A DNA stretch of 64,000 bases from Nitrospira sp. (GTDB lineage Bacteria > Nitrospirota > Nitrospiria > Nitrospirales > Nitrospiraceae), in assembly GCA_030123605.1 (NCBI GenBank), contig CP126123.1, forward strand, positions 2,336,001 through 2,400,000, in the 5' to 3' direction. Under the pieces are notes generated by a model that did not search any database, was not told where the DNA came from, and was given only the letters and a program-made list of their open reading frames with translations. The translations under genes were made by a program, and so were the position numbers. Below, piece by piece: positions 1 to 64,000 of the stretch; position 1 is the stretch's first letter, and the number at the start of each line of letters is the position of its first letter.

Positions 1-1401
1 CCGCCGCGATCCCGTAGCGATCGCCAAGACGCCGCCGGCGGCCATCGCATCGAAGGCGTTCACGGCCAGATTCCAGAACACCTGTTTCAGCTGGTCTTGA
101 TCGACCTGCGCCGTCAACGCCCCGACGGCCATCTTGGGAACGATGGTCATGCCTTTTCGGGATCGCGCTTCATGTTGAATCAGATCCAACGTATCGGCAA
201 GGACTTTGTTCAAATCATGCTCGCGCAGGTTCAACGCGGGCGGGCGGGCATACTGCAGAAACTCGGTGATGATATTGTCGAGCCGTTTCGCCTCTCGAAT
301 CGCAATATCCATCAGGCGCTGACTGGTTTCATCCGATCCGACATCCTGTCGCAACATTTGCATCGCTCCGGCCAGGGCTCCGAGCGGATTGCGGATTTCA
401 TGGGCCATCCCGGCCGACATCTCGCCCAGGTTGGCGAGCCATTCCCGCCGGCGCATTTCCTCTTCCAAATATCGAATTTGGGTCAAATCCTTGAACACGC
501 CCACCAGCCCGCGTTGCGCGCCCTGCTCATGCAAGGGAGACACGGTCATGCCCAGCACAAGCCGGCTGCCGTCCGCATGCTGACATTCCACCTCAAACCT
601 TGCCGACGTCGACGTCGTCTGCTCCTGTTCCTCGGACGACCCGCTCGGATGCCAATTGAACACTTCTCTCCAGGAACGTCCCTGAACTTCCTGAAAAGCA
701 TAACCCGTCACTTCGTGCGCAGCCGGATTGAATGAGGTGATGCGGCCCGCTTCATCGGTGGTGAACACCCCGCTGCTGATGCTGCGCACGATATTCTCGT
801 GGAACACTTGAAGCCGCGTGAGCCCCTGCTCCTTCTCACGCAACGATTGGTCGGCATGGCGGAGCTGGTCGGCGAGCACCCCGCTCAAAAATCCGACGAA
901 CAGAAACGCGAGACCGTAGGCCCCGAAGGTCTGTAACGCTTCGGCGCCGGCCAATTTGCTGGACGTGACCCAACCTGAAGGCTGCAGCAGTCCCGAATAC
1001 TGCACCGCCGTGATGAATCCGAACAACAACGTACAGGCGGATCCGGTCACCAACCCCACGCGCCTGCGGGGGACGAGACTCGCCACCGTGACCGTAATGA
1101 CATAGAGCACGGCGAACGGACTTTCGATGCCCCCGGTGCTCGCGACGAGGACCGTCTCAAGCAGAAAATCCATCGCGACCTGCACCCACGTGAAGACGGT
1201 CAATGCTTCGTGGGTGCTCAGGTAACGAAGGAAGACGGCATAGACAAGAGTGATTGCGTAAGTAAAGACGATCAGAGCGGAGAAGATCGGCACATGTTCG
1301 CCGCGTGTCGCCTGAAAGGCCAGCGACAGCCCCAGCAACAGCGTCACCACCACGACGCGCAGGCCCATCAACCAATGGAGTCTGGTCTTCAGCTGCTGCA
1401 T
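1..1401 (-). CDS. pilS: PilS-like membrane sensor histidine kinase (3' end cut by window edge)
   Basis: Two-component sensor kinase, probably PilS, which controls type IV pilus expression with a PilR regulator. About 467 residues are visible. Several hydrophobic segments fill roughly residues 10-175. A PAS domain follows at about 200-310, then a HisKA domain with the phospho-acceptor in AHEIRNPLG near residue 335. The N box (NLAVNAFDAM) of the ATPase domain lies near the edge, and the G boxes are outside the window. The gene lies directly downstream of pilC on the same strand, the usual pilus-locus neighbourhood. I chose the ATG at 1401. The frame stays open upstream without another ATG, GTG or TTG up to pilC, and the ribosome-binding site is weak. 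It could be another NtrB-type kinase, but the multi-pass N-terminus and pilC neighbour favour PilS. Confidence 0.85.
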   Translation of the reverse strand, partial: MQQLKTRLHWLMGLRVVVVTLLLGLSLAFQATRGEHVPIFSALIVFTYAITLVYAVFLRYLSTHEALTVFTWVQVAMDFLLETVLVASTGGIESPFAVLYVITVTVASLVPRRRVGLVTGSACTLLFGFITAVQYSGLLQPSGWVTSSKLAGAEALQTFGAYGLAFLFVGFLSGVLADQLRHADQSLREKEQGLTRLQVFHENIVRSISSGVFTTDEAGRITSFNPAAHEVTGYAFQEVQGRSWREVFNWHPSGSSEEQEQTTSTSARFEVECQHADGSRLVLGMTVSPLHEQGAQRGLVGVFKDLTQIRYLEEEMRRREWLANLGEMSAGMAHEIRNPLGALAGAMQMLRQDVGSDETSQRLMDIAIREAKRLDNIITEFLQYARPPALNLREHDLNKVLADTLDLIQHEARSRKGMTIVPKMAVGALTAQVDQDQLKQVFWNLAVNAFDAMAAGGVLAIATGSRR

Positions 1402-1596
1402 GGACCGCCCGACGGTCGACGCGCATCGATCTTCCGCTGCAAGCGCGGGCGGCCCGTGATTGAGGAAGGCCGGGTTTTGACGATTCGTATCGGATTGATC
1501 AGGGAGACCATGGCGGGCGCGATGCCCTGATGGATCTGCGCGCGGGGCCCTCTCGCACGGTCGGCCCCGCACCGGAGCCCAGGCGTGACTGTCCCG

Positions 1597-2814
1597 TTAT
1601 TGAATGGCCTGGGCCATCGTGAAGATCGGGAGATACATCGCGATGACGATGAACCCGATGATCGTCCCCAACACCACCATCATGATCGGTTCGAGGAGCG
1701 AGGTCAGTGCCGCCACCGCCTGATCGACTTCGTCTTCGTAGAAATCGGCGATCTTGCCCAGCATGGCATCGAGCGCGCCGGTGGACTCGCCGACCGCGAT
1801 CATGTGGGTGACCATCTTGGGAAACACATTGCCCTTGGCCAGCGGCTCAGAAATCGTTTTCCCGCCGCTGATACTGACGCGCGCGTTCATCAATGCCTCT
1901 TCGATCACCTTGTTGCCGGACGTTTTGGCGCAGATACTCAACCCCTCCAGCAACGGCACGCCACTGGTGATCAACGTCCCCAACGTGCGGGTGAATTTCG
2001 CGACGGACGCCTTTCTGATCAGGTCCCCGACGACGGGGACCTTCAAGAGCAGTCGATCGATGACGACCCGGCCCTTGACCGTTCCATAATACCGCTTGAT
2101 CGCGTAGATCGTGCCGATCAAGGCGCTTCCCATGAAATACCAATAGCTCTGGAAAAAATTACTGATGTCGATGACGATCTGAGTCGGACCGGGCAACCCG
2201 ATTTTTCCACCCGACATCTCGGCGAACATCTTGGCAAAAATCGGAATCACCCAGACCATCAGGACGCTGATGACGATGACCGCCACGCCGACGATAGCGG
2301 AGGGATAGACCATGGCCGACTTGATCTGCCCCTTCAGCTTCATCGCTTTCTCGATATGCTTCGCCAGGCGGGTCAGAATCGTATCGAGCAGACCGCCGAC
2401 TTCGCCGGCGTGAATCATGTTCACGTAGAGGTCGTCGAACACTTTCGGATGTTTCTTCAGGGCGTCGGAAAAGGTGGATCCCGCCTCCACGCCGTTCTTC
2501 ACATCGCCGACCGTTTCCCGCAGGACCTTGTTTTCCGATTGGGTGGAGAGGATGTCGAGGCACTGAATCAGCGGCAGTCCGGCATTGATCATCGTGCCGA
2601 ACTGGCGGGTGAACACCACCAGGTCCTTATCGGTGAGACCGCTCCCCAAGCTGAAGGTCAGCTTCCCGCCTTTGCCAGGCTTCTCCTCCAGGCTGGTCAC
2701 CACGACCTGTTGTTTGCGCAGCTGGTCGACCGCCTCATCTCTCGTCTTGGCGGTCAACTCCCCCTTCTTCACAGCACCCTGGCGGTTCCGTCCGACGTAG
2801 GCGAATGTACTCAT
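1597..2814 (-). CDS. pilC: Type IV pilus inner-membrane platform protein PilC
   Basis: GspF/PilC family platform protein of the type IV pilus machine, which couples the assembly and retraction ATPases to pilin polymerisation in the inner membrane. Its 405 aa are the normal length. The N-terminus (MSTFAYVGRNRQGAVKKGEL) is characteristic, two homologous T2SSF domains are visible at roughly residues 70-190 and 270-395, and three hydrophobic segments flank them. Conserved stretches include GLPLIQCLDIL, MIHAGEVGGLLD and its second-domain counterpart MIAVGESTGALD. It is followed by the pilS-like gene on the same strand, so pilB and pilT may lie elsewhere in the genome. Confidence 0.95.
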   Translation of the reverse strand: MSTFAYVGRNRQGAVKKGELTAKTRDEAVDQLRKQQVVVTSLEEKPGKGGKLTFSLGSGLTDKDLVVFTRQFGTMINAGLPLIQCLDILSTQSENKVLRETVGDVKNGVEAGSTFSDALKKHPKVFDDLYVNMIHAGEVGGLLDTILTRLAKHIEKAMKLKGQIKSAMVYPSAIVGVAVIVISVLMVWVIPIFAKMFAEMSGGKIGLPGPTQIVIDISNFFQSYWYFMGSALIGTIYAIKRYYGTVKGRVVIDRLLLKVPVVGDLIRKASVAKFTRTLGTLITSGVPLLEGLSICAKTSGNKVIEEALMNARVSISGGKTISEPLAKGNVFPKMVTHMIAVGESTGALDAMLGKIADFYEDEVDQAVAALTSLLEPIMMVVLGTIIGFIVIAMYLPIFTMAQAIQ

Positions 2815-2975
2815 AAATCTGTTTCCACTCCTCTGGTCGCCGGGGAGGACACCTACGTATGCAGCGGAAAACTATGATCGAAGTCTATAAGACGACCGAA
2901 AAACTGTCAAACGAATGGAACAAAGCGGTACGCGGGAATCCAGAAAAACCGTGCGGTCAACGAAGCGGTCGTCGG

Positions 2976-3518
2976 TCAGGCATGGCCGGAGGTGATGTGG
3001 CTGTAACCGCGCGAGAGGTAGTGCAGGCCGGACAGCAGCGTGACTCCCCCCATGAGATAGAGGAGCGGGTCGAGCATGGCGAGGTCGAGCCGACGCGACG
3101 CAAAAAACACGACGGCTACCAGGGTCGTCAATTGAATCAAGGTGGTTCCCTTCCCCAGCACCGTCGGCGAAATATCGACCTGCGTATCGGTGAAATGGGC
3201 GACCGCCGCCCCCAACATCAGCATGAGGTCGCGGCTGGCGACCAGAATCGTGACCCAGAGCGGCACCAGATGCATGACGGACAGCGTAATGAAGCCGGTC
3301 GTGAGCATCAGCTTGTCCGCCAAGGGATCCAATACTTCCCCGAGCCTGGTCCGCTGGTTGGCGACCCGGGCGATCGTGCCGTCGAGGGCGTCGGTCAGCC
3401 CGGCGATGAAAAGCGTGGCGAGGGCATAGTCGAATTGCTCATAGTTCAGCAACCCTACGTATACCGGAATCAACAGGATCCGCAGGATCGTCAGGCTGTT
3501 GGGAACATTCATGTTCAT
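2976..3518 (-). CDS. pgsA: CDP-diacylglycerol-glycerol-3-phosphate 3-phosphatidyltransferase
   Basis: Membrane CDP-alcohol phosphatidyltransferase making phosphatidylglycerol phosphate from CDP-diacylglycerol. The signature D-x2-D-G-x2-A-R-x8-G-x3-D-x3-D is visible in the segment running from DALDGTIAR to GEVLDPLADK. About 180 residues is normal for PgsA, with several transmembrane segments. I chose the start at 3518 because the family begins MN(x)PN(S/L)LTxxR, and MNMNVPNSLTILR fits exactly. An upstream ATG at 3584 in the same frame has an AGGG sequence ahead of it, so a 22-residue longer form cannot be excluded. The gene is a single unit between pilC and a divergent small gene. Substrate could be another alcohol, but the family match to PgsA is good. 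Confidence 0.88.
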   Translation of the reverse strand: MNMNVPNSLTILRILLIPVYVGLLNYEQFDYALATLFIAGLTDALDGTIARVANQRTRLGEVLDPLADKLMLTTGFITLSVMHLVPLWVTILVASRDLMLMLGAAVAHFTDTQVDISPTVLGKGTTLIQLTTLVAVVFFASRRLDLAMLDPLLYLMGGVTLLSGLHYLSRGYSHITSGHA

Positions 3519-3693
3519 CGAAATGGCTGACGTGAAGAATCGTCGCCGAGAATGCCCGACGATGCCGCAAGGACGGCGCATCATAGAAAGCCCTGTTGAA
3601 CCTTGTCAACGACGGTTGCACTCCGACCGGCAGCTCCCTATAATCGGGACCCTTGACGCGATCCCAACGACAAATTGATCGACGGAGGTTCGT

Positions 3694-4014
3694 ATGAGTG
3701 CGCTCCCCCTCCTCTTCAAAAAAGAGGGTTTGATCGAACGACATCAAGTCGAAGGGATCGATCCCAGCGATCGGTATTTCAACCGGTCGGTCCTCGTCAA
3801 TCGCGTGGCGGCCGGTTACGCGGGGAAAGTCACGTATGAGGCTCTCGCCATCGAAGGTACCGCCCATCCCACCACCACTGCCGCCGTCAAGGCCGTGGTC
3901 GAGAAGCTGCAGAGCCTGGGGTTTACCCGGTTGCGCACGCGCCTGAACTTCAAAGGCAATCGCTACCTGGCCGAGAAAGAAACCTGGACGGACTATCCGG
4001 ACCTGCCCTCCTAG
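3694..4014 (+). CDS. Conserved small protein of unknown function
   Basis: A 106-residue soluble protein of unknown function. The start is well supported: GGAGG stands six bases before the ATG. It has no signal peptide or membrane segment. The middle contains a run of basic and hydrophobic residues (VEKLQSLGFTRLRTRLNFKG) that could form a helix followed by beta strands. It is transcribed away from pgsA and converges with the serine hydrolase, whose stop codon overlaps its end by four bases. I recognise no family or catalytic motif. Codon use matches the neighbours, so I consider it a real gene. Confidence 0.7.
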   Translation: MSALPLLFKKEGLIERHQVEGIDPSDRYFNRSVLVNRVAAGYAGKVTYEALAIEGTAHPTTTAAVKAVVEKLQSLGFTRLRTRLNFKGNRYLAEKETWTDYPDLPS

Positions 4015-5141
4015 CCTCCCAGAAATTCCCGATACACGAGATCATGGAGCAGCGGGCGAAAGGCGCGGATGCGCTCGTTCCGTCTCGTGGGATGCACGCG
4101 ATTCGAGAGCAGCACCACCTCCAGTTCCTTGACCGGATCAATCCACAACGACGTGCCGGTATATCCGAGATGGCCGAACGACTCCGGAGAAAATAATGTC
4201 CCCGACGAAGACGGGGCAGACGGCGTATCCCATCCCAAGGCCCAGCTGGAATTCGGAACCGTATGCTGCCGAGCCGTGAACCATCGGACTAATTCCGGCT
4301 CCAACAGTCCCGCCTTTCCCCGACGGCCATTCATCCAGGCCTGCGCGACCGCGAGCACCGCCCGTGCGGTGCCGAACAACCCCGCATGGCCCGCCACCCC
4401 GCCCAGCGCAAAGGCATTTTCATCGTGGACCTCGCCGTGCAACGTTCGTCCACGCCAGGGATCTTCTTCCGTGGGAGCGATCGTGAGTGTCGATCCGGAC
4501 GGTGGGGCAGCCATCGAAAGCGGCCCGCACGGCAGATAGTGAAGCGGGCCGGCATCGAGCGGGCGATAGATTCGATCCCGACACAACTGATCGAGCGACT
4601 CGCCCGAAAGCCGTTCCACCGCGAACCCCAGCAACATGAAGCCGAGATCACTATAGAGGCTGCGCGAGCCCTTCTCGTACAGCAGATCTTCCGTCGCGAT
4701 AGAGTCCAGCAACACCTGTCGCGCCGCGATACTCCCTACCTCCCCCGGCTGAACCGCCTCCGTCGCGGCGATCCGCTCATAATAGGGGCGCCAGCCTGGA
4801 AGGCCGGAACTGTGCATCAACAAGTGCCGCACCGTCGCGCTTCCGACCGGCCTTCCCCGAAGTTCCGCAAGGCTGTGGTCGATCCGATCATCCAGGGAGG
4901 TCAATCCACGTTGGATCAGAAGCACCAACGCCGTCGTCGTCGCGAGGACCTTGGTCAGGGAGGCGAGGTCATACGAGGTCTCGACCGTCACCGCCTCGCC
5001 CGAAGGCTGGAGAGACAGGCGCCCGACGGCGCCTTCATAGACCAAGGTTCCGCGTAAGCGGACCGCCACGACGGCGCCGGGAAAGATCCCGTCAGCGACG
5101 GCTGCCCGCAGTGCCGACAGAATTGGATCCGATGCCGTCAT
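4011..5141 (-). CDS. Serine hydrolase of the class C beta-lactamase/esterase family
   Basis: Beta-lactamase-fold (PF00144) serine hydrolase, 376 aa. The nucleophile motif SxxK is SLTK at residues 61-64. The second motif is Y163-S-D rather than the Y-x-N of true class C enzymes, and a third-motif equivalent, GYTGTS, appears near residue 325. There is no obvious signal peptide, so a cytoplasmic esterase or peptidase role is more likely than antibiotic resistance. It follows divIVA by about 115 bp on the same strand at the end of the dcw region, which would suit a cell-wall peptide or ester substrate, but that is inference. The substrate cannot be read from sequence. Confidence 0.82.
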   Translation of the reverse strand: MTASDPILSALRAAVADGIFPGAVVAVRLRGTLVYEGAVGRLSLQPSGEAVTVETSYDLASLTKVLATTTALVLLIQRGLTSLDDRIDHSLAELRGRPVGSATVRHLLMHSSGLPGWRPYYERIAATEAVQPGEVGSIAARQVLLDSIATEDLLYEKGSRSLYSDLGFMLLGFAVERLSGESLDQLCRDRIYRPLDAGPLHYLPCGPLSMAAPPSGSTLTIAPTEEDPWRGRTLHGEVHDENAFALGGVAGHAGLFGTARAVLAVAQAWMNGRRGKAGLLEPELVRWFTARQHTVPNSSWALGWDTPSAPSSSGTLFSPESFGHLGYTGTSLWIDPVKELEVVLLSNRVHPTRRNERIRAFRPLLHDLVYREFLGG

Positions 5142-5255
5142 GAGTGGGAGCCTGGGTGTTGCTCAAAAGGCGAGTGACGCACAACCATACACCCGACCTT
5201 ACCGGCTGGAGCAGAGCCGCAGGCAAGGGGAGGATTCCGACAGGGCGCAGGAGTC

Positions 5256-5768
5256 TCAACGAGCCGAGCTTGATTCACCGGCCAGCTTCCCCTCGATCGA
5301 CGGGGGATCCGGTTGATAGGCTTCGCTTTCTTCGACCTCCAACATCCGCTCGAACGAGCGCAGGGTCGCACGGAACCGCTCCACCATCATCAACCGCTGC
5401 TTCTGCAGGTCCGCGAGGCCACGCTGCATGTCGGACAGGCTCACCCGCGCTTGCCGGATGATTTCGCTCGCCTTCAATTCCGCTTCCTTGACGATCAACT
5501 CGGATTCCCGCTGTGCGGACCGCTTCACATCCTCGGCCAACGATTGCGCCGACACCAGCGTGCTGGAGAGGGTGGCCTCCGTACGCCTCAGATCGGCGAC
5601 CTGCTGCTCTGTGGTGGCGAGCTTATCGCGAAGCGCGTTGTTTTCCCGATTCAAATTCTCGACCGTCAAGGCCAGCTCTTCGAGAAAGCGGTTGACCTCC
5701 TCTCGGTCATAACCTCGAAACTTGACCGGAAAGGCCATCTGCTGGATGTCGATGGGAGTGATTTTCAT
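5256..5768 (-). CDS. divIVA: DivIVA-domain coiled-coil protein
   Basis: DivIVA-type protein of 170 aa. The N-terminus (MKITPIDIQQMAFPVKFRGY followed by DREEVNRFLEELA) is the characteristic DivIVA membrane-binding region. Residues 30-150 are almost continuous heptad coiled coil. In the bacteria where it has been studied DivIVA senses membrane curvature at poles and septa and recruits growth or division proteins. Here it is the last gene of a run yggS-proC-yggT-divIVA behind ftsZ, an order also known from Gram-positive dcw clusters. The role in this organism is inferred. Confidence 0.9.
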   Translation of the reverse strand: MKITPIDIQQMAFPVKFRGYDREEVNRFLEELALTVENLNRENNALRDKLATTEQQVADLRRTEATLSSTLVSAQSLAEDVKRSAQRESELIVKEAELKASEIIRQARVSLSDMQRGLADLQKQRLMMVERFRATLRSFERMLEVEESEAYQPDPPSIEGKLAGESSSAR

Positions 5769-5789
5769 GCGCCACCTCTTGCCCGAGGG

Positions 5790-6086
5790 TTAATGCATCC
5801 GCACGGCGATATCCCTCAACGATTGAACCACGGCATATTGTAGAAACACAAGGATCAGGATCGCAATCATCGGCGACAGGTCGATGCCCATACGCCACCC
5901 GAGCAGGCGACGGATCGGCGTGAGCACGGGCTCCGTCACGCGTTCAAGAAATTGCACGATGGGATTCCAGGGGTCCGGATTGACCCACGAAATCAATGCG
6001 CGGGCGATGATGACCCACATATACAGCCACAGCACCGTATCCAAGATCGTCGCCAGCCCCTGCAGCACGTTGCTCATCACAAACAT
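5790..6086 (-). CDS. yggT: YggT family membrane protein
   Basis: Small integral membrane protein of 98 aa with two hydrophobic helices (about residues 5-35 and 65-90) separated by a short loop containing SWVNPDPWNPIVQFL, the typical YggT repeat segment. The function is not firmly established; homologues have been linked to osmotic tolerance and to division or chromosome distribution in chloroplasts and bacteria. Its ATG overlaps the proC stop (TGATG), so the two are probably translationally coupled. Placement between proC and divIVA is common near division genes. Confidence 0.88.
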   Translation of the reverse strand: MFVMSNVLQGLATILDTVLWLYMWVIIARALISWVNPDPWNPIVQFLERVTEPVLTPIRRLLGWRMGIDLSPMIAILILVFLQYAVVQSLRDIAVRMH

Positions 6087-6904
6087 CAGCGTCCCAACTC
6101 CTGTGATCGGTTCGTAGCCGCCTCGACGGCCGCCATCAGACAGCTCCTCATGCCTCCCATTTCCAAATGGTGCAACCCGGCAATGGTGGTACCTCCCGGC
6201 GACGCAACCTGATCCTTCAGCCGCGCCGGATGCTCCCCCAATTCCAGCACCAACCGAGCGGCGCCCAACACCGTCTGCGCAGCCAGCAGCTCGGCGGTCG
6301 CCCGCGGCAATCCCATCTTTACTCCGCCGTCGGCCAGCGCCTCAATGGCCACGAAGACGTAGGCCGGCCCGCTCCCGCTCAACCCGGTCACCGCATCCAT
6401 GAGTCGTTCCTCGACCGAGACCACCGACCCGACCGCTTCGAACAGGGACCGCACCGCCGCCAAGTCGGCGGCTGCGAGGTCCGTCTGAAAGGCCAACGCC
6501 GTCACCCCTTCGCGCACCAGCGCCGGAGTGTTGGGCATCGCCCGCACGATGCCTCGCGGCGTCACGATCCGCTCGCCTAGCCAGGTGGTCGTCACGCCGG
6601 CCGCAATGGACAGGACCAACTTTCCGGTCAACGCCTGTCCCACGTCGTCGAGCACCGCCTGCATCGCCTGCGGCTTTACCGCCAGGACCACCAGATCGGC
6701 CTCGCGAACGGCCTCTCTATTGTCCGTCCAGACCTGAATACCGAAGCGCGATTTCAACAGATCACGACGCGCGGCGATCGGATCCGTGGCGCAGATCAAC
6801 GCAGCCTCTCCGACCTGCGCCGTCAACAGGCCGCCGATCAAGGCCTCCGCCATCTGCCCGCCTCCCAGAAATGCGATCGGCCCCCTCAACATCGAGTTAC
6901 TCAC
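6086..6904 (-). CDS. proC: Pyrroline-5-carboxylate reductase
   Basis: ProC reduces 1-pyrroline-5-carboxylate to proline with NAD(P)H. The N-terminal Rossmann motif is FLGGGQMAEALIGG, and the C-terminal dimerisation domain contains GLSGSGPAYVF and the ending SPGGTTIAGLHHLE. I chose the GTG at 6904: GGAG lies eight bases upstream, and this start overlaps the yggS stop codon. The next ATG (6892) leaves too long a spacing. Length is about 272 aa, normal for the family. It is in the yggS-proC-yggT run; the link between proline synthesis and division genes is positional and widespread. Confidence 0.93.
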   Translation of the reverse strand: MSNSMLRGPIAFLGGGQMAEALIGGLLTAQVGEAALICATDPIAARRDLLKSRFGIQVWTDNREAVREADLVVLAVKPQAMQAVLDDVGQALTGKLVLSIAAGVTTTWLGERIVTPRGIVRAMPNTPALVREGVTALAFQTDLAAADLAAVRSLFEAVGSVVSVEERLMDAVTGLSGSGPAYVFVAIEALADGGVKMGLPRATAELLAAQTVLGAARLVLELGEHPARLKDQVASPGGTTIAGLHHLEMGGMRSCLMAAVEAATNRSQELGR

Positions 6905-7604
6905 GTCGCGCTCCAAAAAGGGCCGTTCCGACCCGCACGTAGGTGGCGCCCTCTTCGACCGCCACCGGATAATCATGGGACATCCCCATCGACAATTCCT
7001 GCATATTAATGTTCGGGAAGCCCAGCGCTGTCAATGCCTGGGATAATTCTCGGAGCCGCCGAAAGTACGGACGCGCGTCTTCCGCGGCAGGGACGGCCGG
7101 CGGAATGGCCATGAGACCGCGAACGTCCAAATGTTCAAGCCGGTTCAACGCCGGCAGCGCATCAAACAGCGCCGTCGGTTCGAATCCTCCCTTGCTGCGC
7201 TCTCCTTCGAGATTCACTTCCAGCAAGACCCGTTGACGGAGCCTCGCTTCCTGCGCACGTCGGTCGATCTCTTCAGCCAGTGCCAGGCTGTCGACGGAAT
7301 GGATCGTCTCAAATCGGCCGACGACCGACTTGACCTTGCGTCGCTGCAGGGTCCCGATGAAGTGCCAGACGACAGCGTCTCGATCCAAGGTCTCAATTTT
7401 CGGCAGTGCCTCCTGGAGACGGTTTTCCCCGACATACCGAACACCGGCATCCACCGCCTCGCGCAGCCGCTCGACGGACACGGTCTTGGTCACCGCCACC
7501 AGACGAACCGTTTCCGGTGCACGCCCCGCACGGACCGCCGCACGACGGATCTCGTCGAGTACCGCATGTACACGAGCGGCGATCGTTTTCGCTGCTATGT
7601 CCAT
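6897..7604 (-). CDS. yggS: PLP homeostasis protein YggS/PLPBP
   Basis: A 235-residue PLP-binding protein with the alanine-racemase-like TIM-barrel fold and no known catalytic activity. Members buffer pyridoxal phosphate and affect amino-acid pools. The PLP lysine is K40 in LVAVTKTVSVERL. Conserved segments GVRYVGENRLQE, WHFIGTLQRRKV, GLMAIPP and LSMGMSHDYPVAVEEGAT are present. It lies between pgeF and proC on the dcw strand and probably shares their transcript. Confidence 0.93.
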   Translation of the reverse strand: MDIAAKTIAARVHAVLDEIRRAAVRAGRAPETVRLVAVTKTVSVERLREAVDAGVRYVGENRLQEALPKIETLDRDAVVWHFIGTLQRRKVKSVVGRFETIHSVDSLALAEEIDRRAQEARLRQRVLLEVNLEGERSKGGFEPTALFDALPALNRLEHLDVRGLMAIPPAVPAAEDARPYFRRLRELSQALTALGFPNINMQELSMGMSHDYPVAVEEGATYVRVGTALFGARRE

Positions 7605-7709
7605 TCCGCCACCCCTATGGACCGCAGCATGTCTGTTCGGCGTTTCCGAGCCCCGAGCCGTCCATTATCTCGGCCGGTCATGGCGATTGGACATGATGGT
7701 GGATCGGCG

Positions 7710-8447
7710 TTACCGGTGAGACCTAAGCGCAATCCCACTGATCATCGTGGACTTCACCACACCCTCGCGGCGGTAGCTGAAGAAGAGATCTGGGTGGCAG
7801 ATCGTACAGGCGTTGACCGTCGCAATCCGTGCCGACTGCAGGCCCTCCGCAAGCGCCTGTCGACGCACGAACGCACGCAGATCGAAATGCGCCTTGTGGG
7901 CTCCCACCGGTTCCACGACGGTCCGCCACTCCGGAAACACCTCACGCAGGCGCATCAACACCGGTTCATCCACCTCGTAACAACAGGACCCGGCAGACGG
8001 GCCGATCGCCATCCGCAGCCGCCCGACGGCAGCTCCGAATCGATCGACGAGCAAGGCCACGGTCTTCGGCACGATCCCGGCCACCGCGCCACGCCAACCG
8101 GCATGCACCGCCGCCACCACCCGTTGTATGGGATCGTGCAACAGCACCGGGACACAGTCCGCCGTCCGCACGGTCACCATCACACCGGGCTGATTGGTCA
8201 CCAGCGCATCCCAGCCGCCTTCGAAGGACATGCCCTCACCGAAAGGCTGGTCGACCACCAATGCATCCGTGCCATGCACTTGTTTCACGGACAACATGAC
8301 CGTTGCCCCAGCCGATCGGCGACGCGAGCGAATCGGAGAGGGATGGCCCGGTATAACATCCAGAGCCGAACGCCGGGTTCCGAAAAAATGCTCTACGCCG
8401 TCGTCGCTATCGACAAACGACGGCACCGTGATGACATCGGCCAGCAT
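7710..8447 (-). CDS. pgeF: PgeF/YfiH family purine nucleoside phosphorylase-like laccase-domain protein
   Basis: Member of the YfiH (Cu-oxidase_4) family, which cleaves or phosphorolyses purine nucleosides. In E. coli PgeF prevents L-Ser incorporation in place of L-Ala during muropeptide synthesis by MurC. Zinc-site motifs SVKQVHGTD, RTADCVPVLL and VHAGWRG are intact. The start at 8447 is set by GGGGGAG just upstream; a longer frame reaching 8522 would run into ftsZ. The protein has 245 residues. Its place directly behind ftsZ in a cluster that also contains murC fits the peptidoglycan-editing role, though the exact substrate is inferred. Confidence 0.88.
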   Translation of the reverse strand: MLADVITVPSFVDSDDGVEHFFGTRRSALDVIPGHPSPIRSRRRSAGATVMLSVKQVHGTDALVVDQPFGEGMSFEGGWDALVTNQPGVMVTVRTADCVPVLLHDPIQRVVAAVHAGWRGAVAGIVPKTVALLVDRFGAAVGRLRMAIGPSAGSCCYEVDEPVLMRLREVFPEWRTVVEPVGAHKAHFDLRAFVRRQALAEGLQSARIATVNACTICHPDLFFSYRREGVVKSTMISGIALRSHR

Positions 8448-8487
8448 GACGCTCCCCCGTTCGATCGGGACGGGACGCTGAGCAACC

Positions 8488-9687
8488 CTAATCGGCCTGC
8501 TTGCGCAAGAAGGTCGGCACATCCCACTCGTCGTCGCCGACCACCGCCACCCTCTCTCCCGCTTCCCGCTGCTCGCCCATCCGTCGCAAAAAGGTCGGAC
8601 GATCGAGGTCCTTTGGCGGGCGGTCGGCCCCTACCGCCTGGACGCCGCTCAGCATCTGTTGAGCAGGTCGTCCGTTGGGAGTCCGCGACCCAGGACGCTC
8701 GGTGGAAACCGGTCGCACGGCCGGTGGCTCCTCTCGCTCGAATCCCGTGGCAATGACGGTCACGATGAGGTCGTCGCCGATTTCGGGATTGATGACTTGC
8801 CCGACGATGATATTCGCCTCGGCATCCGCCGCATGTTGCACGATCGACGCGGCTTCTTCTACCTCATGCAACGACATGTTCGGACCGCCGGTGATGTTCA
8901 ACAACACCCCGCGCGCGCCTTCGACGCTGCCCTCTTCGAGCAAGGGACTGCAAATCGCCTTCTGTGCCGCTTCCTGCGCCCTGTTCGAACCTCGCCCGAT
9001 CCCCATACCCATGACCGCACGACCCGTATGGGCCATGATGGTCCGCACGTCGGCGAAATCGACGTTGACCAGCCCGGTGGTCGTAATCACGTCGGCGATG
9101 CCTTGAATGGCCTGGCGCAAGACATCGTCCGCCACCTTGAACGCATCCAGCAAGGGAGTGGCCTTATCCACGATACCGAGCAACCGCTGATTCGGGATGA
9201 TCAGCAACGTATCGACGTGCCGTCCGAGATCCCGAATACCTTCTTCCGCATGACTCATCCGGCGATGGCCTTCGTATTGGAACGGCTTCGTCACGACCGC
9301 CACCGTCAGAATCCCCAACTCACGCGCGATACTGGCTACGATCGGGGCGGCTCCGGTGCCGGTCCCGCCGCCCATACCGGCCGTGACGAACACCATGTCG
9401 GCACCGACGAGGCTGTCGCGAATTTCATCCTTGCTCTCCAGTGCCGCATCGCGCCCGACTTCCGGTTTGGCGCCGGCCCCGAGCCCGCGGGTCCGTTCCG
9501 GACCGATCTGAATCTTATAGGAGGCCTGAGACCGTTCGAGCGCCTGCACATCCGTATTGGCCGCCACGAAATCCACCCGGCACAGCCCGCCGGTGATCAT
9601 AGTATTGATGGCATTGCACCCGGCCCCGCCGACACCGATCACCTTGATGCGGACGGGTGATTGGGGTTCCTCCTGGAATGAAAACAT
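8488..9687 (-). CDS. ftsZ: Cell division GTPase FtsZ, with two C-terminal peptide motifs
   Basis: Tubulin-like GTPase forming the Z-ring. The signature GGGTGTGA is at residues 106-113 and the T7-loop N-x-D-F-A-D at 208-213. The start has a strong ribosome site (GGGAGG, seven bases before ATG). Length is 399 aa. The unusual part is the tail after the core domain, about residue 320. A conserved C-terminal peptide ends the protein ([14 protein letters not shown], 386-399), and a second, very similar motif ([14 protein letters not shown], 360-373) lies upstream with a 12-residue spacer. Such peptides bind FtsA and other partners. ftsZ follows ftsA by 54 bp. Confidence 0.98.
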
Positions 9688-9741
9688 CGTGGCACCTCCC
9701 TTGACGATGGCGCGGACGCGGCGTCATGCCGCCCGCGAACG

Positions 9742-10977
9742 TTAGAAAAACTCGAACATCCACGACCGCATGCGATCGAACACTTTTCCCAACCCCCGGC
9801 CGTGACGGATGCCGGCTGCCTCCAGATTATCTGCATGCTGGCGCGCATGCAGGAGCAGTCCGACACCGGTCGCATGCATCGGGTTGCTGACGATGTCACG
9901 CAACCCGCCGATCCCCGTCGGCATGCCTCGGCGAGCCGGAAGGTTCAGTCCCTTCTCCGCCGCATCCGGCATCCCCTCCAGCAACGAGGTGCCGCCAGTG
10001 ATGACGACGCCGGCGCCGAGCATCCCTTCGTACCCGGCCCGGACGATCTCCCGTTTCACCAGGTCGAACATCTCCTCGACCCGCGGTTCGAGAATTTCAG
10101 CGATATCCCGGCGCGTGAACTGCCGCGGCGGACGGTCGCCCACGGACGGCACCTCCACCGTCTGGTGGCCATGCACCAGGTCTGTGCGGGCGATACCCTG
10201 TTGCACCTTGATTTTTTCCGCGTCGGTTTGCGAGGTCAGCAGCCCGATCGCCAGATCTTTCGTCAGATTCTGTCCGCCGATCGGGAGCACGGCCGTATGG
10301 CGGATGCTGCCGTCGAGAAAGATCGCCAAGTCGGTCGTCCCGCCGCCCAGATCGACCATGGCGACGCCCAGTTCGCGCTCCTCCGCACTCAAGACCGCTT
10401 CGCTCGAGGCGAGCGGCTGCAGGATGATGTCCACCACGTCGAGCCCCGCCCGGTTGACGCTCTTGATGATGTTCTGCGCCGAGGTCACGGCCCCGGTGAT
10501 CACATGGACGTTCACTTCGAGCCGGTTGCCGGACATGCCCAACGGCTCCCGGACCCCTTCCTGGTCATCGACCATGAATTCGCGCGGCAACACGTGCAGA
10601 ATCCGCCGTTCGTGAGGAATCACTGCCAAAGTCCGTGCGCTTTCCACGGCCCGGCTGATGTCATCCCTGGTGACTTCCTGTTTCTTAAGGGCCACCACTC
10701 CCTTGAGATTTTCTCCGGAAATGTGGCTGCCGGCGATGCCCGTGTAGACGGAATTGATCTGTACGGCCGCCATCAACTCCGCCTCTTCCACCGCCTTCTT
10801 GATCGACTCCACCGTACTCTCGATATTGACCACCACACCTTTGCGGAGGCCGCGCGACGGGCAGGAGCCGACGCCGATGATATTCAGCGGTCCCTCCTCC
10901 GGCACTTCGGCGACGATCGCACAAATCTTGGTGGTCCCGATATCCAGCCCCACCAGGATATGGTCCCGCTTCGACAC
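9742..10977 (-). CDS. ftsA: Cell division protein FtsA
   Basis: Actin-like ATPase that tethers FtsZ to the membrane. The phosphate-1 loop region is VGLDIGTTKICAIVAE, and the phosphate-2 region is VDLGGGTTDLAIF. The C-terminus carries an amphipathic tail (GLGKVFDRMRSWMFEFF) that serves as membrane anchor. About 411 aa, normal. Two GTG codons can start it. I chose 10977 because GGGGG lies about nine bases upstream; the GTG at 10986 sits inside that ribosome site. The ftsQ stop overlaps this region, so translation is probably coupled. Confidence 0.95.
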   Translation of the reverse strand: MSKRDHILVGLDIGTTKICAIVAEVPEEGPLNIIGVGSCPSRGLRKGVVVNIESTVESIKKAVEEAELMAAVQINSVYTGIAGSHISGENLKGVVALKKQEVTRDDISRAVESARTLAVIPHERRILHVLPREFMVDDQEGVREPLGMSGNRLEVNVHVITGAVTSAQNIIKSVNRAGLDVVDIILQPLASSEAVLSAEERELGVAMVDLGGGTTDLAIFLDGSIRHTAVLPIGGQNLTKDLAIGLLTSQTDAEKIKVQQGIARTDLVHGHQTVEVPSVGDRPPRQFTRRDIAEILEPRVEEMFDLVKREIVRAGYEGMLGAGVVITGGTSLLEGMPDAAEKGLNLPARRGMPTGIGGLRDIVSNPMHATGVGLLLHARQHADNLEAAGIRHGRGLGKVFDRMRSWMFEFF

Positions 10978-10982
10978 TCGGC

Positions 10983-11855
10983 TCACCCCCTTTCCCGAAC
11001 GATGACGCGGTCGGCAAAGCGAAGATCGATTTCATTCGCCCTGGCGCCCTCGCCGTCAAAGGCCACATCACGCAAAGCGGACCGCATAGTGAGGAACCGA
11101 GACCACTGTCGATCCATCGATGCCTCGCTGAACTGAAACGTCACGCCCTGCACCAGCACCACCAGGTTGTTGAAGTTCCCCACATCGATGTCCGGTCGCC
11201 CTCCGGTCGTCTGTCCGACCATGCGGGCCAAGGCCGCGCCGACCTGGACTGCGCGACGGTCTTCCGGTTTGCCCTGCAGCAGCCGCTTCCCTTCGACGCC
11301 GGAGAGAATCGGCAAGGTCGGATCGTCCGCCGACCCAAGATGCGCCAGCAAGACCCCCTCCGCATCAGTCAGGAGATTCTCCGTCAAGGTCCGGACCACG
11401 ACCGCCGGCACCCGTTCCACCACAGCAATATGAATTTCATGCAACGGCTTCAACGTCACCGTCGCATCCTTGATCCAAGGATGAGTCCTGAGCCGTTCGG
11501 TCAGCCACGAGGGATTGACGGAATAGAGTGCCGTATCGGGCTTTAACGCCAACCGACTGAGCACTTCTTTCCTGGTCACCTGATGCAAGCCGGTCACGGA
11601 CACGGAGCGCACCAGAAACCATTCTCTCGTGAGTGGTCCCAACTCGCGGGCCAACACGAAGAGCCCGGAACAACCGCCGACCAAGACGGTCACCGTGGCG
11701 ATCACCCTGAGAGAGATCATCAGCCCACGCCCTAACCTCGCCCAATAGCCACCTCTCTCGGTTTCCTCACGGCCGTTGAAGGAAACCTCCAGTCGCGCGT
11801 TGGCCCGCGGATTCACTTTTTCTGCACGTGTGGTGCGGCGCCATCGCAGAGACAT
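10983..11855 (-). CDS. ftsQ: Cell division protein FtsQ
   Basis: Bitopic divisome protein of 290 aa linking FtsL/FtsB to the other division proteins. There is a basic cytoplasmic N-terminus and one transmembrane helix at about residues 45-65 (ISLRVIATVTVLVGGCSGLF). The POTRA domain follows (WFLVRSVSVTGLHQVTRKEV), then the FtsQ beta domain (HPWIKDATVTLKPLHEIHIA). I chose the ATG at 11855 because GAGG lies just upstream and ddl ends six bases earlier. The open frame continues into ddl but has no family similarity there. Confidence 0.92.
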   Translation of the reverse strand: MSLRWRRTTRAEKVNPRANARLEVSFNGREETERGGYWARLGRGLMISLRVIATVTVLVGGCSGLFVLARELGPLTREWFLVRSVSVTGLHQVTRKEVLSRLALKPDTALYSVNPSWLTERLRTHPWIKDATVTLKPLHEIHIAVVERVPAVVVRTLTENLLTDAEGVLLAHLGSADDPTLPILSGVEGKRLLQGKPEDRRAVQVGAALARMVGQTTGGRPDIDVGNFNNLVVLVQGVTFQFSEASMDRQWSRFLTMRSALRDVAFDGEGARANEIDLRFADRVIVRERG

Positions 11856-11860
11856 CGTTT

Positions 11861-12850
11861 CTACCTCACGACTCGAAACGAGCCGACTCCGGCCCGCTGG
11901 AGCGCGGACTGAAGAATCCGTTCGGTCAAGGCGTCGTACGAAAGGCCGGCCTGGCCAGCCGCCATCGGCAGCAGACTCGTCTCCGTCATCCCCGGCAGGG
12001 TATTGATTTCCAGCACATAAGGCTTTCCCTTCGGCGTGATGCGAAAATCCACCCGCGCGGCCCCGTTGCACCCCAACACTCGATACGTCTTGATCGCCAG
12101 TTCTCGGATCTGCCGACTCACGGCGGCGGACAGGGGCGCCGGGCAGAGATACTGCGTTCGACCCTTTTCATATTTGGCGGAGAAGTCGTAGAACCCGTTC
12201 GGGGCGACGATCTCGACGGCCGGCAGGCCGGTCACGGTTCCGTCCGGTCCACCCAACAGCGACAGCGTGACTTCATGCCCGGGAACAAAGGCCTCGACCA
12301 TCGCCTCTTCGTCGTATCGATGGGCCAGCCGCAAGGCTTCTTTCCATTGGGAAGGCTTGCGGAGGATGGTCACACCGATGGTGGAGCCTTGGCTCGCCGG
12401 CTTGACGACCACGGGCAACTTCACCTTGCACGAGGCGAGCAGACGCCCCAGGCTCGGAGCCGTTCCTCGCAACACCGTCGCTCCCCGCGGAACCGGAATC
12501 CCCTGAGCGGCCAATTGTGTCTTGGTCACCACCTTGTGCATACCGACGGCACTGGCCCGCACACCCGACCCCGTATAGGGAATGCCCAGGGTTTCCAAGA
12601 ATCCTTGTATCGCGCCGTCCTCGCCTCCCGGTCCGTGCAGGGCCAGAAACGCTACCTCCACGGATTGCTCCCGCAAGGTCTGTTGGAGATCCGGTCCGAC
12701 GTCGATGGCCACCGCGTCATAGCCGCTCCGCACCAGGGAGCGATACACGGCTTCGCCGGTCTTGAGAGACACGTCTCGTTCCGAGGATCGGCCTCCCATC
12801 AACACCCCGATCTTTGAACGAGTCAGCGGCTTCCGTTCGGTCACATCCAT
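11861..12850 (-). CDS. ddl: D-alanine-D-alanine ligase
   Basis: ATP-grasp ligase forming the D-Ala-D-Ala dipeptide used by MurF. It has 329 aa. N-terminal family segments IGVLMGGRSSERDVSLKTG and FLALHGPGGEDGAIQGFLE are present; the ATP-binding and metal residues lie in VVKPASQGSTIGVTI and YVLEINTLPGMTETSLLP. The start is supported by GAGGAAGGGA directly before the ATG. It lies between murB and ftsQ, the standard dcw order. Confidence 0.96.
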   Translation of the reverse strand: MDVTERKPLTRSKIGVLMGGRSSERDVSLKTGEAVYRSLVRSGYDAVAIDVGPDLQQTLREQSVEVAFLALHGPGGEDGAIQGFLETLGIPYTGSGVRASAVGMHKVVTKTQLAAQGIPVPRGATVLRGTAPSLGRLLASCKVKLPVVVKPASQGSTIGVTILRKPSQWKEALRLAHRYDEEAMVEAFVPGHEVTLSLLGGPDGTVTGLPAVEIVAPNGFYDFSAKYEKGRTQYLCPAPLSAAVSRQIRELAIKTYRVLGCNGAARVDFRITPKGKPYVLEINTLPGMTETSLLPMAAGQAGLSYDALTERILQSALQRAGVGSFRVVR

Positions 12851-12868
12851 TCCCTTCCTCGATCCTCC

Positions 12869-13813
12869 TCAGGCCTGCCCGACGACCTTCAGTTCCAATT
12901 CCAGCGCCACACCCGATGCCTTCTTCACCGCCGCACGGACTTTCCTGATCAAGGCCACAACATCTTTCGCCCGCGCATGCCCCACGTTCACCATGAAGTT
13001 TGCGTGTTTCTCCGACACCTGAACATCGCCGATACGGACGCCCTTGAGCCCGGCCGATTCGACCAGGCGGCCGGCCGAATCCTGCGGTGGATTTTTGAAC
13101 ACGCAGCCGGCGCTCGGCAGGGTCAAGGGCTGGGTGTCCTTGCGATACTGGAGATAGTCCTTCACTGTTTTTTCGATCCGGTCATGGTCGCCTGGCTTCA
13201 GCTGCAGCCAGACTCCCGCCACGATGCCGCGCGGCAAGTGCGCGCGCCTGTAACTGAAGGGAATATCGGCGGCAGGGATGTCCCGCACTTGTCCGCGTGG
13301 ATCGACCATGCGAACCGCCTTGACCGCATCCTGCATTTCTCCTAATCGCGTTCCCGCATTCATCACGACACAGCCTGCGACGGTGCCCGGAATCCCGGCG
13401 CTCCACTCCAACCCTGTCAGGGATCGACGGACGGCATACCCGATCAGGGTCGGCATGCCCACGCCCCCCTCGGCATAGAGCACATGGTCCGGCTCCTGAC
13501 GGATCCCTTTGAACTTGACCAAGCTGACCACGATGCCACGGATGCCGCCGTCGCGCACGAGCAGATTCGTTCCGCCGACCGCGAAGAGCGGGATCTTGTC
13601 CGCACGGGCCTGCGCCACCAGTCGGCACAGATCCTCCAGATCGGTGGGTTCGACCAGAACTTCCGCCGGCCCACCGATACGGAATGACGTATAGGGTTGC
13701 AACGACGCATCGAACTTCACCGTCCCCCTGATGCCCTCAAGAATGCGATTCCAGTCTGTCCTGCTCCTCGTTGGTCGATCCTGACGCTCCGCCCTGCTCC
13801 CCCGTCCGCGCAT
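12869..13813 (-). CDS. murB: UDP-N-acetylenolpyruvoylglucosamine reductase
   Basis: FAD- and NADPH-dependent reductase making UDP-MurNAc. FAD-binding segments TSFRIGGPAEVLVEPTD and GGTNLLVRDGGIRGIVV are clear, and the catalytic serine is in PSAGCVFKNP. With 314 residues and this domain order it looks like a type II MurB. I set the start at the ATG at 13813, a few bases beyond the murC stop. A longer frame up to 13879 would overlap murC by about 60 bp, and neither start has a strong ribosome site. Confidence 0.93.
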   Translation of the reverse strand: MRGRGSRAERQDRPTRSRTDWNRILEGIRGTVKFDASLQPYTSFRIGGPAEVLVEPTDLEDLCRLVAQARADKIPLFAVGGTNLLVRDGGIRGIVVSLVKFKGIRQEPDHVLYAEGGVGMPTLIGYAVRRSLTGLEWSAGIPGTVAGCVVMNAGTRLGEMQDAVKAVRMVDPRGQVRDIPAADIPFSYRRAHLPRGIVAGVWLQLKPGDHDRIEKTVKDYLQYRKDTQPLTLPSAGCVFKNPPQDSAGRLVESAGLKGVRIGDVQVSEKHANFMVNVGHARAKDVVALIRKVRAAVKKASGVALELELKVVGQA

Positions 13814-13817
13814 CACA

Positions 13818-15206
13818 TCACGCTGAAGCCGGCAACCGCTCGAGGATCGCCAGACCGGTTTTCCAGATGTCCCCCGCACCGAGAGTGATGACGAGGTCGC
13901 CGGCCTTCAGGGTCGGGAGGACCTGGTCTGCCAAGTGCTCTTTGCGCTCGACGAAGGTGGCCGACGGATGCCCGCCCGCGCGCACGGCCTCCACCAATTT
14001 TTCACCGGACACACCGGGGATCGGCTGCTCGCCTGCCGCATAGATCTCCGTCATGAATAACGCATCGGCTTGATCGAACGCATGGGCGAATTCCTGCATC
14101 AGGTCTCGTGAACGGCTGTAACGATGCGGCTGAAACAGGACGACGACGCGCCGATCCCATCCTTGCTTTGCCGCCGCGATCGTGGCCCGCACCTCGGTCG
14201 GATGGTGCCCATAGTCGTCCACCACCATGATGCCCGCCTTCTCTCCGCGCAGATGGAACCGCCGCTCCACGCCGGTGAAGGCCGCGAGCCCCTTCCTGAC
14301 CAAATCGACGGGGATGTCCAACTCCAACCCGATCGCGATCGCAATCAGCGCATTGGACACATTGTGGATGCCAGGGATGGACAGCCGAAAGGGGCCGAGA
14401 TTGCGTCCGCGAAAGAAGGCACGGAACTCCGAGCCCCACTGGCGCAGACTGACGTCGGTCGCGCGGAAGTCCGGCACATGACCAGACCGGTCCTGGAGAC
14501 CGTAAGTTTGGTAGCGTTTGACGACACGGGGAAGCAGGTTCCGCAACCGTTCATCGTCGGCACAGAGGACGGCCAGGCCGTAGAACGGCACCTTGTTGAT
14601 GAATTCCAAAAAGCTGTCGTTGAGGCGCTCCATCGTTCCATAGTGGTCGAGATGTTCCCGATCGATGTTGGTCACGGCCACGATCGTCGGCGCCAAGCGG
14701 AGGAACGAGCCGTCACTCTCATCGGCTTCCGCAATCAGGAGATCGCCTCGCCCCAACCGCGCATGGCTCCCGAGCGCATTCACCTTGCCGCCGATCACCA
14801 TGGTGGGGTCCAGTCCACCCTGGGCAAGGACGTTGGCGACCATCGACGTCGTCGTCGTTTTACCGTGGGCACCGGCGATCGCGACGCCGAACTTCAACCG
14901 CATCAACTCCGCCAACATTTCGGCACGCGGAATGACGGGGATCTGCCGGGCCTTCGCCGCCACCACTTCGGGATTGGCGGCGGCCACCGCCGAAGAGATC
15001 ACCACCACCTGCGCCTCGCCGATATTGGACTCTTGGTGGCCGATGGCAATGCGCCCTCCCAACTCCTCCAGCCGGCGTGTCGTCTCCGACTGACTCAGGT
15101 CAGAACCGCTGACCTTGTATCCCAACGTCAGCAAGACTTCGGCGATCCCGCTCATCCCGGAGCCGCCGATCCCAACCAGATGAATATGTTGCGTCTTTCT
15201 GAACAT
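13818..15206 (-). CDS. murC: UDP-N-acetylmuramate-L-alanine ligase
   Basis: First Mur ligase, adding L-Ala to UDP-MurNAc. The Rossmann motif [17 protein letters not shown] is at the N-terminus. The ATP site is [11 protein letters not shown], then [11 protein letters not shown] and [11 protein letters not shown], and the C-terminal domain includes [11 protein letters not shown] place the start at 15206 ([15 protein letters not shown]); the upstream open frame has no family similarity and overlaps murG. The product has 462 residues, normal length. It is followed almost without gap by murB. Confidence 0.96.
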
Positions 15207-15288
15207 CGCCGCCCGCCCTAGTCCCTGTCCCCGAACCGGTTTCTGTATGCCGTGCCTGTCATGCCGCTGTCCCTCCCGTTCTCGTTGC

Positions 15289-16410
15289 TCATAGGGCGCG
15301 AGCGCTCCCGCTGGTCTCATGGCGCCTCCTCATGATCTCGTCACACTCACGAACGATGGCCTCCGCCGCATCACCGCGTCGCATGCTCCAACTCCGACGA
15401 CTCATAGTCTCAAGCCGCTGAGGGTCGTCCAGAATGCCGATGATGGTTCGGGCCAATGCTTCACCGCTCAATTCGGCTTGAGGCAACAACACCGCTCCTC
15501 CGGCCTGGACCATCACCTCGGCGTTCCGCAGTTGATGGTTGTAGATGGCCGTGGGGAGCGGGATCAGAATCGCCGGTTTTCCGCAGACCGTCAACTCGGC
15601 AATGGTCATCGCCCCGGCCCGCGAGACCACAAGGTCGGCGGTCCGCAGCACCGTCGGCATGTCGTACAAGAAGGGCACAACCTGCGCGGACACCGAGGCC
15701 TGCTCATAGGCAGCGACGACACGGGCGTGGTCGGCTTCGCCCGTTTGATGCGTGATGGTCAGCTGGTGTTGCATCTCGCTGAGCGACGGCAATGCTTCGA
15801 TCACGGCCGAATTGATGGCCTTCGCTCCTTGGCTGCCGCCGAAAATCAACAGATGCCGTGTCGGACGTGCCCCGATTTCTCCGGCATCCCGTTCCGACAC
15901 CTCCAGAAAGGCCCGTCGAACCGGTGTCCCGACAACCCGCGTCTTGCGTCGATCGAAAAATTGCACGGTCGACTCGAACGCCAGAAAGACTCGCTGCACG
16001 AGCGGCGCGACCGCCTTGTTGGCCAGGCCTGGATAGGCGTTCGGTTCGAGAATCACGCCGGGAATCCGCCGTAGAAACGCCGCCACGAGCATCGCCGGGC
16101 TGGTGTAACCGCCCACCCCGAACACGAGATCGGCCCGCTGTCCCTTGAGAATCTTGAGCGATTGCCACAGGCTCGCCGGCAAGGTGACCAGCGCCTTCAC
16201 GATCTCGACGGGACTTTTGCCCATCAGAGGCTTCGCACCGATGTACTGCAAGGGGAACCCTTCATGCTCCAGCACCTTGCGCTCGATGCCGCGCGTCGTG
16301 CCGACGAACAGGATCTGCGCGGCCGGATCCCGTCGCAGAAACTCCCGCGCCACGGCAATGGCCGGATAGAGATGACCGCCCGTTCCTCCCGCCGCAATCA
16401 CGATGTTCAC
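15289..16410 (-). CDS. murG: MurG: lipid II-forming N-acetylglucosaminyltransferase
   Basis: GT28 glycosyltransferase adding GlcNAc to lipid I at the inner face of the membrane. Key segments are [17 protein letters not shown] at the N-terminus, [14 protein letters not shown], and the UDP-GlcNAc-binding region [11 protein letters not shown] and [14 protein letters not shown] chose the GTG at 16410: it overlaps the ftsW stop as GTGA and gives 373 aa, the usual length. The same frame stays open far upstream through ftsW in GC-rich sequence, but that part is a shadow frame and not a domain. Confidence 0.96.
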
Positions 16411-17615
16411 TCGGTGATCACCCCGCGCTTCTGCGCCTTTCGTTGCCCACCGCTTTCCCTCCCGCCCTGCCGGTCTCGCGAGATGCTCAACAGGATCCCG
16501 ACGCCGAACAAATTGGCCACTAACGACGACCCGCCGTAACTGACGAAGGGCAGGGTCAAGCCTTTGGTAGGCAGGAGTCCGGTGACCACTCCGGCGTTGA
16601 CCAGCGCCTGCATACCGATCAGCATCGTGATACCCATCGCTAGATGACGGCCGAACTGGTTGCGTGCCCGGCCCGCGACCTGAAATCCCTTGAACACGAA
16701 CAGACCGAACAGCAACACGATCGTCACGCTGCCGATCAACCCCAACTCCTCGCCGATCAAGGCCAACACGAAGTCCGTGTGCGCTTCGGGAAGAAAAAAC
16801 AGCTTCTGTTTTCCTTCGCCCAGCCCCACACCGAACGCCCCCCCGCTGCCGAAGGCCAAGAAAGACTGCGTGATCTGAAACCCTGCACCGGATGGATCTT
16901 TCGACGGATCCAGAAACATCAGCAACCGCTTCAATCGGTAGGGCGACCCCACAATCAACAGCACCACTGCCGACAAGGCGCAGAGCGACAGTAACGCGAG
17001 ATGCTTGATGCGCGCACCCGCCAGAAACAGCAGTGTCACTGCGACGAGCCCCATCACCACGACCGTTCCCAGGTCCGGCTCCAAGAGCACCAACCCGCTG
17101 AGCGACGCGAGGATGATCAGCGGCGGCAACAGACCACGGGCGAATTGAGTAAGGTGGTCCTGCTTCTTGCTCACATAGGACGCCACATACATCACGGCCA
17201 CGAATTTGGTCAGCTCGGCCGGTTGAATGTTGATCGGACCGACGTGCAGCCACCGTCGCGCACCCTTGGCCGCACTGCCGAGCGACGGCACGAGTACCAA
17301 CACCAGCAACACGGTCGTCAGGAGCAGCAATGGAATCGCCAGCTTTCTCCAGATGACATAGTCGATCCGAGACACGACGTGCATCACGAGCAAACCGGCA
17401 CCGAGCCAAGCCAGCTGGCGCTTGAGGAAATACCAGGGATCGTGAAACCGGTTCCCCGCCACGACCGCGCTGGCGCTGAACACCATCACCAACCCCACCA
17501 AAGCGAGAATGAGCGTAACCGCCAACAACGCAGGATCCACCGGCACGCGTTTGGGCGGTCGTTGATTCGAGATCGGCCAGGGCAACGTCAGTGTCCCGAG
17601 CGCTTTCTGTCCCAT
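16407..17615 (-). CDS. ftsW: Lipid II polymerase FtsW
   Basis: SEDS-family peptidoglycan glycosyltransferase of the divisome, 402 aa with about ten transmembrane helices. The conserved loop segments FSASAVVAG, WLHVGPINIQPAELTKF, LLLEPDLGTVVV and EELGLIGS are present, and the C-terminal family motif is TKGLTLPFVSYGGSSL. It works with the FtsI transpeptidase encoded in the same cluster. Its stop overlaps the murG start, which indicates translational coupling. Confidence 0.96.
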   Translation of the reverse strand: MGQKALGTLTLPWPISNQRPPKRVPVDPALLAVTLILALVGLVMVFSASAVVAGNRFHDPWYFLKRQLAWLGAGLLVMHVVSRIDYVIWRKLAIPLLLLTTVLLVLVLVPSLGSAAKGARRWLHVGPINIQPAELTKFVAVMYVASYVSKKQDHLTQFARGLLPPLIILASLSGLVLLEPDLGTVVVMGLVAVTLLFLAGARIKHLALLSLCALSAVVLLIVGSPYRLKRLLMFLDPSKDPSGAGFQITQSFLAFGSGGAFGVGLGEGKQKLFFLPEAHTDFVLALIGEELGLIGSVTIVLLFGLFVFKGFQVAGRARNQFGRHLAMGITMLIGMQALVNAGVVTGLLPTKGLTLPFVSYGGSSLVANLFGVGILLSISRDRQGGRESGGQRKAQKRGVITE

Positions 17616-17651
17616 CGTTCAGCTGTCATTCCTCCTACACCACCTCCGGCC

Positions 17652-19040
17652 TCAAGCCGGCAGAGCCTGCACCAAGGCCTTGAACTGCCGTCCCCGGTCC
17701 TGATAGTCCGCAAACATGTCGAAACTGGCGCAGGCCGGCGAGAGCAAGACCACCTCACCGGGCTGCGCCTCTCCCGCAGCGAGTTCCACGGCGTCGCGGA
17801 GAGTCACTGCGTGACGACACCGATCGAAATCTCCCATGGCAGCCTGGATGCGACCGGCCGCCTCACCGATCAACATGAGCCCCTTCACCTTCTCTCGTAT
17901 CAGCTTTTCCAACCGCGAGAAGTCTCCCCCCTTGTCGCGGCCCCCGGCGATCAACCAGATCGGCTGTTCGATCCCTTCTAAGGCTTTCAGCACGGCGTCC
18001 ACATTCGTCCCCTTGGAATCGTTGACGAACCGGACGCCGCGGCGCTCGCGGACGACTTCAAGGGCATGTTCCAAGCCTGGGAAGGATCGAAGCACCGAGC
18101 GAATCACGTCGATCGAACAGCCGCAGAGCAACCCGGACGTCACTGCCGCCATCACATTCTCCACGTTGTGGAGCCCGATCAATCGCATGTCGCTCCGCCG
18201 ACAGATTTCTTCGCGTTGCCCCCTGACCGTCGTGATGATCCGGTCACCGTCCAACACCGTCGTTCCCGCCACCTCCGGCCGTATGGCGCCGCTGCGGCTG
18301 AAGCCCAGAACCGCGCCTTTGGTCTTCTCGCGCAGGGCGGCGACCCTGGCATCATCAAGGTTGAACAGGGAATAGTCACCGGCCGTTTGGTTTTCGAAGA
18401 TTCTGGCCTTCGCCGCCGCATAGTCATCCACCGAAGCGTAACGATCCATATGATCCAACGTCACGTTCAGCACCGCTGCGATCCGGGGATGAAACTGCTC
18501 GATCGTTTCCAGCTGGAAACTCGACACCTCCAACACTACATAGTCATAGGGCGCGGCACTGCCGGTTGGGGTCTGGACAGAGGCGAGCGCGGCTTCACTG
18601 GCGGCCGTTCCCAAATTCCCTCCGACGAAGGCACGTTTTCCGCTCTCCTGCAAAAATTTGCCGATCAGCGTCACGGTGGTGCTCTTCCCGTTCGTCCCGG
18701 TCACGGCCACGACCGGTGCCGTCAGGAATCGAGCGGCCAGTTCCAATTCCCCGATCACGCGAACTCCGCGCGCGCGTACAGGATTGAAGGCCTCGAGCTG
18801 CGTCGGCACTCCGGGGCTGACGACCACGAGATCGGCCCGATCGAGCGCCGATTCATACCCGGCGCCCACGTTCACCGCAATGTCCGCTCGGTCCAGTTGC
18901 GACAGGACGGCTCCCAACTCCTGCGGCTCCTTTCGATCGGCCACGGTGACCCGAGCACCGAGATGATGCAGCAACCGCGCGGCCGCCACGCCGCTGCGCG
19001 CCAACCCGACGACCGTGACTTGTTGATCCTTGACGTTCAT
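17652..19040 (-). CDS. murD: UDP-N-acetylmuramoyl-L-alanine-D-glutamate ligase
   Basis: Second Mur ligase, adding D-Glu. The N-terminal segment [17 protein letters not shown] binds the UDP part; the P-loop is [13 protein letters not shown]; later motifs are [25 protein letters not shown] and [15 protein letters not shown], and the C-terminus contains [19 protein letters not shown]. Length is 462 aa. It starts seven bases after the mraY stop and belongs to the same transcript. Confidence 0.97.
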
Positions 19041-19047
19041 GGCATGA

Positions 19048-20124
19048 CTATCGAAGTTTCAACGTGCTCAGGCTGAGCAGCGCCAGCAAAATCGCAATGA
19101 TCCAGAGGCGGACCACGACCTTCGGCTCGTCCCACCCTTTCATTTCAAAATGGTGATGGATGGGAGCCATATTGAAAATTCGTTTCCCCCGCAACTTGTA
19201 GGATCCGACTTGTAAGATCACCGACAAGGCCTCGATGACGAACACGCCACCCACCAAGAGCAACAGGAGTTCGTGCTTGCTGATCACCGCCACGGTCCCC
19301 AGCGCCGCCCCCAACGGAAGTGATCCCACATCGCCCATGAAGACGGAGGCCGGATAGGTGTTGAACCAGAGAAATCCCAAACTCGCCCCCAACACGGCTC
19401 CGGTGAAGATCGCGATTTCTCCGGCGCCTTCGATATAGGGAATGAGCAAATATTCCGCCATTACCCGGTTCCCGGTCACATAGGCCACGATCGTATAGGC
19501 CAGCGCCGCGATCATGACCGGCCCGATGGCCAACCCGTCGAGCCCGTCCGTCAGATTGACGGCGTTGGAACTGCCCACGATGACGAGAATGACGAAGACG
19601 ATGTAGAACCACCCCAGATCCGGTGTGAAGTATTTGAAGAACGGCACGCTGAGTTTCGTGGTATAGCTGGGCAACGTATAGAGAAAGACGCCGATGGTCA
19701 ACGCCACCAGAATCTGGCAGAGAAACTTTTGCGCCGCCGACAGCCCCTTCGATTGCCGTTTGATGAATTTGAGGTAGTCGTCGACGAACCCCACCGCTCC
19801 GAATCCCACCGTTGCCACCACCACCAGCCATACGTAGCGATTGGTCATGTCGGCCCACAGCAGGGTGGTCAAGACGACGGCGAAGATGATGAGGATCCCG
19901 CCCATGGTCGGCGTGCCGCTCTTCGCCAGATGCCGCTTCGGCCCGTCGTCTCGAATCTGCTGGCCAAGCTTGATCTCCTGCAACTTTCTGATGAGCCAGG
20001 GAGCCATCACAAACGCGATCAGAAACGCCGTGACCGCCGCATAGATGATCCGAAAACTCTGATACCGAAAGACGTTCAGGAACGAAAACTGTGTGTGCAG
20101 CGGATAGAGCCAGTTGTACAGCAT
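19048..20124 (-). CDS. mraY: Phospho-MurNAc-pentapeptide transferase MraY
   Basis: Integral membrane enzyme that links phospho-MurNAc-pentapeptide to undecaprenyl phosphate, forming lipid I. The 358 residues form about ten helices. Catalytic and metal motifs are [30 protein letters not shown] and the histidine loop MAPIHHHFE. The N-terminus [20 protein letters not shown] is typical of MraY. It lies between murF and murD, the conserved order. Confidence 0.97.
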
Positions 20125-20188
20125 CCTACGGTATCTTTACCCGCCATCAGCCGACGGGCGCTAAAAGTCCCTTGTCTGTTCCTGCCGG

Positions 20189-21652
20189 CTAGCAGGCCTT
20201 CTTCGCGACCCGCCGCATCCCGGTCAAGGTGTCCACGACCTGTTCCATCCGCATGCCCCGTGATGCCTTCACCAGCACCACGTCGCCCTGCCTCACCATC
20301 GAAACCAGCGTCATTCCGGCTGTGGCGGCGTCCGGCAATTCAAGAATGTTCTCGTTCGTCATTCCGGCTTGACGAGCGCCTTCGGCAAGTTCTCGCCCCA
20401 AGGAGCCGCAGGCCAGCAACCGTTCGATCCCTTGGCCGGCGAGGAACGCTCCCACCTCTCGATGCATCCGCTTGCTGTCCGCACCCAACTCCAACATGTC
20501 GCCCAACACCGCAATCGAACGTTTGCCATGGCCGAGTTGCGCCAGAAGTTGAAGAGCGGCCTTCATGGAAGCAGGATTGGCGTTGTAACAATCGTTGATC
20601 ACTTGCACGCCGTGCGTGGTGCTGATCTGCGATCGCATGGCGGCCGGACGGAACTTCGCCAAACCTTCCGCGATGGCCGCCCCAGACAACTCCAGCACAG
20701 AGCCCACAGCGGCGGCCGCGAGGGCATTACTCACGTTGTGCAAACCCTGCGTGCGGATGTGAATCTCCGGCTGCCGGCTCTTGCCCGGCAACACGAGACC
20801 GAAGACCGTGCCGCCCTTCTCATCAGGCCGAATGTTGACGGCACGAATATCCGCCTTCGGCGAACGGCCGAAGGCCACCACCCGGCATTGCGCCCGCGCC
20901 GCAAGGTAATCGAAATAATCGTCGTCGGCGTTCAACACCACGGCGCCGTCCTGAGGCAGGTGATCGAGCAACTCGGCCTTGGCCTGTGCGGACCCTTCCA
21001 TGCTGCCGAAAAATTCCAAATGATCCGGACCGATGTTGGTAATCACCCCGATCGTCGGCTTCGCGATTTCGCACAACCTGGTGGTTTGTCCCTGCTGGTC
21101 TACCCCCATTTCAATGACGGCGGCCTGATGCCGCGGCGTGAGCTGAAACAGGGTCTGCGGGACGCCGATACGATTATTGAGATTTCCTTCGGTCTTGAGC
21201 GTCTTCCATCGCTGTGCGACCACCTGAGCCACCATATCCTTGGTGGTCGTTTTGCCGTTGCTCCCGGTAATCGCGATCACCGGAATCGGGAAGCGGTTCC
21301 GATAGTGCGTCGCCAACCGTTGATAGGCCTCCAGGGTATCCCGCACTCCGAGCAACAACGGCGTCTCCGTACGTTTCGGCAGCGGCGGTAGAGGATGTCC
21401 ATCCCGTACGACCGCACACACAGCCCCTTGTGCCAAGGCCTTCGCCACAAAGGCATGGCCGTCGAACCGATCACCTTCAAACGCGACGAAGAGATCGCCT
21501 TTCCGCACCAGGCGCGAATCGGTGACCACACGCCGGACCCGATGTTTCAACTGCTGCGGCGTCAGCGCCATCGGCGATTTGGCGCTCAAGACCTCGCAAA
21601 TTTCCTCGACCGTAAACAGCGCCATCCCCCCGCGGCTTCCATGGTCGCGCAT
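20189..21652 (-). CDS. murF: MurF: D-Ala-D-Ala-adding Mur ligase
   Basis: Last cytoplasmic Mur ligase; attaches D-Ala-D-Ala to the UDP-MurNAc-tripeptide. Motifs are the N-terminal DSRLVRKGDLFVAFEG, the P-loop ITGSNGKTTTKDM, and EMGVDQQGQ. Further along are NIGPDHLEFFGS and NDCYNANPASMKAAL. I kept the ATG at 21652 because GAGGAA stands five bases ahead of it; a second ATG at 21625 is a weaker alternative. About 487 aa. It follows murE by 12 bp. Confidence 0.95.
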   Translation of the reverse strand: MRDHGSRGGMALFTVEEICEVLSAKSPMALTPQQLKHRVRRVVTDSRLVRKGDLFVAFEGDRFDGHAFVAKALAQGAVCAVVRDGHPLPPLPKRTETPLLLGVRDTLEAYQRLATHYRNRFPIPVIAITGSNGKTTTKDMVAQVVAQRWKTLKTEGNLNNRIGVPQTLFQLTPRHQAAVIEMGVDQQGQTTRLCEIAKPTIGVITNIGPDHLEFFGSMEGSAQAKAELLDHLPQDGAVVLNADDDYFDYLAARAQCRVVAFGRSPKADIRAVNIRPDEKGGTVFGLVLPGKSRQPEIHIRTQGLHNVSNALAAAAVGSVLELSGAAIAEGLAKFRPAAMRSQISTTHGVQVINDCYNANPASMKAALQLLAQLGHGKRSIAVLGDMLELGADSKRMHREVGAFLAGQGIERLLACGSLGRELAEGARQAGMTNENILELPDAATAGMTLVSMVRQGDVVLVKASRGMRMEQVVDTLTGMRRVAKKAC

Positions 21653-21664
21653 GCGCTTCCTCGC

Positions 21665-23173
21665 TCAGGCACCGGTCCGGAGTTTGCCGATCGCTTCACG
21701 CGCTACTTCGCGATCGTCGAAGTGATGTTTCACGGTTCCTATGATCTGATAATCCTCGTGACCCTTCCCCGCGATCAAGATCATATCGCCCGTCTTGGCT
21801 TCTTGAATCGCCGCCTCGATCGCAACCCGGCGATCGGCAGCCATGCGATAGCGAACGTGAGGCCTCGCGACGAGCGCCTCCTTCACCCCGACTTCGACTT
21901 CACTGAGGATGGCGGCGGGATCCTCCGTTCGCGGGTTGTCCGACGTCAACACCACCACATCACTGTATTGCACAGCCGCGCGTCCCATCTTGGGACGCTT
22001 GGTCCGGTCGCGATCGCCGCCGCACCCGAAGACGGTGATGATACGTCCTGTGCGGAGCGCCTGCGCCGCGGTCAGCAACCGGACCAACGCGTCTTCGGTA
22101 TGTGCATAGTCCACCACGACGGTAAAATCCTGACCTGCCTCCACGCGTTCGAATCGCCCCGGCACACTGGACACCGTTTCCGCAGCAACACGGATCTGGT
22201 CGAGCGTCAGCCCTTCGTGCAGGGCCACGCCGATGGCAGCCAAGAGATTATAGACATTGTGCTCCCCCACCAATCGGCTCTGAATGGCACAGGCTCCAAG
22301 GGGACTACGCAGCGTAAATCTGGTGCCGGATGCCGACAGCGTCACGTCCGCGGCGTGGAGGTCAGCCTGCCGATGCAAACCATAGGTCCAAACCGGAACC
22401 CTGCAAGCATCACGAATCCGCTGGCCCCAGGGATCATCGGCATTGATGATCGCCAGCTTCCGTTCCTTGCGGCTCCCTGCCTGCCCGAGTTCGGCGAAGA
22501 GTGTGCGCTTCGCCCGGAAATACCGCTCCATGTCGAGGTGAAAGTCGAGATGGTCCTGCGTCAGGTTGGTAAACACCGCCACGTCAAATTCGGCGCCGGC
22601 CGTCCGATCCAGCGCGAGCGCGTGCGACGACACCTCCATCACCACCGTATCCAACCGTGCCTCGACCATCCTCGCAAACAACCGCTGCAATTCCAGGGCT
22701 CCCGGCGTCGTGTGCGAAGCCGGCAACCATTCTTTCCCGACGAGATAGGCGACCGTGCCGATGAGCCCAACCTGCCTGCTCGCCGCTTCGAGCATGGCCT
22801 TCACGACGTAGGTCGTCGTCGTTTTTCCGTTCGTACCCGTCACCCCGATCATCCGCAGCGCGATCGAAGGATCATGATAGAACCGGCTGCCGATGATCCC
22901 CAAGGCCGCACGCGAGTCCTGTACGCGAACGGTGGGGATTGATCCGACTGCTGTACCTCGGTCCACTACTACCGCGGCCGCCCCCGCGTTCAGGACGCGA
23001 TCCAGAAACTCATGCCCATCGGTCCGCTCACCCTTCACGGCCACGAAGAGAGAGCCCGACTCCACTTTCCTGGAATCGTCGGTCAGGCCGGTAATCATCA
23101 CCTGCTGATCCCCGCTCCGCTCCAACACCCCAAGTCGTCGCTGAATGGGACCGATCAGTTCGTCGAGTGTCAT
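21665..23173 (-). CDS. murE: UDP-MurNAc-L-Ala-D-Glu:meso-diaminopimelate ligase
   Basis: Third Mur ligase. P-loop VTGTNGKTTTTYVV, EVSSHALALDR, TNLTQDHLDFH and VDYAHTEDALVRLL are present. The substrate-specificity motif is DNPRTEDP, the form found in enzymes that add meso-diaminopimelate, so the peptidoglycan should be of the DAP type. The start at 23173 (MTLDELIGPIQRRL) begins one base after the ftsI stop. The open frame further upstream lies inside ftsI and is not part of the protein. About 502 aa. Confidence 0.96.
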   Translation of the reverse strand: MTLDELIGPIQRRLGVLERSGDQQVMITGLTDDSRKVESGSLFVAVKGERTDGHEFLDRVLNAGAAAVVVDRGTAVGSIPTVRVQDSRAALGIIGSRFYHDPSIALRMIGVTGTNGKTTTTYVVKAMLEAASRQVGLIGTVAYLVGKEWLPASHTTPGALELQRLFARMVEARLDTVVMEVSSHALALDRTAGAEFDVAVFTNLTQDHLDFHLDMERYFRAKRTLFAELGQAGSRKERKLAIINADDPWGQRIRDACRVPVWTYGLHRQADLHAADVTLSASGTRFTLRSPLGACAIQSRLVGEHNVYNLLAAIGVALHEGLTLDQIRVAAETVSSVPGRFERVEAGQDFTVVVDYAHTEDALVRLLTAAQALRTGRIITVFGCGGDRDRTKRPKMGRAAVQYSDVVVLTSDNPRTEDPAAILSEVEVGVKEALVARPHVRYRMAADRRVAIEAAIQEAKTGDMILIAGKGHEDYQIIGTVKHHFDDREVAREAIGKLRTGA

Positions 23174-23174
23174 G

Positions 23175-24893
23175 TCAGGATTCAAGACCGGCCATGGCCA
23201 GCTTGATGGGCTCATCCACCGCCACACCCAGATAATTGAGGACCTGCTCTCCGATCCGACGGAACACCGGCGCCGCCACGACCCCGCCCCAGCCCTCTCC
23301 ACGCGGTTCGTCGATCACCACGATCATCGCCAACCGCGGGTCCTCGGCCGGCACATAGCCCAGAAAGGACCCCACGAGCAGCGTAGAGGAATAGGCGCCG
23401 GTACGGGGATCGACCTTTTGCGCCGTGCCTGTCTTCCCGGCCACACGATAGCCGGGAATAGCCGCCTTCCCTCCCGTCCCGCTCGTCACGACTCCCTCCA
23501 GCAACGTCGTCAAGGTTCGGGCCGTATCCGCAGAAACCACCCGCCGTCTCGCTTGCGGCATGGTCTGCGCGACCAGATGCCCCTTGGCGTTGCGGATCTC
23601 CGAAACCACATAGGGCTTCATCAGCACGCCGCCGTTGGCGATGGCCGACACGGCCGTGACCATCTGAAGCGGTGTCACTCCAATTTCCTGCCCCATTGAA
23701 ATGGAAGCGAGGGAGCGCTTCCCCCACTGTTTCGGGCCCCGCAATAATCCCGCCGTTTCGCCGGGCAAATCGATACCGGTCCTGTCGCCGAATCCGAATT
23801 CCTTGAGATAGTCGAAGACCCGCCACTCACCCAGCGCCATGCCGACTTTCGCCGCACCGATATTGCTCGACTTCTGAATCATCTGCGCGAAGGACATCCA
23901 GCCCGTTTTTTCGTGGTCGTGGATAACCGTGCTGGCGATCGACATTTGCCCGTTTTCACCATAGATCATACTACCCGGCGTCATCACTTTCTCCTCAAGC
24001 GCGGCGGCCGCAATGACGGTCTTCATCGTCGAACCCGGCTCATAGGTATCCGTCAACGCACGGTTGCGCCATCGGTCGGGAGCCAACGCTGCGACCGCGT
24101 TAGGATCGAATCGCGGGCTGACGGCCATGGCCAGCACGCCCCCGGTCTTGGGATCCATCACAATAACGGTGCCGGACTTGGCATTGGACCGTCCCACCGC
24201 CTCGTCCAGTTCTTTTTCGGCGATGTACTGGATCACTTCGTCCACCGTGAGAGTTAAACTGTTCCCCGCTGCGGCGCCTTCGTCCTTGAGCCCCTTCGGA
24301 AAGACGGCCCGCCCCAACGCATCACGTTGCAACACCACGGCCCGTTTCTCACCGCGCAGGTGCTGTTCGTAGCGCAGTTCCACCCCTTCCAGACCACGAT
24401 CATCCATCCCGGCAAACCCCAACACATGCGAAAGCAATCGGCCTTTGGGATAGAACCGGCGCCCCTCCATCACGACCCCCACACCATCCAACGGCTGGTG
24501 CTCCAACCGGCGGCCCTGTTCCGGCTCCACCTTTCTCGCCAACCACACGAAATGCTTTTCCTGCTTCAGTTTCTTTTCGATCTCCGTCGCCTTCACATGT
24601 AGAATCGGCGAGAGATTCCGGGCGGTCTGACCGGGATTGTCGATCGACGTCGGTACCCCGAACACGGACGGCACATCCATGTTCATCGCCAGCACCTTGC
24701 TGTTCCGATCGTAAATCGTTCCTCGCGCGCCTTCCAGCATAACGTTCTTTTGATGCTGCCGATCGGCTTTCACGGTCAATTCCGCAGCCTGCGTCACTTG
24801 AAGGTTCACGAGACGGACAATGACCAGCATGAAACCGGCCACAAGCGCACAGGCCACCACGATGCGACGGCCACGATAGGGACCCGCAGCCAC
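23175..24893 (-). CDS. ftsI: Division transpeptidase FtsI (PBP3 type)
   Basis: Class B penicillin-binding protein that cross-links septal peptidoglycan. A short cytoplasmic tail and one transmembrane helix (about residues 11-28) precede the PBP dimerisation domain. The transpeptidase domain has S-T-M-K in EPGSTMKTVIAAA, SSN in QKSSNIGAAKV and KTGT in VAGKTGTAQKV. No PASTA domain is visible at the C-terminus. The GTG start shares its G with the ftsL TAG stop. It has 572 aa and pairs functionally with FtsW. Confidence 0.96.
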   Translation of the reverse strand: MAAGPYRGRRIVVACALVAGFMLVIVRLVNLQVTQAAELTVKADRQHQKNVMLEGARGTIYDRNSKVLAMNMDVPSVFGVPTSIDNPGQTARNLSPILHVKATEIEKKLKQEKHFVWLARKVEPEQGRRLEHQPLDGVGVVMEGRRFYPKGRLLSHVLGFAGMDDRGLEGVELRYEQHLRGEKRAVVLQRDALGRAVFPKGLKDEGAAAGNSLTLTVDEVIQYIAEKELDEAVGRSNAKSGTVIVMDPKTGGVLAMAVSPRFDPNAVAALAPDRWRNRALTDTYEPGSTMKTVIAAAALEEKVMTPGSMIYGENGQMSIASTVIHDHEKTGWMSFAQMIQKSSNIGAAKVGMALGEWRVFDYLKEFGFGDRTGIDLPGETAGLLRGPKQWGKRSLASISMGQEIGVTPLQMVTAVSAIANGGVLMKPYVVSEIRNAKGHLVAQTMPQARRRVVSADTARTLTTLLEGVVTSGTGGKAAIPGYRVAGKTGTAQKVDPRTGAYSSTLLVGSFLGYVPAEDPRLAMIVVIDEPRGEGWGGVVAAPVFRRIGEQVLNYLGVAVDEPIKLAMAGLES

Positions 24894-25225
24894 TACCGTC
24901 CTCTCCGCGGCACGATGTTCTTGGCGATCCGCACCTCACCCTCCGCGATCACTGGGACTACCGGTGCCTCCGGCTCGAGATGGACGACGACGACCTGGCC
25001 TTTTTCCGGCTGTATCATCCCCAACTTGTCACCGGCCAAACGAGCAATCCGCTCGGGCGCCGTCAAGGCCGAAAGCTTCACACGCAATTCGTCGCGTTCA
25101 CGCTCAAGAGCGACTTTCTGCACCTTCAGCCTTTCTATGTGATAGCCGATGCGAACGATATCTACACGCTCCCACACAAAGAGCAATACCAGCGACGTGA
25201 CCGCAGCAAATGCCACCGCTTTCAT
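24893..25225 (-). CDS. ftsL: Cell division protein FtsL
   Basis: Small bitopic divisome protein of 110 aa. A transmembrane helix spans about residues 3-20 (AVAFAAVTSLVLLFVWERV). A coiled coil follows (HIERLKVQKVALERERDELR), then a short periplasmic tail. Sequence conservation in FtsL is low; the call rests on topology, the coiled coil and position between rsmH and ftsI. The ATG at 25225 is chosen because AAGGAG stands nine bases upstream, and it overlaps the rsmH stop as ATGA. Confidence 0.88.
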   Translation of the reverse strand: MKAVAFAAVTSLVLLFVWERVDIVRIGYHIERLKVQKVALERERDELRVKLSALTAPERIARLAGDKLGMIQPEKGQVVVVHLEPEAPVVPVIAEGEVRIAKNIVPRRGR

Positions 25226-26169
25226 TGTAGACACTCCTTGGCAATCCGCTCTCCGACGCGCAACTTTGCGCTCCGCGATCGCGGGTTTCGGCGACGTTCG
25301 ATCTCCGAAGCCATAATCGGCTTTTTGGTGAGCACCCTCAGCGAGGCCTGAGGACCGGCCGCCAAGGCTCGAAACGTGTTCTTTACAATCCTGTCCTCAA
25401 GCGAATGAAACGAGACGACACAAACCCGGCCGCCGGGCCTCAGGATATCGACGGCATCTCTGAGCGTCGGCTCAAGAACATCCAATTCGCGGTTCACTGC
25501 GATCCGTAACGCTTGAAAGGTACGCGTCGCACAATGAATCCGCCCATGTCGATAGGAGACTGGCACGGCTCGTGTCACTACGTCAGCTAATTGTCCGGTA
25601 GTTCTGATCACGCCTTGCGTTCTCGCCTGAACGATCGCACGGGCAATTCTCCTTGCATACCGCTCTTCTCCCAGGTGATAGATCACATCCGCCAACTCTG
25701 TTTCCTGCAGATCACGAACGAGATCTGCCGCCGTACCTGCCTCGCTCTGATCCATGCGCATATCCAAAGGACCGTCCTCTCGAAAACTGAATCCACGTTC
25801 GGCGCGATCGAGCTGAGGTGATGACACACCGAGATCAAAAACCACGCCATCGACCTGTCGCACTCCACTGTCCGCGACGTGGGTCTTGATCTCGCGAAAG
25901 TTCCCATGCCGCACACGCACGCGGGCAATGGCGCCTCCCAGACGCATTCGCGCTTCCGCGAGTGCCGTCATATCGCGATCGATTCCCACAAGGACACCGT
26001 CCGGAGCGCTGTGATCGAGAATACGAATAGCGAGCCCAGCATACCCGAGGGTGCAGTCCACATAGACTCCACTTGGTTTACACTGCAGCCAGAACAAGAT
26101 TTCCTCGACCAAAACCGGCTCATGAGAACCGCGAGCGTCACTATTGGATCCATTTTCAGCCACTTTCAT
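25222..26169 (-). CDS. rsmH: 16S rRNA (cytosine1402-N4)-methyltransferase RsmH (MraW)
   Basis: AdoMet-dependent methyltransferase acting on C1402 of 16S rRNA and normally the first or second gene of dcw clusters. Conserved segments are HEPVLVEEILFWL, the AdoMet loop YVDCTLGYAGLAIRIL, FDLGVSSPQLDRAERGFSF, RRIARAIV and VSFHSLEDRIVKN. About 315 aa. I chose the ATG at 26169 because a consensus promoter overlaps the in-frame GTG at 26193, so that codon cannot be in the transcript. The leader is then only about nine bases and has no ribosome site. Confidence 0.95.
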   Translation of the reverse strand: MKVAENGSNSDARGSHEPVLVEEILFWLQCKPSGVYVDCTLGYAGLAIRILDHSAPDGVLVGIDRDMTALAEARMRLGGAIARVRVRHGNFREIKTHVADSGVRQVDGVVFDLGVSSPQLDRAERGFSFREDGPLDMRMDQSEAGTAADLVRDLQETELADVIYHLGEERYARRIARAIVQARTQGVIRTTGQLADVVTRAVPVSYRHGRIHCATRTFQALRIAVNRELDVLEPTLRDAVDILRPGGRVCVVSFHSLEDRIVKNTFRALAAGPQASLRVLTKKPIMASEIERRRNPRSRSAKLRVGERIAKECLQ

Positions 26170-26184
26170 CCACTTTGTGGCTGG

Positions 26185-26212
26185 AGTATACACCCAACTG
26201 AATAGCTGTCAA
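26185..26212 (-). promoter_or_regulatory. Sigma-70 type promoter of the dcw cluster
   Basis: On the minus strand a perfect -35 box TTGACA (26212-26207) is followed by a 16-base spacer and a -10 box TATACT (26190-26185). Transcription should start near 26178, only about nine bases before the rsmH ATG. It is the only clear promoter I see ahead of the roughly 21-kb division and cell-wall gene run. Confidence 0.8.
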
Positions 26213-26467
26213 CAGAATTTACCCCTATTTATCAAGAATATTGTGCTGTTTTTCTTGGATACGAATTGCGAGAGAAATACACAGGAAGTTATCCACATTT
26301 GTGGATAAGGTTGTGGGAAACCTACCCACCAAAAAATGAGATGTCGAGCAGAATTCTGGCTAGAAAATCCGGATGGTCGTTCGAGGAATCAGTCTGATGA
26401 AAATGGAAGTATTCATTCAGTCGATTTCAGGCCGAAGTGAACGGTACAGCTGGATCATCCGTCGCGC
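26213..26467. other. Intergenic gap between asnS and the dcw promoter; no gene seen
   Basis: This stretch holds the DnaA-box pair and the GTGGG/CCCAC inverted repeat described separately. In all frames only very short open frames occur. In particular I find no mraZ, which commonly precedes rsmH. No convincing terminator follows asnS. Confidence 0.6.
26289..26308. promoter_or_regulatory. Inverted pair of perfect DnaA boxes
   Basis: TTATCCACA (26289-26297) and its exact inverse TGTGGATAA (26300-26308) are separated by two bases. Both match the strict DnaA-box consensus. They lie about 80 bp upstream of the dcw promoter, in a 298-bp gap between asnS and rsmH. An AT-richer stretch lies between the boxes and the promoter, and a second inverted pair, GTGGG...CCCAC (26313-26329), follows directly. 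The pair could bind DnaA as a regulator of the division cluster or be part of a replication-related site; dnaA and dnaN are not in the window. Confidence 0.7.
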
Positions 26468-27760
26468 TTACGGATAGAGACGGTACAACATGCGCGGAAA
26501 GGGAATTGTTTCTCGCACATGTTCCAGGCCACAGATCCAAGCTACCGCACGTTCAACACCCATCCCAAAGCCGGCATGAGGAACAGAACCATAGCGCCGA
26601 AGGTCGAGATACCATTGAAATGCCTCAACCGGCAGGTGATGGTTCCGGATGCGGGCTAACAGTTTTTCGTGACTATGGATCCGTTGACCGCCACCGATGA
26701 TTTCGCCATAGCCCTCCGGGGCCAGCACATCCATACAGAGCGCCAAATCAGGACGTTCGAGATCCGTCTCCATATAAAACGCTTTGAGTGTTGCAGGATA
26801 CCGATGCACAATCACCGGCCGATCGAATTCATTCGAAAGAATCGTTTCCTCATCGCCCCCGAAATCCTCCCCGCGCTTCGTGGGATTTCCTTTCTGCTGC
26901 AGAACCTCGATAGCCTCTTCATAGGTCATGCGCGGAAATGGCGCCGTCACACGCTCCAGTTTCACCAAGTTCCGTTCAAGAATCTGGAGTTCGGCGCGGC
27001 GGGTCTTCAACACGGCAGCCACAATATAAGACAGGAACTGTTCGGCCAACTCCATCATGTCCGTCAATTGCGCAAAGGCAACCTCCGGCTCGACCATCCA
27101 GAACTCCATCAAATGGCGGCGCGTCTTGGACTTTTCTGCGCGAAAGGTCGGGCCGAAACAGTAGACTTTCCCGAACGCCGCCGCCGTCGCTTCGCTGTAG
27201 AGTTGTCCGCTCTGGGTCAAATAGGCCGTCTCATCGAAATACTGCGTCTGGAACAAGGTCGTCGTTCCCTCGCAGGCATTCGGCGTAAAAATCGGCGCAT
27301 CGACCAGCGTAAAGCCGCGGTCGTCGAAAAAATTCCGGCAAGCACGAATAATCTCATGGCGAATGCGCAGCACGGCATGCTGCCGGCTGGAACGCAGCCA
27401 CAGATGACGATGCTCCATAAGAAAACCGATCCCATGCTCCTTGGGCTGAATGGGAAAGGGCTCCGCCACCTGCAGCACATCAAGGCGCGTCACGTCGAGT
27501 TCGTATCCGCCCGGTGCCCTGGTATCCTGGCGCAGCGTCCCACTGACCACGAGACTCGACTCCTGCGTGAGTTCGGCGGAGCGCGCAAACTGCTCATCTC
27601 CTACCGTCCCTTTGCTGACCACGGCTTGGATGTCTCCGGTTCCGTCCCGAAGCATCAGGAAGTGCAATTTCCCCTTGTCGCGCCGGCTGCGGAGCCATCC
27701 GCGAATGGTCACCTCGCACCCGGCGTGAGCCGCCGCTTCATCGATATAGATCACAGGCAT
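26468..27760 (-). CDS. asnS: Asparaginyl-tRNA synthetase
   Basis: Class IIb aminoacyl-tRNA synthetase, 430 aa. The N-terminal OB-fold anticodon-binding domain covers about residues 1-110 ([20 protein letters not shown]). The class II core has motif 2 in the [20 protein letters not shown] region and motif 3 in [36 protein letters not shown] and the length favour asparaginyl over aspartyl specificity. GAGGTGACAC before the ATG gives a good ribosome site. It is upstream of, and co-oriented with, the dcw cluster. Confidence 0.93.
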
Positions 27761-27903
27761 GTGTCACCTCGCTGACCGGCGTGAACGTGGTCGTATCTTC
27801 CCATCGCCGGGAGGGTAGCGAACGACAACGGGCTTTTCAAGCGCATCACAATTCCTCCGTTTGATTGACACAATTTCACCCTGAGCGCATCATCGAACCT
27901 ACG

Positions 27904-28995
27904 ATGCCGATGACATTCTTCTACCCTCCACACATCGTTTCACCGCTCCTCATCGGCCTTCTCGTACTGAGCCTGTCACACGCCGCACAGGCGGGAGAGT
28001 TCAGGACGGACAACCCCTTGAACCAGCCCGGCAAAATCTATTGGTGCCCCAACCGGACGGCCGACAAACAGATCAGCGCCACCCCCGATGCAGGCTGCAC
28101 AGCCCTCTACGATGCAGAACGTGACTCGAAAAAACCAGACAAGCCCGACCAAGCCGGTCGCGCGGACCCGGCTCAAACAGAGCCGCTGAAAATCCTGGAC
28201 ATTCAGAATGAAGCATCGAAGTTCACCAGAGAATACGGAGAATTCCTCGGCTGTTGCGCCGGTGACTTCGATCAGATCGAACGAATCGATGAACTCCTGG
28301 AGCAGTCCAACCACATTTTGATGTCGGTCCAACAAAAGGGCATCTACAACAGCGCCGGATTCGGCGTCGGAAGCGGGGCCAGCGGGCTGGGCGGCGGCCC
28401 CGGTCAGTCCCCCAAACTCGGCACCTTTGCGCGCCAGTGGACGCTCAGTGAAATAGTCGGCACCGTCGCCGGCGCGCGGGACGACCTCACGAAGATCAAG
28501 ACTCGCCTCAAGGGACTTGGTGAGCGGCTCGAAAAACTCGACTCCTTGAACGACGAGCAGCGCGCGAGGGAGGAACGACGCATCGAGGAAGCACGCGAGG
28601 CCATCGCGCGCGAAGTTCGCCCCCGGAAGCCGCCGGCCTCGGCTCCGACCGGCATGGACATTCAGGACACCACGATCCCGACTAGGATCGGCGGGGACAT
28701 CGAAAATACGAACTTGAACCGCTCCCTTAATCCAAGCTTCGGAGCCGACATCGGAGCGACGGTCTCTCCCTACAGCACCGTCAATGAATCGCTCCGCCCT
28801 CGCAGAGGAGAAGATCTCAAAGCAAGCGACCTGCCGGAGCGGATCGGTCCCCAAACACAGGACACGACCTTGCCGAATGCGTTTGGGTTTGAGATCAACG
28901 AAGCTGAAAACCAGGACCATTCCTCGTCCGTGCAGATGCGCGGAGTCGGCCCCTCGATCGGCGACTCATCCCTGAACAGCCAATCACGCCGGTAG
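27904..28995 (+). CDS. Secreted protein of unknown function with degenerate C-terminal repeats
   Basis: Unknown protein of about 363 aa. A signal peptide is visible at the N-terminus (hydrophobic run VSPLLIGLLVLSLS, then AAQA before GEF), so it is exported. Near residues 37-65 an IYWCPN...GCTALYD segment carries two cysteines, and CC occurs in FLGCCAGDFD. A charged coiled coil lies at about residues 190-240 (TKIKTRLKGLGERLEKLDSL). The last third holds loose repeats of the type DIQDTTIPTRIGG / DLPERIGPQTQDTTLPN. I chose ATG 27904; an in-frame TTG at 27865 overlaps a TTGACA that could be a -35 box. No family recognised. Confidence 0.72.
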   Translation: MPMTFFYPPHIVSPLLIGLLVLSLSHAAQAGEFRTDNPLNQPGKIYWCPNRTADKQISATPDAGCTALYDAERDSKKPDKPDQAGRADPAQTEPLKILDIQNEASKFTREYGEFLGCCAGDFDQIERIDELLEQSNHILMSVQQKGIYNSAGFGVGSGASGLGGGPGQSPKLGTFARQWTLSEIVGTVAGARDDLTKIKTRLKGLGERLEKLDSLNDEQRAREERRIEEAREAIAREVRPRKPPASAPTGMDIQDTTIPTRIGGDIENTNLNRSLNPSFGADIGATVSPYSTVNESLRPRRGEDLKASDLPERIGPQTQDTTLPNAFGFEINEAENQDHSSSVQMRGVGPSIGDSSLNSQSRR

Positions 28996-29020
28996 CTTCA
29001 AACCCGTCAACCACACACGC

Positions 29021-30043
29021 CTATTCCTTCGGAAACACCGAAGGAAGCGCCTCCCAATGGATGCCGCCATCTACACTGCGGTAAAGACCGCTGCCGTTGG
29101 TTCCTGCGTAGAATAACCTGGGATCAGTCGCACTCTGGGCCAGCGCCCGCACGTTGGTCGTGACTAACCCCTCGTTGAGCGTCGCCCAAGTATTCCCGCC
29201 GTCCTCGCTTCGATGGACGCCATCGCGTCCGGCCAGGTAGATGACGCCTGCATGCGCACGATCGACCACCATCGCAACGATCATTTGATCCGGCAGCGAT
29301 CCCCCGATCCGCACCCAGGAAGTCGCGCCATCCGTCGTTTTGTAGAGGCCGGCCAACGTCGCGGCATAGACAGTGTCCGCCGCAAACGGATCGACCTGCA
29401 CCGACGTGACGCTCAATGCACGCGAGGTCTTGACCATATCCGCCGGCACCAACCCGTTATTCACCTGCACCCAATGCGCGCCTTGATCGATCGACTTATA
29501 GACCCCACCGCTTGTGCCGGCATAGAGCACGGACGGCCGCATGGGATCCATGCCCAGCGTCACGACCATCAGCACTTCCTTCATCCCCTCCATGCGCTTA
29601 GCCCAGTGTTCCCCGGCGTCCTTGGATTCGAAGACGCCCATGGTCGTGGCCAGGAACAGATGGGTGTCGTCGGCAGGATCGAATACAAACTGATTCACGA
29701 CCGACGAGATCGTGGCATCATCCAGTCCCGCCCGCATCGAGACCCAGCGCTGGCCGCCGTCGTAACTTTTGTAGACGGCGTCGCCCTTCGTGCCGGCATA
29801 GACCGTTGCGGGATAGGTAGGATCGACCGCCATCGCGATCACGCGCGAGTAACTCATCCCTTTCGACAGATTGGCCCAGGTCTTTCCCCCGTCACGCGTC
29901 TTGTAGATGTAATCATTGGTCGCAATATAGAGAATGTCGGGGTTTGTCGGATGTACTTGAATGACGACGATCGGATCGCTGCCTCCGCAACCCGCGAAGG
30001 AGAGGCTGACCAGAATGGCAAAGAGAACCTGAAGGCATCTCAT
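29021..30043 (-). CDS. Beta-propeller lipoprotein with BNR/Ycf48-like repeats
   Basis: About 340 residues. The N-terminus is a lipoprotein signal (LVSLSFAGC, then GGSDP), suggesting membrane anchoring outside the cytoplasm. The rest is a series of roughly 45-residue repeats, each with a VDP or HPT turn and a Y-x-S/T-x-D-G-G-x-x-W motif: YKTRDGGKTWANL, YKSYDGGQRWVSM, YKTTDGATSWVRI, HRSEDGGNTWATL, YRSVDGGIHWEAL. This is the sortilin/Ycf48-type propeller. Function is unknown; such propellers usually bind proteins or help assembly. The start at 30043 is chosen from the signal peptide; no good ribosome site is seen. Confidence 0.85.
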   Translation of the reverse strand: MRCLQVLFAILVSLSFAGCGGSDPIVVIQVHPTNPDILYIATNDYIYKTRDGGKTWANLSKGMSYSRVIAMAVDPTYPATVYAGTKGDAVYKSYDGGQRWVSMRAGLDDATISSVVNQFVFDPADDTHLFLATTMGVFESKDAGEHWAKRMEGMKEVLMVVTLGMDPMRPSVLYAGTSGGVYKSIDQGAHWVQVNNGLVPADMVKTSRALSVTSVQVDPFAADTVYAATLAGLYKTTDGATSWVRIGGSLPDQMIVAMVVDRAHAGVIYLAGRDGVHRSEDGGNTWATLNEGLVTTNVRALAQSATDPRLFYAGTNGSGLYRSVDGGIHWEALPSVFPKE

Positions 30044-30087
30044 GGGATAAGTTGAAACCGGACAGCAGAACGGCGGCTGGGCACACC

Positions 30088-30585
30088 TCATCTGTAGTTC
30101 GTGAATTGCAGATCGATGCCGAAATCCTTCCTCTTCAACAGCGCAATCGTCGCCTGCAACTCATCCCGGCTCTTGCCGGTCACCCGCACCTGCTCACCCT
30201 GGATTTGCGCCTGCACCTTCAATTTGGACTCTTTCACGGCCTTCGTGATTTCCTTGGCCTTCTCCGTCGAAATGCCGCTCTGAATCTTGATCACCTGTCG
30301 GACCGTAGCCCCGAGCGCCTCTTCGATCTTGCCGTAGTCGAACGCCTTCAGCGAGACTCCGCGCTTGACGCATTTCGTCTTGATGATTTCGATAACCGCA
30401 TTGAGCTTGTACTCGTCGTCGGAGAGCACGACCAATTCCTTTTCCTTCTCCTTCAACGTCAGCTCGGTCTTCGAATCCTTGAAATCGAAACGCTGCTTGA
30501 TCTCCTTCGTCGCCTGATCGACGACATTCTTCATTTCCTGCATGTTCACTTCCGACACCATATCGAATGACGACTGGTCAGCCAT
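30088..30585 (-). CDS. yajQ: YajQ family nucleotide-binding protein
   Basis: 165-residue YajQ (DUF520) protein. The family is made of two RNA-recognition-like halves; some members bind cyclic di-GMP and act with transcription factors. Conserved text: [36 protein letters not shown], and the C-terminal [24 protein letters not shown]. Normal length. It lies directly upstream of the propeller lipoprotein on the same strand, but I see no functional link. Confidence 0.93.
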
Positions 30586-30642
30586 TTCTACCTCCTCATC
30601 TGCAGATATGCCTCTGCTGCCGGCTCTCTCTTCACGCGGCTG

Positions 30643-30748
30643 GCTGGTTGCTCCTCACCTGCGCGCGTCGAACGAGCTGATCGTTCTCCACCGGTCTGAT
30701 CTCATGGTCAGATGTGCGCGTTCCGCAAGCAGGAGGATGATCAGAGCG
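30643..30748. repeat. Palindromic intergenic repeat, copy A
   Basis: Imperfect palindrome of about 106 bp between yajQ and cstA. The left arm contains CTGCGCGCGTCGAACGAG (30659-30676) and the right arm GCGCGTTCCGCAAGCAGGAG (30717-30736). The outermost arms GCTGGTTG / TGATCAGAGC are weaker. Related copies lie at 34482-34571, 36405-36624 and 36476-36569. Confidence 0.7.
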
Positions 30749-30757
30749 ACTCACTTC

Positions 30758-32776
30758 TCAACAACAACCGCCGCCATGCGGCAACCGAAAGACCCGCTCC
30801 GACTCATCCTTCGTAATCGCCGTTTGCATCCGTCCCGGAGAACTCCCCCCCGCCATCGCCACTACTTCGCTACTCGTAAAAGGCTTCTTCAAGATCACAT
30901 ATCCGTACCATTGCTTCGCACTATCGACCAGCACGATCACGCCGAGGATCGCCACCACCGCCACCAGCACCGCATCGAGATAGAGCGCAAAGGCTTGGCC
31001 CGCGCTCAGCGTCGCGGCCTTCTTCATGAACATCCCGAACATCTCATAGGATCCGGCCAGGGTGATCGCGCCGACAAACAGCATCGGCACGGCCGTCACC
31101 CAGAGATACTGCGCCTTCCACATCTTGATCAAGATCGTCGTCCCGATGCAGAGCGCCAACGTCCCCAGCAACTGATTCGCCGCGCCGAACATCGGCCAAA
31201 TCGTGGAGATACTCCCCGTGCCGATCAGATAGGCCCAGGCTCCCACCACGAACCCGCTGCTCACCAGCACGCCGGGCCACCAGTTCATCTGTCGGAACGA
31301 CGCATGGATCCGCCCGGCCATTTCCTGGATCAGATACCGCGCCACGCGCGTCCCCGTGTCGATGGTGGTCAAGATGAACAACGCCTCGAACACCAACGCG
31401 AATTGATACCAGTAGGCCATCAGCCCGGACATCCCCGGCAATGCCGCAAAGATCGAGGCCATTCCCACCGCCAGCGACACCGCCCCGCCGGGACGCCCCG
31501 CCACATCCACCTCGACGAGCTGCGAGAGTTCCTGAATCCGCAAGGTCGGAAATCCCATCGCTCCAAGCGCATCAGCCGGCAACATGGTATTGATCGCCAG
31601 ATAATCGCCAGGGATCAGCACAGACGCGGCGATCAAGGCCATCACGCCCACGAAACTTTCCAACAGCATCGCCGCATACCCGACTACCGCCTGCGACTCC
31701 TGCTCGATCATCTTCGGCGTCGTGCCGGACGATACCAGCGAATGGAAGCCCGACACGGCGCCGCAAGCGATCGTGATGAAGAGAAAGGGGAACAAGGTTC
31801 CGGGAATGATCGGCCCTCCGCCGGACGCGAAGCTGGTGACCCGCGGCATCTCGATCGTCGGCGCCATGAGGATCACCCCGACCCCCAAGAACAGCACCAC
31901 GCCCAACTTCATGAAGGTCGAGAGATAGCCGCGTGGCACCAGCAACATCCAACCGGGCAACACGGATGCCAGAAACCCATAACCGGCCAAGAGCCACACC
32001 AAGGTCGCGCGGTCGAATTCAAACCAGGGTGACAACGACGACTGCGCCACGACCCGGCCGAACAGCACCGCCGCCACCAAGAGTGCGACGCCCAACAGCG
32101 ACACTTCGGCAATCTGCCCAGGCCGAAACTTCTGCAGATAGAAACCCATCAGGAAACCGATGGGAATCGTCATCGCAATCGTGAAGGTCCCCCAGGCATT
32201 GTGGTAGAGCGCGTTGACGACCGCGAAGCCCAAGCCGGCCAACGCCACCACCACGATGAACAACACCGCAACAGCCGTGGCGGTACCGGTGATGGTCCCG
32301 AGTTCGTCATGGGCGATTTCCGGCAACGAACGGCCGTTCCTCCGCATCGAGGCGACCAGGATGATGAAGTCCTGCACCGCTCCCGCCAGCACCGCTCCGA
32401 TCACCAGCCAGAGAAAGCCCGGCAGAAATCCGAACTGCGCCGCCAGGACAGGACCCAGTAGCGGACCTGCACCTGCGATGGCCGCGAAATGGTGACCGAA
32501 CAGCACGACCTTGTTTGTAGGATGGAAGTTCACACCGTCGTTCAGGCGGACGGCAGGGGTCAGGCGCTTGTCGTCCAACTGCACTACACTACGAGCAATC
32601 CAACGGCCATAGAAGCGAAAGGCGAGTACATAGATGCAGGCCGCCGCCACGACGAGCCAAAGCCCGTTGACCTTTTCATGAGGATTCACGAGGCCGGTCA
32701 CATGGGCCAGCGCAACCGCGCCAAGGACCGAAAGAAGCCCCCAGAGGAGGACGAAAAGCATGTTCATGCGCGGCAT
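30758..32776 (-). CDS. cstA: Carbon starvation protein CstA (peptide/pyruvate transporter family)
   Basis: 672-residue polytopic membrane protein with about 16 hydrophobic segments. CstA proteins are induced by carbon starvation and import peptides or, in some bacteria, pyruvate. Family segments: VVLFGHHFAAIAGAGPLLGP near residue 90 and the second-domain segments FPFLFITIACGAVSGFHSLV and FGAANQLLGTLALC. The 672-residue length is close to that of E. coli CstA, and the C-terminal extension is present. It is a single gene with no regulator beside it. Confidence 0.93.
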   Translation of the reverse strand: MPRMNMLFVLLWGLLSVLGAVALAHVTGLVNPHEKVNGLWLVVAAACIYVLAFRFYGRWIARSVVQLDDKRLTPAVRLNDGVNFHPTNKVVLFGHHFAAIAGAGPLLGPVLAAQFGFLPGFLWLVIGAVLAGAVQDFIILVASMRRNGRSLPEIAHDELGTITGTATAVAVLFIVVVALAGLGFAVVNALYHNAWGTFTIAMTIPIGFLMGFYLQKFRPGQIAEVSLLGVALLVAAVLFGRVVAQSSLSPWFEFDRATLVWLLAGYGFLASVLPGWMLLVPRGYLSTFMKLGVVLFLGVGVILMAPTIEMPRVTSFASGGGPIIPGTLFPFLFITIACGAVSGFHSLVSSGTTPKMIEQESQAVVGYAAMLLESFVGVMALIAASVLIPGDYLAINTMLPADALGAMGFPTLRIQELSQLVEVDVAGRPGGAVSLAVGMASIFAALPGMSGLMAYWYQFALVFEALFILTTIDTGTRVARYLIQEMAGRIHASFRQMNWWPGVLVSSGFVVGAWAYLIGTGSISTIWPMFGAANQLLGTLALCIGTTILIKMWKAQYLWVTAVPMLFVGAITLAGSYEMFGMFMKKAATLSAGQAFALYLDAVLVAVVAILGVIVLVDSAKQWYGYVILKKPFTSSEVVAMAGGSSPGRMQTAITKDESERVFRLPHGGGCC

Positions 32777-32830
32777 CCTAACAATCCGGCGGTCGCTTGT
32801 AAATCAACCCCGTGCTGGTTATCCTGCAAG

Positions 32831-33106
32831 ATGATGGCTAGTGGAAAAGTACTGACCTTCCCTCAAGCCGGCTGGGCAGGAATCAAGAATGGAGAGTGAC
32901 TGTCACGAGCACAATCACAATTCGACGCTTTCATCACCGTTGACCGTAATCTGGCCTTTCAACAGAACATCCCTCAATTCACCATCGCCGTCATTGTATT
33001 GCAGGCCTCGACCAACCGCTTGAAAGACCTTCGCCCGCTCCTGCCAACGCTCCAGCAGGTACGTCTGGCAGCCTCGAAAGGTGACGTCAGTCGAGTCAGT
33101 CTATAA
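32831..33106 (+). pseudogene. Degenerate DUF5615 PIN-like toxin gene
   Basis: The reading frame encodes the C-terminal two thirds of a DUF5615 PIN-like protein, interrupted by an in-frame TGA at 32897. Before the stop the frame reads VLTFPQAGWAGIKNGE. After it come LSRAQSQFDAFITVDRNLAF and then IPQFTIAVIVLQASTNRLKD, ending at TAA 33104-33106. Family members keep NGELL at the break, so one point mutation (for example TTA to TGA) explains it. The N-terminal strand with the first acidic residue is missing, so the gene is probably dead. No DUF433 antitoxin lies beside it. Confidence 0.7.
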
Positions 33107-33236
33107 CAGTCGTCCACCAAGCCTCGGTATATTGCCGACCTACGCATCCTTTCAGCTGAATCCTCCTCCTGTGTCGGCAGAGTCGTCATTTGGCATGCCA
33201 TTTGACGATAGAGGCGACACATGATATCGTGCCGCC

Positions 33237-34382
33237 ATGAGCCCGATACCGGTCATTCCACGGTACCTCGCCCTAGAGAGCCTCCTGACAAAGAAGTCTC
33301 ACTTCCTGCTCGGCCCTCGCCAGACGGGGAAAAGCTTCCTCATCGGCCAGAGCCTCACAGGTGCCCGTGTCTACGATCTCCTGGATACGGCCCTGTATCT
33401 CGCCCTCAGCCACCGTCCCCAGCGCCTGGCTGAAGAAATCACGTCCAAGGATCACGTCGTCGTCATCGATGAAATTCAGAGACTGCCAGCGTTGCTGAAT
33501 GAGGTCCATCGCCTCATCGAACAACGCGGCGTCCGATTCCTCCTCACCGGGTCCAGCGCAAGGAAACTCCGTCATGGAGGGGTGAACCTATTGGGCGGAC
33601 GAGCCAGAACCAAGTATCTGCACCCGTTCACCTATCGAGAATTGGGCAAACACTTCAACCTGGACACGTTCATTTCGCACGGAGGGCTGCCGTCCATCTA
33701 CTTCTCCGACGATCCACGCGCCGATCTCGACGCCTATGCCGGCTCCTACTTGCAACAGGAAATCGTCGCAGAAGGCGCAACCAGGAACATCGCGGCATTC
33801 AGCCGATTTCTTAAAGTGGCCGCCTACTGCAATGCCACCATCGTCAACTTCACAAACGTGGCCGCGGATGCCCAGGTGCCGCGCACCACTGTCTACGAGT
33901 ACTTCGAAATTCTCAAGGACACCCTCGTGCTGCATGAACTGCCGGCATGGCGCGAGACGAAGAAGCGCAAGCCTTTGGCGTCATCGAAATACTACTTCTT
34001 CGACATCGGCGTCGTGGCGGCTATTCAAGAACGGCGCTATCGACGCGGCACGCCGGAGTACGGCGAGGCCATGGAAACGTACATCCTGCACGAACTGATG
34101 AGCTACAGGGATTATGTTTCAGGAGAGCCGCTGGCCTATTGGAGGTCGAAGTCGGGATTTGAGGTAGATTTCATCCTCGGAGACCATACCGCCATCAAGA
34201 TGAAAGCCAGCGAGAACGTTGCGGGCAACGATCTCAAATCGTTGAAGGCGTTGGCGGAGGAAGGAAAACTGAAACGTTATCTTTGCGTCAGCCTGGAAAC
34301 TCGCCGTCGCCAGGTCGGCGAAGTGACGATCTTGCCGGTGAAGGAATTCCTGGACAACCTCTGGGATGAGAACTACTCCTAA
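33237..34382 (+). CDS. AAA-type ATPase with DUF4143 domain
   Basis: 381 aa. Walker A GPRQTGKS at residues 26-33, Walker B VVVIDE at 74-79 and sensor-like LLTGSSARKL near 100 define an AAA_14 ATPase. The C-terminal half is a DUF4143 domain (ASKYYFFDIGVVAAI, then YWRSKSGFEVDFIL) whose D...E-x-D-F pattern resembles the PD-(D/E)XK nuclease core. The family is abundant in mobile or strain-variable regions, and its biological role is not established. It stands alone between a broken toxin gene and an IS element. The start is chosen as the first ATG in frame; the ribosome site is weak. Confidence 0.88.
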   Translation: MSPIPVIPRYLALESLLTKKSHFLLGPRQTGKSFLIGQSLTGARVYDLLDTALYLALSHRPQRLAEEITSKDHVVVIDEIQRLPALLNEVHRLIEQRGVRFLLTGSSARKLRHGGVNLLGGRARTKYLHPFTYRELGKHFNLDTFISHGGLPSIYFSDDPRADLDAYAGSYLQQEIVAEGATRNIAAFSRFLKVAAYCNATIVNFTNVAADAQVPRTTVYEYFEILKDTLVLHELPAWRETKKRKPLASSKYYFFDIGVVAAIQERRYRRGTPEYGEAMETYILHELMSYRDYVSGEPLAYWRSKSGFEVDFILGDHTAIKMKASENVAGNDLKSLKALAEEGKLKRYLCVSLETRRRQVGEVTILPVKEFLDNLWDENYS

Positions 34383-34481
34383 CCTTTCCGAAGGGTCAAA
34401 AGATTTCCCGCCAGCAGAGGAGCCAACAATGAACGACATCACGAGGCAATCCTCTTTATAGAGGGTAATCGGAAGAACCGT

Positions 34482-34571
34482 GAGCAACCTAGTCGATCTC
34501 CTGTGCTCGCGCAACGCGCGGCCTCAAAAGGCCCTCGTTGGACGCGCGCAGTGGGAGACCAACTAGGCCGC
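34482..34571. repeat. Palindromic intergenic repeat, copy D
   Basis: About 90-bp imperfect palindrome just left of the IS630 element. Outer arms CCTAGTCGATCTCC (34488-34501) and GGGAGACCAACTAGG (34553-34567) are inverted. The inner arms carry GCTCGCGCAACGCGC and TTGGACGCGCGCAGTG, and the centre is a perfect hairpin GGCCT-CAAA-AGGCC (34520-34533). Same family as the copies at 30643 and 36405. Confidence 0.75.
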
Positions 34572-34616
34572 CCCTGGAGAAGTGGCAGCGCAAAAGCTCG
34601 GAGGGTGCATTTGTAT

Positions 34617-35686
34617 GTTACTCATAGGTCAGTAATATAGACAACAGTCTCTGGATGTGTGCTACTCCGTCTCGCGATGAAGCGAGACGGACGCACCCTC
34701 GAGCACGGGACCTTGGAGACCATCCGCACGATGGCCGTGGCGCGTGTGCGCGAGGGTGAACGTCCGAGCGAGATGATCGCCAGTTACGGGTTTCATCGCT
34801 GCACGATTTACAGCTGGCTCAAGGCGGCCCGCGGTCGAGGCCGGGGACTCAAGGCGTTGGCGGCACGCCCGGCGACCGGTCGCCCACGGACTCTGACCGC
34901 GGCGCAGGAACGGCAGGTGTGTCGCTGGATCAACGGCAAGACCCCGCTGCAGTACGGGTTCGATTTTGGACTGTGGACCCGCCAGATCGTGCGCGAATTG
35001 ATCGTCCGGCGATTCGGCGTGCGCCTGAGCCTGGCTTCGATCGGGGCGGTGCGGGCGCGCCAGGGACTGACGCCGCAGAAGCCGTTGCAGCGCGCCTACC
35101 AGCGCGAGACGTATCCGGCGATTGCGCGCACAGCCAAGCGGGACAAGGCCGAGATCTCTTTCTGGGACGAGTCCGGCTTTCGTGCCGATGCGGTGCAAGG
35201 CACGACCTGGGGTGCCAAGGGCCAGACCCCGGTGGGGTCGGTCCCAGGCCAGCGCCAGGGCATCAGCGCCGCCTCGGCGATCAGTTCCAAGGGGGCGTTC
35301 TGGTTCGCCACTTATTCTGGTGCATTGACCGGCGCGCTGTTCGTGGACCTGCTGCGCCGGATGATGCGCGGACGCCGCAAGCCCCTGCATCTGATCCTCG
35401 ATGGATTGCCAGCCCACAAGACCCGCGCGGTCAAGGAATACGTCGCGGGGCTCGACGGCAAGCTGACCGTGCATTACCTGCCCGGCTATGCCCCAGACCT
35501 CAACCCCGATGAGTTGGTCTGGAGCCATGCCACGCGTACCGGCCACGCACGCCGGCCGCCGCAGAACGGCGAACGTCTGGCCGACCGCATCACCGCGCAA
35601 CTCGCCGAGATGGCGCGCCGCCCCGCACTCGTCCGCTCGTTCTTCAGCCATCCCAGTGTTGCCTATATTTCTGCCTGCTGAGTAAC
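34617..35686 (+). mobile_element. IS630-type insertion sequence, apparently complete
   Basis: About 1,070 bp with one intact transposase gene and terminal inverted repeats of 30 bp at 34617-34646 and 35657-35686, matching at 24 of 30 positions. Both begin GTTACTCA, and both end in ATATAG(A/G)CAACA. IS630 elements insert at TA, but I cannot point to an unambiguous TA duplication at both ends. It separates the ATPase gene and repeat D from the HNH nuclease gene. Confidence 0.85.
34677..35681 (+). CDS. IS630 family transposase
   Basis: 334-residue DDE transposase. The N-terminal helix-turn-helix region (ERPSEMIASYGFHRCTIYSW) binds the inverted repeats. The catalytic triad lies in SFWDESGF, LILDGLPAHK and DLNPDELVW, all intact. 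The frame is complete; its stop lies inside the right inverted repeat. I chose ATG 34677; a GTG at 34659 in the same frame is an alternative. GC-rich codon use differs clearly from the AT-richer HNH gene next to it. Confidence 0.93.
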   Translation: MKRDGRTLEHGTLETIRTMAVARVREGERPSEMIASYGFHRCTIYSWLKAARGRGRGLKALAARPATGRPRTLTAAQERQVCRWINGKTPLQYGFDFGLWTRQIVRELIVRRFGVRLSLASIGAVRARQGLTPQKPLQRAYQRETYPAIARTAKRDKAEISFWDESGFRADAVQGTTWGAKGQTPVGSVPGQRQGISAASAISSKGAFWFATYSGALTGALFVDLLRRMMRGRRKPLHLILDGLPAHKTRAVKEYVAGLDGKLTVHYLPGYAPDLNPDELVWSHATRTGHARRPPQNGERLADRITAQLAEMARRPALVRSFFSHPSVAYISAC

Positions 35687-35696
35687 GCGGTGTAAT

Positions 35697-36179
35697 GTGA
35701 AGGCCGATGACGGATCGCTAAATCAACAGTCGGAGTCACGACTGCGCGACGCAATGGAGCACCTGCACGCGTCAGACAAAGAGCGCGAGGTTCTTCAACG
35801 TACCGAACAGAGGTTGTTAAGAGCGCATTTATTTGGCAAGGAATCGACAGGGGAGTGTGGAATCTGTGGGCATAGATTCCCCGTGAATCTGTTAATCGCG
35901 GCTCACATTAAGCCCAGATCTCGATGCACCTCAAAAGAAAGAAACGATTATCGAAACAATGTCATGCCCATATGCAAATTCGGCTGCGATGATTTGTTCG
36001 AGAAAGGCTATGTAACGGTCCGCAATGGAAAAGTGACAACGCCATATCGGCCTTCTGGCTCGAAAACCACCACTGTGAGTAAATACTTGAAAGCACTTGC
36101 GGGCCTTCCTTGCAAATACTGGCAATTGACGAGCATGCCGTATTTCAATTGGCACGATGAACACACCCCAAGAAAATAA
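35697..36179 (+). CDS. HNH endonuclease, possibly 5'-truncated by the IS element
   Basis: 160-residue HNH-type nuclease. The zinc and catalytic core is CGICG...LIAAHIKPRSRC...NVMPICKFGCDDLFEKGYVTV, with two C-x2-C-like pairs and the His of the AAHIKP motif. The ending TSMPYFNWHDEHTPRK follows a short basic linker. Homologous HNH proteins usually have a longer N-terminal domain, and the GTG start lies only 11 bases from the IS630 end with no good ribosome site, so the real 5' part may have been lost. The gene is visibly richer in A and T than its surroundings, which suggests transfer. It may derive from a restriction system; no methyltransferase is nearby. Confidence 0.75.
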   Translation: MKADDGSLNQQSESRLRDAMEHLHASDKEREVLQRTEQRLLRAHLFGKESTGECGICGHRFPVNLLIAAHIKPRSRCTSKERNDYRNNVMPICKFGCDDLFEKGYVTVRNGKVTTPYRPSGSKTTTVSKYLKALAGLPCKYWQLTSMPYFNWHDEHTPRK

Positions 36180-36404
36180 AGCGAGAAAAGGAAAAGGGGA
36201 GGCTTTTCTTAATGAAGCCGTTGCCAACCAAAATCAAAGATCAGAGAAAAGCAACGGTGTAGGGAACCTCTGTTCGTGGCTGTGTTCGCTCAGCCTGTTT
36301 GATTCCATTCTTGTTGGGGCAGACATACCCCACTCCATGCAATGGATGATTCGCATCGCCGATGACTATCATGATCCTTCCAAGCTCGCCACTCTCCTCA
36401 CGAG
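36180..36404. other. Non-coding, AT-richer stretch between the HNH gene and the repeats
   Basis: A 105-codon open frame crosses this stretch and runs into the palindromic repeat, but it has no recognisable domain and uses the repeat as code, so I do not call it a gene. I see no promoter or RNA signal. Confidence 0.5.
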
Positions 36405-36624
36405 GCGACCTGGTTGGTCCTTAACTGCGCGCGTCGAACGGAGGCTGGTTTCCTCCCCATCACCCTTTTCTTAGGCAAGGTGGCCGGGATGGTCTCCATT
36501 GCGCGCATCGACCGAGCACATTCTGATCGTGCGCGGTCTGCGAGCACAGAGGCCATCCCAGCCACCTTGCCATGCTCCCTTCCTAGGACGCGCGTTCCGC
36601 GAGCAGGAGGACAACCAGGCCGCC
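36405..36624. repeat. Palindromic repeat copy B, split by a nested copy
   Basis: The outer arms are at 36405-36443 (CCTGGTTGG and CTGCGCGCGTCGAACGGAG) and 36587-36624 (GGACGCGCGTTCCGCGAGCA, AGGAGGACAACCAGG). Between them, where other copies have only a short loop, lies a second complete palindrome of the same family (36476-36569). This looks like insertion of one unit into the loop of another. Confidence 0.75.
36476..36569. repeat. Palindromic repeat copy C, nested inside copy B
   Basis: 94-bp palindrome. Outer arms CAAGGTGGCCGGGATGG (36476-36492) and CCATCCCAGCCACCTTG (36553-36569) match at 16 of 17 positions. Inner arms are TTGCGCGCATCGACCGAG and CGTGCGCGGTCTGCGAGCA, the family core with a few changes. 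Confidence 0.75.
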
Positions 36625-36673
36625 GCCCCCCCCCGATCTTGAACTTTCCCCGCTCTTCCGGCATATAGACCCC

Positions 36674-37321
36674 ATGCTCACCTTGATCCAGTTTCCCTGG
36701 TCACCGTTCTGCATCACCGTGCGGCATATCCTTGAGCGAAACGGCATTCCCTTTCGGTTGCGCAACATCCCCTATCACGAACGAGATTCCATCATCAGAG
36801 CGACCAAGGGGCGCGGCCACACAGTACCCTGCGTGGTCGATGGCAAACGGGCCATCTGCGATGTCACGGATTTTGGGCAGGAGGTCGCGCGCTACATTGA
36901 CCGGCGCTACCACCTCGACCTGTTCCCGAAAGTGTTCGAAGGTCTCCAGCTGATTCTGTCACGCTACATCGAGAACGACCTTGAGATGGTGGGGTTCAAG
37001 GTGAACGATAGCTACGTGATCCCCTCCCGCCCCATGGTGGAACGCGTCATGCTGGTCCGTCACAAGGAACGGAAGTTTGGAAGGGGCTGCCTACAAGAAT
37101 GGACCAACCACCGCACATACCTCTCCGCTCAATTCGCCGAGCGCCTGATGCCGATCGACGGTATGCTGGCTTCGTCTCCCTTTTTGCTCTCCGACCGTCC
37201 ATTGTTCGTCGATTACAACCTGTATGGTGTGATCGGAAACTACCTGTTCAACGGGAAGACCAAGCTTCCCGACCTCAAACATCTGCGGCGATGGCATCGC
37301 GCGATGACCAAGCCCATATAG
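36674..37321 (+). CDS. Glutathione S-transferase-like protein
   Basis: 215 aa. The N-terminal thioredoxin-like domain has LIQFPWSPFCITVRHILERN, where a WSPFC motif takes the place of the CPxC/S active site, and the cis-proline segment is HTVPCVVDG. The C-terminal helical domain ends in a typical FVDYNLYGVIGNY ... LKHLRRWHRAM. Role in thiol chemistry or detoxification is a family-level guess. It is a single plus-strand gene next to the repeat block and convergent with the glycan cluster. Confidence 0.8.
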   Translation: MLTLIQFPWSPFCITVRHILERNGIPFRLRNIPYHERDSIIRATKGRGHTVPCVVDGKRAICDVTDFGQEVARYIDRRYHLDLFPKVFEGLQLILSRYIENDLEMVGFKVNDSYVIPSRPMVERVMLVRHKERKFGRGCLQEWTNHRTYLSAQFAERLMPIDGMLASSPFLLSDRPLFVDYNLYGVIGNYLFNGKTKLPDLKHLRRWHRAMTKPI

Positions 37322-37521
37322 CCGAGCCTCGGTGGCAAGATTGAAGCGGTTGACGGAATACATGGCTGCGTCCAAGCTTCGGACGTCTTGCAGAAATAAC
37401 GACACCCAAGCCGGCCCTATCGGCTTCTTGATCCCGGCACCTTGCTGTCAACATGACGCTCCCCTCCCGACAGGGGCTCAAGATTGTTCTCATATCGCCA
37501 AGCACTGAGGCGGCCGGCGCA

Positions 37522-39162
37522 TCATGAGCGACGGTCGGCTCCCCCGGCCGATAGGGCGGGAGATGGTCTGACCCGTTCGTAGATCTGATAGCGGCCTATT
37601 TGAGAGATCAGACGAACCTGCCCCATTTCAACGATGGCCTTGTATATGCCGGCTCGACGCCCGAACTCGCCGATCACGACGTAATCTGGATCTGCAGCCA
37701 ACGCGTCATAGGGCAGAGTGAGTTCCGGTTCCCATCCTCTCTTAATGATCCCGATATCCAGTTCCGCCGGAGGGTAGTGATAGGGGCCGGGAAGCAGAAA
37801 CAACAGCTCGCTCTCGTACGTTTCGATCAGGGCATCGGCCGGCACTCGGCTCTGCAGAAATTCGACGGCCTGATAAAATGTCGCCCCATCCTCACGACCG
37901 CGGAAATCATACCGTGCCTGCACCGTCATTCCCATGATGAGGACGATCAGAATCACGACCGACACCTGTCGTATCCGGACTGCTCCTCCCCACCCGGCTC
38001 GGATGAGCGATCCGAGAGACGTGACCAGGGCACGAACGTCATATCCTTGGCTCCATTCGCACAGGAGCGCCGCGACGAACGGCGCAGCCAGAAACCACAG
38101 AGGAAAGGCATACCGTTCCCCGCCGAGAGAGAGCGCCGTGAACCATCCGTACCAGCCGAGCGAGAAGGTCAGCAGCATCGTACGGACAGCATCGATGAGG
38201 CCGATCGGAGCTTGGCCACGCCACCGCGTCACCATGCCACCGGCCGCATAAGCCAATCCGCAGACTGTAGGCAAAAGGTGGGTGACGGTAAAGACGAGGG
38301 CTTCGAGTCGAACCATCGGAACCAACACGATCGCTGACACTTGCAGGAGCCCCTGCATGGGCGGCATGGCCATCGTATGACCCTGCAGCAGCATCACCTT
38401 GAGCCACCCCAGGAGGGAAAAAACCGTCCATGAACCGACCGCCGCGCTTCCCAGCCACTTGACGAGGCCCCATTCGCGCCGCCACAGGCTCAGCAGGATC
38501 GGCACCGCCAACGACAGCATCCAAAACGGACGGACCTGTAATTTGGTGAACAACGCCAGTCCCCAGCAACCGACGACCCCCACCCACCAGGCCCTGTGCC
38601 GTTCGACCAACAGCAGGCAGACGAAACCGGCCAAGAGAAAGCACACCATGGGCATTTCTCCCAAGACCTGACGGCCCAGAATGAGCGGATGCATTTCCCA
38701 GCCGGGAGGGAAAAACAGTACGAGCACGAGAGCTCCGACAGCGACCTTGTGGTTGTAGAGTTCCACAGTCAGGTAGTAGAGCAGGCTCAACGCACCGAAT
38801 GCATAGAGGAGTTCCACGAGCCTCGCCTGCCAGATGCCGATACCGAACAGACGAAAGCCCGCCGCAATAGACGCGACCACTGGGAAATGTCCCGCCAGCA
38901 GCGGCGGAGCAGGCTGTCCCTTCAGAAGGCAGCCATAATGGCCTGTTTCCACCCATTGCCGCGCCACACAGAGGGTCCAGCCCTCATCCCACCAGGGAGG
39001 AGGCGTGATTTCCAACTCAAACGCACCCATGATGAGCGCCGACAGGACCAAGAGCCATCCGACGCCGACCCGTGCGATGCTCGTCATAGATCCAGGCTCG
39101 TCATACCGGGTATCGATAAGAGGAAAGGAACGGAAGGATTTCCGCGATGTCTCATGGGTCAT
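37522..39162 (-). CDS. GT39-like polytopic glycosyltransferase
   Basis: 546 aa with about ten to twelve transmembrane helices and a periplasmic C-terminal part. The first external loop has PPPWWDEGWTL, the acidic motif typical of GT-C enzymes (ArnT, PMT) that use polyprenyl-phosphate sugars. The ATG overlaps the FkbM-gene stop as ATGA, so it is the last gene of the operon. A role in adding a sugar to the exported glycan or lipid is inferred. Substrate unknown. Confidence 0.82.
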   Translation of the reverse strand: MTHETSRKSFRSFPLIDTRYDEPGSMTSIARVGVGWLLVLSALIMGAFELEITPPPWWDEGWTLCVARQWVETGHYGCLLKGQPAPPLLAGHFPVVASIAAGFRLFGIGIWQARLVELLYAFGALSLLYYLTVELYNHKVAVGALVLVLFFPPGWEMHPLILGRQVLGEMPMVCFLLAGFVCLLLVERHRAWWVGVVGCWGLALFTKLQVRPFWMLSLAVPILLSLWRREWGLVKWLGSAAVGSWTVFSLLGWLKVMLLQGHTMAMPPMQGLLQVSAIVLVPMVRLEALVFTVTHLLPTVCGLAYAAGGMVTRWRGQAPIGLIDAVRTMLLTFSLGWYGWFTALSLGGERYAFPLWFLAAPFVAALLCEWSQGYDVRALVTSLGSLIRAGWGGAVRIRQVSVVILIVLIMGMTVQARYDFRGREDGATFYQAVEFLQSRVPADALIETYESELLFLLPGPYHYPPAELDIGIIKRGWEPELTLPYDALAADPDYVVIGEFGRRAGIYKAIVEMGQVRLISQIGRYQIYERVRPSPALSAGGADRRS

Positions 39163-40031
39163 GACACGCGATAGGCATAGAGCATGATGTTTTGAAACCG
39201 GTCACGAGCGTACAGCGGCATACAGACCGCGTCCACCTGGTAGTCGAACCCCTGCGTCTCCAGCATGCTCAGGAAGGACCCGAGCTTGGCCCGTTCGCCG
39301 CCGACCTTGTGATGGAACTCGATCAACAGCTCCCGCACCCTCTTCAGCCGTCCCGTGGTTACAAGATCCTGCAACACGGCATCTTCAGCGCCTTCGACAT
39401 CGAGTTTGAGAAAGTCGATGTCCCGATCCGGCAGCTGTCGGCCGATCATCTCCGAAAGCGCAAGGGTCTCGACGGTGATCGTGTCTTTCGGCATGCGTCG
39501 ATAATTGAGACTCATGCGTAACGACCCGGGGACGGCATGATCGACGTGGAAGTCGGCCGTCCCGGTCTGGTCGGACAGCGCCACATTGTAGAGCTGCACC
39601 CCGGTCAAGTGATTCGCCTCGACGTTGCGTTTCAACAGGGCGAACGTCTCCCGATCCGGCTCGAACGCGAAGACCTCACTGCCCGGGTACAGCCATTTGA
39701 AGAAGAGCGTGGCCAGGCCGATGTTGGCCCCGCAATCGAAGATCACCGGACTCTCTTTAGACGTCTCGAAATAATACTCGTTGCGCAAGAGGATCACCCT
39801 GAACAACAGGTGCATGGTGCGATAGTCGAAACATTGCACCCCAAAACCCCACACCTTCTCATGTGTGATCGGCCGGAACGGATGGACGAGCAGCAGCTTC
39901 GTGCTCACACGCACATAGGTCAGGAGGATCTGCGCCTTGACCCGCAGGGAGAAGCGGCCCCGCACCAAATAGGGGGCAAACATCACCGTATCGAAGCAGA
40001 CTTCCAGGAAAAACCAGACACCTCTGTTCAT
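39159..40031 (-). CDS. FkbM family methyltransferase
   Basis: 290 aa. The AdoMet-binding segment is VIFDCGANIGLATLFF, then SEVFAFEPDRETFALLKRNV, and the family segment DIDFLKLDVEGAEDAVLQDL is clear. FkbM-type enzymes O-methylate sugars or other hydroxyls in natural products and surface glycans. Position inside the glycan operon supports methylation of a glycan residue; the acceptor is unknown. A hydrophobic N-terminal third precedes the catalytic domain. Confidence 0.88.
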   Translation of the reverse strand: MNRGVWFFLEVCFDTVMFAPYLVRGRFSLRVKAQILLTYVRVSTKLLLVHPFRPITHEKVWGFGVQCFDYRTMHLLFRVILLRNEYYFETSKESPVIFDCGANIGLATLFFKWLYPGSEVFAFEPDRETFALLKRNVEANHLTGVQLYNVALSDQTGTADFHVDHAVPGSLRMSLNYRRMPKDTITVETLALSEMIGRQLPDRDIDFLKLDVEGAEDAVLQDLVTTGRLKRVRELLIEFHHKVGGERAKLGSFLSMLETQGFDYQVDAVCMPLYARDRFQNIMLYAYRVS

Positions 40032-40044
40032 CGTCTCCCACTAT

Positions 40045-41376
40045 TCATACCGAGGTCGGAAGCCGTTCGAACGTCAGATTGTCGGCCTCCGCGTCCTGTG
40101 CTTGCATCGTTCCGGGAATGAGCAACGGCGCACAACGGTAGATCGCGACGGTCACTGCTCTCTCTCCATGCCGAGTCAGCAAGGCATCCTTCACGCTCGA
40201 CCAATCACCGAACCACTGCGCATTGGGAAACAGGGATTTCAAGTCCTGCGGCTTCAAGCCCGGCGACAAGACCATCAGATGGCGCTGTTTTCGGCGGATC
40301 AACGTAGCTACCGTCCGCAGTTTCTCGAACGGACGGTCCAGATCGGCGAGGCGAAAGTGGCGGAGACGCCTGGCGATGCGCGACCAGAGCGGGCTCGCCA
40401 CCGGAAACAGCTCGTGGGTGCCCATGCCGAGAGGGCAGGCGGCGATCACGACCTGGGAGGCGCCCCGCTCCGCATGCTCGACCGGCCACATGCCACGATC
40501 CTGCGCGAATTGCCAACTGGTGTCGAAGGGATACAGATCGGCCACCACGACGTTCGCCTGAGGCGGCAACGAGACCCCGTACATCCGTTGCGCCGCGCGG
40601 ACGCCTGTTTCATGTGCCGAGACCACGTCACCCACAAACAGGCCGCTGATCTGCCGCCGGTGATTGAGGGTGACGTTCGCGATACAATCGAGCCCCACCT
40701 TCCTGGCCACCGCCACCATATCCTGCCGCAGTTCCGTGTGGATGGAGCCGCCACGTTCACGCGACCCGCGCAGGTAGTCGTGCATCATCCTGGTCGTCTC
40801 CACGCCACAGACCGCCGGGAGAATGATCTTCGCACCGCCGGAAAAGCCCGCCACCGGATGGGGATAGATACAGCCCACTCCGATCTTGAGGTCGCACTCC
40901 ATCACGGTCCGGTTGATCCGGATCGGTATGCCGCCCGGAGATTGCCCCATATCCACCAGGTCGCCACGGCTGTCGTGGGCCACTACCCTGATCGCGGGCG
41001 GAAGGCCCGCACCAACCTTCTTCACCATCTCCTCGGTGGAGGCAGGAGGATGCGTCCCTCCCGCCAGCAGCACCGTGATGGCCTGCACAGGCAAACAGCC
41101 GCGCGTCAACTCATCGATGAGCAGGGGAAGCAGATCGGCAGCAGGCGTCGGCCTGCTGAGGTCATCGACGATGATGACCGCCTTGGTCCTGCGTTTGGCG
41201 AGTTCCGAGAGCCTCGGCGTTCCGATCGGCCGACTCAAGACCTCGTACATCGCTTCCACCGTCAACGCCGGCCGATCCTGAGGGCCGACCTCGACGATGT
41301 TCCACGAGGGAGGGAAATCGATCGCCAAAGTTTCATCTCCGAACCAGGCCTTTGTACGCAGGAGCACTTCACTCAT
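40045..41376 (-). CDS. LarA-family (DUF2088) racemase/epimerase homologue
   Basis: 443 aa, full length for the lactate racemase family. LarA uses a covalently attached nickel-pincer nucleotide. Residues equivalent to the Lactobacillus plantarum catalytic and cofactor positions (His108, His174, Lys184, His200) are present at H109 (LAGGTHPP), H173 (IYPHPVAGFSGG), K183 (GGAKIILP) and H199 (MMHDYL). The N-terminal VDDLSRPTP motif is also kept. The protein should therefore be active if the cofactor is made. Its start overlaps the upstream GT2 stop (ATGA), tying it to the glycan operon. Substrate could be a 2-hydroxyacid or an aldonic-acid type group; this is inference. larB, larC and larE are not in the window. 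Confidence 0.85.
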   Translation of the reverse strand: MSEVLLRTKAWFGDETLAIDFPPSWNIVEVGPQDRPALTVEAMYEVLSRPIGTPRLSELAKRRTKAVIIVDDLSRPTPAADLLPLLIDELTRGCLPVQAITVLLAGGTHPPASTEEMVKKVGAGLPPAIRVVAHDSRGDLVDMGQSPGGIPIRINRTVMECDLKIGVGCIYPHPVAGFSGGAKIILPAVCGVETTRMMHDYLRGSRERGGSIHTELRQDMVAVARKVGLDCIANVTLNHRRQISGLFVGDVVSAHETGVRAAQRMYGVSLPPQANVVVADLYPFDTSWQFAQDRGMWPVEHAERGASQVVIAACPLGMGTHELFPVASPLWSRIARRLRHFRLADLDRPFEKLRTVATLIRRKQRHLMVLSPGLKPQDLKSLFPNAQWFGDWSSVKDALLTRHGERAVTVAIYRCAPLLIPGTMQAQDAEADNLTFERLPTSV

Positions 41377-42287
41377 GACTTGGATTCCATCCTATAGGAA
41401 TCGGCTGGTCGTTCGACGGAAACGCCGGTCGCACCCGACACGGTTTTTGTTCCTCTCCACAGCTCCCAGAGGAATCCGACGGCCTGACATTTCTCCCCGA
41501 TCCAGAACAGCCAGAAATGCCGCTTGTTGTGGAATCGTCCCCAGTCGAACGGCCCGAATAATTTCTCCCACAGGGCTCTGCCCCATCGCGGATCGGCTTT
41601 CCTACCGGCCCGCCCCCATAAAAGACTGTCTTGAGGAATGATCCCGCTCCTATCCGCTCGCATCACGCGAAACAACCTCGCGATGCCCGCCCCTCGCTGA
41701 AACGAATGGCGCAGGTGTTGTCCGACGTTCGCCTGACGCAGATGCGCGACTGGAACCGGGACGTAGACCACCCTTGCTCCGCGTTTGCGCAATCGCCAGA
41801 TCAGCTCCCAGTCTTCACCTGATCCGGCAAAGGAGGGATTGAAGACATAGCCGTCGTCCCGCATGCAGGCATCCAACCAATCGCGCTTGATCAAAAGGTT
41901 GCCCCCGTTACCGACCAATCCTCCCGGATCCAACTGCTCCATGGTCGGCAACGGATTGCGCCGACGGATGGCGTCCAAGAGCGGATCGGTTTCTTGGAAC
42001 GTACCGCCCGCCGCGGCTGCATCATGGCGATCCAGCGCCGCGATCAGCCGCTCCAGCCAGTCCTCTGGCGGAATCCCGTCGTCATCGGCGAACGCAATCA
42101 GGTCTCCGCTCGCCTTGGCAATCCCTTCATTTCTGGCCCAAGCCACGCCGCGTCGTTGCTGATCGACGACTACGATCACTTCATCCGGCTGCCTGGTCTG
42201 TTTCGCCAAGGCCGCCCGGCACAATGTCAATGTGTCGCGTCCCAGGGTGGGGATGACGACCGAGACTGTGTGTCGCTCGACAGACAT
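41373..42287 (-). CDS. Family 2 glycosyltransferase
   Basis: About 304 aa. GT-A fold start VSVVIPTLGRDTLTLCRAAL. The metal-binding acidic motif is IAFADDDGIPPEDWLERL, and the C-terminal SGEDWELIWRLRKRG matches the ED catalytic-base region. Inverting transferase adding one sugar from a nucleotide donor in the cytoplasm. I chose ATG 42287 (MSVERHTVS); another ATG two codons earlier is possible. Its stop overlaps the LarA-like gene. Confidence 0.88.
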   Translation of the reverse strand: MSVERHTVSVVIPTLGRDTLTLCRAALAKQTRQPDEVIVVVDQQRRGVAWARNEGIAKASGDLIAFADDDGIPPEDWLERLIAALDRHDAAAAGGTFQETDPLLDAIRRRNPLPTMEQLDPGGLVGNGGNLLIKRDWLDACMRDDGYVFNPSFAGSGEDWELIWRLRKRGARVVYVPVPVAHLRQANVGQHLRHSFQRGAGIARLFRVMRADRSGIIPQDSLLWGRAGRKADPRWGRALWEKLFGPFDWGRFHNKRHFWLFWIGEKCQAVGFLWELWRGTKTVSGATGVSVERPADSYRMESKS

Positions 42288-42298
42288 GATCACACCAT

Positions 42299-43843
42299 CT
42301 AATTCAACGCCACGGCCTTAAGCCTGAGTAACAGCGGCTCGACGCAACGAAACATCGGTTCTCCCACCTGTCGCAAGACGCCCGGCAAACTCTGCACCAT
42401 CGACTCGACTTCTTCGACCTTCAAGAGCCCGAGCCAAAACACTCCGCCGCCGTACACCATTGTGCCGATCAGCCCCCCTACCATGATCGACAGCAGCGGC
42501 ATCGGGAACAACGCCGCCGCCCCGGCAACAGCCACACCGGTTCCCAACCAGAGACCGATCAATCTGGAAGCCGGAAATCCTTCGAACATGTGAACCTGTC
42601 GGCGATGCAGAATCCAGACATAACCAAGGGCTACCAGTGCGAAGGACATCGAGGTGGCCGCTGCAGCACCGGCAGCTCCCCAGGCCGGAACCAACGCCAA
42701 GCAAAGCCCTGCATCCACCAGGACGATCGCGCCCATGACCCGAATCAAATGTACCGCCTCACCGCCGGCTTGAATCACCGGCCACATCACGCGCGCCAAA
42801 GCGAAACAGAAGGCCCCCGGCACCAACAGCCGCAATCCCAGGATGGCTTCTGAGAATGGAGGCCCGAAATACAGCAGGATGATGTGGTCCCCCAAGACCG
42901 AGACCAGCAGGAGCAGGAACGATGTCCCGAGCACTACGTACCGCACGAGCCGACTCACCAACCTCGTCACTTCCTCCACCCGTTGCTCGGCCCAGAAACG
43001 GGCCGTCGCCTGCAACATCACGCCTTCGACCGCAATCGGGATAAACCAGACGAATTGCGACCATTGGACTGCCGCCGCATAGAGACCGGCTTGCGACTCC
43101 CCGGCCAAGTGTCGAACCAGGATGACATCGAGCGAACACAAGGCCATGTTCAACACCGAAAAGACCATCGCCGAAACTCCGAAATGCAGCATCGCTCCTG
43201 TGGGCGGAGACACCACATGATCCGGTTGCTCACGCCCGGCCACGTCGAGCGCCCGCACGGCCGACCGAAGACAGACAACCGCCACGAAGAGATTCGCCGT
43301 CAAGAGTCCGGTGAAGACACCCACCACCCCCATGCCGCCCAGGGCCGACGCCACGCCGAGCACTCCCGCCGTCATGACTCCGATGATAGCGGGAATCGCC
43401 GCCCGTTCCTCCTGCCGGAGACCATAGAGGATCCCGCGGGCGTAGAACCAGATCTGATCGAACAACAACACCGCTACCACCACGAGAGCGATCGGAACGG
43501 CGTCAGCCCATCGAGGGGCGGTACTCACGATCAGCAGCCCCACGGCGAAACCGACGACGATCACTCCCGTTCCATTGATGAGGGCGCCGGCCCCTGCCAC
43601 TGCTCGGCACCAAGGCAGATCGTCGGGCCGTTCCGCGATGCGTTTGGTCATGGTCTGCATCATGCCCACGTTGGCGAACTGAGAGGCGAGCAGGAGCAGG
43701 GCCAGGTAGTAGGCATATTGGCCGTAACCCTCGATGCCGAGAAAACGAGCCAGGACAGGCAACAGGAGCGCCGAGGTCGCCATCTTCGCGATCGACCAGC
43801 TCCCGACCCATACAATGCCTTTAGAGACCGCTTTCGCCGACAT
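42299..43843 (-). CDS. Wzx-type polysaccharide flippase
   Basis: 514 aa, with 12 to 14 transmembrane helices and the polysaccharide-synthesis fold of MATE-like flippases (start SAKAVSKGIVWVGSWSIAKM, then ALLLPVLARFLGIEGYGQYA). It should move an undecaprenyl-linked glycan unit across the inner membrane. I see no Wzy polymerase with certainty, so the product may be a short glycan or capped lipid. It lies among the glycosyltransferase genes and 62 bp downstream of a GT4 gene. Confidence 0.88.
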   Translation of the reverse strand: MSAKAVSKGIVWVGSWSIAKMATSALLLPVLARFLGIEGYGQYAYYLALLLLASQFANVGMMQTMTKRIAERPDDLPWCRAVAGAGALINGTGVIVVGFAVGLLIVSTAPRWADAVPIALVVVAVLLFDQIWFYARGILYGLRQEERAAIPAIIGVMTAGVLGVASALGGMGVVGVFTGLLTANLFVAVVCLRSAVRALDVAGREQPDHVVSPPTGAMLHFGVSAMVFSVLNMALCSLDVILVRHLAGESQAGLYAAAVQWSQFVWFIPIAVEGVMLQATARFWAEQRVEEVTRLVSRLVRYVVLGTSFLLLLVSVLGDHIILLYFGPPFSEAILGLRLLVPGAFCFALARVMWPVIQAGGEAVHLIRVMGAIVLVDAGLCLALVPAWGAAGAAAATSMSFALVALGYVWILHRRQVHMFEGFPASRLIGLWLGTGVAVAGAAALFPMPLLSIMVGGLIGTMVYGGGVFWLGLLKVEEVESMVQSLPGVLRQVGEPMFRCVEPLLLRLKAVALN

Positions 43844-43905
43844 GAGTCTGCTTGTCCCACCTTACGATCGTCGGTGAGCGTTGAAGGACACGACGGTCGG
43901 ACCGG

Positions 43906-45015
43906 TCAGGCCGCAAACCGTTCGTACTGTTGCTTGTGAGCAGCCAAGGCCTTGGAGGTCTCGTACGTCTCGCGTACATATTCGTAGGCGGTCCGCCCTT
44001 TTTCCAGCGGTCCGTCCGCGAGGAGGCTTCGGATGGCCGACGCATAGTCGTCATCCTGAACCTGTTTTCCGAACCGACTGGCGAACTGGTCCGGATCGAC
44101 CCGGCTGATGATTGGACAGCCGTAGGCCGCCGCTTCCAGAAATGTCAACGGAAGCCCCTCACGCACCGCCGTGCTGACGAAGATCCAGGTGTCGGACAAA
44201 ATCCGATGCATACGCTCCGGCTCACGGAAGCGGTTGATGAGCCCCGGCATCTCAAGGTTCGGCACATCGCGAAACCGCTTGCGCAATTGCGCGTCGAAGC
44301 CGGATTCCGCCGAGGCACTGCCCTGCCCCACCGCCACGAACCGATAGTCCGGGAACTGCTTGGCCAGTTCCAGGAAGATCCAGGGCCGCTTGCGTTTGTC
44401 CCAGCGAGCCACGAACGTCATGGTCGGACGCGTATTTTTCTGCGGAAGGACGGCGGGCACATCGATGAGATTCGGCAGCAACGTCGGCAAGGTCGCCAAC
44501 CCATACAGACGTTTGACCTTCTCTTTCAGGAAATGCGCCGGACAGAAGACCCCGTCGGCTCGACGCACCGCCTGCCGTACGAACAGACCGGACTCGGTAA
44601 AATAGTTGAAGGGGGTCAAGAGCCGGCGCATTGGCGTCGCATAACGAAATTCGATCCACCAGTCATGCCATTCTCTGGGATCGCGACTCGTGACAAGATG
44701 AGTCCGACGTGGATGGAAGCGTTGGGCCAGATAGGTCAACAGGGTCGGGTCCTGGGAATGAAAAATATCCGCCGACGAGTCTCGAATGATCCGGAAGGCC
44801 TCAACGACATTCCGCGGCGAGAAACTCCGAACCTCGACCCCTCCGATCGTTTCGATCGGCCGTTGACCGGGACGGCCCGGAACGATAACGCTGACCCGGT
44901 AGCCCGACAGGACGAGACTTTCGGCGAGCTTCCTCGACATGCTGCCGAACCCACCATAAATCCCCCAGTCGAAATACTGGCTGGTCAGGATACAGACGTG
45001 GGGTGGTCGCTTCAT
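43906..45015 (-). CDS. Family 4 glycosyltransferase
   Basis: 369 aa, GT-B fold. N-terminus VCILTSQYFDWGIYGGFGSM carries the typical open-sheet start with a glycine loop. The C-terminal donor-binding half includes TMTFVARWDKRKRPWIFLEL and VREGLPLTFLEAAAYGCPII, the E-x7-E retaining motif region. The ATG at 45015 overlaps the preceding GT4 stop as ATGA. Sugar and acceptor unknown. Confidence 0.88.
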   Translation of the reverse strand: MKRPPHVCILTSQYFDWGIYGGFGSMSRKLAESLVLSGYRVSVIVPGRPGQRPIETIGGVEVRSFSPRNVVEAFRIIRDSSADIFHSQDPTLLTYLAQRFHPRRTHLVTSRDPREWHDWWIEFRYATPMRRLLTPFNYFTESGLFVRQAVRRADGVFCPAHFLKEKVKRLYGLATLPTLLPNLIDVPAVLPQKNTRPTMTFVARWDKRKRPWIFLELAKQFPDYRFVAVGQGSASAESGFDAQLRKRFRDVPNLEMPGLINRFREPERMHRILSDTWIFVSTAVREGLPLTFLEAAAYGCPIISRVDPDQFASRFGKQVQDDDYASAIRSLLADGPLEKGRTAYEYVRETYETSKALAAHKQQYERFAA

Positions 45016-46229
45016 GTCCGAGGTTCCTTGCGCCAATCACCGCCGATCTCCACGGCTGACCGACCGGGCACCGGCTGACCCGCCGGCGCCATGAGCCGAG
45101 CGCAGAGGTCGAGATACCGTGTCGCCAACGCCGGCCATCCGAACTGCATCGCCCGTCGCCGACTCTCCATCCCCATCTGCCGGCGGCGGCCCTCCGCGTC
45201 TAATAAGTTATGCAAGGCACGGGTCAGTGCCGGAACATCCGCCCAGGGCACGATCTCGCCGTTCTCACCCTTCGTTACCAATTCGGCGGTCCCTCCCGTG
45301 TCGGTTACGATAACGGGCAGGCCGGATGCCATCGCTTCCAGCAACGCAATGGACATGCCTTCCTGTTGCGACGGCAGGACGAAGACATCGGCCTCCCGGT
45401 AGACGGACGGCATTCGTTCACGCGAGACGAAGCCCATGAAGGTCACGGCATCGGCCACATGCAGGCGGTCGGCCAATTGCCGCAACTGCGGCTCGGCATC
45501 CCCTGTCCCCACGAACGTCAGCCTCAGCGGTTGCGTACAGCCGGCCCGCAATCGCGCGAAAGCCTCCAGAAGATACTGCTGCCCCTTGCGTTCGATCAAC
45601 CGCGCGACACAGACGATCGTGAACACCGGTTTCGATTCGCCAGATGCGGGCGCAAACAGAGTCGTGTCGACGCCGTTCGGAATGGTCACGAGATTCAAGT
45701 CCGGCATCGTGCGATGCGCCAATTGTTCCTGCTCCTCGCTGATGGCGGTCACGGCCCCCGCCCGCCGCCAGATCTGTTTGATCAGGGGCGTCAACACCGG
45801 ATAGAGATAGTCATAGCGCGCCTCAAACCACGGCACATCCGGCCCCTGCAGCGACAATACGTAGGGCAATCCGTGCGTGAGCCGCAGCAGGCAACTGATG
45901 GCGCCGGCCGGCACGCCGGCAAAGGCGAAACTCAGGTCATAACGATGTCGTGTCACCAATCGTCGCGCCAGATGCAACCCGCGTCGGCCGTAGCGGAGCA
46001 GCTCGCGGTTGGTCGCATGGTGGATGTTGCGATTATCGACCGGCACCTTATGGATCGTGATGCGCTCGGCAAACCGTTCGGTTTCATAGGTCGTCCGACT
46101 GCGCGAGGAAGTGACCAGATCGACAGTAACCTCCGGGCGCTGCGCCATCTCCTGCAAGAGATGGAAATTCACCACCCCGGTGCCGCCGCCGAGCGGAGGA
46201 AACTCGTTATCGAACATGAGGATGCGAAT
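45012..46229 (-). CDS. Family 4 glycosyltransferase with uncertain, possibly ATT, start
   Basis: About 405 aa GT-B enzyme. The N-terminus reads IRILMFDNEFPPLGGGTG, and the C-terminal motif EGMSIALLEAMASGLPVIVTD is intact. Start choice is difficult. A strong ribosome site GAGGAGA overlaps the stop of the upstream GT2 gene and lies seven bases before an ATT codon (46229) that begins exactly where family proteins begin. In-frame ATGs are at 46262, inside the GT2 gene with no ribosome site, and at 46217, inside the first beta strand. I give the ATT position as most consistent, with low certainty. Confidence 0.8.
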   Translation of the reverse strand: MRILMFDNEFPPLGGGTGVVNFHLLQEMAQRPEVTVDLVTSSRSRTTYETERFAERITIHKVPVDNRNIHHATNRELLRYGRRGLHLARRLVTRHRYDLSFAFAGVPAGAISCLLRLTHGLPYVLSLQGPDVPWFEARYDYLYPVLTPLIKQIWRRAGAVTAISEEQEQLAHRTMPDLNLVTIPNGVDTTLFAPASGESKPVFTIVCVARLIERKGQQYLLEAFARLRAGCTQPLRLTFVGTGDAEPQLRQLADRLHVADAVTFMGFVSRERMPSVYREADVFVLPSQQEGMSIALLEAMASGLPVIVTDTGGTAELVTKGENGEIVPWADVPALTRALHNLLDAEGRRRQMGMESRRRAMQFGWPALATRYLDLCARLMAPAGQPVPGRSAVEIGGDWRKEPRT

Positions 46230-46233
46230 GGCG

Positions 46234-47397
46234 TTATCTCCTCGTAACGCGGCGGGCGACATAGAGCGGGCGGCGTTTGACTTCGTCGGAGATCCGGCCG
46301 ATGTACTCGCCGATCACCCCGATCGTCATCAACTGAATGCCGGCGAGAAAGAAAATGGAGACTACGAGCGTGGTGAACCCCGGAACACCGACTCCCATCG
46401 TCACTTTCTTGATGACATAGATCATTGCGACCAAGAATGACAATGCCGAAACGGTAAAGCCCACGATCGTGATGACGCGCAGCGGCATGTGACTGAACGA
46501 AATCAAACCGTCGAGCGCGAGATAGAGGAGTGTGCGGAAGGTGTATTTCGGACTTCCGGCATGACGCGCCTGACGCTCGTAGGGAAGCCCGATTTGCTTG
46601 AACCCCACCCAGCTGCGGATACCTCTGACGAATCGATTGCGTTCCGGCATCCCGACCAGGAGATCGACCACGCGCCGGTCCATGACACAAAAATCACCGG
46701 CATCCAACGGGATGTCGATGTTGGCCACCCGCTGCAACAGTCGATAGAACCCGGCATAGGCCAGCCGCTTCCCCCACCATTCTTTGCGTTGAGTTCGGAC
46801 GGCATAGACCACTTCCCAGCCTTCTTGCCACTTGGCCAGGAACTTGTGCAACACCTCGGGCGGATCCTGAAGGTCGGCATCCATGATACAGACAACACGC
46901 CCGCGACTATGTTCCAGGCCGGCGCTGATCGCGACTTGATGGCCGAAATTTCTGGCAAACTCCACGACGACGATCCGACGATCCTCGACTTCCAGCCGCC
47001 GCAAGATATCGGGGCTCCGGTCCTGGCTCCCGTCGTCGACAAACACGATTTCGTAATCGAGTCCCAGGTCGTTCAGCGCGGCGGTGAGGCGGACCTGCAA
47101 CGCCGGAAGGTTCTCGGCTTCATTGAAGACCGGAATGACGATCGACAACGTCGGCGGTGGTGCGAACTCGCCGACCTGCGCCACCACAGCGGCACGGTGC
47201 GTCGGCTGAAGTCGCCGTCCCTCGACATCCGAGGCAAGCTCCATCGCCGCGGCCAGGGTTCGGCAGAATTTCAAGGCTTCTGCAGGATCCTCCAACGGAG
47301 GCAGCAGACGCTCGCCGGTTCGTTTCGCGCCTGCCATGCTCGGCGCTTCCTTATCGGCCCGCTGACCCTGGAAATCAGGATAATTCGGTCGTTGCAT
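46234..47397 (-). CDS. GT2 polyprenyl-phosphate sugar transferase with membrane anchor
   Basis: About 387 aa. A roughly 80-residue N-terminal extension precedes a DPM1/GtrB-like domain: LSIVIPVFNEAENLPAL, EIVFVDDGSQDRSPDIL, the D-x-D of CIMDADLQDPPEVL, and GDFCVMDRRVVDLL. Two transmembrane helices close the protein (about residues 310-375). Such enzymes make undecaprenyl-phosphate sugars that GT-C transferases use, which fits the GT39-like protein of the operon. The start at 47397 is set by GGAGAGAG upstream. Confidence 0.9.
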   Translation of the reverse strand: MQRPNYPDFQGQRADKEAPSMAGAKRTGERLLPPLEDPAEALKFCRTLAAAMELASDVEGRRLQPTHRAAVVAQVGEFAPPPTLSIVIPVFNEAENLPALQVRLTAALNDLGLDYEIVFVDDGSQDRSPDILRRLEVEDRRIVVVEFARNFGHQVAISAGLEHSRGRVVCIMDADLQDPPEVLHKFLAKWQEGWEVVYAVRTQRKEWWGKRLAYAGFYRLLQRVANIDIPLDAGDFCVMDRRVVDLLVGMPERNRFVRGIRSWVGFKQIGLPYERQARHAGSPKYTFRTLLYLALDGLISFSHMPLRVITIVGFTVSALSFLVAMIYVIKKVTMGVGVPGFTTLVVSIFFLAGIQLMTIGVIGEYIGRISDEVKRRPLYVARRVTRR

Positions 47398-47590
47398 GGT
47401 CGTGACTCTCTCCTCGGATATGGCGCATCCGACTGCGGCTGTCCGGTTGTTCATCCTCGGCACGCCGGAGACAGCTCCGATTCCAAGTGTACCCAAGAAC
47501 ATGCGTTTCAGCCACTTTTCGGGAGGAAATTCCTCAAAACCATCCGCACAGAGGCAGGCGTGACTGATTCCGAATTATTGTCGATGTTCG

Positions 47591-48586
47591 TCAGTCGAGA
47601 GAGAGGGAGCGATCGGCACCCTTCGTCACGATCGCCAAACAGGCAAGCCCCAGCACAATCCAGACAAATTCCCGAAAGCGCCGCAACAGCGCAAAGGTAA
47701 TGCCGGTCACATCGTCGTACCCGAACGTGGTCAGTAAGAACAGATTACCCGCATCCTGAGCGCCCAAACTGCCGGGGATGAAAAAGGTGCCGCCCTTGAT
47801 GAATACCGACAAGGCTCCGATCGCCACGGCTGACAGCACTGTAATGGGTTGCCCCAAGCACAGCACCATGACGAACACCTCTACAGCCTCGGCCAGCCAG
47901 CCGAGGAGAAAGAGCCCGGTCGATAACAAGAAGGCCGATCGCCGATGGCTGTAGAAGTGGGCGATGGTGCGATCCAATTCGAGCAGTTTCTGTTCACGTG
48001 ACTCCAGGAACTGCAGCCGCACCCCGATGATGCGCAGGACCTTCAGGATCCATGAAAACATGCCGTGCCGCTGCACGACGACGAACGCACCGACCCCGAA
48101 CAGCAGCAGCCCCACGCTGACCAATCCCGCCGTAATGGTCTGCCCGGCCGATCCACCGGAGCCCAACAGCCAGAATCCCAAACCGATCCCGGCCAGGATG
48201 AAGAGAATCTGGGCGATCGTCATCGTGGTTTTGGCCGTCACGACCGACGCCAACCCTTCCACCAGCGGCACTCCCTGCCGTTTGAGAAGAAACGCCTTCA
48301 GCGGTTCGCCACCCACGTAGGCCGTAGGGGTGGTCATGTTCACGACTTCCCCGGCGGTGCGAATCGCCAGGAGCCGCCAAAACGGCACATCCTCCGCCCA
48401 AGCGCCGAGCGTCACGCGCCAGCCGTAGGCTTCCAGCACATACATGAAAAGAGAAGGCAGGAGGATCGCCAGCATCGCGGCAGGGCCGAGTTGCGCCACC
48501 GCCCCATAAATACGATCGATGCCGATGTGCCAGACCAGTACCGAAAGCGTCAGCGCCCCGAGAAGAAAGAGAGCCGCTTTAAGCAC
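47591..48586 (-). CDS. Flippase-like membrane protein (lysylphosphatidylglycerol synthase TM family)
   Basis: 331 aa with about eight transmembrane helices, PF03706 type. The catalytic GNAT domain of MprF is absent; this is the membrane half alone, which in MprF moves lipids. Family segment TPTAYVGGEPLKAFLLKRQG and the C-terminal SLGAQDAGNLFLLTTFG are clear. It overlaps the end of the CDP-alcohol transferase fusion gene by eight bases, so it may move that enzyme's lipid product across the membrane. That role is inference. Confidence 0.82.
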   Translation of the reverse strand: MLKAALFLLGALTLSVLVWHIGIDRIYGAVAQLGPAAMLAILLPSLFMYVLEAYGWRVTLGAWAEDVPFWRLLAIRTAGEVVNMTTPTAYVGGEPLKAFLLKRQGVPLVEGLASVVTAKTTMTIAQILFILAGIGLGFWLLGSGGSAGQTITAGLVSVGLLLFGVGAFVVVQRHGMFSWILKVLRIIGVRLQFLESREQKLLELDRTIAHFYSHRRSAFLLSTGLFLLGWLAEAVEVFVMVLCLGQPITVLSAVAIGALSVFIKGGTFFIPGSLGAQDAGNLFLLTTFGYDDVTGITFALLRRFREFVWIVLGLACLAIVTKGADRSLSLD

Positions 48587-50033
48587 GGGCGCGTGCCGAA
48601 GGTCTGATGACCCACACCATCAACGACCAAAACACCGTCGAACCGAGCGCAGCGATCCACAAAAACCAGTCGAGTCTGTCCAGTAAGGCGAACAGCAACA
48701 CCACCACGGAAAAATCCCGGCTCGCCACGTTCTTCAGGATAAAGTCGGACCAGGCCGCCTGCTTAGGGGTGCTCCAGCCGCGGGCGGCGCCGATTTTTTG
48801 CGCCTTCGTGACCAGCCAAAACGACAGAGCGCTACCGAATACTGCCGCACCGCCCAGCGCCAACGGAACCCAGGCGCCGGCCTCGCCGGCCTGCCGCAGG
48901 TAGGCCCCACAGGCGATCCCGGCGAAGATGGCGATATGCACCACATTGTCCATGGCGATATCGAGCCAGGCACCGAAGGGCGATTCCGTAAAGGTCAGCC
49001 GCGCCACCTCACCGTCGCAACAATCGATCACGGCCGCCAATTGAAACAACAACGCGGCGACGATCCCGGCTTGATAGGTACCGAAACCGAACCAGGCGGC
49101 GGAGAGCAGCCCGACCGTCGTGGCGATCATGGTGATCGCGTTGGGAGAGCATTTCATCCGCAAAAAGACCCTCGTCAACAGACGCGAGAAGGTCCGATTG
49201 AAATACCGGTCGACCAATCCCTCCGACTCACCCTTGAGCGAGCGGAAGAGCGTACCTTCTGCAAGGCCGGCACTCGGCTGGTCCCACACGTCGCGATACC
49301 ACAAGCCGGCATGGGAGGCGGCCGTGACGACCCGCACGCGTCCCTCCGCCGCGGCCCGTTCCAGCCAACGTCGCACGGGAATCATGCCCAGGGGCTCCGT
49401 TCGCCCCCCGATCGCAGAAACCGCCGTCCCGTTCAGAGGATTCAAAATGCTCGCCGGCAACACGACCAAATCCGCCGCCACCTGGTGGCCTTCGTACCCG
49501 GTTTGATTGTGAAAGGAAATGAGGCGGCCTTCCTGAAGCGCGACCGCCGGGTTCCGTCGGCCCACGGCCGGTTCGATAGGACCGGCTGCGCGGGTCACCA
49601 CTAACGCCTCTCCGTCACGCACGGTCTGCCGCAGGTGTTCGATCAATCCTTTGGAAAACACCGCCTGCACCCCGGCGATCAGACAGAACCCCCGCACCTC
49701 GGCGGCCAACGACTCCCACGTACGCGGATCGTCGAGCGGAAACTCTCGCACCGGCATCCAGCGAACGGGAATCGTGACGCGTGCCCCCCGCGCCAACGTC
49801 TGTTTGAGCAACTCTTCATCGGCACCGGCCAGCACGATCAATTGGCGAAGGCCCGCCCGTTGCAATGTGAGCACGGTGCGTTGAAATAGGCTCAGCCCTC
49901 CGATGCGCGTCAGCGGCCCCACGTCGGTAAGGCCGCGTCCGAGCCGGTCTCCGAACAGCCCCGCACCGGGCAACAGAATGGCCGTGCTCAACCCCTGTAG
50001 TTCGGCACCGCGTTCCAGTGTGCTTTCACTCAT
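48579..50033 (-). CDS. Fusion: nucleotidyltransferase-like domain + CDP-alcohol phosphatidyltransferase
   Basis: 484 aa. Residues 15-235 resemble a sugar-nucleotidyltransferase (AILLPGAGLFGDRLGRGL, IGGLSLFQRTVLTLQRAG), but the usual GxGxRxxPxT loop and metal aspartates are not clear, so this half may be degenerate. Residues 290-480 are a membrane CDP-alcohol phosphatidyltransferase with the full motif D337-x2-D340-G341-x2-A344-R345-x8-G354-x3-D358-x3-D362. The architecture resembles archaeal bifunctional inositol-phosphate cytidylyltransferase/phosphotransferases. Here, next to phosphonate-type genes, the transferase could use a CMP-activated phosphonate. An inositol-type headgroup is the alternative. 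Confidence 0.82.
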   Translation of the reverse strand: MSESTLERGAELQGLSTAILLPGAGLFGDRLGRGLTDVGPLTRIGGLSLFQRTVLTLQRAGLRQLIVLAGADEELLKQTLARGARVTIPVRWMPVREFPLDDPRTWESLAAEVRGFCLIAGVQAVFSKGLIEHLRQTVRDGEALVVTRAAGPIEPAVGRRNPAVALQEGRLISFHNQTGYEGHQVAADLVVLPASILNPLNGTAVSAIGGRTEPLGMIPVRRWLERAAAEGRVRVVTAASHAGLWYRDVWDQPSAGLAEGTLFRSLKGESEGLVDRYFNRTFSRLLTRVFLRMKCSPNAITMIATTVGLLSAAWFGFGTYQAGIVAALLFQLAAVIDCCDGEVARLTFTESPFGAWLDIAMDNVVHIAIFAGIACGAYLRQAGEAGAWVPLALGGAAVFGSALSFWLVTKAQKIGAARGWSTPKQAAWSDFILKNVASRDFSVVVLLFALLDRLDWFLWIAALGSTVFWSLMVWVIRPSARARA

Positions 50034-50052
50034 CAGACTCAGTCCCGCGAAG

Positions 50053-50772
50053 CTACAGCTTCGGCAGGATCTCCCGTTCCGCCCTCGTCACATCCTCGGG
50101 AAAATCGATCTCGGTCCAAGGCAGGCCTCCGAGTTTTTCATGCCCCACCTTCACGTTCTGGAAATAGCCGGACAGTCCGTCTTCGTATTCCATCTCCCAT
50201 CGGCCCTGATCGATGTAACCCTTGAGCGAATCGATCACCTGTGCCGTATCGGCCCGGCGCACTTTCAGAAACCCCACGCCCTCTCCCGCCACATCGTACC
50301 GCTCAGGCATCTTCTTGCTCAAGGCGATCACGCGTCCGCCCTGGACCACGACCATGCATTCCTCGCCGGTCTGCTTCACCATATCATCCATCAGCAGACA
50401 GTTCGCAAAGGGCGACTCCACCAGGCGGCGCAGAATCTCACGGTGGAACAACACATCCGCATCCATGATCACCACGTCGTCGGACAATGCCGGCCGGGCG
50501 ACCCACAAGGAGGAGATACTGCCACGGTGAAACTCCTCGTTCACCAGGTAAGAGATGTCCACACCTCGGCATTGCTGGCCGGCCGCCGCCCTGATCATCT
50601 CCTGTTTGTAGCCGACCACGATGGTGGCCTCTCTGATCCGGACACCGGCCAATGCATCGAAATAGCGGGACAGCAACGTCTGCCCCCCGATCTCGATCAG
50701 ACATTTCGGTTTGTGTTGTGTGATCGGCCAGAGACGCTTGCCGACCCCGGCGGCCAGGATGACGGCTTTCAT
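50053..50772 (-). CDS. LicC-like cytidylyltransferase
   Basis: 239 aa. N-terminus MKAVILAAGVGKRLWPITQH is the nucleotide-binding loop, followed by PKCLIEIGGQTLLSRYFDAL with its catalytic lysine; metal aspartate in VVIMDADVLFHREIL; C-terminal DGLSGYFQNVKVG and WTEIDFPEDVTRAE are typical of the phosphocholine cytidylyltransferase group. LicC/PntC relatives activate 2-aminoethylphosphonate with CTP in phosphonate loci. The aminotransferase gene directly upstream overlaps it (ATGA), which favours a CMP-aminoethylphosphonate product. Phosphocholine or phosphoethanolamine remain possible substrates. Confidence 0.85.
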   Translation of the reverse strand: MKAVILAAGVGKRLWPITQHKPKCLIEIGGQTLLSRYFDALAGVRIREATIVVGYKQEMIRAAAGQQCRGVDISYLVNEEFHRGSISSLWVARPALSDDVVIMDADVLFHREILRRLVESPFANCLLMDDMVKQTGEECMVVVQGGRVIALSKKMPERYDVAGEGVGFLKVRRADTAQVIDSLKGYIDQGRWEMEYEDGLSGYFQNVKVGHEKLGGLPWTEIDFPEDVTRAEREILPKL

Positions 50773-51860
50773 GGACGACTTGCGCCTGCAAGCACCTGTT
50801 CGAAGGCCGTCAGAAATCCTTGGACCTGCGCTTCCGTCAGAGCACCCATGTTGGCGATACGGAAGATCTTCGATTCCAATTGTCCCTGTCCGGCGTAGAT
50901 GACATAGCCGCGAGCCTTCAGCTGATCATGCAACGTCGTATAACTGACGCCGGGCGGCAGGTGAAAGGCCGTGATCGTGTTCGATTGATGGTCGGACGGC
51001 AACAACGCTTTGATTCCCAGTTGCCCCATACGTTCCCGAATCCTTGAGGCCGTCTGCCAATACCGCCGCATACGATTGGTAACCCCTTCCTCCAACAACT
51101 CGTCCAATGCTTCTTCAAAGGCATAATAGACTTGTACGGCCGGGGTGAAGGGCACGACTCCTTTTCCATGATCATCGATATAGTGGGTGAGGTGGAGGTA
51201 CCAGGACCGCTTGGGGTACCCTCGCATTCGTTCCAAAAACCCCTTGCGAAGAAGGACGAACGACACACCGGGAAACCCTTGAATGCATTTGCCGGCGGTC
51301 CCCGCCGCCATGTAGATATGGGAGCCGGCGATATCAATCGACTCGCCTCCCAGGCCGCTCACGGAATCGAGCACAAACACGCGGTTTTGACTATCGACGA
51401 CCTCCGCAATCTCCTTGACGGGATTGATCAACCCGGTAGTCGTTTCATGGTGCACCATCGCAACTGCATGGACCTCGGGATGCTGGCGCAGGGCCAAGCG
51501 CAGCCGCTCCGGGTCCGGCCTGACATGCCACTCCGACTTGAGTTCAGAGACCCCGAGTCGATGCAGACCGATCATATTGGAAATCCGTTCGCCGTAGACC
51601 CCATTGTTGAGTACCAGCATGCGCTTCCCCATCGGGAGGCAGGATATGACGGCGGACTCCACGGCGGCGGTACCTGAGCCGGTCAACAACACGGCCACGT
51701 AATCGGCTTCGTGGCCGGGTACGAAGGCCGTCAACAATTTGCCCTGGATGCGACCCATTAGGTCGGAAAACTCAGACTCTCGATGGCAGATATCCGGACG
51801 CATCAAGGCCTGCCGCACCCGTTCGGACACATTCACTGGACCGGGATTGAGTAAGATCAC
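50769..51860 (-). CDS. phnW: PhnW-like class V aminotransferase (aminoethylphosphonate type)
   Basis: 363-residue PLP enzyme. It begins MILLNPGPVNVSERVRQAL as in 2-aminoethylphosphonate:pyruvate aminotransferases; HHETTTGLINPVKEIAEVV and VLDSVSGLGGESIDI follow, and the PLP lysine is in AGTAGKCIQGFPGVSFVL, where PhnW has a very similar NKCIQG segment. In synthesis direction it would convert phosphonoacetaldehyde to 2-aminoethylphosphonate. It lies between decarboxylase subunits and a cytidylyltransferase, which supports biosynthesis instead of degradation. An alanine:glyoxylate type function is less likely. Confidence 0.85.
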   Translation of the reverse strand: MILLNPGPVNVSERVRQALMRPDICHRESEFSDLMGRIQGKLLTAFVPGHEADYVAVLLTGSGTAAVESAVISCLPMGKRMLVLNNGVYGERISNMIGLHRLGVSELKSEWHVRPDPERLRLALRQHPEVHAVAMVHHETTTGLINPVKEIAEVVDSQNRVFVLDSVSGLGGESIDIAGSHIYMAAGTAGKCIQGFPGVSFVLLRKGFLERMRGYPKRSWYLHLTHYIDDHGKGVVPFTPAVQVYYAFEEALDELLEEGVTNRMRRYWQTASRIRERMGQLGIKALLPSDHQSNTITAFHLPPGVSYTTLHDQLKARGYVIYAGQGQLESKIFRIANMGALTEAQVQGFLTAFEQVLAGASRP

Positions 51861-51937
51861 CAGCAGACTCCGTTCCTCATGGCAAGTCGCTTGTGAAGCG
51901 CAGAGCGTGGCACCGGCGGCGCGTCACGAACGACACA

Positions 51938-52516
51938 CTATTCGATCGCCTTCATGAATCGGGCAGTAATGTCCGGCGGCTCATGCAGAACCCGGCCGGC
52001 ATCCTCGACGAACTCGTTGACCTTGACCAACAACATGCTCGGGCCCTCGTTCTTGAGCATGTCTTTGAACTCATAGAGCAGGTCATCCCGGTCGAGGACG
52101 CGCTCGACATGGGCGTACCCTGCGGCCTTGGCCACCTTTTCAAGCGGCACCACGTTGGAAATCGTCGGTTGATTCCCGGTCGTCCCGTACACTTCGTTGT
52201 CGAACACCACGTGGATGAAGTTCTTCGGCTTCAAGGCGCCCACGGTCGCCAGGGTGCCCATCCCCATGAGGACATTGCCGTCACCGTCGAAGACGATCAC
52301 CTGTTTGGAGGGTTTGGCGAGAGCGACCCCAAGCCCGATCGCCGGTGCGTTCCCCATGGACCCGATCATATAAAAATGGGTCGGCCGGTCGGCGATTTTG
52401 TGCGCTTCGCGCGACGGGAATCCATTGCAGATGATGACCGGCTGGTCGGTCAACAATTCCAGCAACGCGGCCATGGCCTGTGCCCGGCTCTGCATCGTGC
52501 CTTCTTCCGGTCTCAT
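51938..52516 (-). CDS. Phosphonopyruvate decarboxylase-type TPP enzyme, C-terminal (beta) subunit
   Basis: About 192 aa, the pyrimidine-diphosphate half of a TPP decarboxylase. The family segment FYMIGSMGNAPAIGLGVALA is followed by the TPP/Mg motif VFDGDGNVLMGMG and its partner NFIHVVFDNEVYGTTGNQPT. These match phosphonopyruvate decarboxylase more closely than sulfopyruvate decarboxylase ComE. The ATG at 52516 overlaps the alpha-subunit stop (ATGA). Together the two chains should form the complete enzyme. Confidence 0.85.
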   Translation of the reverse strand: MRPEEGTMQSRAQAMAALLELLTDQPVIICNGFPSREAHKIADRPTHFYMIGSMGNAPAIGLGVALAKPSKQVIVFDGDGNVLMGMGTLATVGALKPKNFIHVVFDNEVYGTTGNQPTISNVVPLEKVAKAAGYAHVERVLDRDDLLYEFKDMLKNEGPSMLLVKVNEFVEDAGRVLHEPPDITARFMKAIE

Positions 52517-53010
52517 GGATGTAACCCCTTGACGACGCCCTTCTTGATCACAAGCGCCAGCGGGACCCGTTGCTTCATGAAGGTCTGGCTCACCCATCGG
52601 AGATCGTCGGCCATCGTCTGCTCCGACAGGGTCCGGTGGGGAATTTTCATGGTGTCGAGCAATTGCAGCATCGTCTCACCCATCACCAAATGTTCCGGCG
52701 CATCTTTGCCTTCGAATCCCCGCCAAGAAACGATCACGATGCAAGGCTGTCGATAAATCATGTTCAGGGAGATGAGTGCGTTCAGGGAAGTCCCGAGTCC
52801 GGAATTCTGCATGAGGACGGCGGGAATCTTTCCGGCCATGTAGGCGCCGGCGGCCATGGCGACCGCTTCGTCTTCACGGACGGCGGGGGTATAGACCTTG
52901 CGCGTCATCAGCTCTTCGATGATGCCGCCCAGAATCGAATCGGGCACACCCGTAAAAAAATTCACGCCCATGTCCTGGAGCGCTTGCACGAACAGGTCGC
53001 TGTCGATCAT
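52513..53010 (-). CDS. Phosphonopyruvate decarboxylase-type TPP enzyme, N-terminal (alpha) subunit
   Basis: 165 aa, the pyrimidine-binding half. GVNFFTGVPDSILGGIIEEL starts the domain; the catalytic Glu is in VREDEAVAMAAGAYMAGK; LMQNSGLGTSLNALISL and the IVSWRGFEGKDAPEHLVMGE segment follow. The W-R-G and K-D-x-P-x-H residues are those of phosphonopyruvate decarboxylase; ComD enzymes have S-H-R-G. The split into two chains resembles ComDE. First gene of its run; the PEP mutase that would feed it is not beside it. Confidence 0.85.
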   Translation of the reverse strand: MIDSDLFVQALQDMGVNFFTGVPDSILGGIIEELMTRKVYTPAVREDEAVAMAAGAYMAGKIPAVLMQNSGLGTSLNALISLNMIYRQPCIVIVSWRGFEGKDAPEHLVMGETMLQLLDTMKIPHRTLSEQTMADDLRWVSQTFMKQRVPLALVIKKGVVKGLHP

Positions 53011-53153
53011 GAACCGGGCCTCTCTTGACGGAACGGCGCGAGGTGTCCGCGCGCAAGAGGCGCATTATAGCCAAGGGGGTTGCCATTCTCAAGGATGCGG
53101 ACGAAGAGTTGCCGTCGCCTCGGCAACCGTGGTAGCGTGCCGAAGGAGCCTGC
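53011..53153. promoter_or_regulatory. Divergent intergenic region
   Basis: The 143-bp gap must hold promoters for the phosphonate-type genes (minus) and the secreted-protein pair (plus). I see no consensus -35/-10 pair in either direction. A clear AAGGAG ribosome site stands five bases before the TTG at 53154. Confidence 0.4.
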
Positions 53154-53705
53154 TTGCAGACCATGACCTCTGCCTCTTCGAAATGGTCGCCTGCCCGCGT
53201 CGCGAGCTGCGTCTGGCTTTTCGGTGCGCTTCTCGCGGGGCATGCCGCACCCGCATCCGCCATCACGATGGCGAACGATCCGCACGGATTCCGCAATCTT
53301 CAATGGGGCGCGCCGCTCACCGAGATTCCTGAACTCGCCGTCGCCAACGCCGGTTCCCGTATCACCGATTACGAATTCCGTGATCGCCCTCCCGTCTACC
53401 ACGACATCCCCGTCGAGAGCCTGCACCTCTCGACCGTCGATGCCCAATTCGCGCGCGTCACCATTCGCTACCGAGGGGTGCAGACCCATACGCGGGTGTT
53501 GCAATTTCTCGAACAGACCTACGGCAAGATCGAGCGGATTCCCGGGCAGATGATGCGGGGGCTGAATCAGCAATATACCTGGCGGGGACCGGATACCGAA
53601 ATCACCCTCACCTATGAAGCCAATCGGGACCGCGGGTATCTGTTCATCGAAAGCCGTACGCTCGCGCCTCGGTTCCAGGATCAGATCTCGGATACGCCTG
53701 ATTGA
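53154..53705 (+). CDS. Secreted protein of unknown function, paralogue 1
   Basis: 183 aa with a signal peptide (hydrophobic VASCVWLFGALLAG, then APASA before ITMANDP). The mature domain begins DPHGFRNLQWGAPLTEIPEL and contains FARVTIRYRGVQTHTRVLQFLEQTYG. The start is a TTG: AAGGAG lies five bases before it, while the ATG at 53163 is too distant from that site. The next gene encodes a clear paralogue. No catalytic residues recognised; probably periplasmic. Confidence 0.78.
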   Translation: MQTMTSASSKWSPARVASCVWLFGALLAGHAAPASAITMANDPHGFRNLQWGAPLTEIPELAVANAGSRITDYEFRDRPPVYHDIPVESLHLSTVDAQFARVTIRYRGVQTHTRVLQFLEQTYGKIERIPGQMMRGLNQQYTWRGPDTEITLTYEANRDRGYLFIESRTLAPRFQDQISDTPD

Positions 53706-53706
53706 C

Positions 53707-54240
53707 ATGACGGGCTATCTCCCTTTTCATCGGTGGTCGATGATCACCGGGGTCGTTCTGACGGCGGCGCTGCTGCCGATCAGCCTCGCCTTGGCCGTCC
53801 CCATGCACGACGACCCGAACGGATTCGAAGGCATTCCCTGGGGAGCGGCCTTCTCGGAATCCGACACATTCACCAAGGTGGAGGATGCCGATCGAGTCCA
53901 GACCTATGAGTTGAAGTCGGCATCGCCGACCTTGGGACCGGCCACGGTCGATTCCATGCGCTTCAACACGATCGATGGAAAGTTCGCCCGTGTCATCGTG
54001 CGGTACAGTGGCAGGGAGACTCACGACCGGATTTTGGGGTTCTTGCAAGACCGGTTCGGTCCGTTGGATCGGACCCTCGGGCAAACCGCCGGAGGCGTCG
54101 TGAAGTTTTTCGACTGGCAAGGGCCGGACAGCGAGATCATCCTCCGTTACGACGTGCGGACAGGCCAGGGCATCATCTTCTTCGAAAGCCAGGTGTTCCG
54201 CGTCAAATTCACCGAGAGCACCACGTCCTCCGGGTTTTGA
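53707..54240 (+). CDS. Secreted protein of unknown function, paralogue 2
   Basis: 177 aa. It starts one base after the stop of paralogue 1. Signal peptide: MITGVVLTAALLPISLALA before VPMHDDP. The mature part aligns with paralogue 1: DPNGFEGIPWGAAFSESDTF, FARVIVRYSGRETHDRILGF, and FDWQGPDSEIILRYD against YTWRGPDTEITLTYE. Tandem duplication in an operon. The shared DPxGFxxxxWG entry motif is a useful family tag. Function unknown. Confidence 0.78.
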   Translation: MTGYLPFHRWSMITGVVLTAALLPISLALAVPMHDDPNGFEGIPWGAAFSESDTFTKVEDADRVQTYELKSASPTLGPATVDSMRFNTIDGKFARVIVRYSGRETHDRILGFLQDRFGPLDRTLGQTAGGVVKFFDWQGPDSEIILRYDVRTGQGIIFFESQVFRVKFTESTTSSGF

Positions 54241-54310
54241 CCACCCATTCACGCGCTGTTCCGAACCCCTCTCATCCTTGTGGAGGTGCGCCGCGACATG
54301 ATAGTCTTTC

Positions 54311-54332
54311 GGTGAGTGACCACTCACTCACC
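54311..54332. promoter_or_regulatory. Palindromic operator before the tetR gene
   Basis: GTGAGTG (54312-54318) and CACTCAC (54321-54327) form an inverted repeat with a two-base centre. A second arm pair GGTGAGTG / CACTCACC spans 54311-54332. It lies 18 bases before the regulator ATG, as expected for a TetR-family autoregulatory operator. Confidence 0.75.
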
Positions 54333-54349
54333 GAGCCCGAATCCATTCG

Positions 54350-54997
54350 ATGACCACGTCGTCCACAACGACCCGTTCGGCGAGCCACGACCGTCAGGCC
54401 GGTCTGATCTCGGCTGCCGCATCGCTCTTCGCCGCCAAAGGATTCAAGGGAACCACCACCAAGGAAATCGCCCGCGCCGCCGGCGTGAGCGAAGCGCTGG
54501 TGTTCAAATATTTCCCGACCAAGCGGGCGCTGTACACCGCCATTCTCGCCGAAAAGGCTCCGCTCAGCGAACTCCTCGGCGCCGTCGAAGACGTCGCCCG
54601 CAAACGAGACGATCACCGGGTCTTTACCCTCATCGCCGGCTACCGCATCCGCCCCGGCGCCGACCCCACGATGCTACGGCTGCTGCTCTTCAGTGCGTTG
54701 GAAGGGCATGAACTGGCGGACATGTTTTTCGGCAAGCAACACCGCGTGTTTTATGACTATCTGGCCGGCTACATCCGGACCAGGATCCGGGAAGGTGCCT
54801 TCCGCACGGTCGATCCGCTGTTGGCTGCGCGGGCTTTCATCGGCATGGTGGTACACCACCGCCTGTTGCACGAAATTTTCGAGGTGCCGCTGCATTGCTC
54901 GCATGATGAAATCGTCGCCACCTACGTAGAACTCTTCCTGAATGGGCTGAAACGTGCATCCACAAGAAAGAAGCGGGGACCGTCGCGTGGCCGGTAA
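54350..54997 (+). CDS. TetR family transcriptional regulator
   Basis: 215 aa. The N-terminal helix-turn-helix is clear: GLISAAASLFAAKGFKGTTT, then KEIARAAGVSEALVFKYFPT and KRALYTAIL. The C-terminal ligand domain is not diagnostic. It overlaps the membrane-fusion gene of an RND pump, so it most likely represses that operon and itself through the palindrome just upstream. The inducing ligand is unknown. Confidence 0.92.
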   Translation: MTTSSTTTRSASHDRQAGLISAAASLFAAKGFKGTTTKEIARAAGVSEALVFKYFPTKRALYTAILAEKAPLSELLGAVEDVARKRDDHRVFTLIAGYRIRPGADPTMLRLLLFSALEGHELADMFFGKQHRVFYDYLAGYIRTRIREGAFRTVDPLLAARAFIGMVVHHRLLHEIFEVPLHCSHDEIVATYVELFLNGLKRASTRKKRGPSRGR

Positions 54998-56186
54998 TCC
55001 TATCCTGCGGCATCCGATCGTCACCCTGGGCATCATTCTCTTCTTCGCCGTAACGGCTTTGGTCGTATTTCGCCTCAGCAGCGGAGCCAAGACGGACCCT
55101 CGGAAAAACCGCGTTCTCACGGTCGGCACGATGAGCCCCGTCAAGCGCGACCTGGACGTGCGGCTGACCTATACGGCCGATCTCACCCCCAATCAATTGG
55201 TGAATGTGTTCTCGCGCGTGGACGGTTATATCGCCAAGATCGACGTGGACAAGGGCGACTTCGTGAAGGCCGGCCAACTGCTCGTCGAAATCGACCACAC
55301 TGACTACATCCATGCCGTCAACCAGGCGAAGGCCAATCTGCAGTCCGCAAAGGCGAAGGTCGTACAACAGGAAGCAGCCGTGCGCAACGCCGTCCTCACG
55401 CTCAACCGCATGCAGACCTTGATCAAAGATCAGTTCGTGTCGCAACAGGACCTCGATACGGCTCTGGTGAACCGCGATGCGGCGGCGGCCCTGCAGGACT
55501 CCCTGCGTGCCCAGGTGCAGCAGATGGCGGTGGCCTTGGCCCAGGCCGAAACCAATCTGGCCTACTCCTACATCCGCGCTCCGTTCGCCGGCTATATCGC
55601 CGAGCGCAACCTCGATCCCGGCGCCTACGTGAGCGGCACCACCGCCAGCACCTCCACCATGTCGCGCGGTATCTTGAGCCTGCATGACGTGGACACCGTC
55701 CGCACCCTGATCGAAGTCGTGGAGAAGGACGTGCCGCTGGTGAAGGTCGGCCAACGGGCTGAGGTGCGAGCCGAAGCCTACCCGAATGAGACATTCGAAG
55801 GGACGGTCACCAGGATCGTACAGGCATTGAACCGCGCCACCCGCACCATGACCGTGGAAGTCGACCTCCCCAACAAAGACCACCGTCTCAAGGGCGGCAT
55901 GTTTGCCCGCGTCGAGGTCCTGGTCGGCACCCATCCCCAGGCGATTCAGATCCCGCTGGATGCCGTGAGCCGTCTGGAAGAATTTCAGTACGTCTACGTG
56001 GTCAAGGACGGAAAGGCTCACCAGGTACCGGTCGAACTGGGGATCCGCGTGGAGAACCGCATTGAGGTCCTGAAAGGATTGAACGGCGACGAACAACTGA
56101 TCGTCTCCGGAAAAGACCTGGTGAGCGAAGGCGCGCCGGTGCAGGTCCAACCCCTCGAATCCTCGCGCCCGACGCCTGATGCCTGA
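54987..56186 (+). CDS. RND efflux membrane-fusion (periplasmic adaptor) protein
   Basis: About 399 aa. One N-terminal transmembrane helix (HPIVTLGIILFFAVTALVVF), then a lipoyl half (FSRVDGYIAKIDVDKGDFVK), an alpha-helical hairpin with coiled coil (about residues 110-190), the second lipoyl half (AYSYIRAPFAGYIAERNLDP) and beta-barrel plus membrane-proximal domains. It bridges the inner-membrane pump and an outer-membrane channel. I chose the GTG at 54987 (GGGGA upstream); a GTG at 54954 would add 11 residues. Both overlap tetR. Confidence 0.9.
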   Translation: MAGNPILRHPIVTLGIILFFAVTALVVFRLSSGAKTDPRKNRVLTVGTMSPVKRDLDVRLTYTADLTPNQLVNVFSRVDGYIAKIDVDKGDFVKAGQLLVEIDHTDYIHAVNQAKANLQSAKAKVVQQEAAVRNAVLTLNRMQTLIKDQFVSQQDLDTALVNRDAAAALQDSLRAQVQQMAVALAQAETNLAYSYIRAPFAGYIAERNLDPGAYVSGTTASTSTMSRGILSLHDVDTVRTLIEVVEKDVPLVKVGQRAEVRAEAYPNETFEGTVTRIVQALNRATRTMTVEVDLPNKDHRLKGGMFARVEVLVGTHPQAIQIPLDAVSRLEEFQYVYVVKDGKAHQVPVELGIRVENRIEVLKGLNGDEQLIVSGKDLVSEGAPVQVQPLESSRPTPDA

Positions 56187-56209
56187 CGCCTGACACCTTC
56201 ATCAATATT

Positions 56210-59200
56210 ATGTGGCTGACGCTCCTCGCACTTCGTAACCGCATCGGCATTCTGATGTTGTCCTTGGCCATGGTGATCCTGGGGGCCACGTCGCTCGATC
56301 GCCTCCCGGTCGACCTCTTCCCCAATATCCAGGTCCCGGTCGCCTTCGTCGGCGTCATTTACAAGGGCGCGCCTCCGCTCGACATCGAACAGAGCGTCGT
56401 CTACCCGATCGAGAAGGCCGTCAGTTCCGCCTCCAACGTCGAACATGTGGAGTCCTTCGCCAAACAAGGAATCGGGGCGGTCCAGGTCTGGTTCAATTGG
56501 GGCGCGGACATCAACGTAGGGCAGATGGAAGTGATGCAACGCATCACCCAGATCCTGAACAGCCTGCCGCCCGGCATCCTGCAGCCCTTCATCGTCAAGT
56601 TCGACGTCTCCAACATTCCGGTCGCCATCGTCACGGCGGCCGGCGGCGACCTCGACGAGCGGGCGCTCTATGACCTGGCCTACAACACGATCGCGCCGCA
56701 GATCGAACAGATCGCGAACGTCGCTGCCGCCACGGTCGAAGGCGGCAAAGTCCGCCAAATCAACATCAACCTGGACCCGGCCCTGCTCCAGGCACGCGGC
56801 CTCTCCATCCTCGACGTGGTCAAGGCGGTGAAGGCCTCCAACTTGATTCTGCCCTCCGGCGACCTCAAGGCCGGGAACCTCGATTACAACGTGTTCACGA
56901 ACACCCAATTCAAGACGGTGGAGCCGATCGCCGATGTGGTGGTCAAGATCGATCCGCGCGGCAACCCGGTGCGCGTGCGCGACATCGGCACCCTGACGGA
57001 CTCCTCCGACATTCAAACCAACGTCGTCCGCACGGACGGCAAGCGCTCCGTCTACCTCCGGGTCAACAAACAACCGATCGCCAACACGGTGGAAGTGGTC
57101 GATGCTCTGCGGAAAGCGATCCCGAACATGATCGGTATCCCGCCGGGCGTGCAATTGGGTATTTCGTTCGACCAATCGGTCTACATTCGGCAGTCGATCA
57201 AGAACCTCATCGAACAGGCCCTCCACGGATCGCTGCTCGCGGCGGCCGTGATTCTGCTGTTCCTCCGGAATCTGACCAGCACCCTGATCATCTCGGTCGC
57301 CATCCCGCTCTCGATTCTGGTGACCTTCATCGTGCTCTATTTCACCAACCAAACCTTGAATGTCTTCACCATGGGAGGACTGGCGCTCGGCATCGGGCGG
57401 TTGGTAGACGACTCCATCGTCGAATTGGAGAACATTCAACGTCACTTGAACGTGGATCGAAACCGCTGGGATGCCATCGTGAACGCCGCCCGCGAGGTCG
57501 CCATGCCGATCTTCGCCTCCACCGTCACGACCGTCGTCGTCTTCCTGCCCATGTTTTTCATCGTCGGCATCGCGCGCCTCCTGCTCATTCCGCTGACCCT
57601 CACCATCGCGATCGCCCTCTTCACCTCGTTCTTCGTCTCCCGCACCGTGACGCCGGCGCTCTGCTATCGATTTCTGAAACCGGAGCAGGAGGCGCATCGC
57701 AACCTGCCGAGTTGGTTCGTGCGGATCATGCAGTGGAGCCAACGGCGCTATGAAGCCCTCGATGAAGGATATGAGCGCAGCCTTCGCTGGGTCCTGGTCC
57801 ACCGGCGGACATTGATCGTCTCCGTCATCCTGCTCTTCTTGAGTTCCCTTGCGCTGCTGCCTTTCATCGGGACCGAATTCCTGCCGGTCTCCGACGAAAG
57901 CCAGTTTCGCATCGTCCTGCGGGGGCCGGTCGGCCAGCGGGTGGAAAAGACCGTCGAGCAGGTCGCCGAGGTCGAACGGGTACTGCGGGAGAAGATTCCG
58001 CCGGATGAACTCGAAGCGATCTCCTCCAGCACCGGCGTCCTGGCACAGGGGCGCTCCTCGCTGTTCAACCCCAACACCGGGCCCCATACCTCGGTCATTT
58101 CCGTCTATCTGGCCTCTCCGGACAAGCGCCGCCGCAACCAGGTCGAGATCATGAATGCCGTGCGTCCGGCGGTCCTCAAGCTCTTCCCCGGTGTGGCGAT
58201 GTTTTTCGATCCCGGAGGCCTGGTGAAGCGCGTGACGAGTTTCGGCTCGCAGAAAGCCATCGATGTCGAGATCTACGGCTACGACTTCGAGAAGGCCCGC
58301 ACCGTCATCCACCAGGTACAGGACCTCATGCACAAGATTCCGGGCATGGCGGACGTCGAGGTCAGCCGAGAGGAGAACTACCCGGAGGTGAACGTGGTCG
58401 TGGACCGGGAGAAGGCGGCCCTGCTAGGCATCAGTGAAACCGACGTGGCCAATGCCGTGTTGTACTCCTTGAACGGCAACGGTCAGACCGACCCGATCAT
58501 CTTCACCGACCCTCAGAACGGGAACGAATACTACATCAGCGCCTGGCTCGCGGAGGACCACCGCAAGGACCTGACGGACATCGAGCATGTCCTGTTGACC
58601 ACGAAAAACGGGGAGCCGGTGCTCCTCAAGAACCTAGCCACGTTGAAGCTGAATGCCGGCCCCGTGAAGATCGAGCGCAAGTACTTCCAGCGGGTCGTCC
58701 ACGTCACCGCCAACCCCGTCGGCCGCGACCTCGGCTCGATCGCCAGGGACCTGGAAGCATCCTTCGCTCGCCTGCAATTGCCGCCGGGGTTCACCATCCG
58801 CCTCGCCGGACAAATCCAGCAGCAGCGGGAGACCTTCGAGGGTCTGCTGTTCGCGAGTGCGCTGGCGCTGATTCTCGTCTACATGGTCATGGCGGCACAG
58901 TTCAAATCGCTGATCGACCCCTTCATCATCATGTTCTCGGTACCGATGGGGATCCCCGGCGTGATCGTCATGCTCTTCCTGACCAATACGACTATCTCCA
59001 CATCCTCGATGATGGGCATCATCATGATGCTCGGCATCGTCGTCTCGAACGGCGTCCTGCTGGTGGACTACACGAATGTGCTGCGTCGACGGGGCTTGCC
59101 CCTCGTCGCCGCGGTCGTCACGGCCTCCCGCACCAGACTCCGCCCGATTCTCATGACCTCGCTGGCCACCGTCGTGGGACTGATCCCGATGGCTCTCGGC

Positions 59201-59386
59201 CTCGGTACAGGCAGTGAGACCAATGCGCCGTTGGCACGAGCGGTCGTGGGGGGGCTCACGGTCTCGACGGTCCTGACCCTGTTCCTGGTACCCACTGTTT
59301 ATGCGATGTTGGAAGAGCGGTTTCCCCGGAGCGCGGAGCAACTGGCCGGGGCGGAATCGAGCGTACCGGTGATTCAACAGGCCTGA
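56210..59386 (+). CDS. RND family efflux pump (AcrB/HAE1 type)
   Basis: 1,058-residue inner-membrane proton antiporter with twelve helices and two large periplasmic loops. Start LRNRIGILMLSLAMVILGAT; the porter region LPVDLFPNIQVP is typical. The proton-relay helix reads GGLALGIGRLVDDSIVELEN, with adjacent aspartates. The second-half segment GIPGVIVMLFLTNTTISTSS and the ending GGLTVSTVLTLFLVPTVYAM are also family hallmarks. It forms an operon with the TetR regulator and adaptor; no outer-membrane channel gene follows, so a shared TolC-like partner is expected. Confidence 0.95.
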   Translation: MWLTLLALRNRIGILMLSLAMVILGATSLDRLPVDLFPNIQVPVAFVGVIYKGAPPLDIEQSVVYPIEKAVSSASNVEHVESFAKQGIGAVQVWFNWGADINVGQMEVMQRITQILNSLPPGILQPFIVKFDVSNIPVAIVTAAGGDLDERALYDLAYNTIAPQIEQIANVAAATVEGGKVRQININLDPALLQARGLSILDVVKAVKASNLILPSGDLKAGNLDYNVFTNTQFKTVEPIADVVVKIDPRGNPVRVRDIGTLTDSSDIQTNVVRTDGKRSVYLRVNKQPIANTVEVVDALRKAIPNMIGIPPGVQLGISFDQSVYIRQSIKNLIEQALHGSLLAAAVILLFLRNLTSTLIISVAIPLSILVTFIVLYFTNQTLNVFTMGGLALGIGRLVDDSIVELENIQRHLNVDRNRWDAIVNAAREVAMPIFASTVTTVVVFLPMFFIVGIARLLLIPLTLTIAIALFTSFFVSRTVTPALCYRFLKPEQEAHRNLPSWFVRIMQWSQRRYEALDEGYERSLRWVLVHRRTLIVSVILLFLSSLALLPFIGTEFLPVSDESQFRIVLRGPVGQRVEKTVEQVAEVERVLREKIPPDELEAISSSTGVLAQGRSSLFNPNTGPHTSVISVYLASPDKRRRNQVEIMNAVRPAVLKLFPGVAMFFDPGGLVKRVTSFGSQKAIDVEIYGYDFEKARTVIHQVQDLMHKIPGMADVEVSREENYPEVNVVVDREKAALLGISETDVANAVLYSLNGNGQTDPIIFTDPQNGNEYYISAWLAEDHRKDLTDIEHVLLTTKNGEPVLLKNLATLKLNAGPVKIERKYFQRVVHVTANPVGRDLGSIARDLEASFARLQLPPGFTIRLAGQIQQQRETFEGLLFASALALILVYMVMAAQFKSLIDPFIIMFSVPMGIPGVIVMLFLTNTTISTSSMMGIIMMLGIVVSNGVLLVDYTNVLRRRGLPLVAAVVTASRTRLRPILMTSLATVVGLIPMALGLGTGSETNAPLARAVVGGLTVSTVLTLFLVPTVYAMLEERFPRSAEQLAGAESSVPVIQQA

Positions 59387-59469
59387 GGCCTCACTCGGAT
59401 GAACCCTCCGCTTTGGAAATAACGAGGATAGGCGGGAATGCCCGAAGGAGAAAAGGATGCGATCGCTCC

Positions 59470-59814
59470 TTACGGGCGTAGGCTCGGAAAGAGCGAGGCC
59501 AGCTGGAGCGCCAACCCCACATCTCCGCTGATGCGTAAACGCCCGGACATGGCTACGGCCGCCCCGCTCACCTGGCCGTTCAGGACCCGGAGGCAATCTT
59601 CTCCCGACATCGTCAGCGTTACGTGCGGATCCGGGTGGGTGCCTTCCGAAACATGACAGACACCGTCCCGGATCTGCAGTTGATACTGTCCCCCGTCGGC
59701 ACCGTCCAAATCGAACTGGTACACCGCCTCCAGCCCTTCGGCCACCTCCGGATCCAGCTTGTCGGCGAGTGTGGAGAAAAACGCCCGCACTGTTTTGGGT
59801 TGAGTCTGGCTCAT
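59470..59814 (-). CDS. SCP2 sterol-binding domain protein
   Basis: 114-residue single-domain protein of the SCP2 fold, which binds lipids in a hydrophobic tunnel. Family pattern: AVYQFDLDGADGGQYQLQIR, then DPHVTLTMSGEDCLRVLNGQ and AVAMSGRLRISGDVGLALQL. I chose ATG 59814 with AAGG upstream; the longer frame to 60009 runs through a repeat-like region and has no extra domain. Convergent with the RND pump gene. Ligand unknown. Confidence 0.85.
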   Translation of the reverse strand: MSQTQPKTVRAFFSTLADKLDPEVAEGLEAVYQFDLDGADGGQYQLQIRDGVCHVSEGTHPDPHVTLTMSGEDCLRVLNGQVSGAAVAMSGRLRISGDVGLALQLASLFPSLRP

Positions 59815-60145
59815 CGCAGGCCTTATACGGCAAGACAACAAGTCCTGCACAGAGACAGGGATCTCACCACCTTGCGCTCGCAGGATATTGAAAAAGTCCG
59901 CCAGCAGCGTTCTCGCAAGACACTGGGCGCTCACCAACTCGCGCCCGTGCGCAATCATGAGACGACTTATTCGTCGTCTCGCGCACCTCAGAGGCTCCAC
60001 GTACGGCACAGAGTACGCATCGCCTCTTCACTCGCTGCGGCCTGGCAGGACGGTCTTTTGACCATCCTGCATGGGGTCTGAGATCGTCCGTGCCCCCTCG
60101 TGATGCCAGCGTTCACGGGTACTCCAAAGATTTTTCAACAACCTA
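59815..60145. repeat. Hairpin-rich intergenic region; no gene
   Basis: Two strong inverted repeats are visible: GAGACGAC-loop-GTCGTCTC (59959-59980, perfect 8-bp stem) and GCAGGACGGTC-TTTT-GACCATCCTGC (60045-60070, one mismatch). Between them lies GTAC...GTAC-type symmetry near 60001-60016. This layout looks like an intergenic repetitive element of the genome, distinct from the 30-36 kb palindromes. One or both hairpins could also terminate transcription of the AdoMet-decarboxylase-like gene. Confidence 0.55.
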
Positions 60146-60589
60146 CTAGTACCGCAACATCGCCCGATGACTCGATCGACGAGCGCCGAAAAAGGCTTTG
60201 GAGAATTCTTCGACGATGGCCGGATCGTAGCCCTTGCAACTGAAAATGTCGAGATAGGCGCTGTTCGTATCGTTGGCGAAGTGACCGCTGATCAGCGAGG
60301 TCTCGATCAACTGCACCATGCTGTAGCCGGCTACGCGGCCTTCTCCGAAATGAACGACCTGGCAGGCGCCATAGCGATTCATTTGAATCAGCTCGCAGAG
60401 CTGCACCACGTAGGCTTCAATCTGTTTGGCATCGCGGATACGGTCTGGGATGCAATCGTGGAGGTCGACGGAAGTACACATTCCCCAGGCTTTGCCGGGC
60501 CCGACGGAGTCGGGCTGAATCGGTGAGTCAGCAAGCCTGGCTGAAGATGATGAGATGTCGTCGGACGTGGCGCCTTCGGCGTTGTGCAT
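60146..60589 (-). CDS. S-adenosylmethionine decarboxylase-like proenzyme, atypical
   Basis: 147 aa. The C-terminal 110 residues follow the short prokaryotic AdoMet decarboxylase fold (MCTSVDLHDC, VVHFGEGRVAGYSMVQLIET, AYLDIFSCKGYDP). The normal E-S-H-I-S processing motif reads E96-T-S98-L-I-S-G-H103. S98, H103 and C118 keep the spacing of Thermotoga Ser63, His68 and Cys83, so self-cleavage to a pyruvoyl enzyme may still occur, but after Thr instead of Glu. Substrate may be AdoMet or, as in some diverged relatives, arginine or ornithine. I chose ATG 60589; the frame is open further upstream but is preceded by a promoter. Confidence 0.75.
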   Translation of the reverse strand: MHNAEGATSDDISSSSARLADSPIQPDSVGPGKAWGMCTSVDLHDCIPDRIRDAKQIEAYVVQLCELIQMNRYGACQVVHFGEGRVAGYSMVQLIETSLISGHFANDTNSAYLDIFSCKGYDPAIVEEFSKAFFGARRSSHRAMLRY

Positions 60590-60643
60590 AAACGATACGA
60601 CCTTTCTGTTGAGGATGGGTGGAGTGGAGGCACATATGGTTGC

Positions 60644-60672
60644 AATATACTCAACGTTTGAAACACTGTAAA
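60644..60672 (-). promoter_or_regulatory. Promoter of the AdoMet-decarboxylase-like gene
   Basis: Minus strand: -35 TTTACA (60672-60667), 17-base spacer, -10 TATATT (60649-60644). The predicted start of transcription is near 60637, leaving about 48 bases of leader before the ATG at 60589, with AAAGG 11 bases before that ATG. The promoter position rules out the longer open frame to 60865. Confidence 0.7.
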
Positions 60673-60734
60673 TGTTTATCTCCGAAATTCCTCCGCCGCG
60701 AGCACATTGACAAACTCGCGACCCCTTAGCGAGA

Positions 60735-60929
60735 ATGCCGACCATGGCCGACCGATCCGCGCCGCACACCGTCCCCTCGCCTCTCCTCGCCGACTTGCCC
60801 GATCGCCTCTGCACCTGGTGCAAGGTAACGATGACCAAACGGCTGGTCGCGGGCGGTCGGTTCATCCATTACACTTGCCCCAAATGCGTGTTCCAACACA
60901 CGACCACACGAGTCCCCAAGACTGAGTAG
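60735..60929 (+). CDS. Small zinc-ribbon protein
   Basis: 64 aa. Two cysteine pairs, CTWC (residues 26-29) and CPKC (48-51), are separated by an 18-residue basic stretch (KVTMTKRLVAGGRFIHYT), the layout of a zinc ribbon. It may bind nucleic acid or protein; no family is recognised. ATG 60735 or 60744 could start it; neither has a good ribosome site. Divergent from the AdoMet-decarboxylase-like gene. Confidence 0.6.
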   Translation: MPTMADRSAPHTVPSPLLADLPDRLCTWCKVTMTKRLVAGGRFIHYTCPKCVFQHTTTRVPKTE

Positions 60930-60968
60930 CCTCTTTTCTTCGAAAGGCAGAGACCGCCTCTGCCGATC

Positions 60969-61008
60969 AAAGAGGTCGCAAACAAGGCCGCAGTGAGCGC
61001 CCTCTTTT
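60969..61008. terminator. Bidirectional terminator hairpin
   Basis: AAAGAGG-T-CGC (60969-60979) pairs with GCG-C-CCTCTTT (60997-61007), one mismatch in an 11-bp stem, and T/A tracts lie at both ends. It sits between two convergent genes. A smaller perfect hairpin GGCAGAG/CTCTGCC (60946-60964) lies just to the left. Confidence 0.65.
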
Positions 61009-61018
61009 CAGCGACCCG

Positions 61019-61729
61019 TCAATCGTCGTAATATTTTTCCCGATAAATCGGACATAGCCCCTTCGCGTTGAGCCCGGCCGTCACATCCTTGATCATGCCG
61101 CTCCCGCCGCAAAGATAGACTGCGAGGTTCGCTACGGAGGACACCCGCTGCTCGATCAAAGTCGTCACGCGTCCCACGGTCCCTCCCCATCCCGAGTCGG
61201 GCTTGGAAAGGGTCGTCACGTATGAAAACTTGGGATGGGCCTGGGCCAGCGCTTGCAGCTCATCCTGCAGATAGAGATCCCGCTGACTGCGAAGGCCCCA
61301 GAACAGGGTGACCGCCTGCGAAGAGGCGCGCTCCAGATGAGCCAGAACCATGCTTCGAATCGGAGCGAGACCGGTTCCCGTCGCGACGAACAAGAGGTCT
61401 CTGGTCGGATCATCCCGCAGGTAAAAGGCGCCGGCCGGTCCTTTGAATTCCGTTCGCGATCCTTCCCGCAAGCTGAAGAGGTAATTCGATCCTGGTCCGT
61501 CCTTGACCAGATTGAGGATCAGGAGGAGCCGGTCCCGTTGACCGGGCGGCGAGGCGATCGAATAGGGCCTCGTCACGAGGCGGGGCTGTCCCTCCTTCGG
61601 CACCTCGAATGAGATGAATTGCCCGGCCTTGAATGTGATGGGCCCAGGCTCCAACAGCCGCAGCTCGATCGCCCGTACATCATACGTCAGGTCCCGGATG
61701 CGACTCACCTCAGCGATGAACTGTTGCAC
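61019..61729 (-). CDS. Ferredoxin-NADP reductase-like flavin oxidoreductase
   Basis: 236 aa with the two FNR domains. FAD binding: RLVTRPYSIASPPGQRD. NAD(P) binding: LLFVATGTGLAPIRSMVLAH, then VYLCGGSGMIKDV and an aromatic end (YREKYYDD). It moves electrons between NAD(P)H and a protein or small acceptor; no iron-sulfur domain is fused. The GTG at 61729 is chosen because GGAGG stands four bases upstream. Partner unknown. Confidence 0.88.
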   Translation of the reverse strand: MQQFIAEVSRIRDLTYDVRAIELRLLEPGPITFKAGQFISFEVPKEGQPRLVTRPYSIASPPGQRDRLLLILNLVKDGPGSNYLFSLREGSRTEFKGPAGAFYLRDDPTRDLLFVATGTGLAPIRSMVLAHLERASSQAVTLFWGLRSQRDLYLQDELQALAQAHPKFSYVTTLSKPDSGWGGTVGRVTTLIEQRVSSVANLAVYLCGGSGMIKDVTAGLNAKGLCPIYREKYYDD

Positions 61730-61833
61730 AGCGCCTCCGTGGCAGGATATTGAACAGGGCCGTCGGCTCTTCGCCCGACATCCGTGAAGCATGACGTGTC
61801 TCTCGCCCCCATCGACTCGATTGTCCGGGTGAG

Positions 61834-62547
61834 TCAGCCTTGCGAGGAGGGCAAGAGCAGGTGCGTCTCATAACTCATGATACCAAGAAATGCCGCCAAC
61901 CCAAGATAGTACAGGCCGTAACTGAGCCTGGTCGCGAGCGGCACATCGTAGTAGCGCTCCGGCAGGCCGTGAGGGCTGCCCCGGAACGTGGACATCACAT
62001 GGGGGATGGCAAGGATGGCGATCAGCAACAGCATGGGGCTGTGGTTCATGACGAATAATCCGATGAGGATCGGCACGCCCAGCCACCAGACCTTCGGCGA
62101 AATGATAGCTGTGATCCTGCCGCCGTCCAAAGGGGAGAGCGGGATGAGGTTGAACAGGTTGATCATGAACCCGGCATAAGCCAGGGCCAGCAACAATTGG
62201 CTGTGGGTATATTCCGCCCCATAATAACAGGCCATCGCCGCCACGGTTCCGGCCACCGGCCCGGCAATGCCGACATAGGCTTCGGTTTCGACGTCCATCG
62301 GTTGCTCTTTGAGCTGAATCCAGGCACCCACGAAAGGAATGAATGTCGGCGCGCCCACGTCCAGGTTGCGCTGTTTGGCGGCGGCGTAATGGCCCAGTTC
62401 ATGAAACAAAATCAACAACACGAACCCCACCGCGTACCACCAGCCGAACACGAAGCTATAGATCACCATCGACAGCAGCATCGTGCCGCCGGTGAGCGCG
62501 ACCTTGCCCAGCTTGATGCCCGAAAGCAGCAGCAACAGGATCTTCAC
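61834..62547 (-). CDS. Site-2 protease-type (M50) intramembrane metallopeptidase
   Basis: 237 aa with about six transmembrane helices. Zinc motif H49-E-L-G-H53 in ILFHELGHYAAAK; the third ligand is in NLIPLSPLDGGRITAII. Family members cleave transmembrane segments of regulators. Its ATG overlaps the stop of the DUF2167 gene (ATGA), so the two are made together and may act together. Substrate unknown. Confidence 0.9.
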   Translation of the reverse strand: MKILLLLLSGIKLGKVALTGGTMLLSMVIYSFVFGWWYAVGFVLLILFHELGHYAAAKQRNLDVGAPTFIPFVGAWIQLKEQPMDVETEAYVGIAGPVAGTVAAMACYYGAEYTHSQLLLALAYAGFMINLFNLIPLSPLDGGRITAIISPKVWWLGVPILIGLFVMNHSPMLLLIAILAIPHVMSTFRGSPHGLPERYYDVPLATRLSYGLYYLGLAAFLGIMSYETHLLLPSSQG

Positions 62548-63440
62548 GACGACAGGCCCCCGCCACCTTCCAACCGTTCCGGCTTGGGTTTTTTCTTGAA
62601 ATACTTCGCGGCCAATCCGCCGAGCGCGATCACCAACAACATCAGCACTTTCTTTCCCGCCAGCACCAAAGGGATGATGAAGCCCCAGAGTTTTGCCAAG
62701 AGGCCCGACTTGATGGCCGCGCCCGCGATGAGCGCCGACAGCCCGACCGCCGCCACCTTGTCGGTCGTGCTATTGAAGTCGCTGTACCGTTTCCCTTCGA
62801 CGAACTCCACATTCGCCAACAAGAGACTCACGTGCGGCTTCAGGGCCGGCAATTCCTCCAATGCCCCCACCATGTTCATGCTGAGGTAGCCCTGCCGTCC
62901 CAGCGCCAACGTGTTGTAATTGACCCCCACCGACTCCCGCTCCTGCGCCGAGATGGCCCAGACCACCTTGTTCGCCGCCTTGTCGTAATGGGGCTTCTCT
63001 TCCCACCCGCGAATGACCAGCGGTGGAAAGCCCTGCGCCTGCCTGCTCTTGTTGTCTTCCTCCGTCCCCTCCTTGATCGAGGCCATGAGCGCATCCGCAT
63101 CCCAGTCGGCCGCCTCGTCGTCCTTGACGTACCCCGCATCGATGTAGCGGATCACCATGAACCACTGTTCCCCCTCGGTTGCCGACGTAATCAAGCCCAA
63201 CTCCGAACCGGACGGAACATTGCCCATCTGTCTGAGCAGCCGTTGTGTCTCCTGCGATCCGAGGAACCGATAGCCCTGCGGCACTGTCAGCAGAGCCTGG
63301 TCACCCAGCTTCGCCTCAGTCGGCCCGACGTACCAGGCAAGGGTCGGCTGGGAAGGCTCCTGAGCCGCGGCAGAAAGGTTCCAGCCCCCTCCCACCAACA
63401 AGACCACAACAGCTACGAGCATGAAACGACACCGCGCCAT
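62544..63440 (-). CDS. DUF2167 membrane-anchored protein
   Basis: 298 aa. Signal peptide at the N-terminus (FMLVAVVVLLVGGGWNLSAA), extracytoplasmic domain of the DUF2167 family (GPTEAKLGDQALLTVPQGYR, WFMVIRYIDAGYVKDDEA), then one or two transmembrane helices near residues 230-280 and a basic cytoplasmic tail. Function is not known. Coupled to the M50 protease gene downstream, for which it could be a partner or substrate; this is inference. Confidence 0.88.
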   Translation of the reverse strand: MARCRFMLVAVVVLLVGGGWNLSAAAQEPSQPTLAWYVGPTEAKLGDQALLTVPQGYRFLGSQETQRLLRQMGNVPSGSELGLITSATEGEQWFMVIRYIDAGYVKDDEAADWDADALMASIKEGTEEDNKSRQAQGFPPLVIRGWEEKPHYDKAANKVVWAISAQERESVGVNYNTLALGRQGYLSMNMVGALEELPALKPHVSLLLANVEFVEGKRYSDFNSTTDKVAAVGLSALIAGAAIKSGLLAKLWGFIIPLVLAGKKVLMLLVIALGGLAAKYFKKKPKPERLEGGGGLSS

Positions 63441-63651
63441 AGACCTATCCTCCTCCGACTCCTTCCGTCTCTCTTACGGCCTTCACACACCGGCCATGTC
63501 ATCATACAGGTTTTGTCGCCACCACAACCTCACAATGAGCACCGCATCGGGCGGAATCAGATCGGGAATGCCTTCGTTCCGATAGGCTGGGTGCGGACTG
63601 ATGCGAATCTTTCGGTAGCCGCCTGCTTTCGTGGAGTCCCTCATCCCCCTC

Positions 63652-63999
63652 TCAGTAGACGATCGTGCTCAGTGATGGCCGCCCCTCGCTTTGGCCTTCC
63701 ACCCGGACCTCCACCCGTCCGATCACGCGCCCGTCTTCGGTTTCGACGTCCACCCGCCAGTCGCCTGGATCAAGGCCCTGCTTGAAGGTATAGGCCCGGT
63801 ACCCACCCTCGCGGCCACCAGTAATCTTGAGAGGAATCTTGTCGGCGTGCCCGAAGGACTGACTCTTATCTCTGCGATGATACCAGTGGTGATAGATCGT
63901 CGCATCGAGCGATACGGGCGCGAAGACCGCCGTGAAACAGTAGATCGGTTCGTCGGCCGGGATGGTGTGGTCCGACCGTTTCCAGACCTCATACCATCG
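63652..63999 (-). CDS. DUF2914-domain protein, C-terminal part (5' end outside window)
   Basis: The last 115 codons are visible. Segments VWKRSDHTIPADEPIYCFTA, ATIYHHWYHRRDKSQSFG and GGREGGYRAYTFKQGLDPGD then WRVDVETEDGRVIG fit the DUF2914 domain, a beta-rich extracytoplasmic module of unknown role. The stop is TGA at 63654-63652. Everything upstream is beyond the edge. Confidence 0.75.
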   Translation of the reverse strand, partial: RWYEVWKRSDHTIPADEPIYCFTAVFAPVSLDATIYHHWYHRRDKSQSFGHADKIPLKITGGREGGYRAYTFKQGLDPGDWRVDVETEDGRVIGRVEVRVEGQSEGRPSLSTIVY

Positions 64000-64000
64000 T

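Follow-up and report, generated by a model that had tools for sequence, protein, structure and literature searches.

Why does a Nitrospira genome encode a homologue of LarA, a nickel-pincer nucleotide (NPN) enzyme, amid genes for surface-glycan assembly? To our knowledge, every NPN enzyme whose substrate has been assigned works on a free hydroxyacid from central or sugar-acid metabolism. We analyzed a 64,000-nucleotide stretch (the window) of Nitrospira sp. contig CP126123.1, positions 2,336,001 to 2,400,000 of the forward strand; the host genome, G000, is complete in one contig of 4.3 Mb, and those of its close relatives that have names all belong to Nitrospira, Nitrospira defluvii among them. 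An earlier note on this sequence had placed a LarA-like protein inside a glycan operon, and the sections below take up what that protein is, how firmly it is tied to its neighbors and what it may do there.

A full-length LarA homologue outside the characterized subfamilies

The LarA gene lies on the minus strand (40045..41376) and encodes 443 amino acids; the plus-strand frame across 40045-41376 is not the gene, a point on which the earlier note, giving no strand, was silent. Its identity is drawn from the open reading frame, a Lar_N match, residue alignment and fold prediction. The Lar_N domain (PF09861/IPR048068) is matched at 164 bits against a curated Pfam cut-off of 23.3, and dN/dS values of 0.11-0.21 in the genomes retaining the gene reveal purifying selection, which argues that this match is not due to chance. 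The homologue is full-length. In the predicted model (mean pLDDT 74) the two-domain LarA fold extends over the entire length, and comparison with 8ezf gave a Z score of 37.7 across 383 residues with an rmsd of 3.5. The protein thus resembles LarA of Lactiplantibacillus plantarum and Thermoanaerobacterium (PF09861, PDB 5huq, 8ezf) in its whole-length fold and in having equivalents of D72, R75, H108, H174, K184 and H200.

The catalytic residues of LarA are D72, H108, H174 and K298, and R75, K184 and H200 serve the cofactor (PMC7583248). The earlier note had assigned H109, H173, K183 and H199 to such positions, and alignment to the L. plantarum protein bore this out: R75, H109, H173, K183 and H199 align with R75, H108, H174, K184 and H200, and these five together with D72 are invariant in all 20 aligned cassette LarAs. 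All of the LarA-family NPN ligands (R75, K183 and H199) and three of the four catalytic residues (D72, H109 and H173) are therefore kept in 20/20 relatives. The fourth position, K298, is occupied by Arg (R294 here) next to a one-residue insertion in every one of the 20, and Y294 and Q295 are replaced in all 20 rows as well, Q295 reading as Ala or as Phe according to the alignment used. The earlier note had overlooked the changes at K298 and Q295. Lys is kept at the K298 position in the relatives from G314 and G063. In Isosphaera pallida LarA, the carboxylate is held by R73, H107, H173, Q295 and K298 (PMC11851776), and LarA homologues without K298 may run other hydride chemistry (PMC7583248). 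Judging from these residues, we expect the cassette LarA to bind the cofactor and carry out hydride chemistry in an altered pocket.

No NCBIfam LarA subfamily cut-off was reached by the cassette LarA. The protein scored 197 of the 460 bits set for the lactate racemase equivalog (NF033504), 223 of 500 for malate racemase LarAH6 (NF052593), 176 of 462 for LarAH5 (NF052595), 162 of 540 for LarAH10 (NF052525) and 34 of 500 for LarAH18 (NF052594). Since the protein falls under every named cut-off, has Arg at K298 and has lost Q295, neither lactate nor malate is likely to be its substrate. Like lactate racemase LarA, it would be expected to depend on LarB, LarC and LarE; unlike that enzyme, with which it shares 26% identity in a structural alignment of the predicted model, it differs at K298, Q295 and both residues after H174 and is encoded outside a lar operon, inside a glycan cassette. 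Malate racemase Mar2 (LarAH6, PDB 6d6z) is its best match among both NCBIfam families and PDB profiles, but the Mar2 loop residues Y172/K173 correspond to P174/V175 and the gene context differs. Single-histidine LarA homologues of Blautia and Streptococcus (PDB 9q3j, 9q3k) share with it a proposed link to carbohydrate chemistry, carbohydrate metabolism having been proposed for that subfamily (PMC12611868). Those proteins lack the second catalytic histidine and are encoded beside glycolysis and sugar uptake genes, whereas the cassette LarA has both histidines and glycan assembly neighbors; the presence of H173 in 20/20 sequences excludes it from the single-histidine subfamily. The cassette LarA belongs to a subgroup of the LarA superfamily without a characterized member.

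NPN biosynthesis genes occur with and without LarA

The earlier note expected NPN binding and pointed to larB, larC and larE as genes to look for elsewhere in the genome. All three are present over curated cut-offs, larC at G000:C1 2548772-2549902, larB at 2550681-2551301 and larE at 3510645-3511415 of the same contig, and together with the conserved ligands they support the predicted binding. The three genes were found in all 26 genomes tested, 11 of which have no Lar_N protein at all. Given their presence with or without LarA, we regard them as permissive and have dropped them as specific support for LarA function.

The genomes that carry larB, larC and larE without Lar_N are G004, G005, G006, G007, G014, G016 (where larB is partial), G029, G030, G033, G039 and G040. 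The NPN machinery of these 11 Nitrospiraceae genomes is thus orphaned; orphan NPN genes without LarA have been described before (PMC11796402).

LarA sits in a surface-glycan cassette of fixed gene order

The cassette runs along the minus strand and opens with a GT2 glycosyltransferase resembling PgfS and ArnC, a relative of polyprenyl-phosphate sugar transferases (46234..47397; its start codon is uncertain, the open reading frame beginning at 47502). Two GT4 glycosyltransferases follow (45012..46262 and 43906..45036, the latter the best conserved gene of the cassette), then a Wzx-type polysaccharide flippase (Polysacc_synt, 42299..43843), a further GT2 directly upstream of LarA (41373..42293), LarA itself, an FkbM-family methyltransferase that is present in some cassettes only (39159..40031) and, as the last gene, a GT39-like glycosyltransferase (37522..39162). 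The GT2 stop and the LarA start share four bases (ATGA), an overlap repeated in most relatives, so the overlap and the downstream FkbM and GT39 genes are as first described, with the proviso that the PMT_2 match of the GT39-like gene is just below the curated cut-off. This last gene comes in two divergent types among relatives. In its Wzx, GT2, GT4 and GT39-like genes, all in one direction, the cassette resembles Wzx-dependent surface polysaccharide clusters; unlike those in the literature we found, it adds an NPN-type isomerase. Within the cassette there is no obvious enzyme for activating or attaching a hydroxyacid and no gene for acid-sugar biosynthesis.

The insertion site is bounded on the left by a gene for an HpnL-like protein with a flippase domain (47591..48586, minus strand), which is conserved whether or not the cassette is present, and on the right by cstA (30758..32776, minus strand), which some genomes lacking the cassette have directly beside the HpnL-like gene.

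LarA and the cassette are gained and lost together

Counting the window's genome, 22 Nitrospiraceae genomes have this LarA, and in 22/22 it lies inside the cassette. With larB, larC and larE present and the neighborhood conserved, neither of the two findings that the earlier note named as refuting was made. The other 21 proteins are 58-91% identical to that of the window. Nitrospira defluvii is among the species with LarA and the cassette. The order Wzx, GT2, LarA, optional FkbM and GT39-like is the same across the 22 genomes, and the ArnC-like GT2 and two GT4 genes stand upstream wherever the contig is long enough; no GT2 was called in the G011 cassette. Where LarA is missing, the rest of the cassette is mostly missing as well, the two being jointly absent from G004, G005, G014 and other genera. 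The HpnL-like gene and cstA are adjacent in G004 and G030, and a few unrelated genes separate them in G005, G014, G029, G033, G037 and G040. In the cassette-free genomes whose flanks were compared, the cassette GT4 was not found elsewhere.

In two genomes, G006 and G007, LarA is reduced to its first 24-33 codons, while none of the other obligatory genes of the cassette is missing. The remnants have the same junction, suggesting, as the simplest reading, a single deletion in their common ancestor. Since LarA alone was deleted there, it is separable from glycan assembly as such, and it looks like an optional tailoring step.

Beyond these genomes, a scan of genome contigs gave matches in Nitrospira alone, viral contigs yielded no relative, and plasmids yielded 17 distant LarA relatives, all of which cover less than 80% of the query; the six plasmid relatives inspected were not beside glycan genes.

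A wider set of Nitrospirota LarA relatives lies in glycan loci

A profile search over 395 Nitrospirota genomes recovered LarA relatives in few genomes beyond the cassette holders. In a tree of these proteins, a branch with 100/99 support separates the cassette LarAs, three sequences of group g10, G314 and G336/G280 from the lactate racemases. The long-branched G246 sequence falls on the cassette side as well, and the tree gives no firm order for the fork beneath that branch. With the exception of G246, all LarAs on this side are in loci with glycan genes. The G314 gene directly follows a GT2. In G336 (L173:5183-16113), a run in one direction reads larE, larB, larC, a gene with no Pfam match, ACP, LarA, acyl-AMP ligase, PMT, O-antigen ligase and Wzx, and in G280 LarA lies between ACP and acyl-AMP ligase genes with a polysaccharide deacetylase nearby. 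The G336 locus thus has the NPN genes themselves within a glycan locus.

The g10 LarAs (L073:6002-11335 of G063, and also L072 and L057) adjoin ComA, ComB, ATP-grasp-like, acyltransferase and FemAB genes. ComA and ComB are established in coenzyme M synthesis, where they make (R)-3-sulfolactate, a 2-hydroxyacid, and sulfolactate is therefore a natural candidate substrate at these loci. In the g10 proteins Gln takes the place of the second catalytic histidine, which makes simple racemization uncertain. It is possible that these loci encode a sulfolactate isomerase together with a sulfolactate-decorated polymer. ComA was found in 22 of the 395 Nitrospirota genomes and accompanies a LarA of the cassette clade only in the three g10 genomes, a single lineage, so we rejected it as a general partner of this clade. 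Sulfolactate was likewise rejected as the substrate in G000, as ComA is absent there and from every other tested genome of its genus.

Taking these loci together, we tentatively propose a Nitrospirota LarA clade for surface-glycan biosynthesis. Its members may set the stereochemistry of hydroxyacids that decorate exported polysaccharides: 3-sulfolactate beside ComA/ComB, an ACP-loaded hydroxyacid beside acyl-AMP ligase and ACP, and another in Nitrospira.

What the cassette LarA may do

Its specific tie to a surface-glycan cassette makes a glycan role the best reading for LarA. On balance, we favor an NPN-dependent isomerase of the LarA superfamily that probably inverts the alpha carbon of a 2-hydroxyacid to give a dispensable tailoring element for a surface glycan exported through Wzx. 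NPN from LarB, LarE and LarC would be loaded onto LarA, which would abstract the alpha hydride of the 2-hydroxyacid and return it on the opposite face, with H109 and H173 as the acid-base pair by analogy with the family. Candidate substrates are small hydroxyacids and acid sugars in their open form. One of the cassette transferases would attach the product to the repeat unit, which Wzx would then flip. Speaking against this reading are the lack of obvious activation, attachment or acid-sugar genes in the cassette and the replacements at K298 and Q295.

A variant in which the hydride chemistry acts on a nucleotide- or lipid-linked sugar, for instance by carbinol epimerization or another isomerization, in place of free 2-hydroxyacid inversion, strikes us as rather unlikely. 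The location among glycosyltransferases without an acid-activating gene and the lack of conservation at K298 and Q295 speak for it, as do papers proposing that non-canonical LarA homologues catalyze different hydride reactions and take carbohydrates as substrates (PMC7583248, PMC12611868). However, R75, H109 and H173 are invariant, and their equivalents grip the carboxylate in I. pallida LarA (PMC11851776); Arg could substitute for Lys298, and relatives of LarA sit beside genes that make or activate hydroxyacids. A metabolic racemase of lactate, malate or glycerate whose cassette location is incidental is improbable: LarA relatives of that type exist, and their gene neighborhoods can mislead about the substrate (PMC7583248), but the linkage holds in 22/22 genomes, LarA came and went with the cassette, and its scores are far under the lactate and malate racemase cut-offs. 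That the gene is decaying and without function is barely credible despite the deletion of LarA in one lineage, given its dN/dS and invariant active-site residues.

The genes upstream raise another alternative, a LarA step in phosphonate metabolism, for example on phosphonolactate, which we consider very improbable. The window encodes a split Ppd-like decarboxylase, a PhnW-like (2-aminoethylphosphonate) transaminase, a nucleotidyltransferase and a CDP-alcohol phosphotransferase at 48579-53010. Elsewhere in G000 (G000:C1:1434217-1435029) there is a PEP mutase with the EDKLFPKTNS motif, whose C-terminal part resembles the nucleotidyltransferase of the window, and the combination makes 2-aminoethylphosphonate synthesis likely. 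The pathway genes are, however, conserved across Nitrospira species more widely than the cassette, and they persist in relatives that lack both LarA and the cassette. They are therefore a unit separate from the LarA cassette, and a phosphonate role was set aside as the main reading. Of the glycan operon first described, the tie between LarA and the surface-glycan cassette stands, while the neighboring phosphonate genes fall outside it.

The preferred reading, hydroxyacid inversion for a surface glycan, suggests that rare NPN chemistry determines the chirality of an acid unit in the sugar coat of Nitrospira cells. The earlier note knew of no such glycan-modification route, and we found none either: term searches in the text of five LarA papers (PMC7583248, PMC11770544, PMC11796402, PMC11851776 and PMC12611868) turned up no discussion of a link between LarA and glycosyltransferases, and a literature search on LarA with polysaccharide or O-antigen gave nothing relevant. 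If correct, this would be the first NPN enzyme in glycan building, as far as the literature searched shows, and a glycan-linked LarA branch would extend the NPN cofactor to cell-surface assembly. It would also yield concrete substrate candidates for the clade and point to hydroxyacid surface decorations on major nitrite oxidizers, for which the natural LarA-deletion lineage (G006 and G007) offers a ready comparison.

Mobile genes near the cassette

Between the cassette and cstA, the window holds genes for a DUF4143 AAA ATPase, a DDE_3 transposase and an HNH protein (33237-36179), marking a spot of mobile-gene insertion. In L136 (G018) and L124 (G006), a different island of unrelated genes directly follows the HpnL-like gene. 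The site after the HpnL-like gene seems to be an insertion hot spot.
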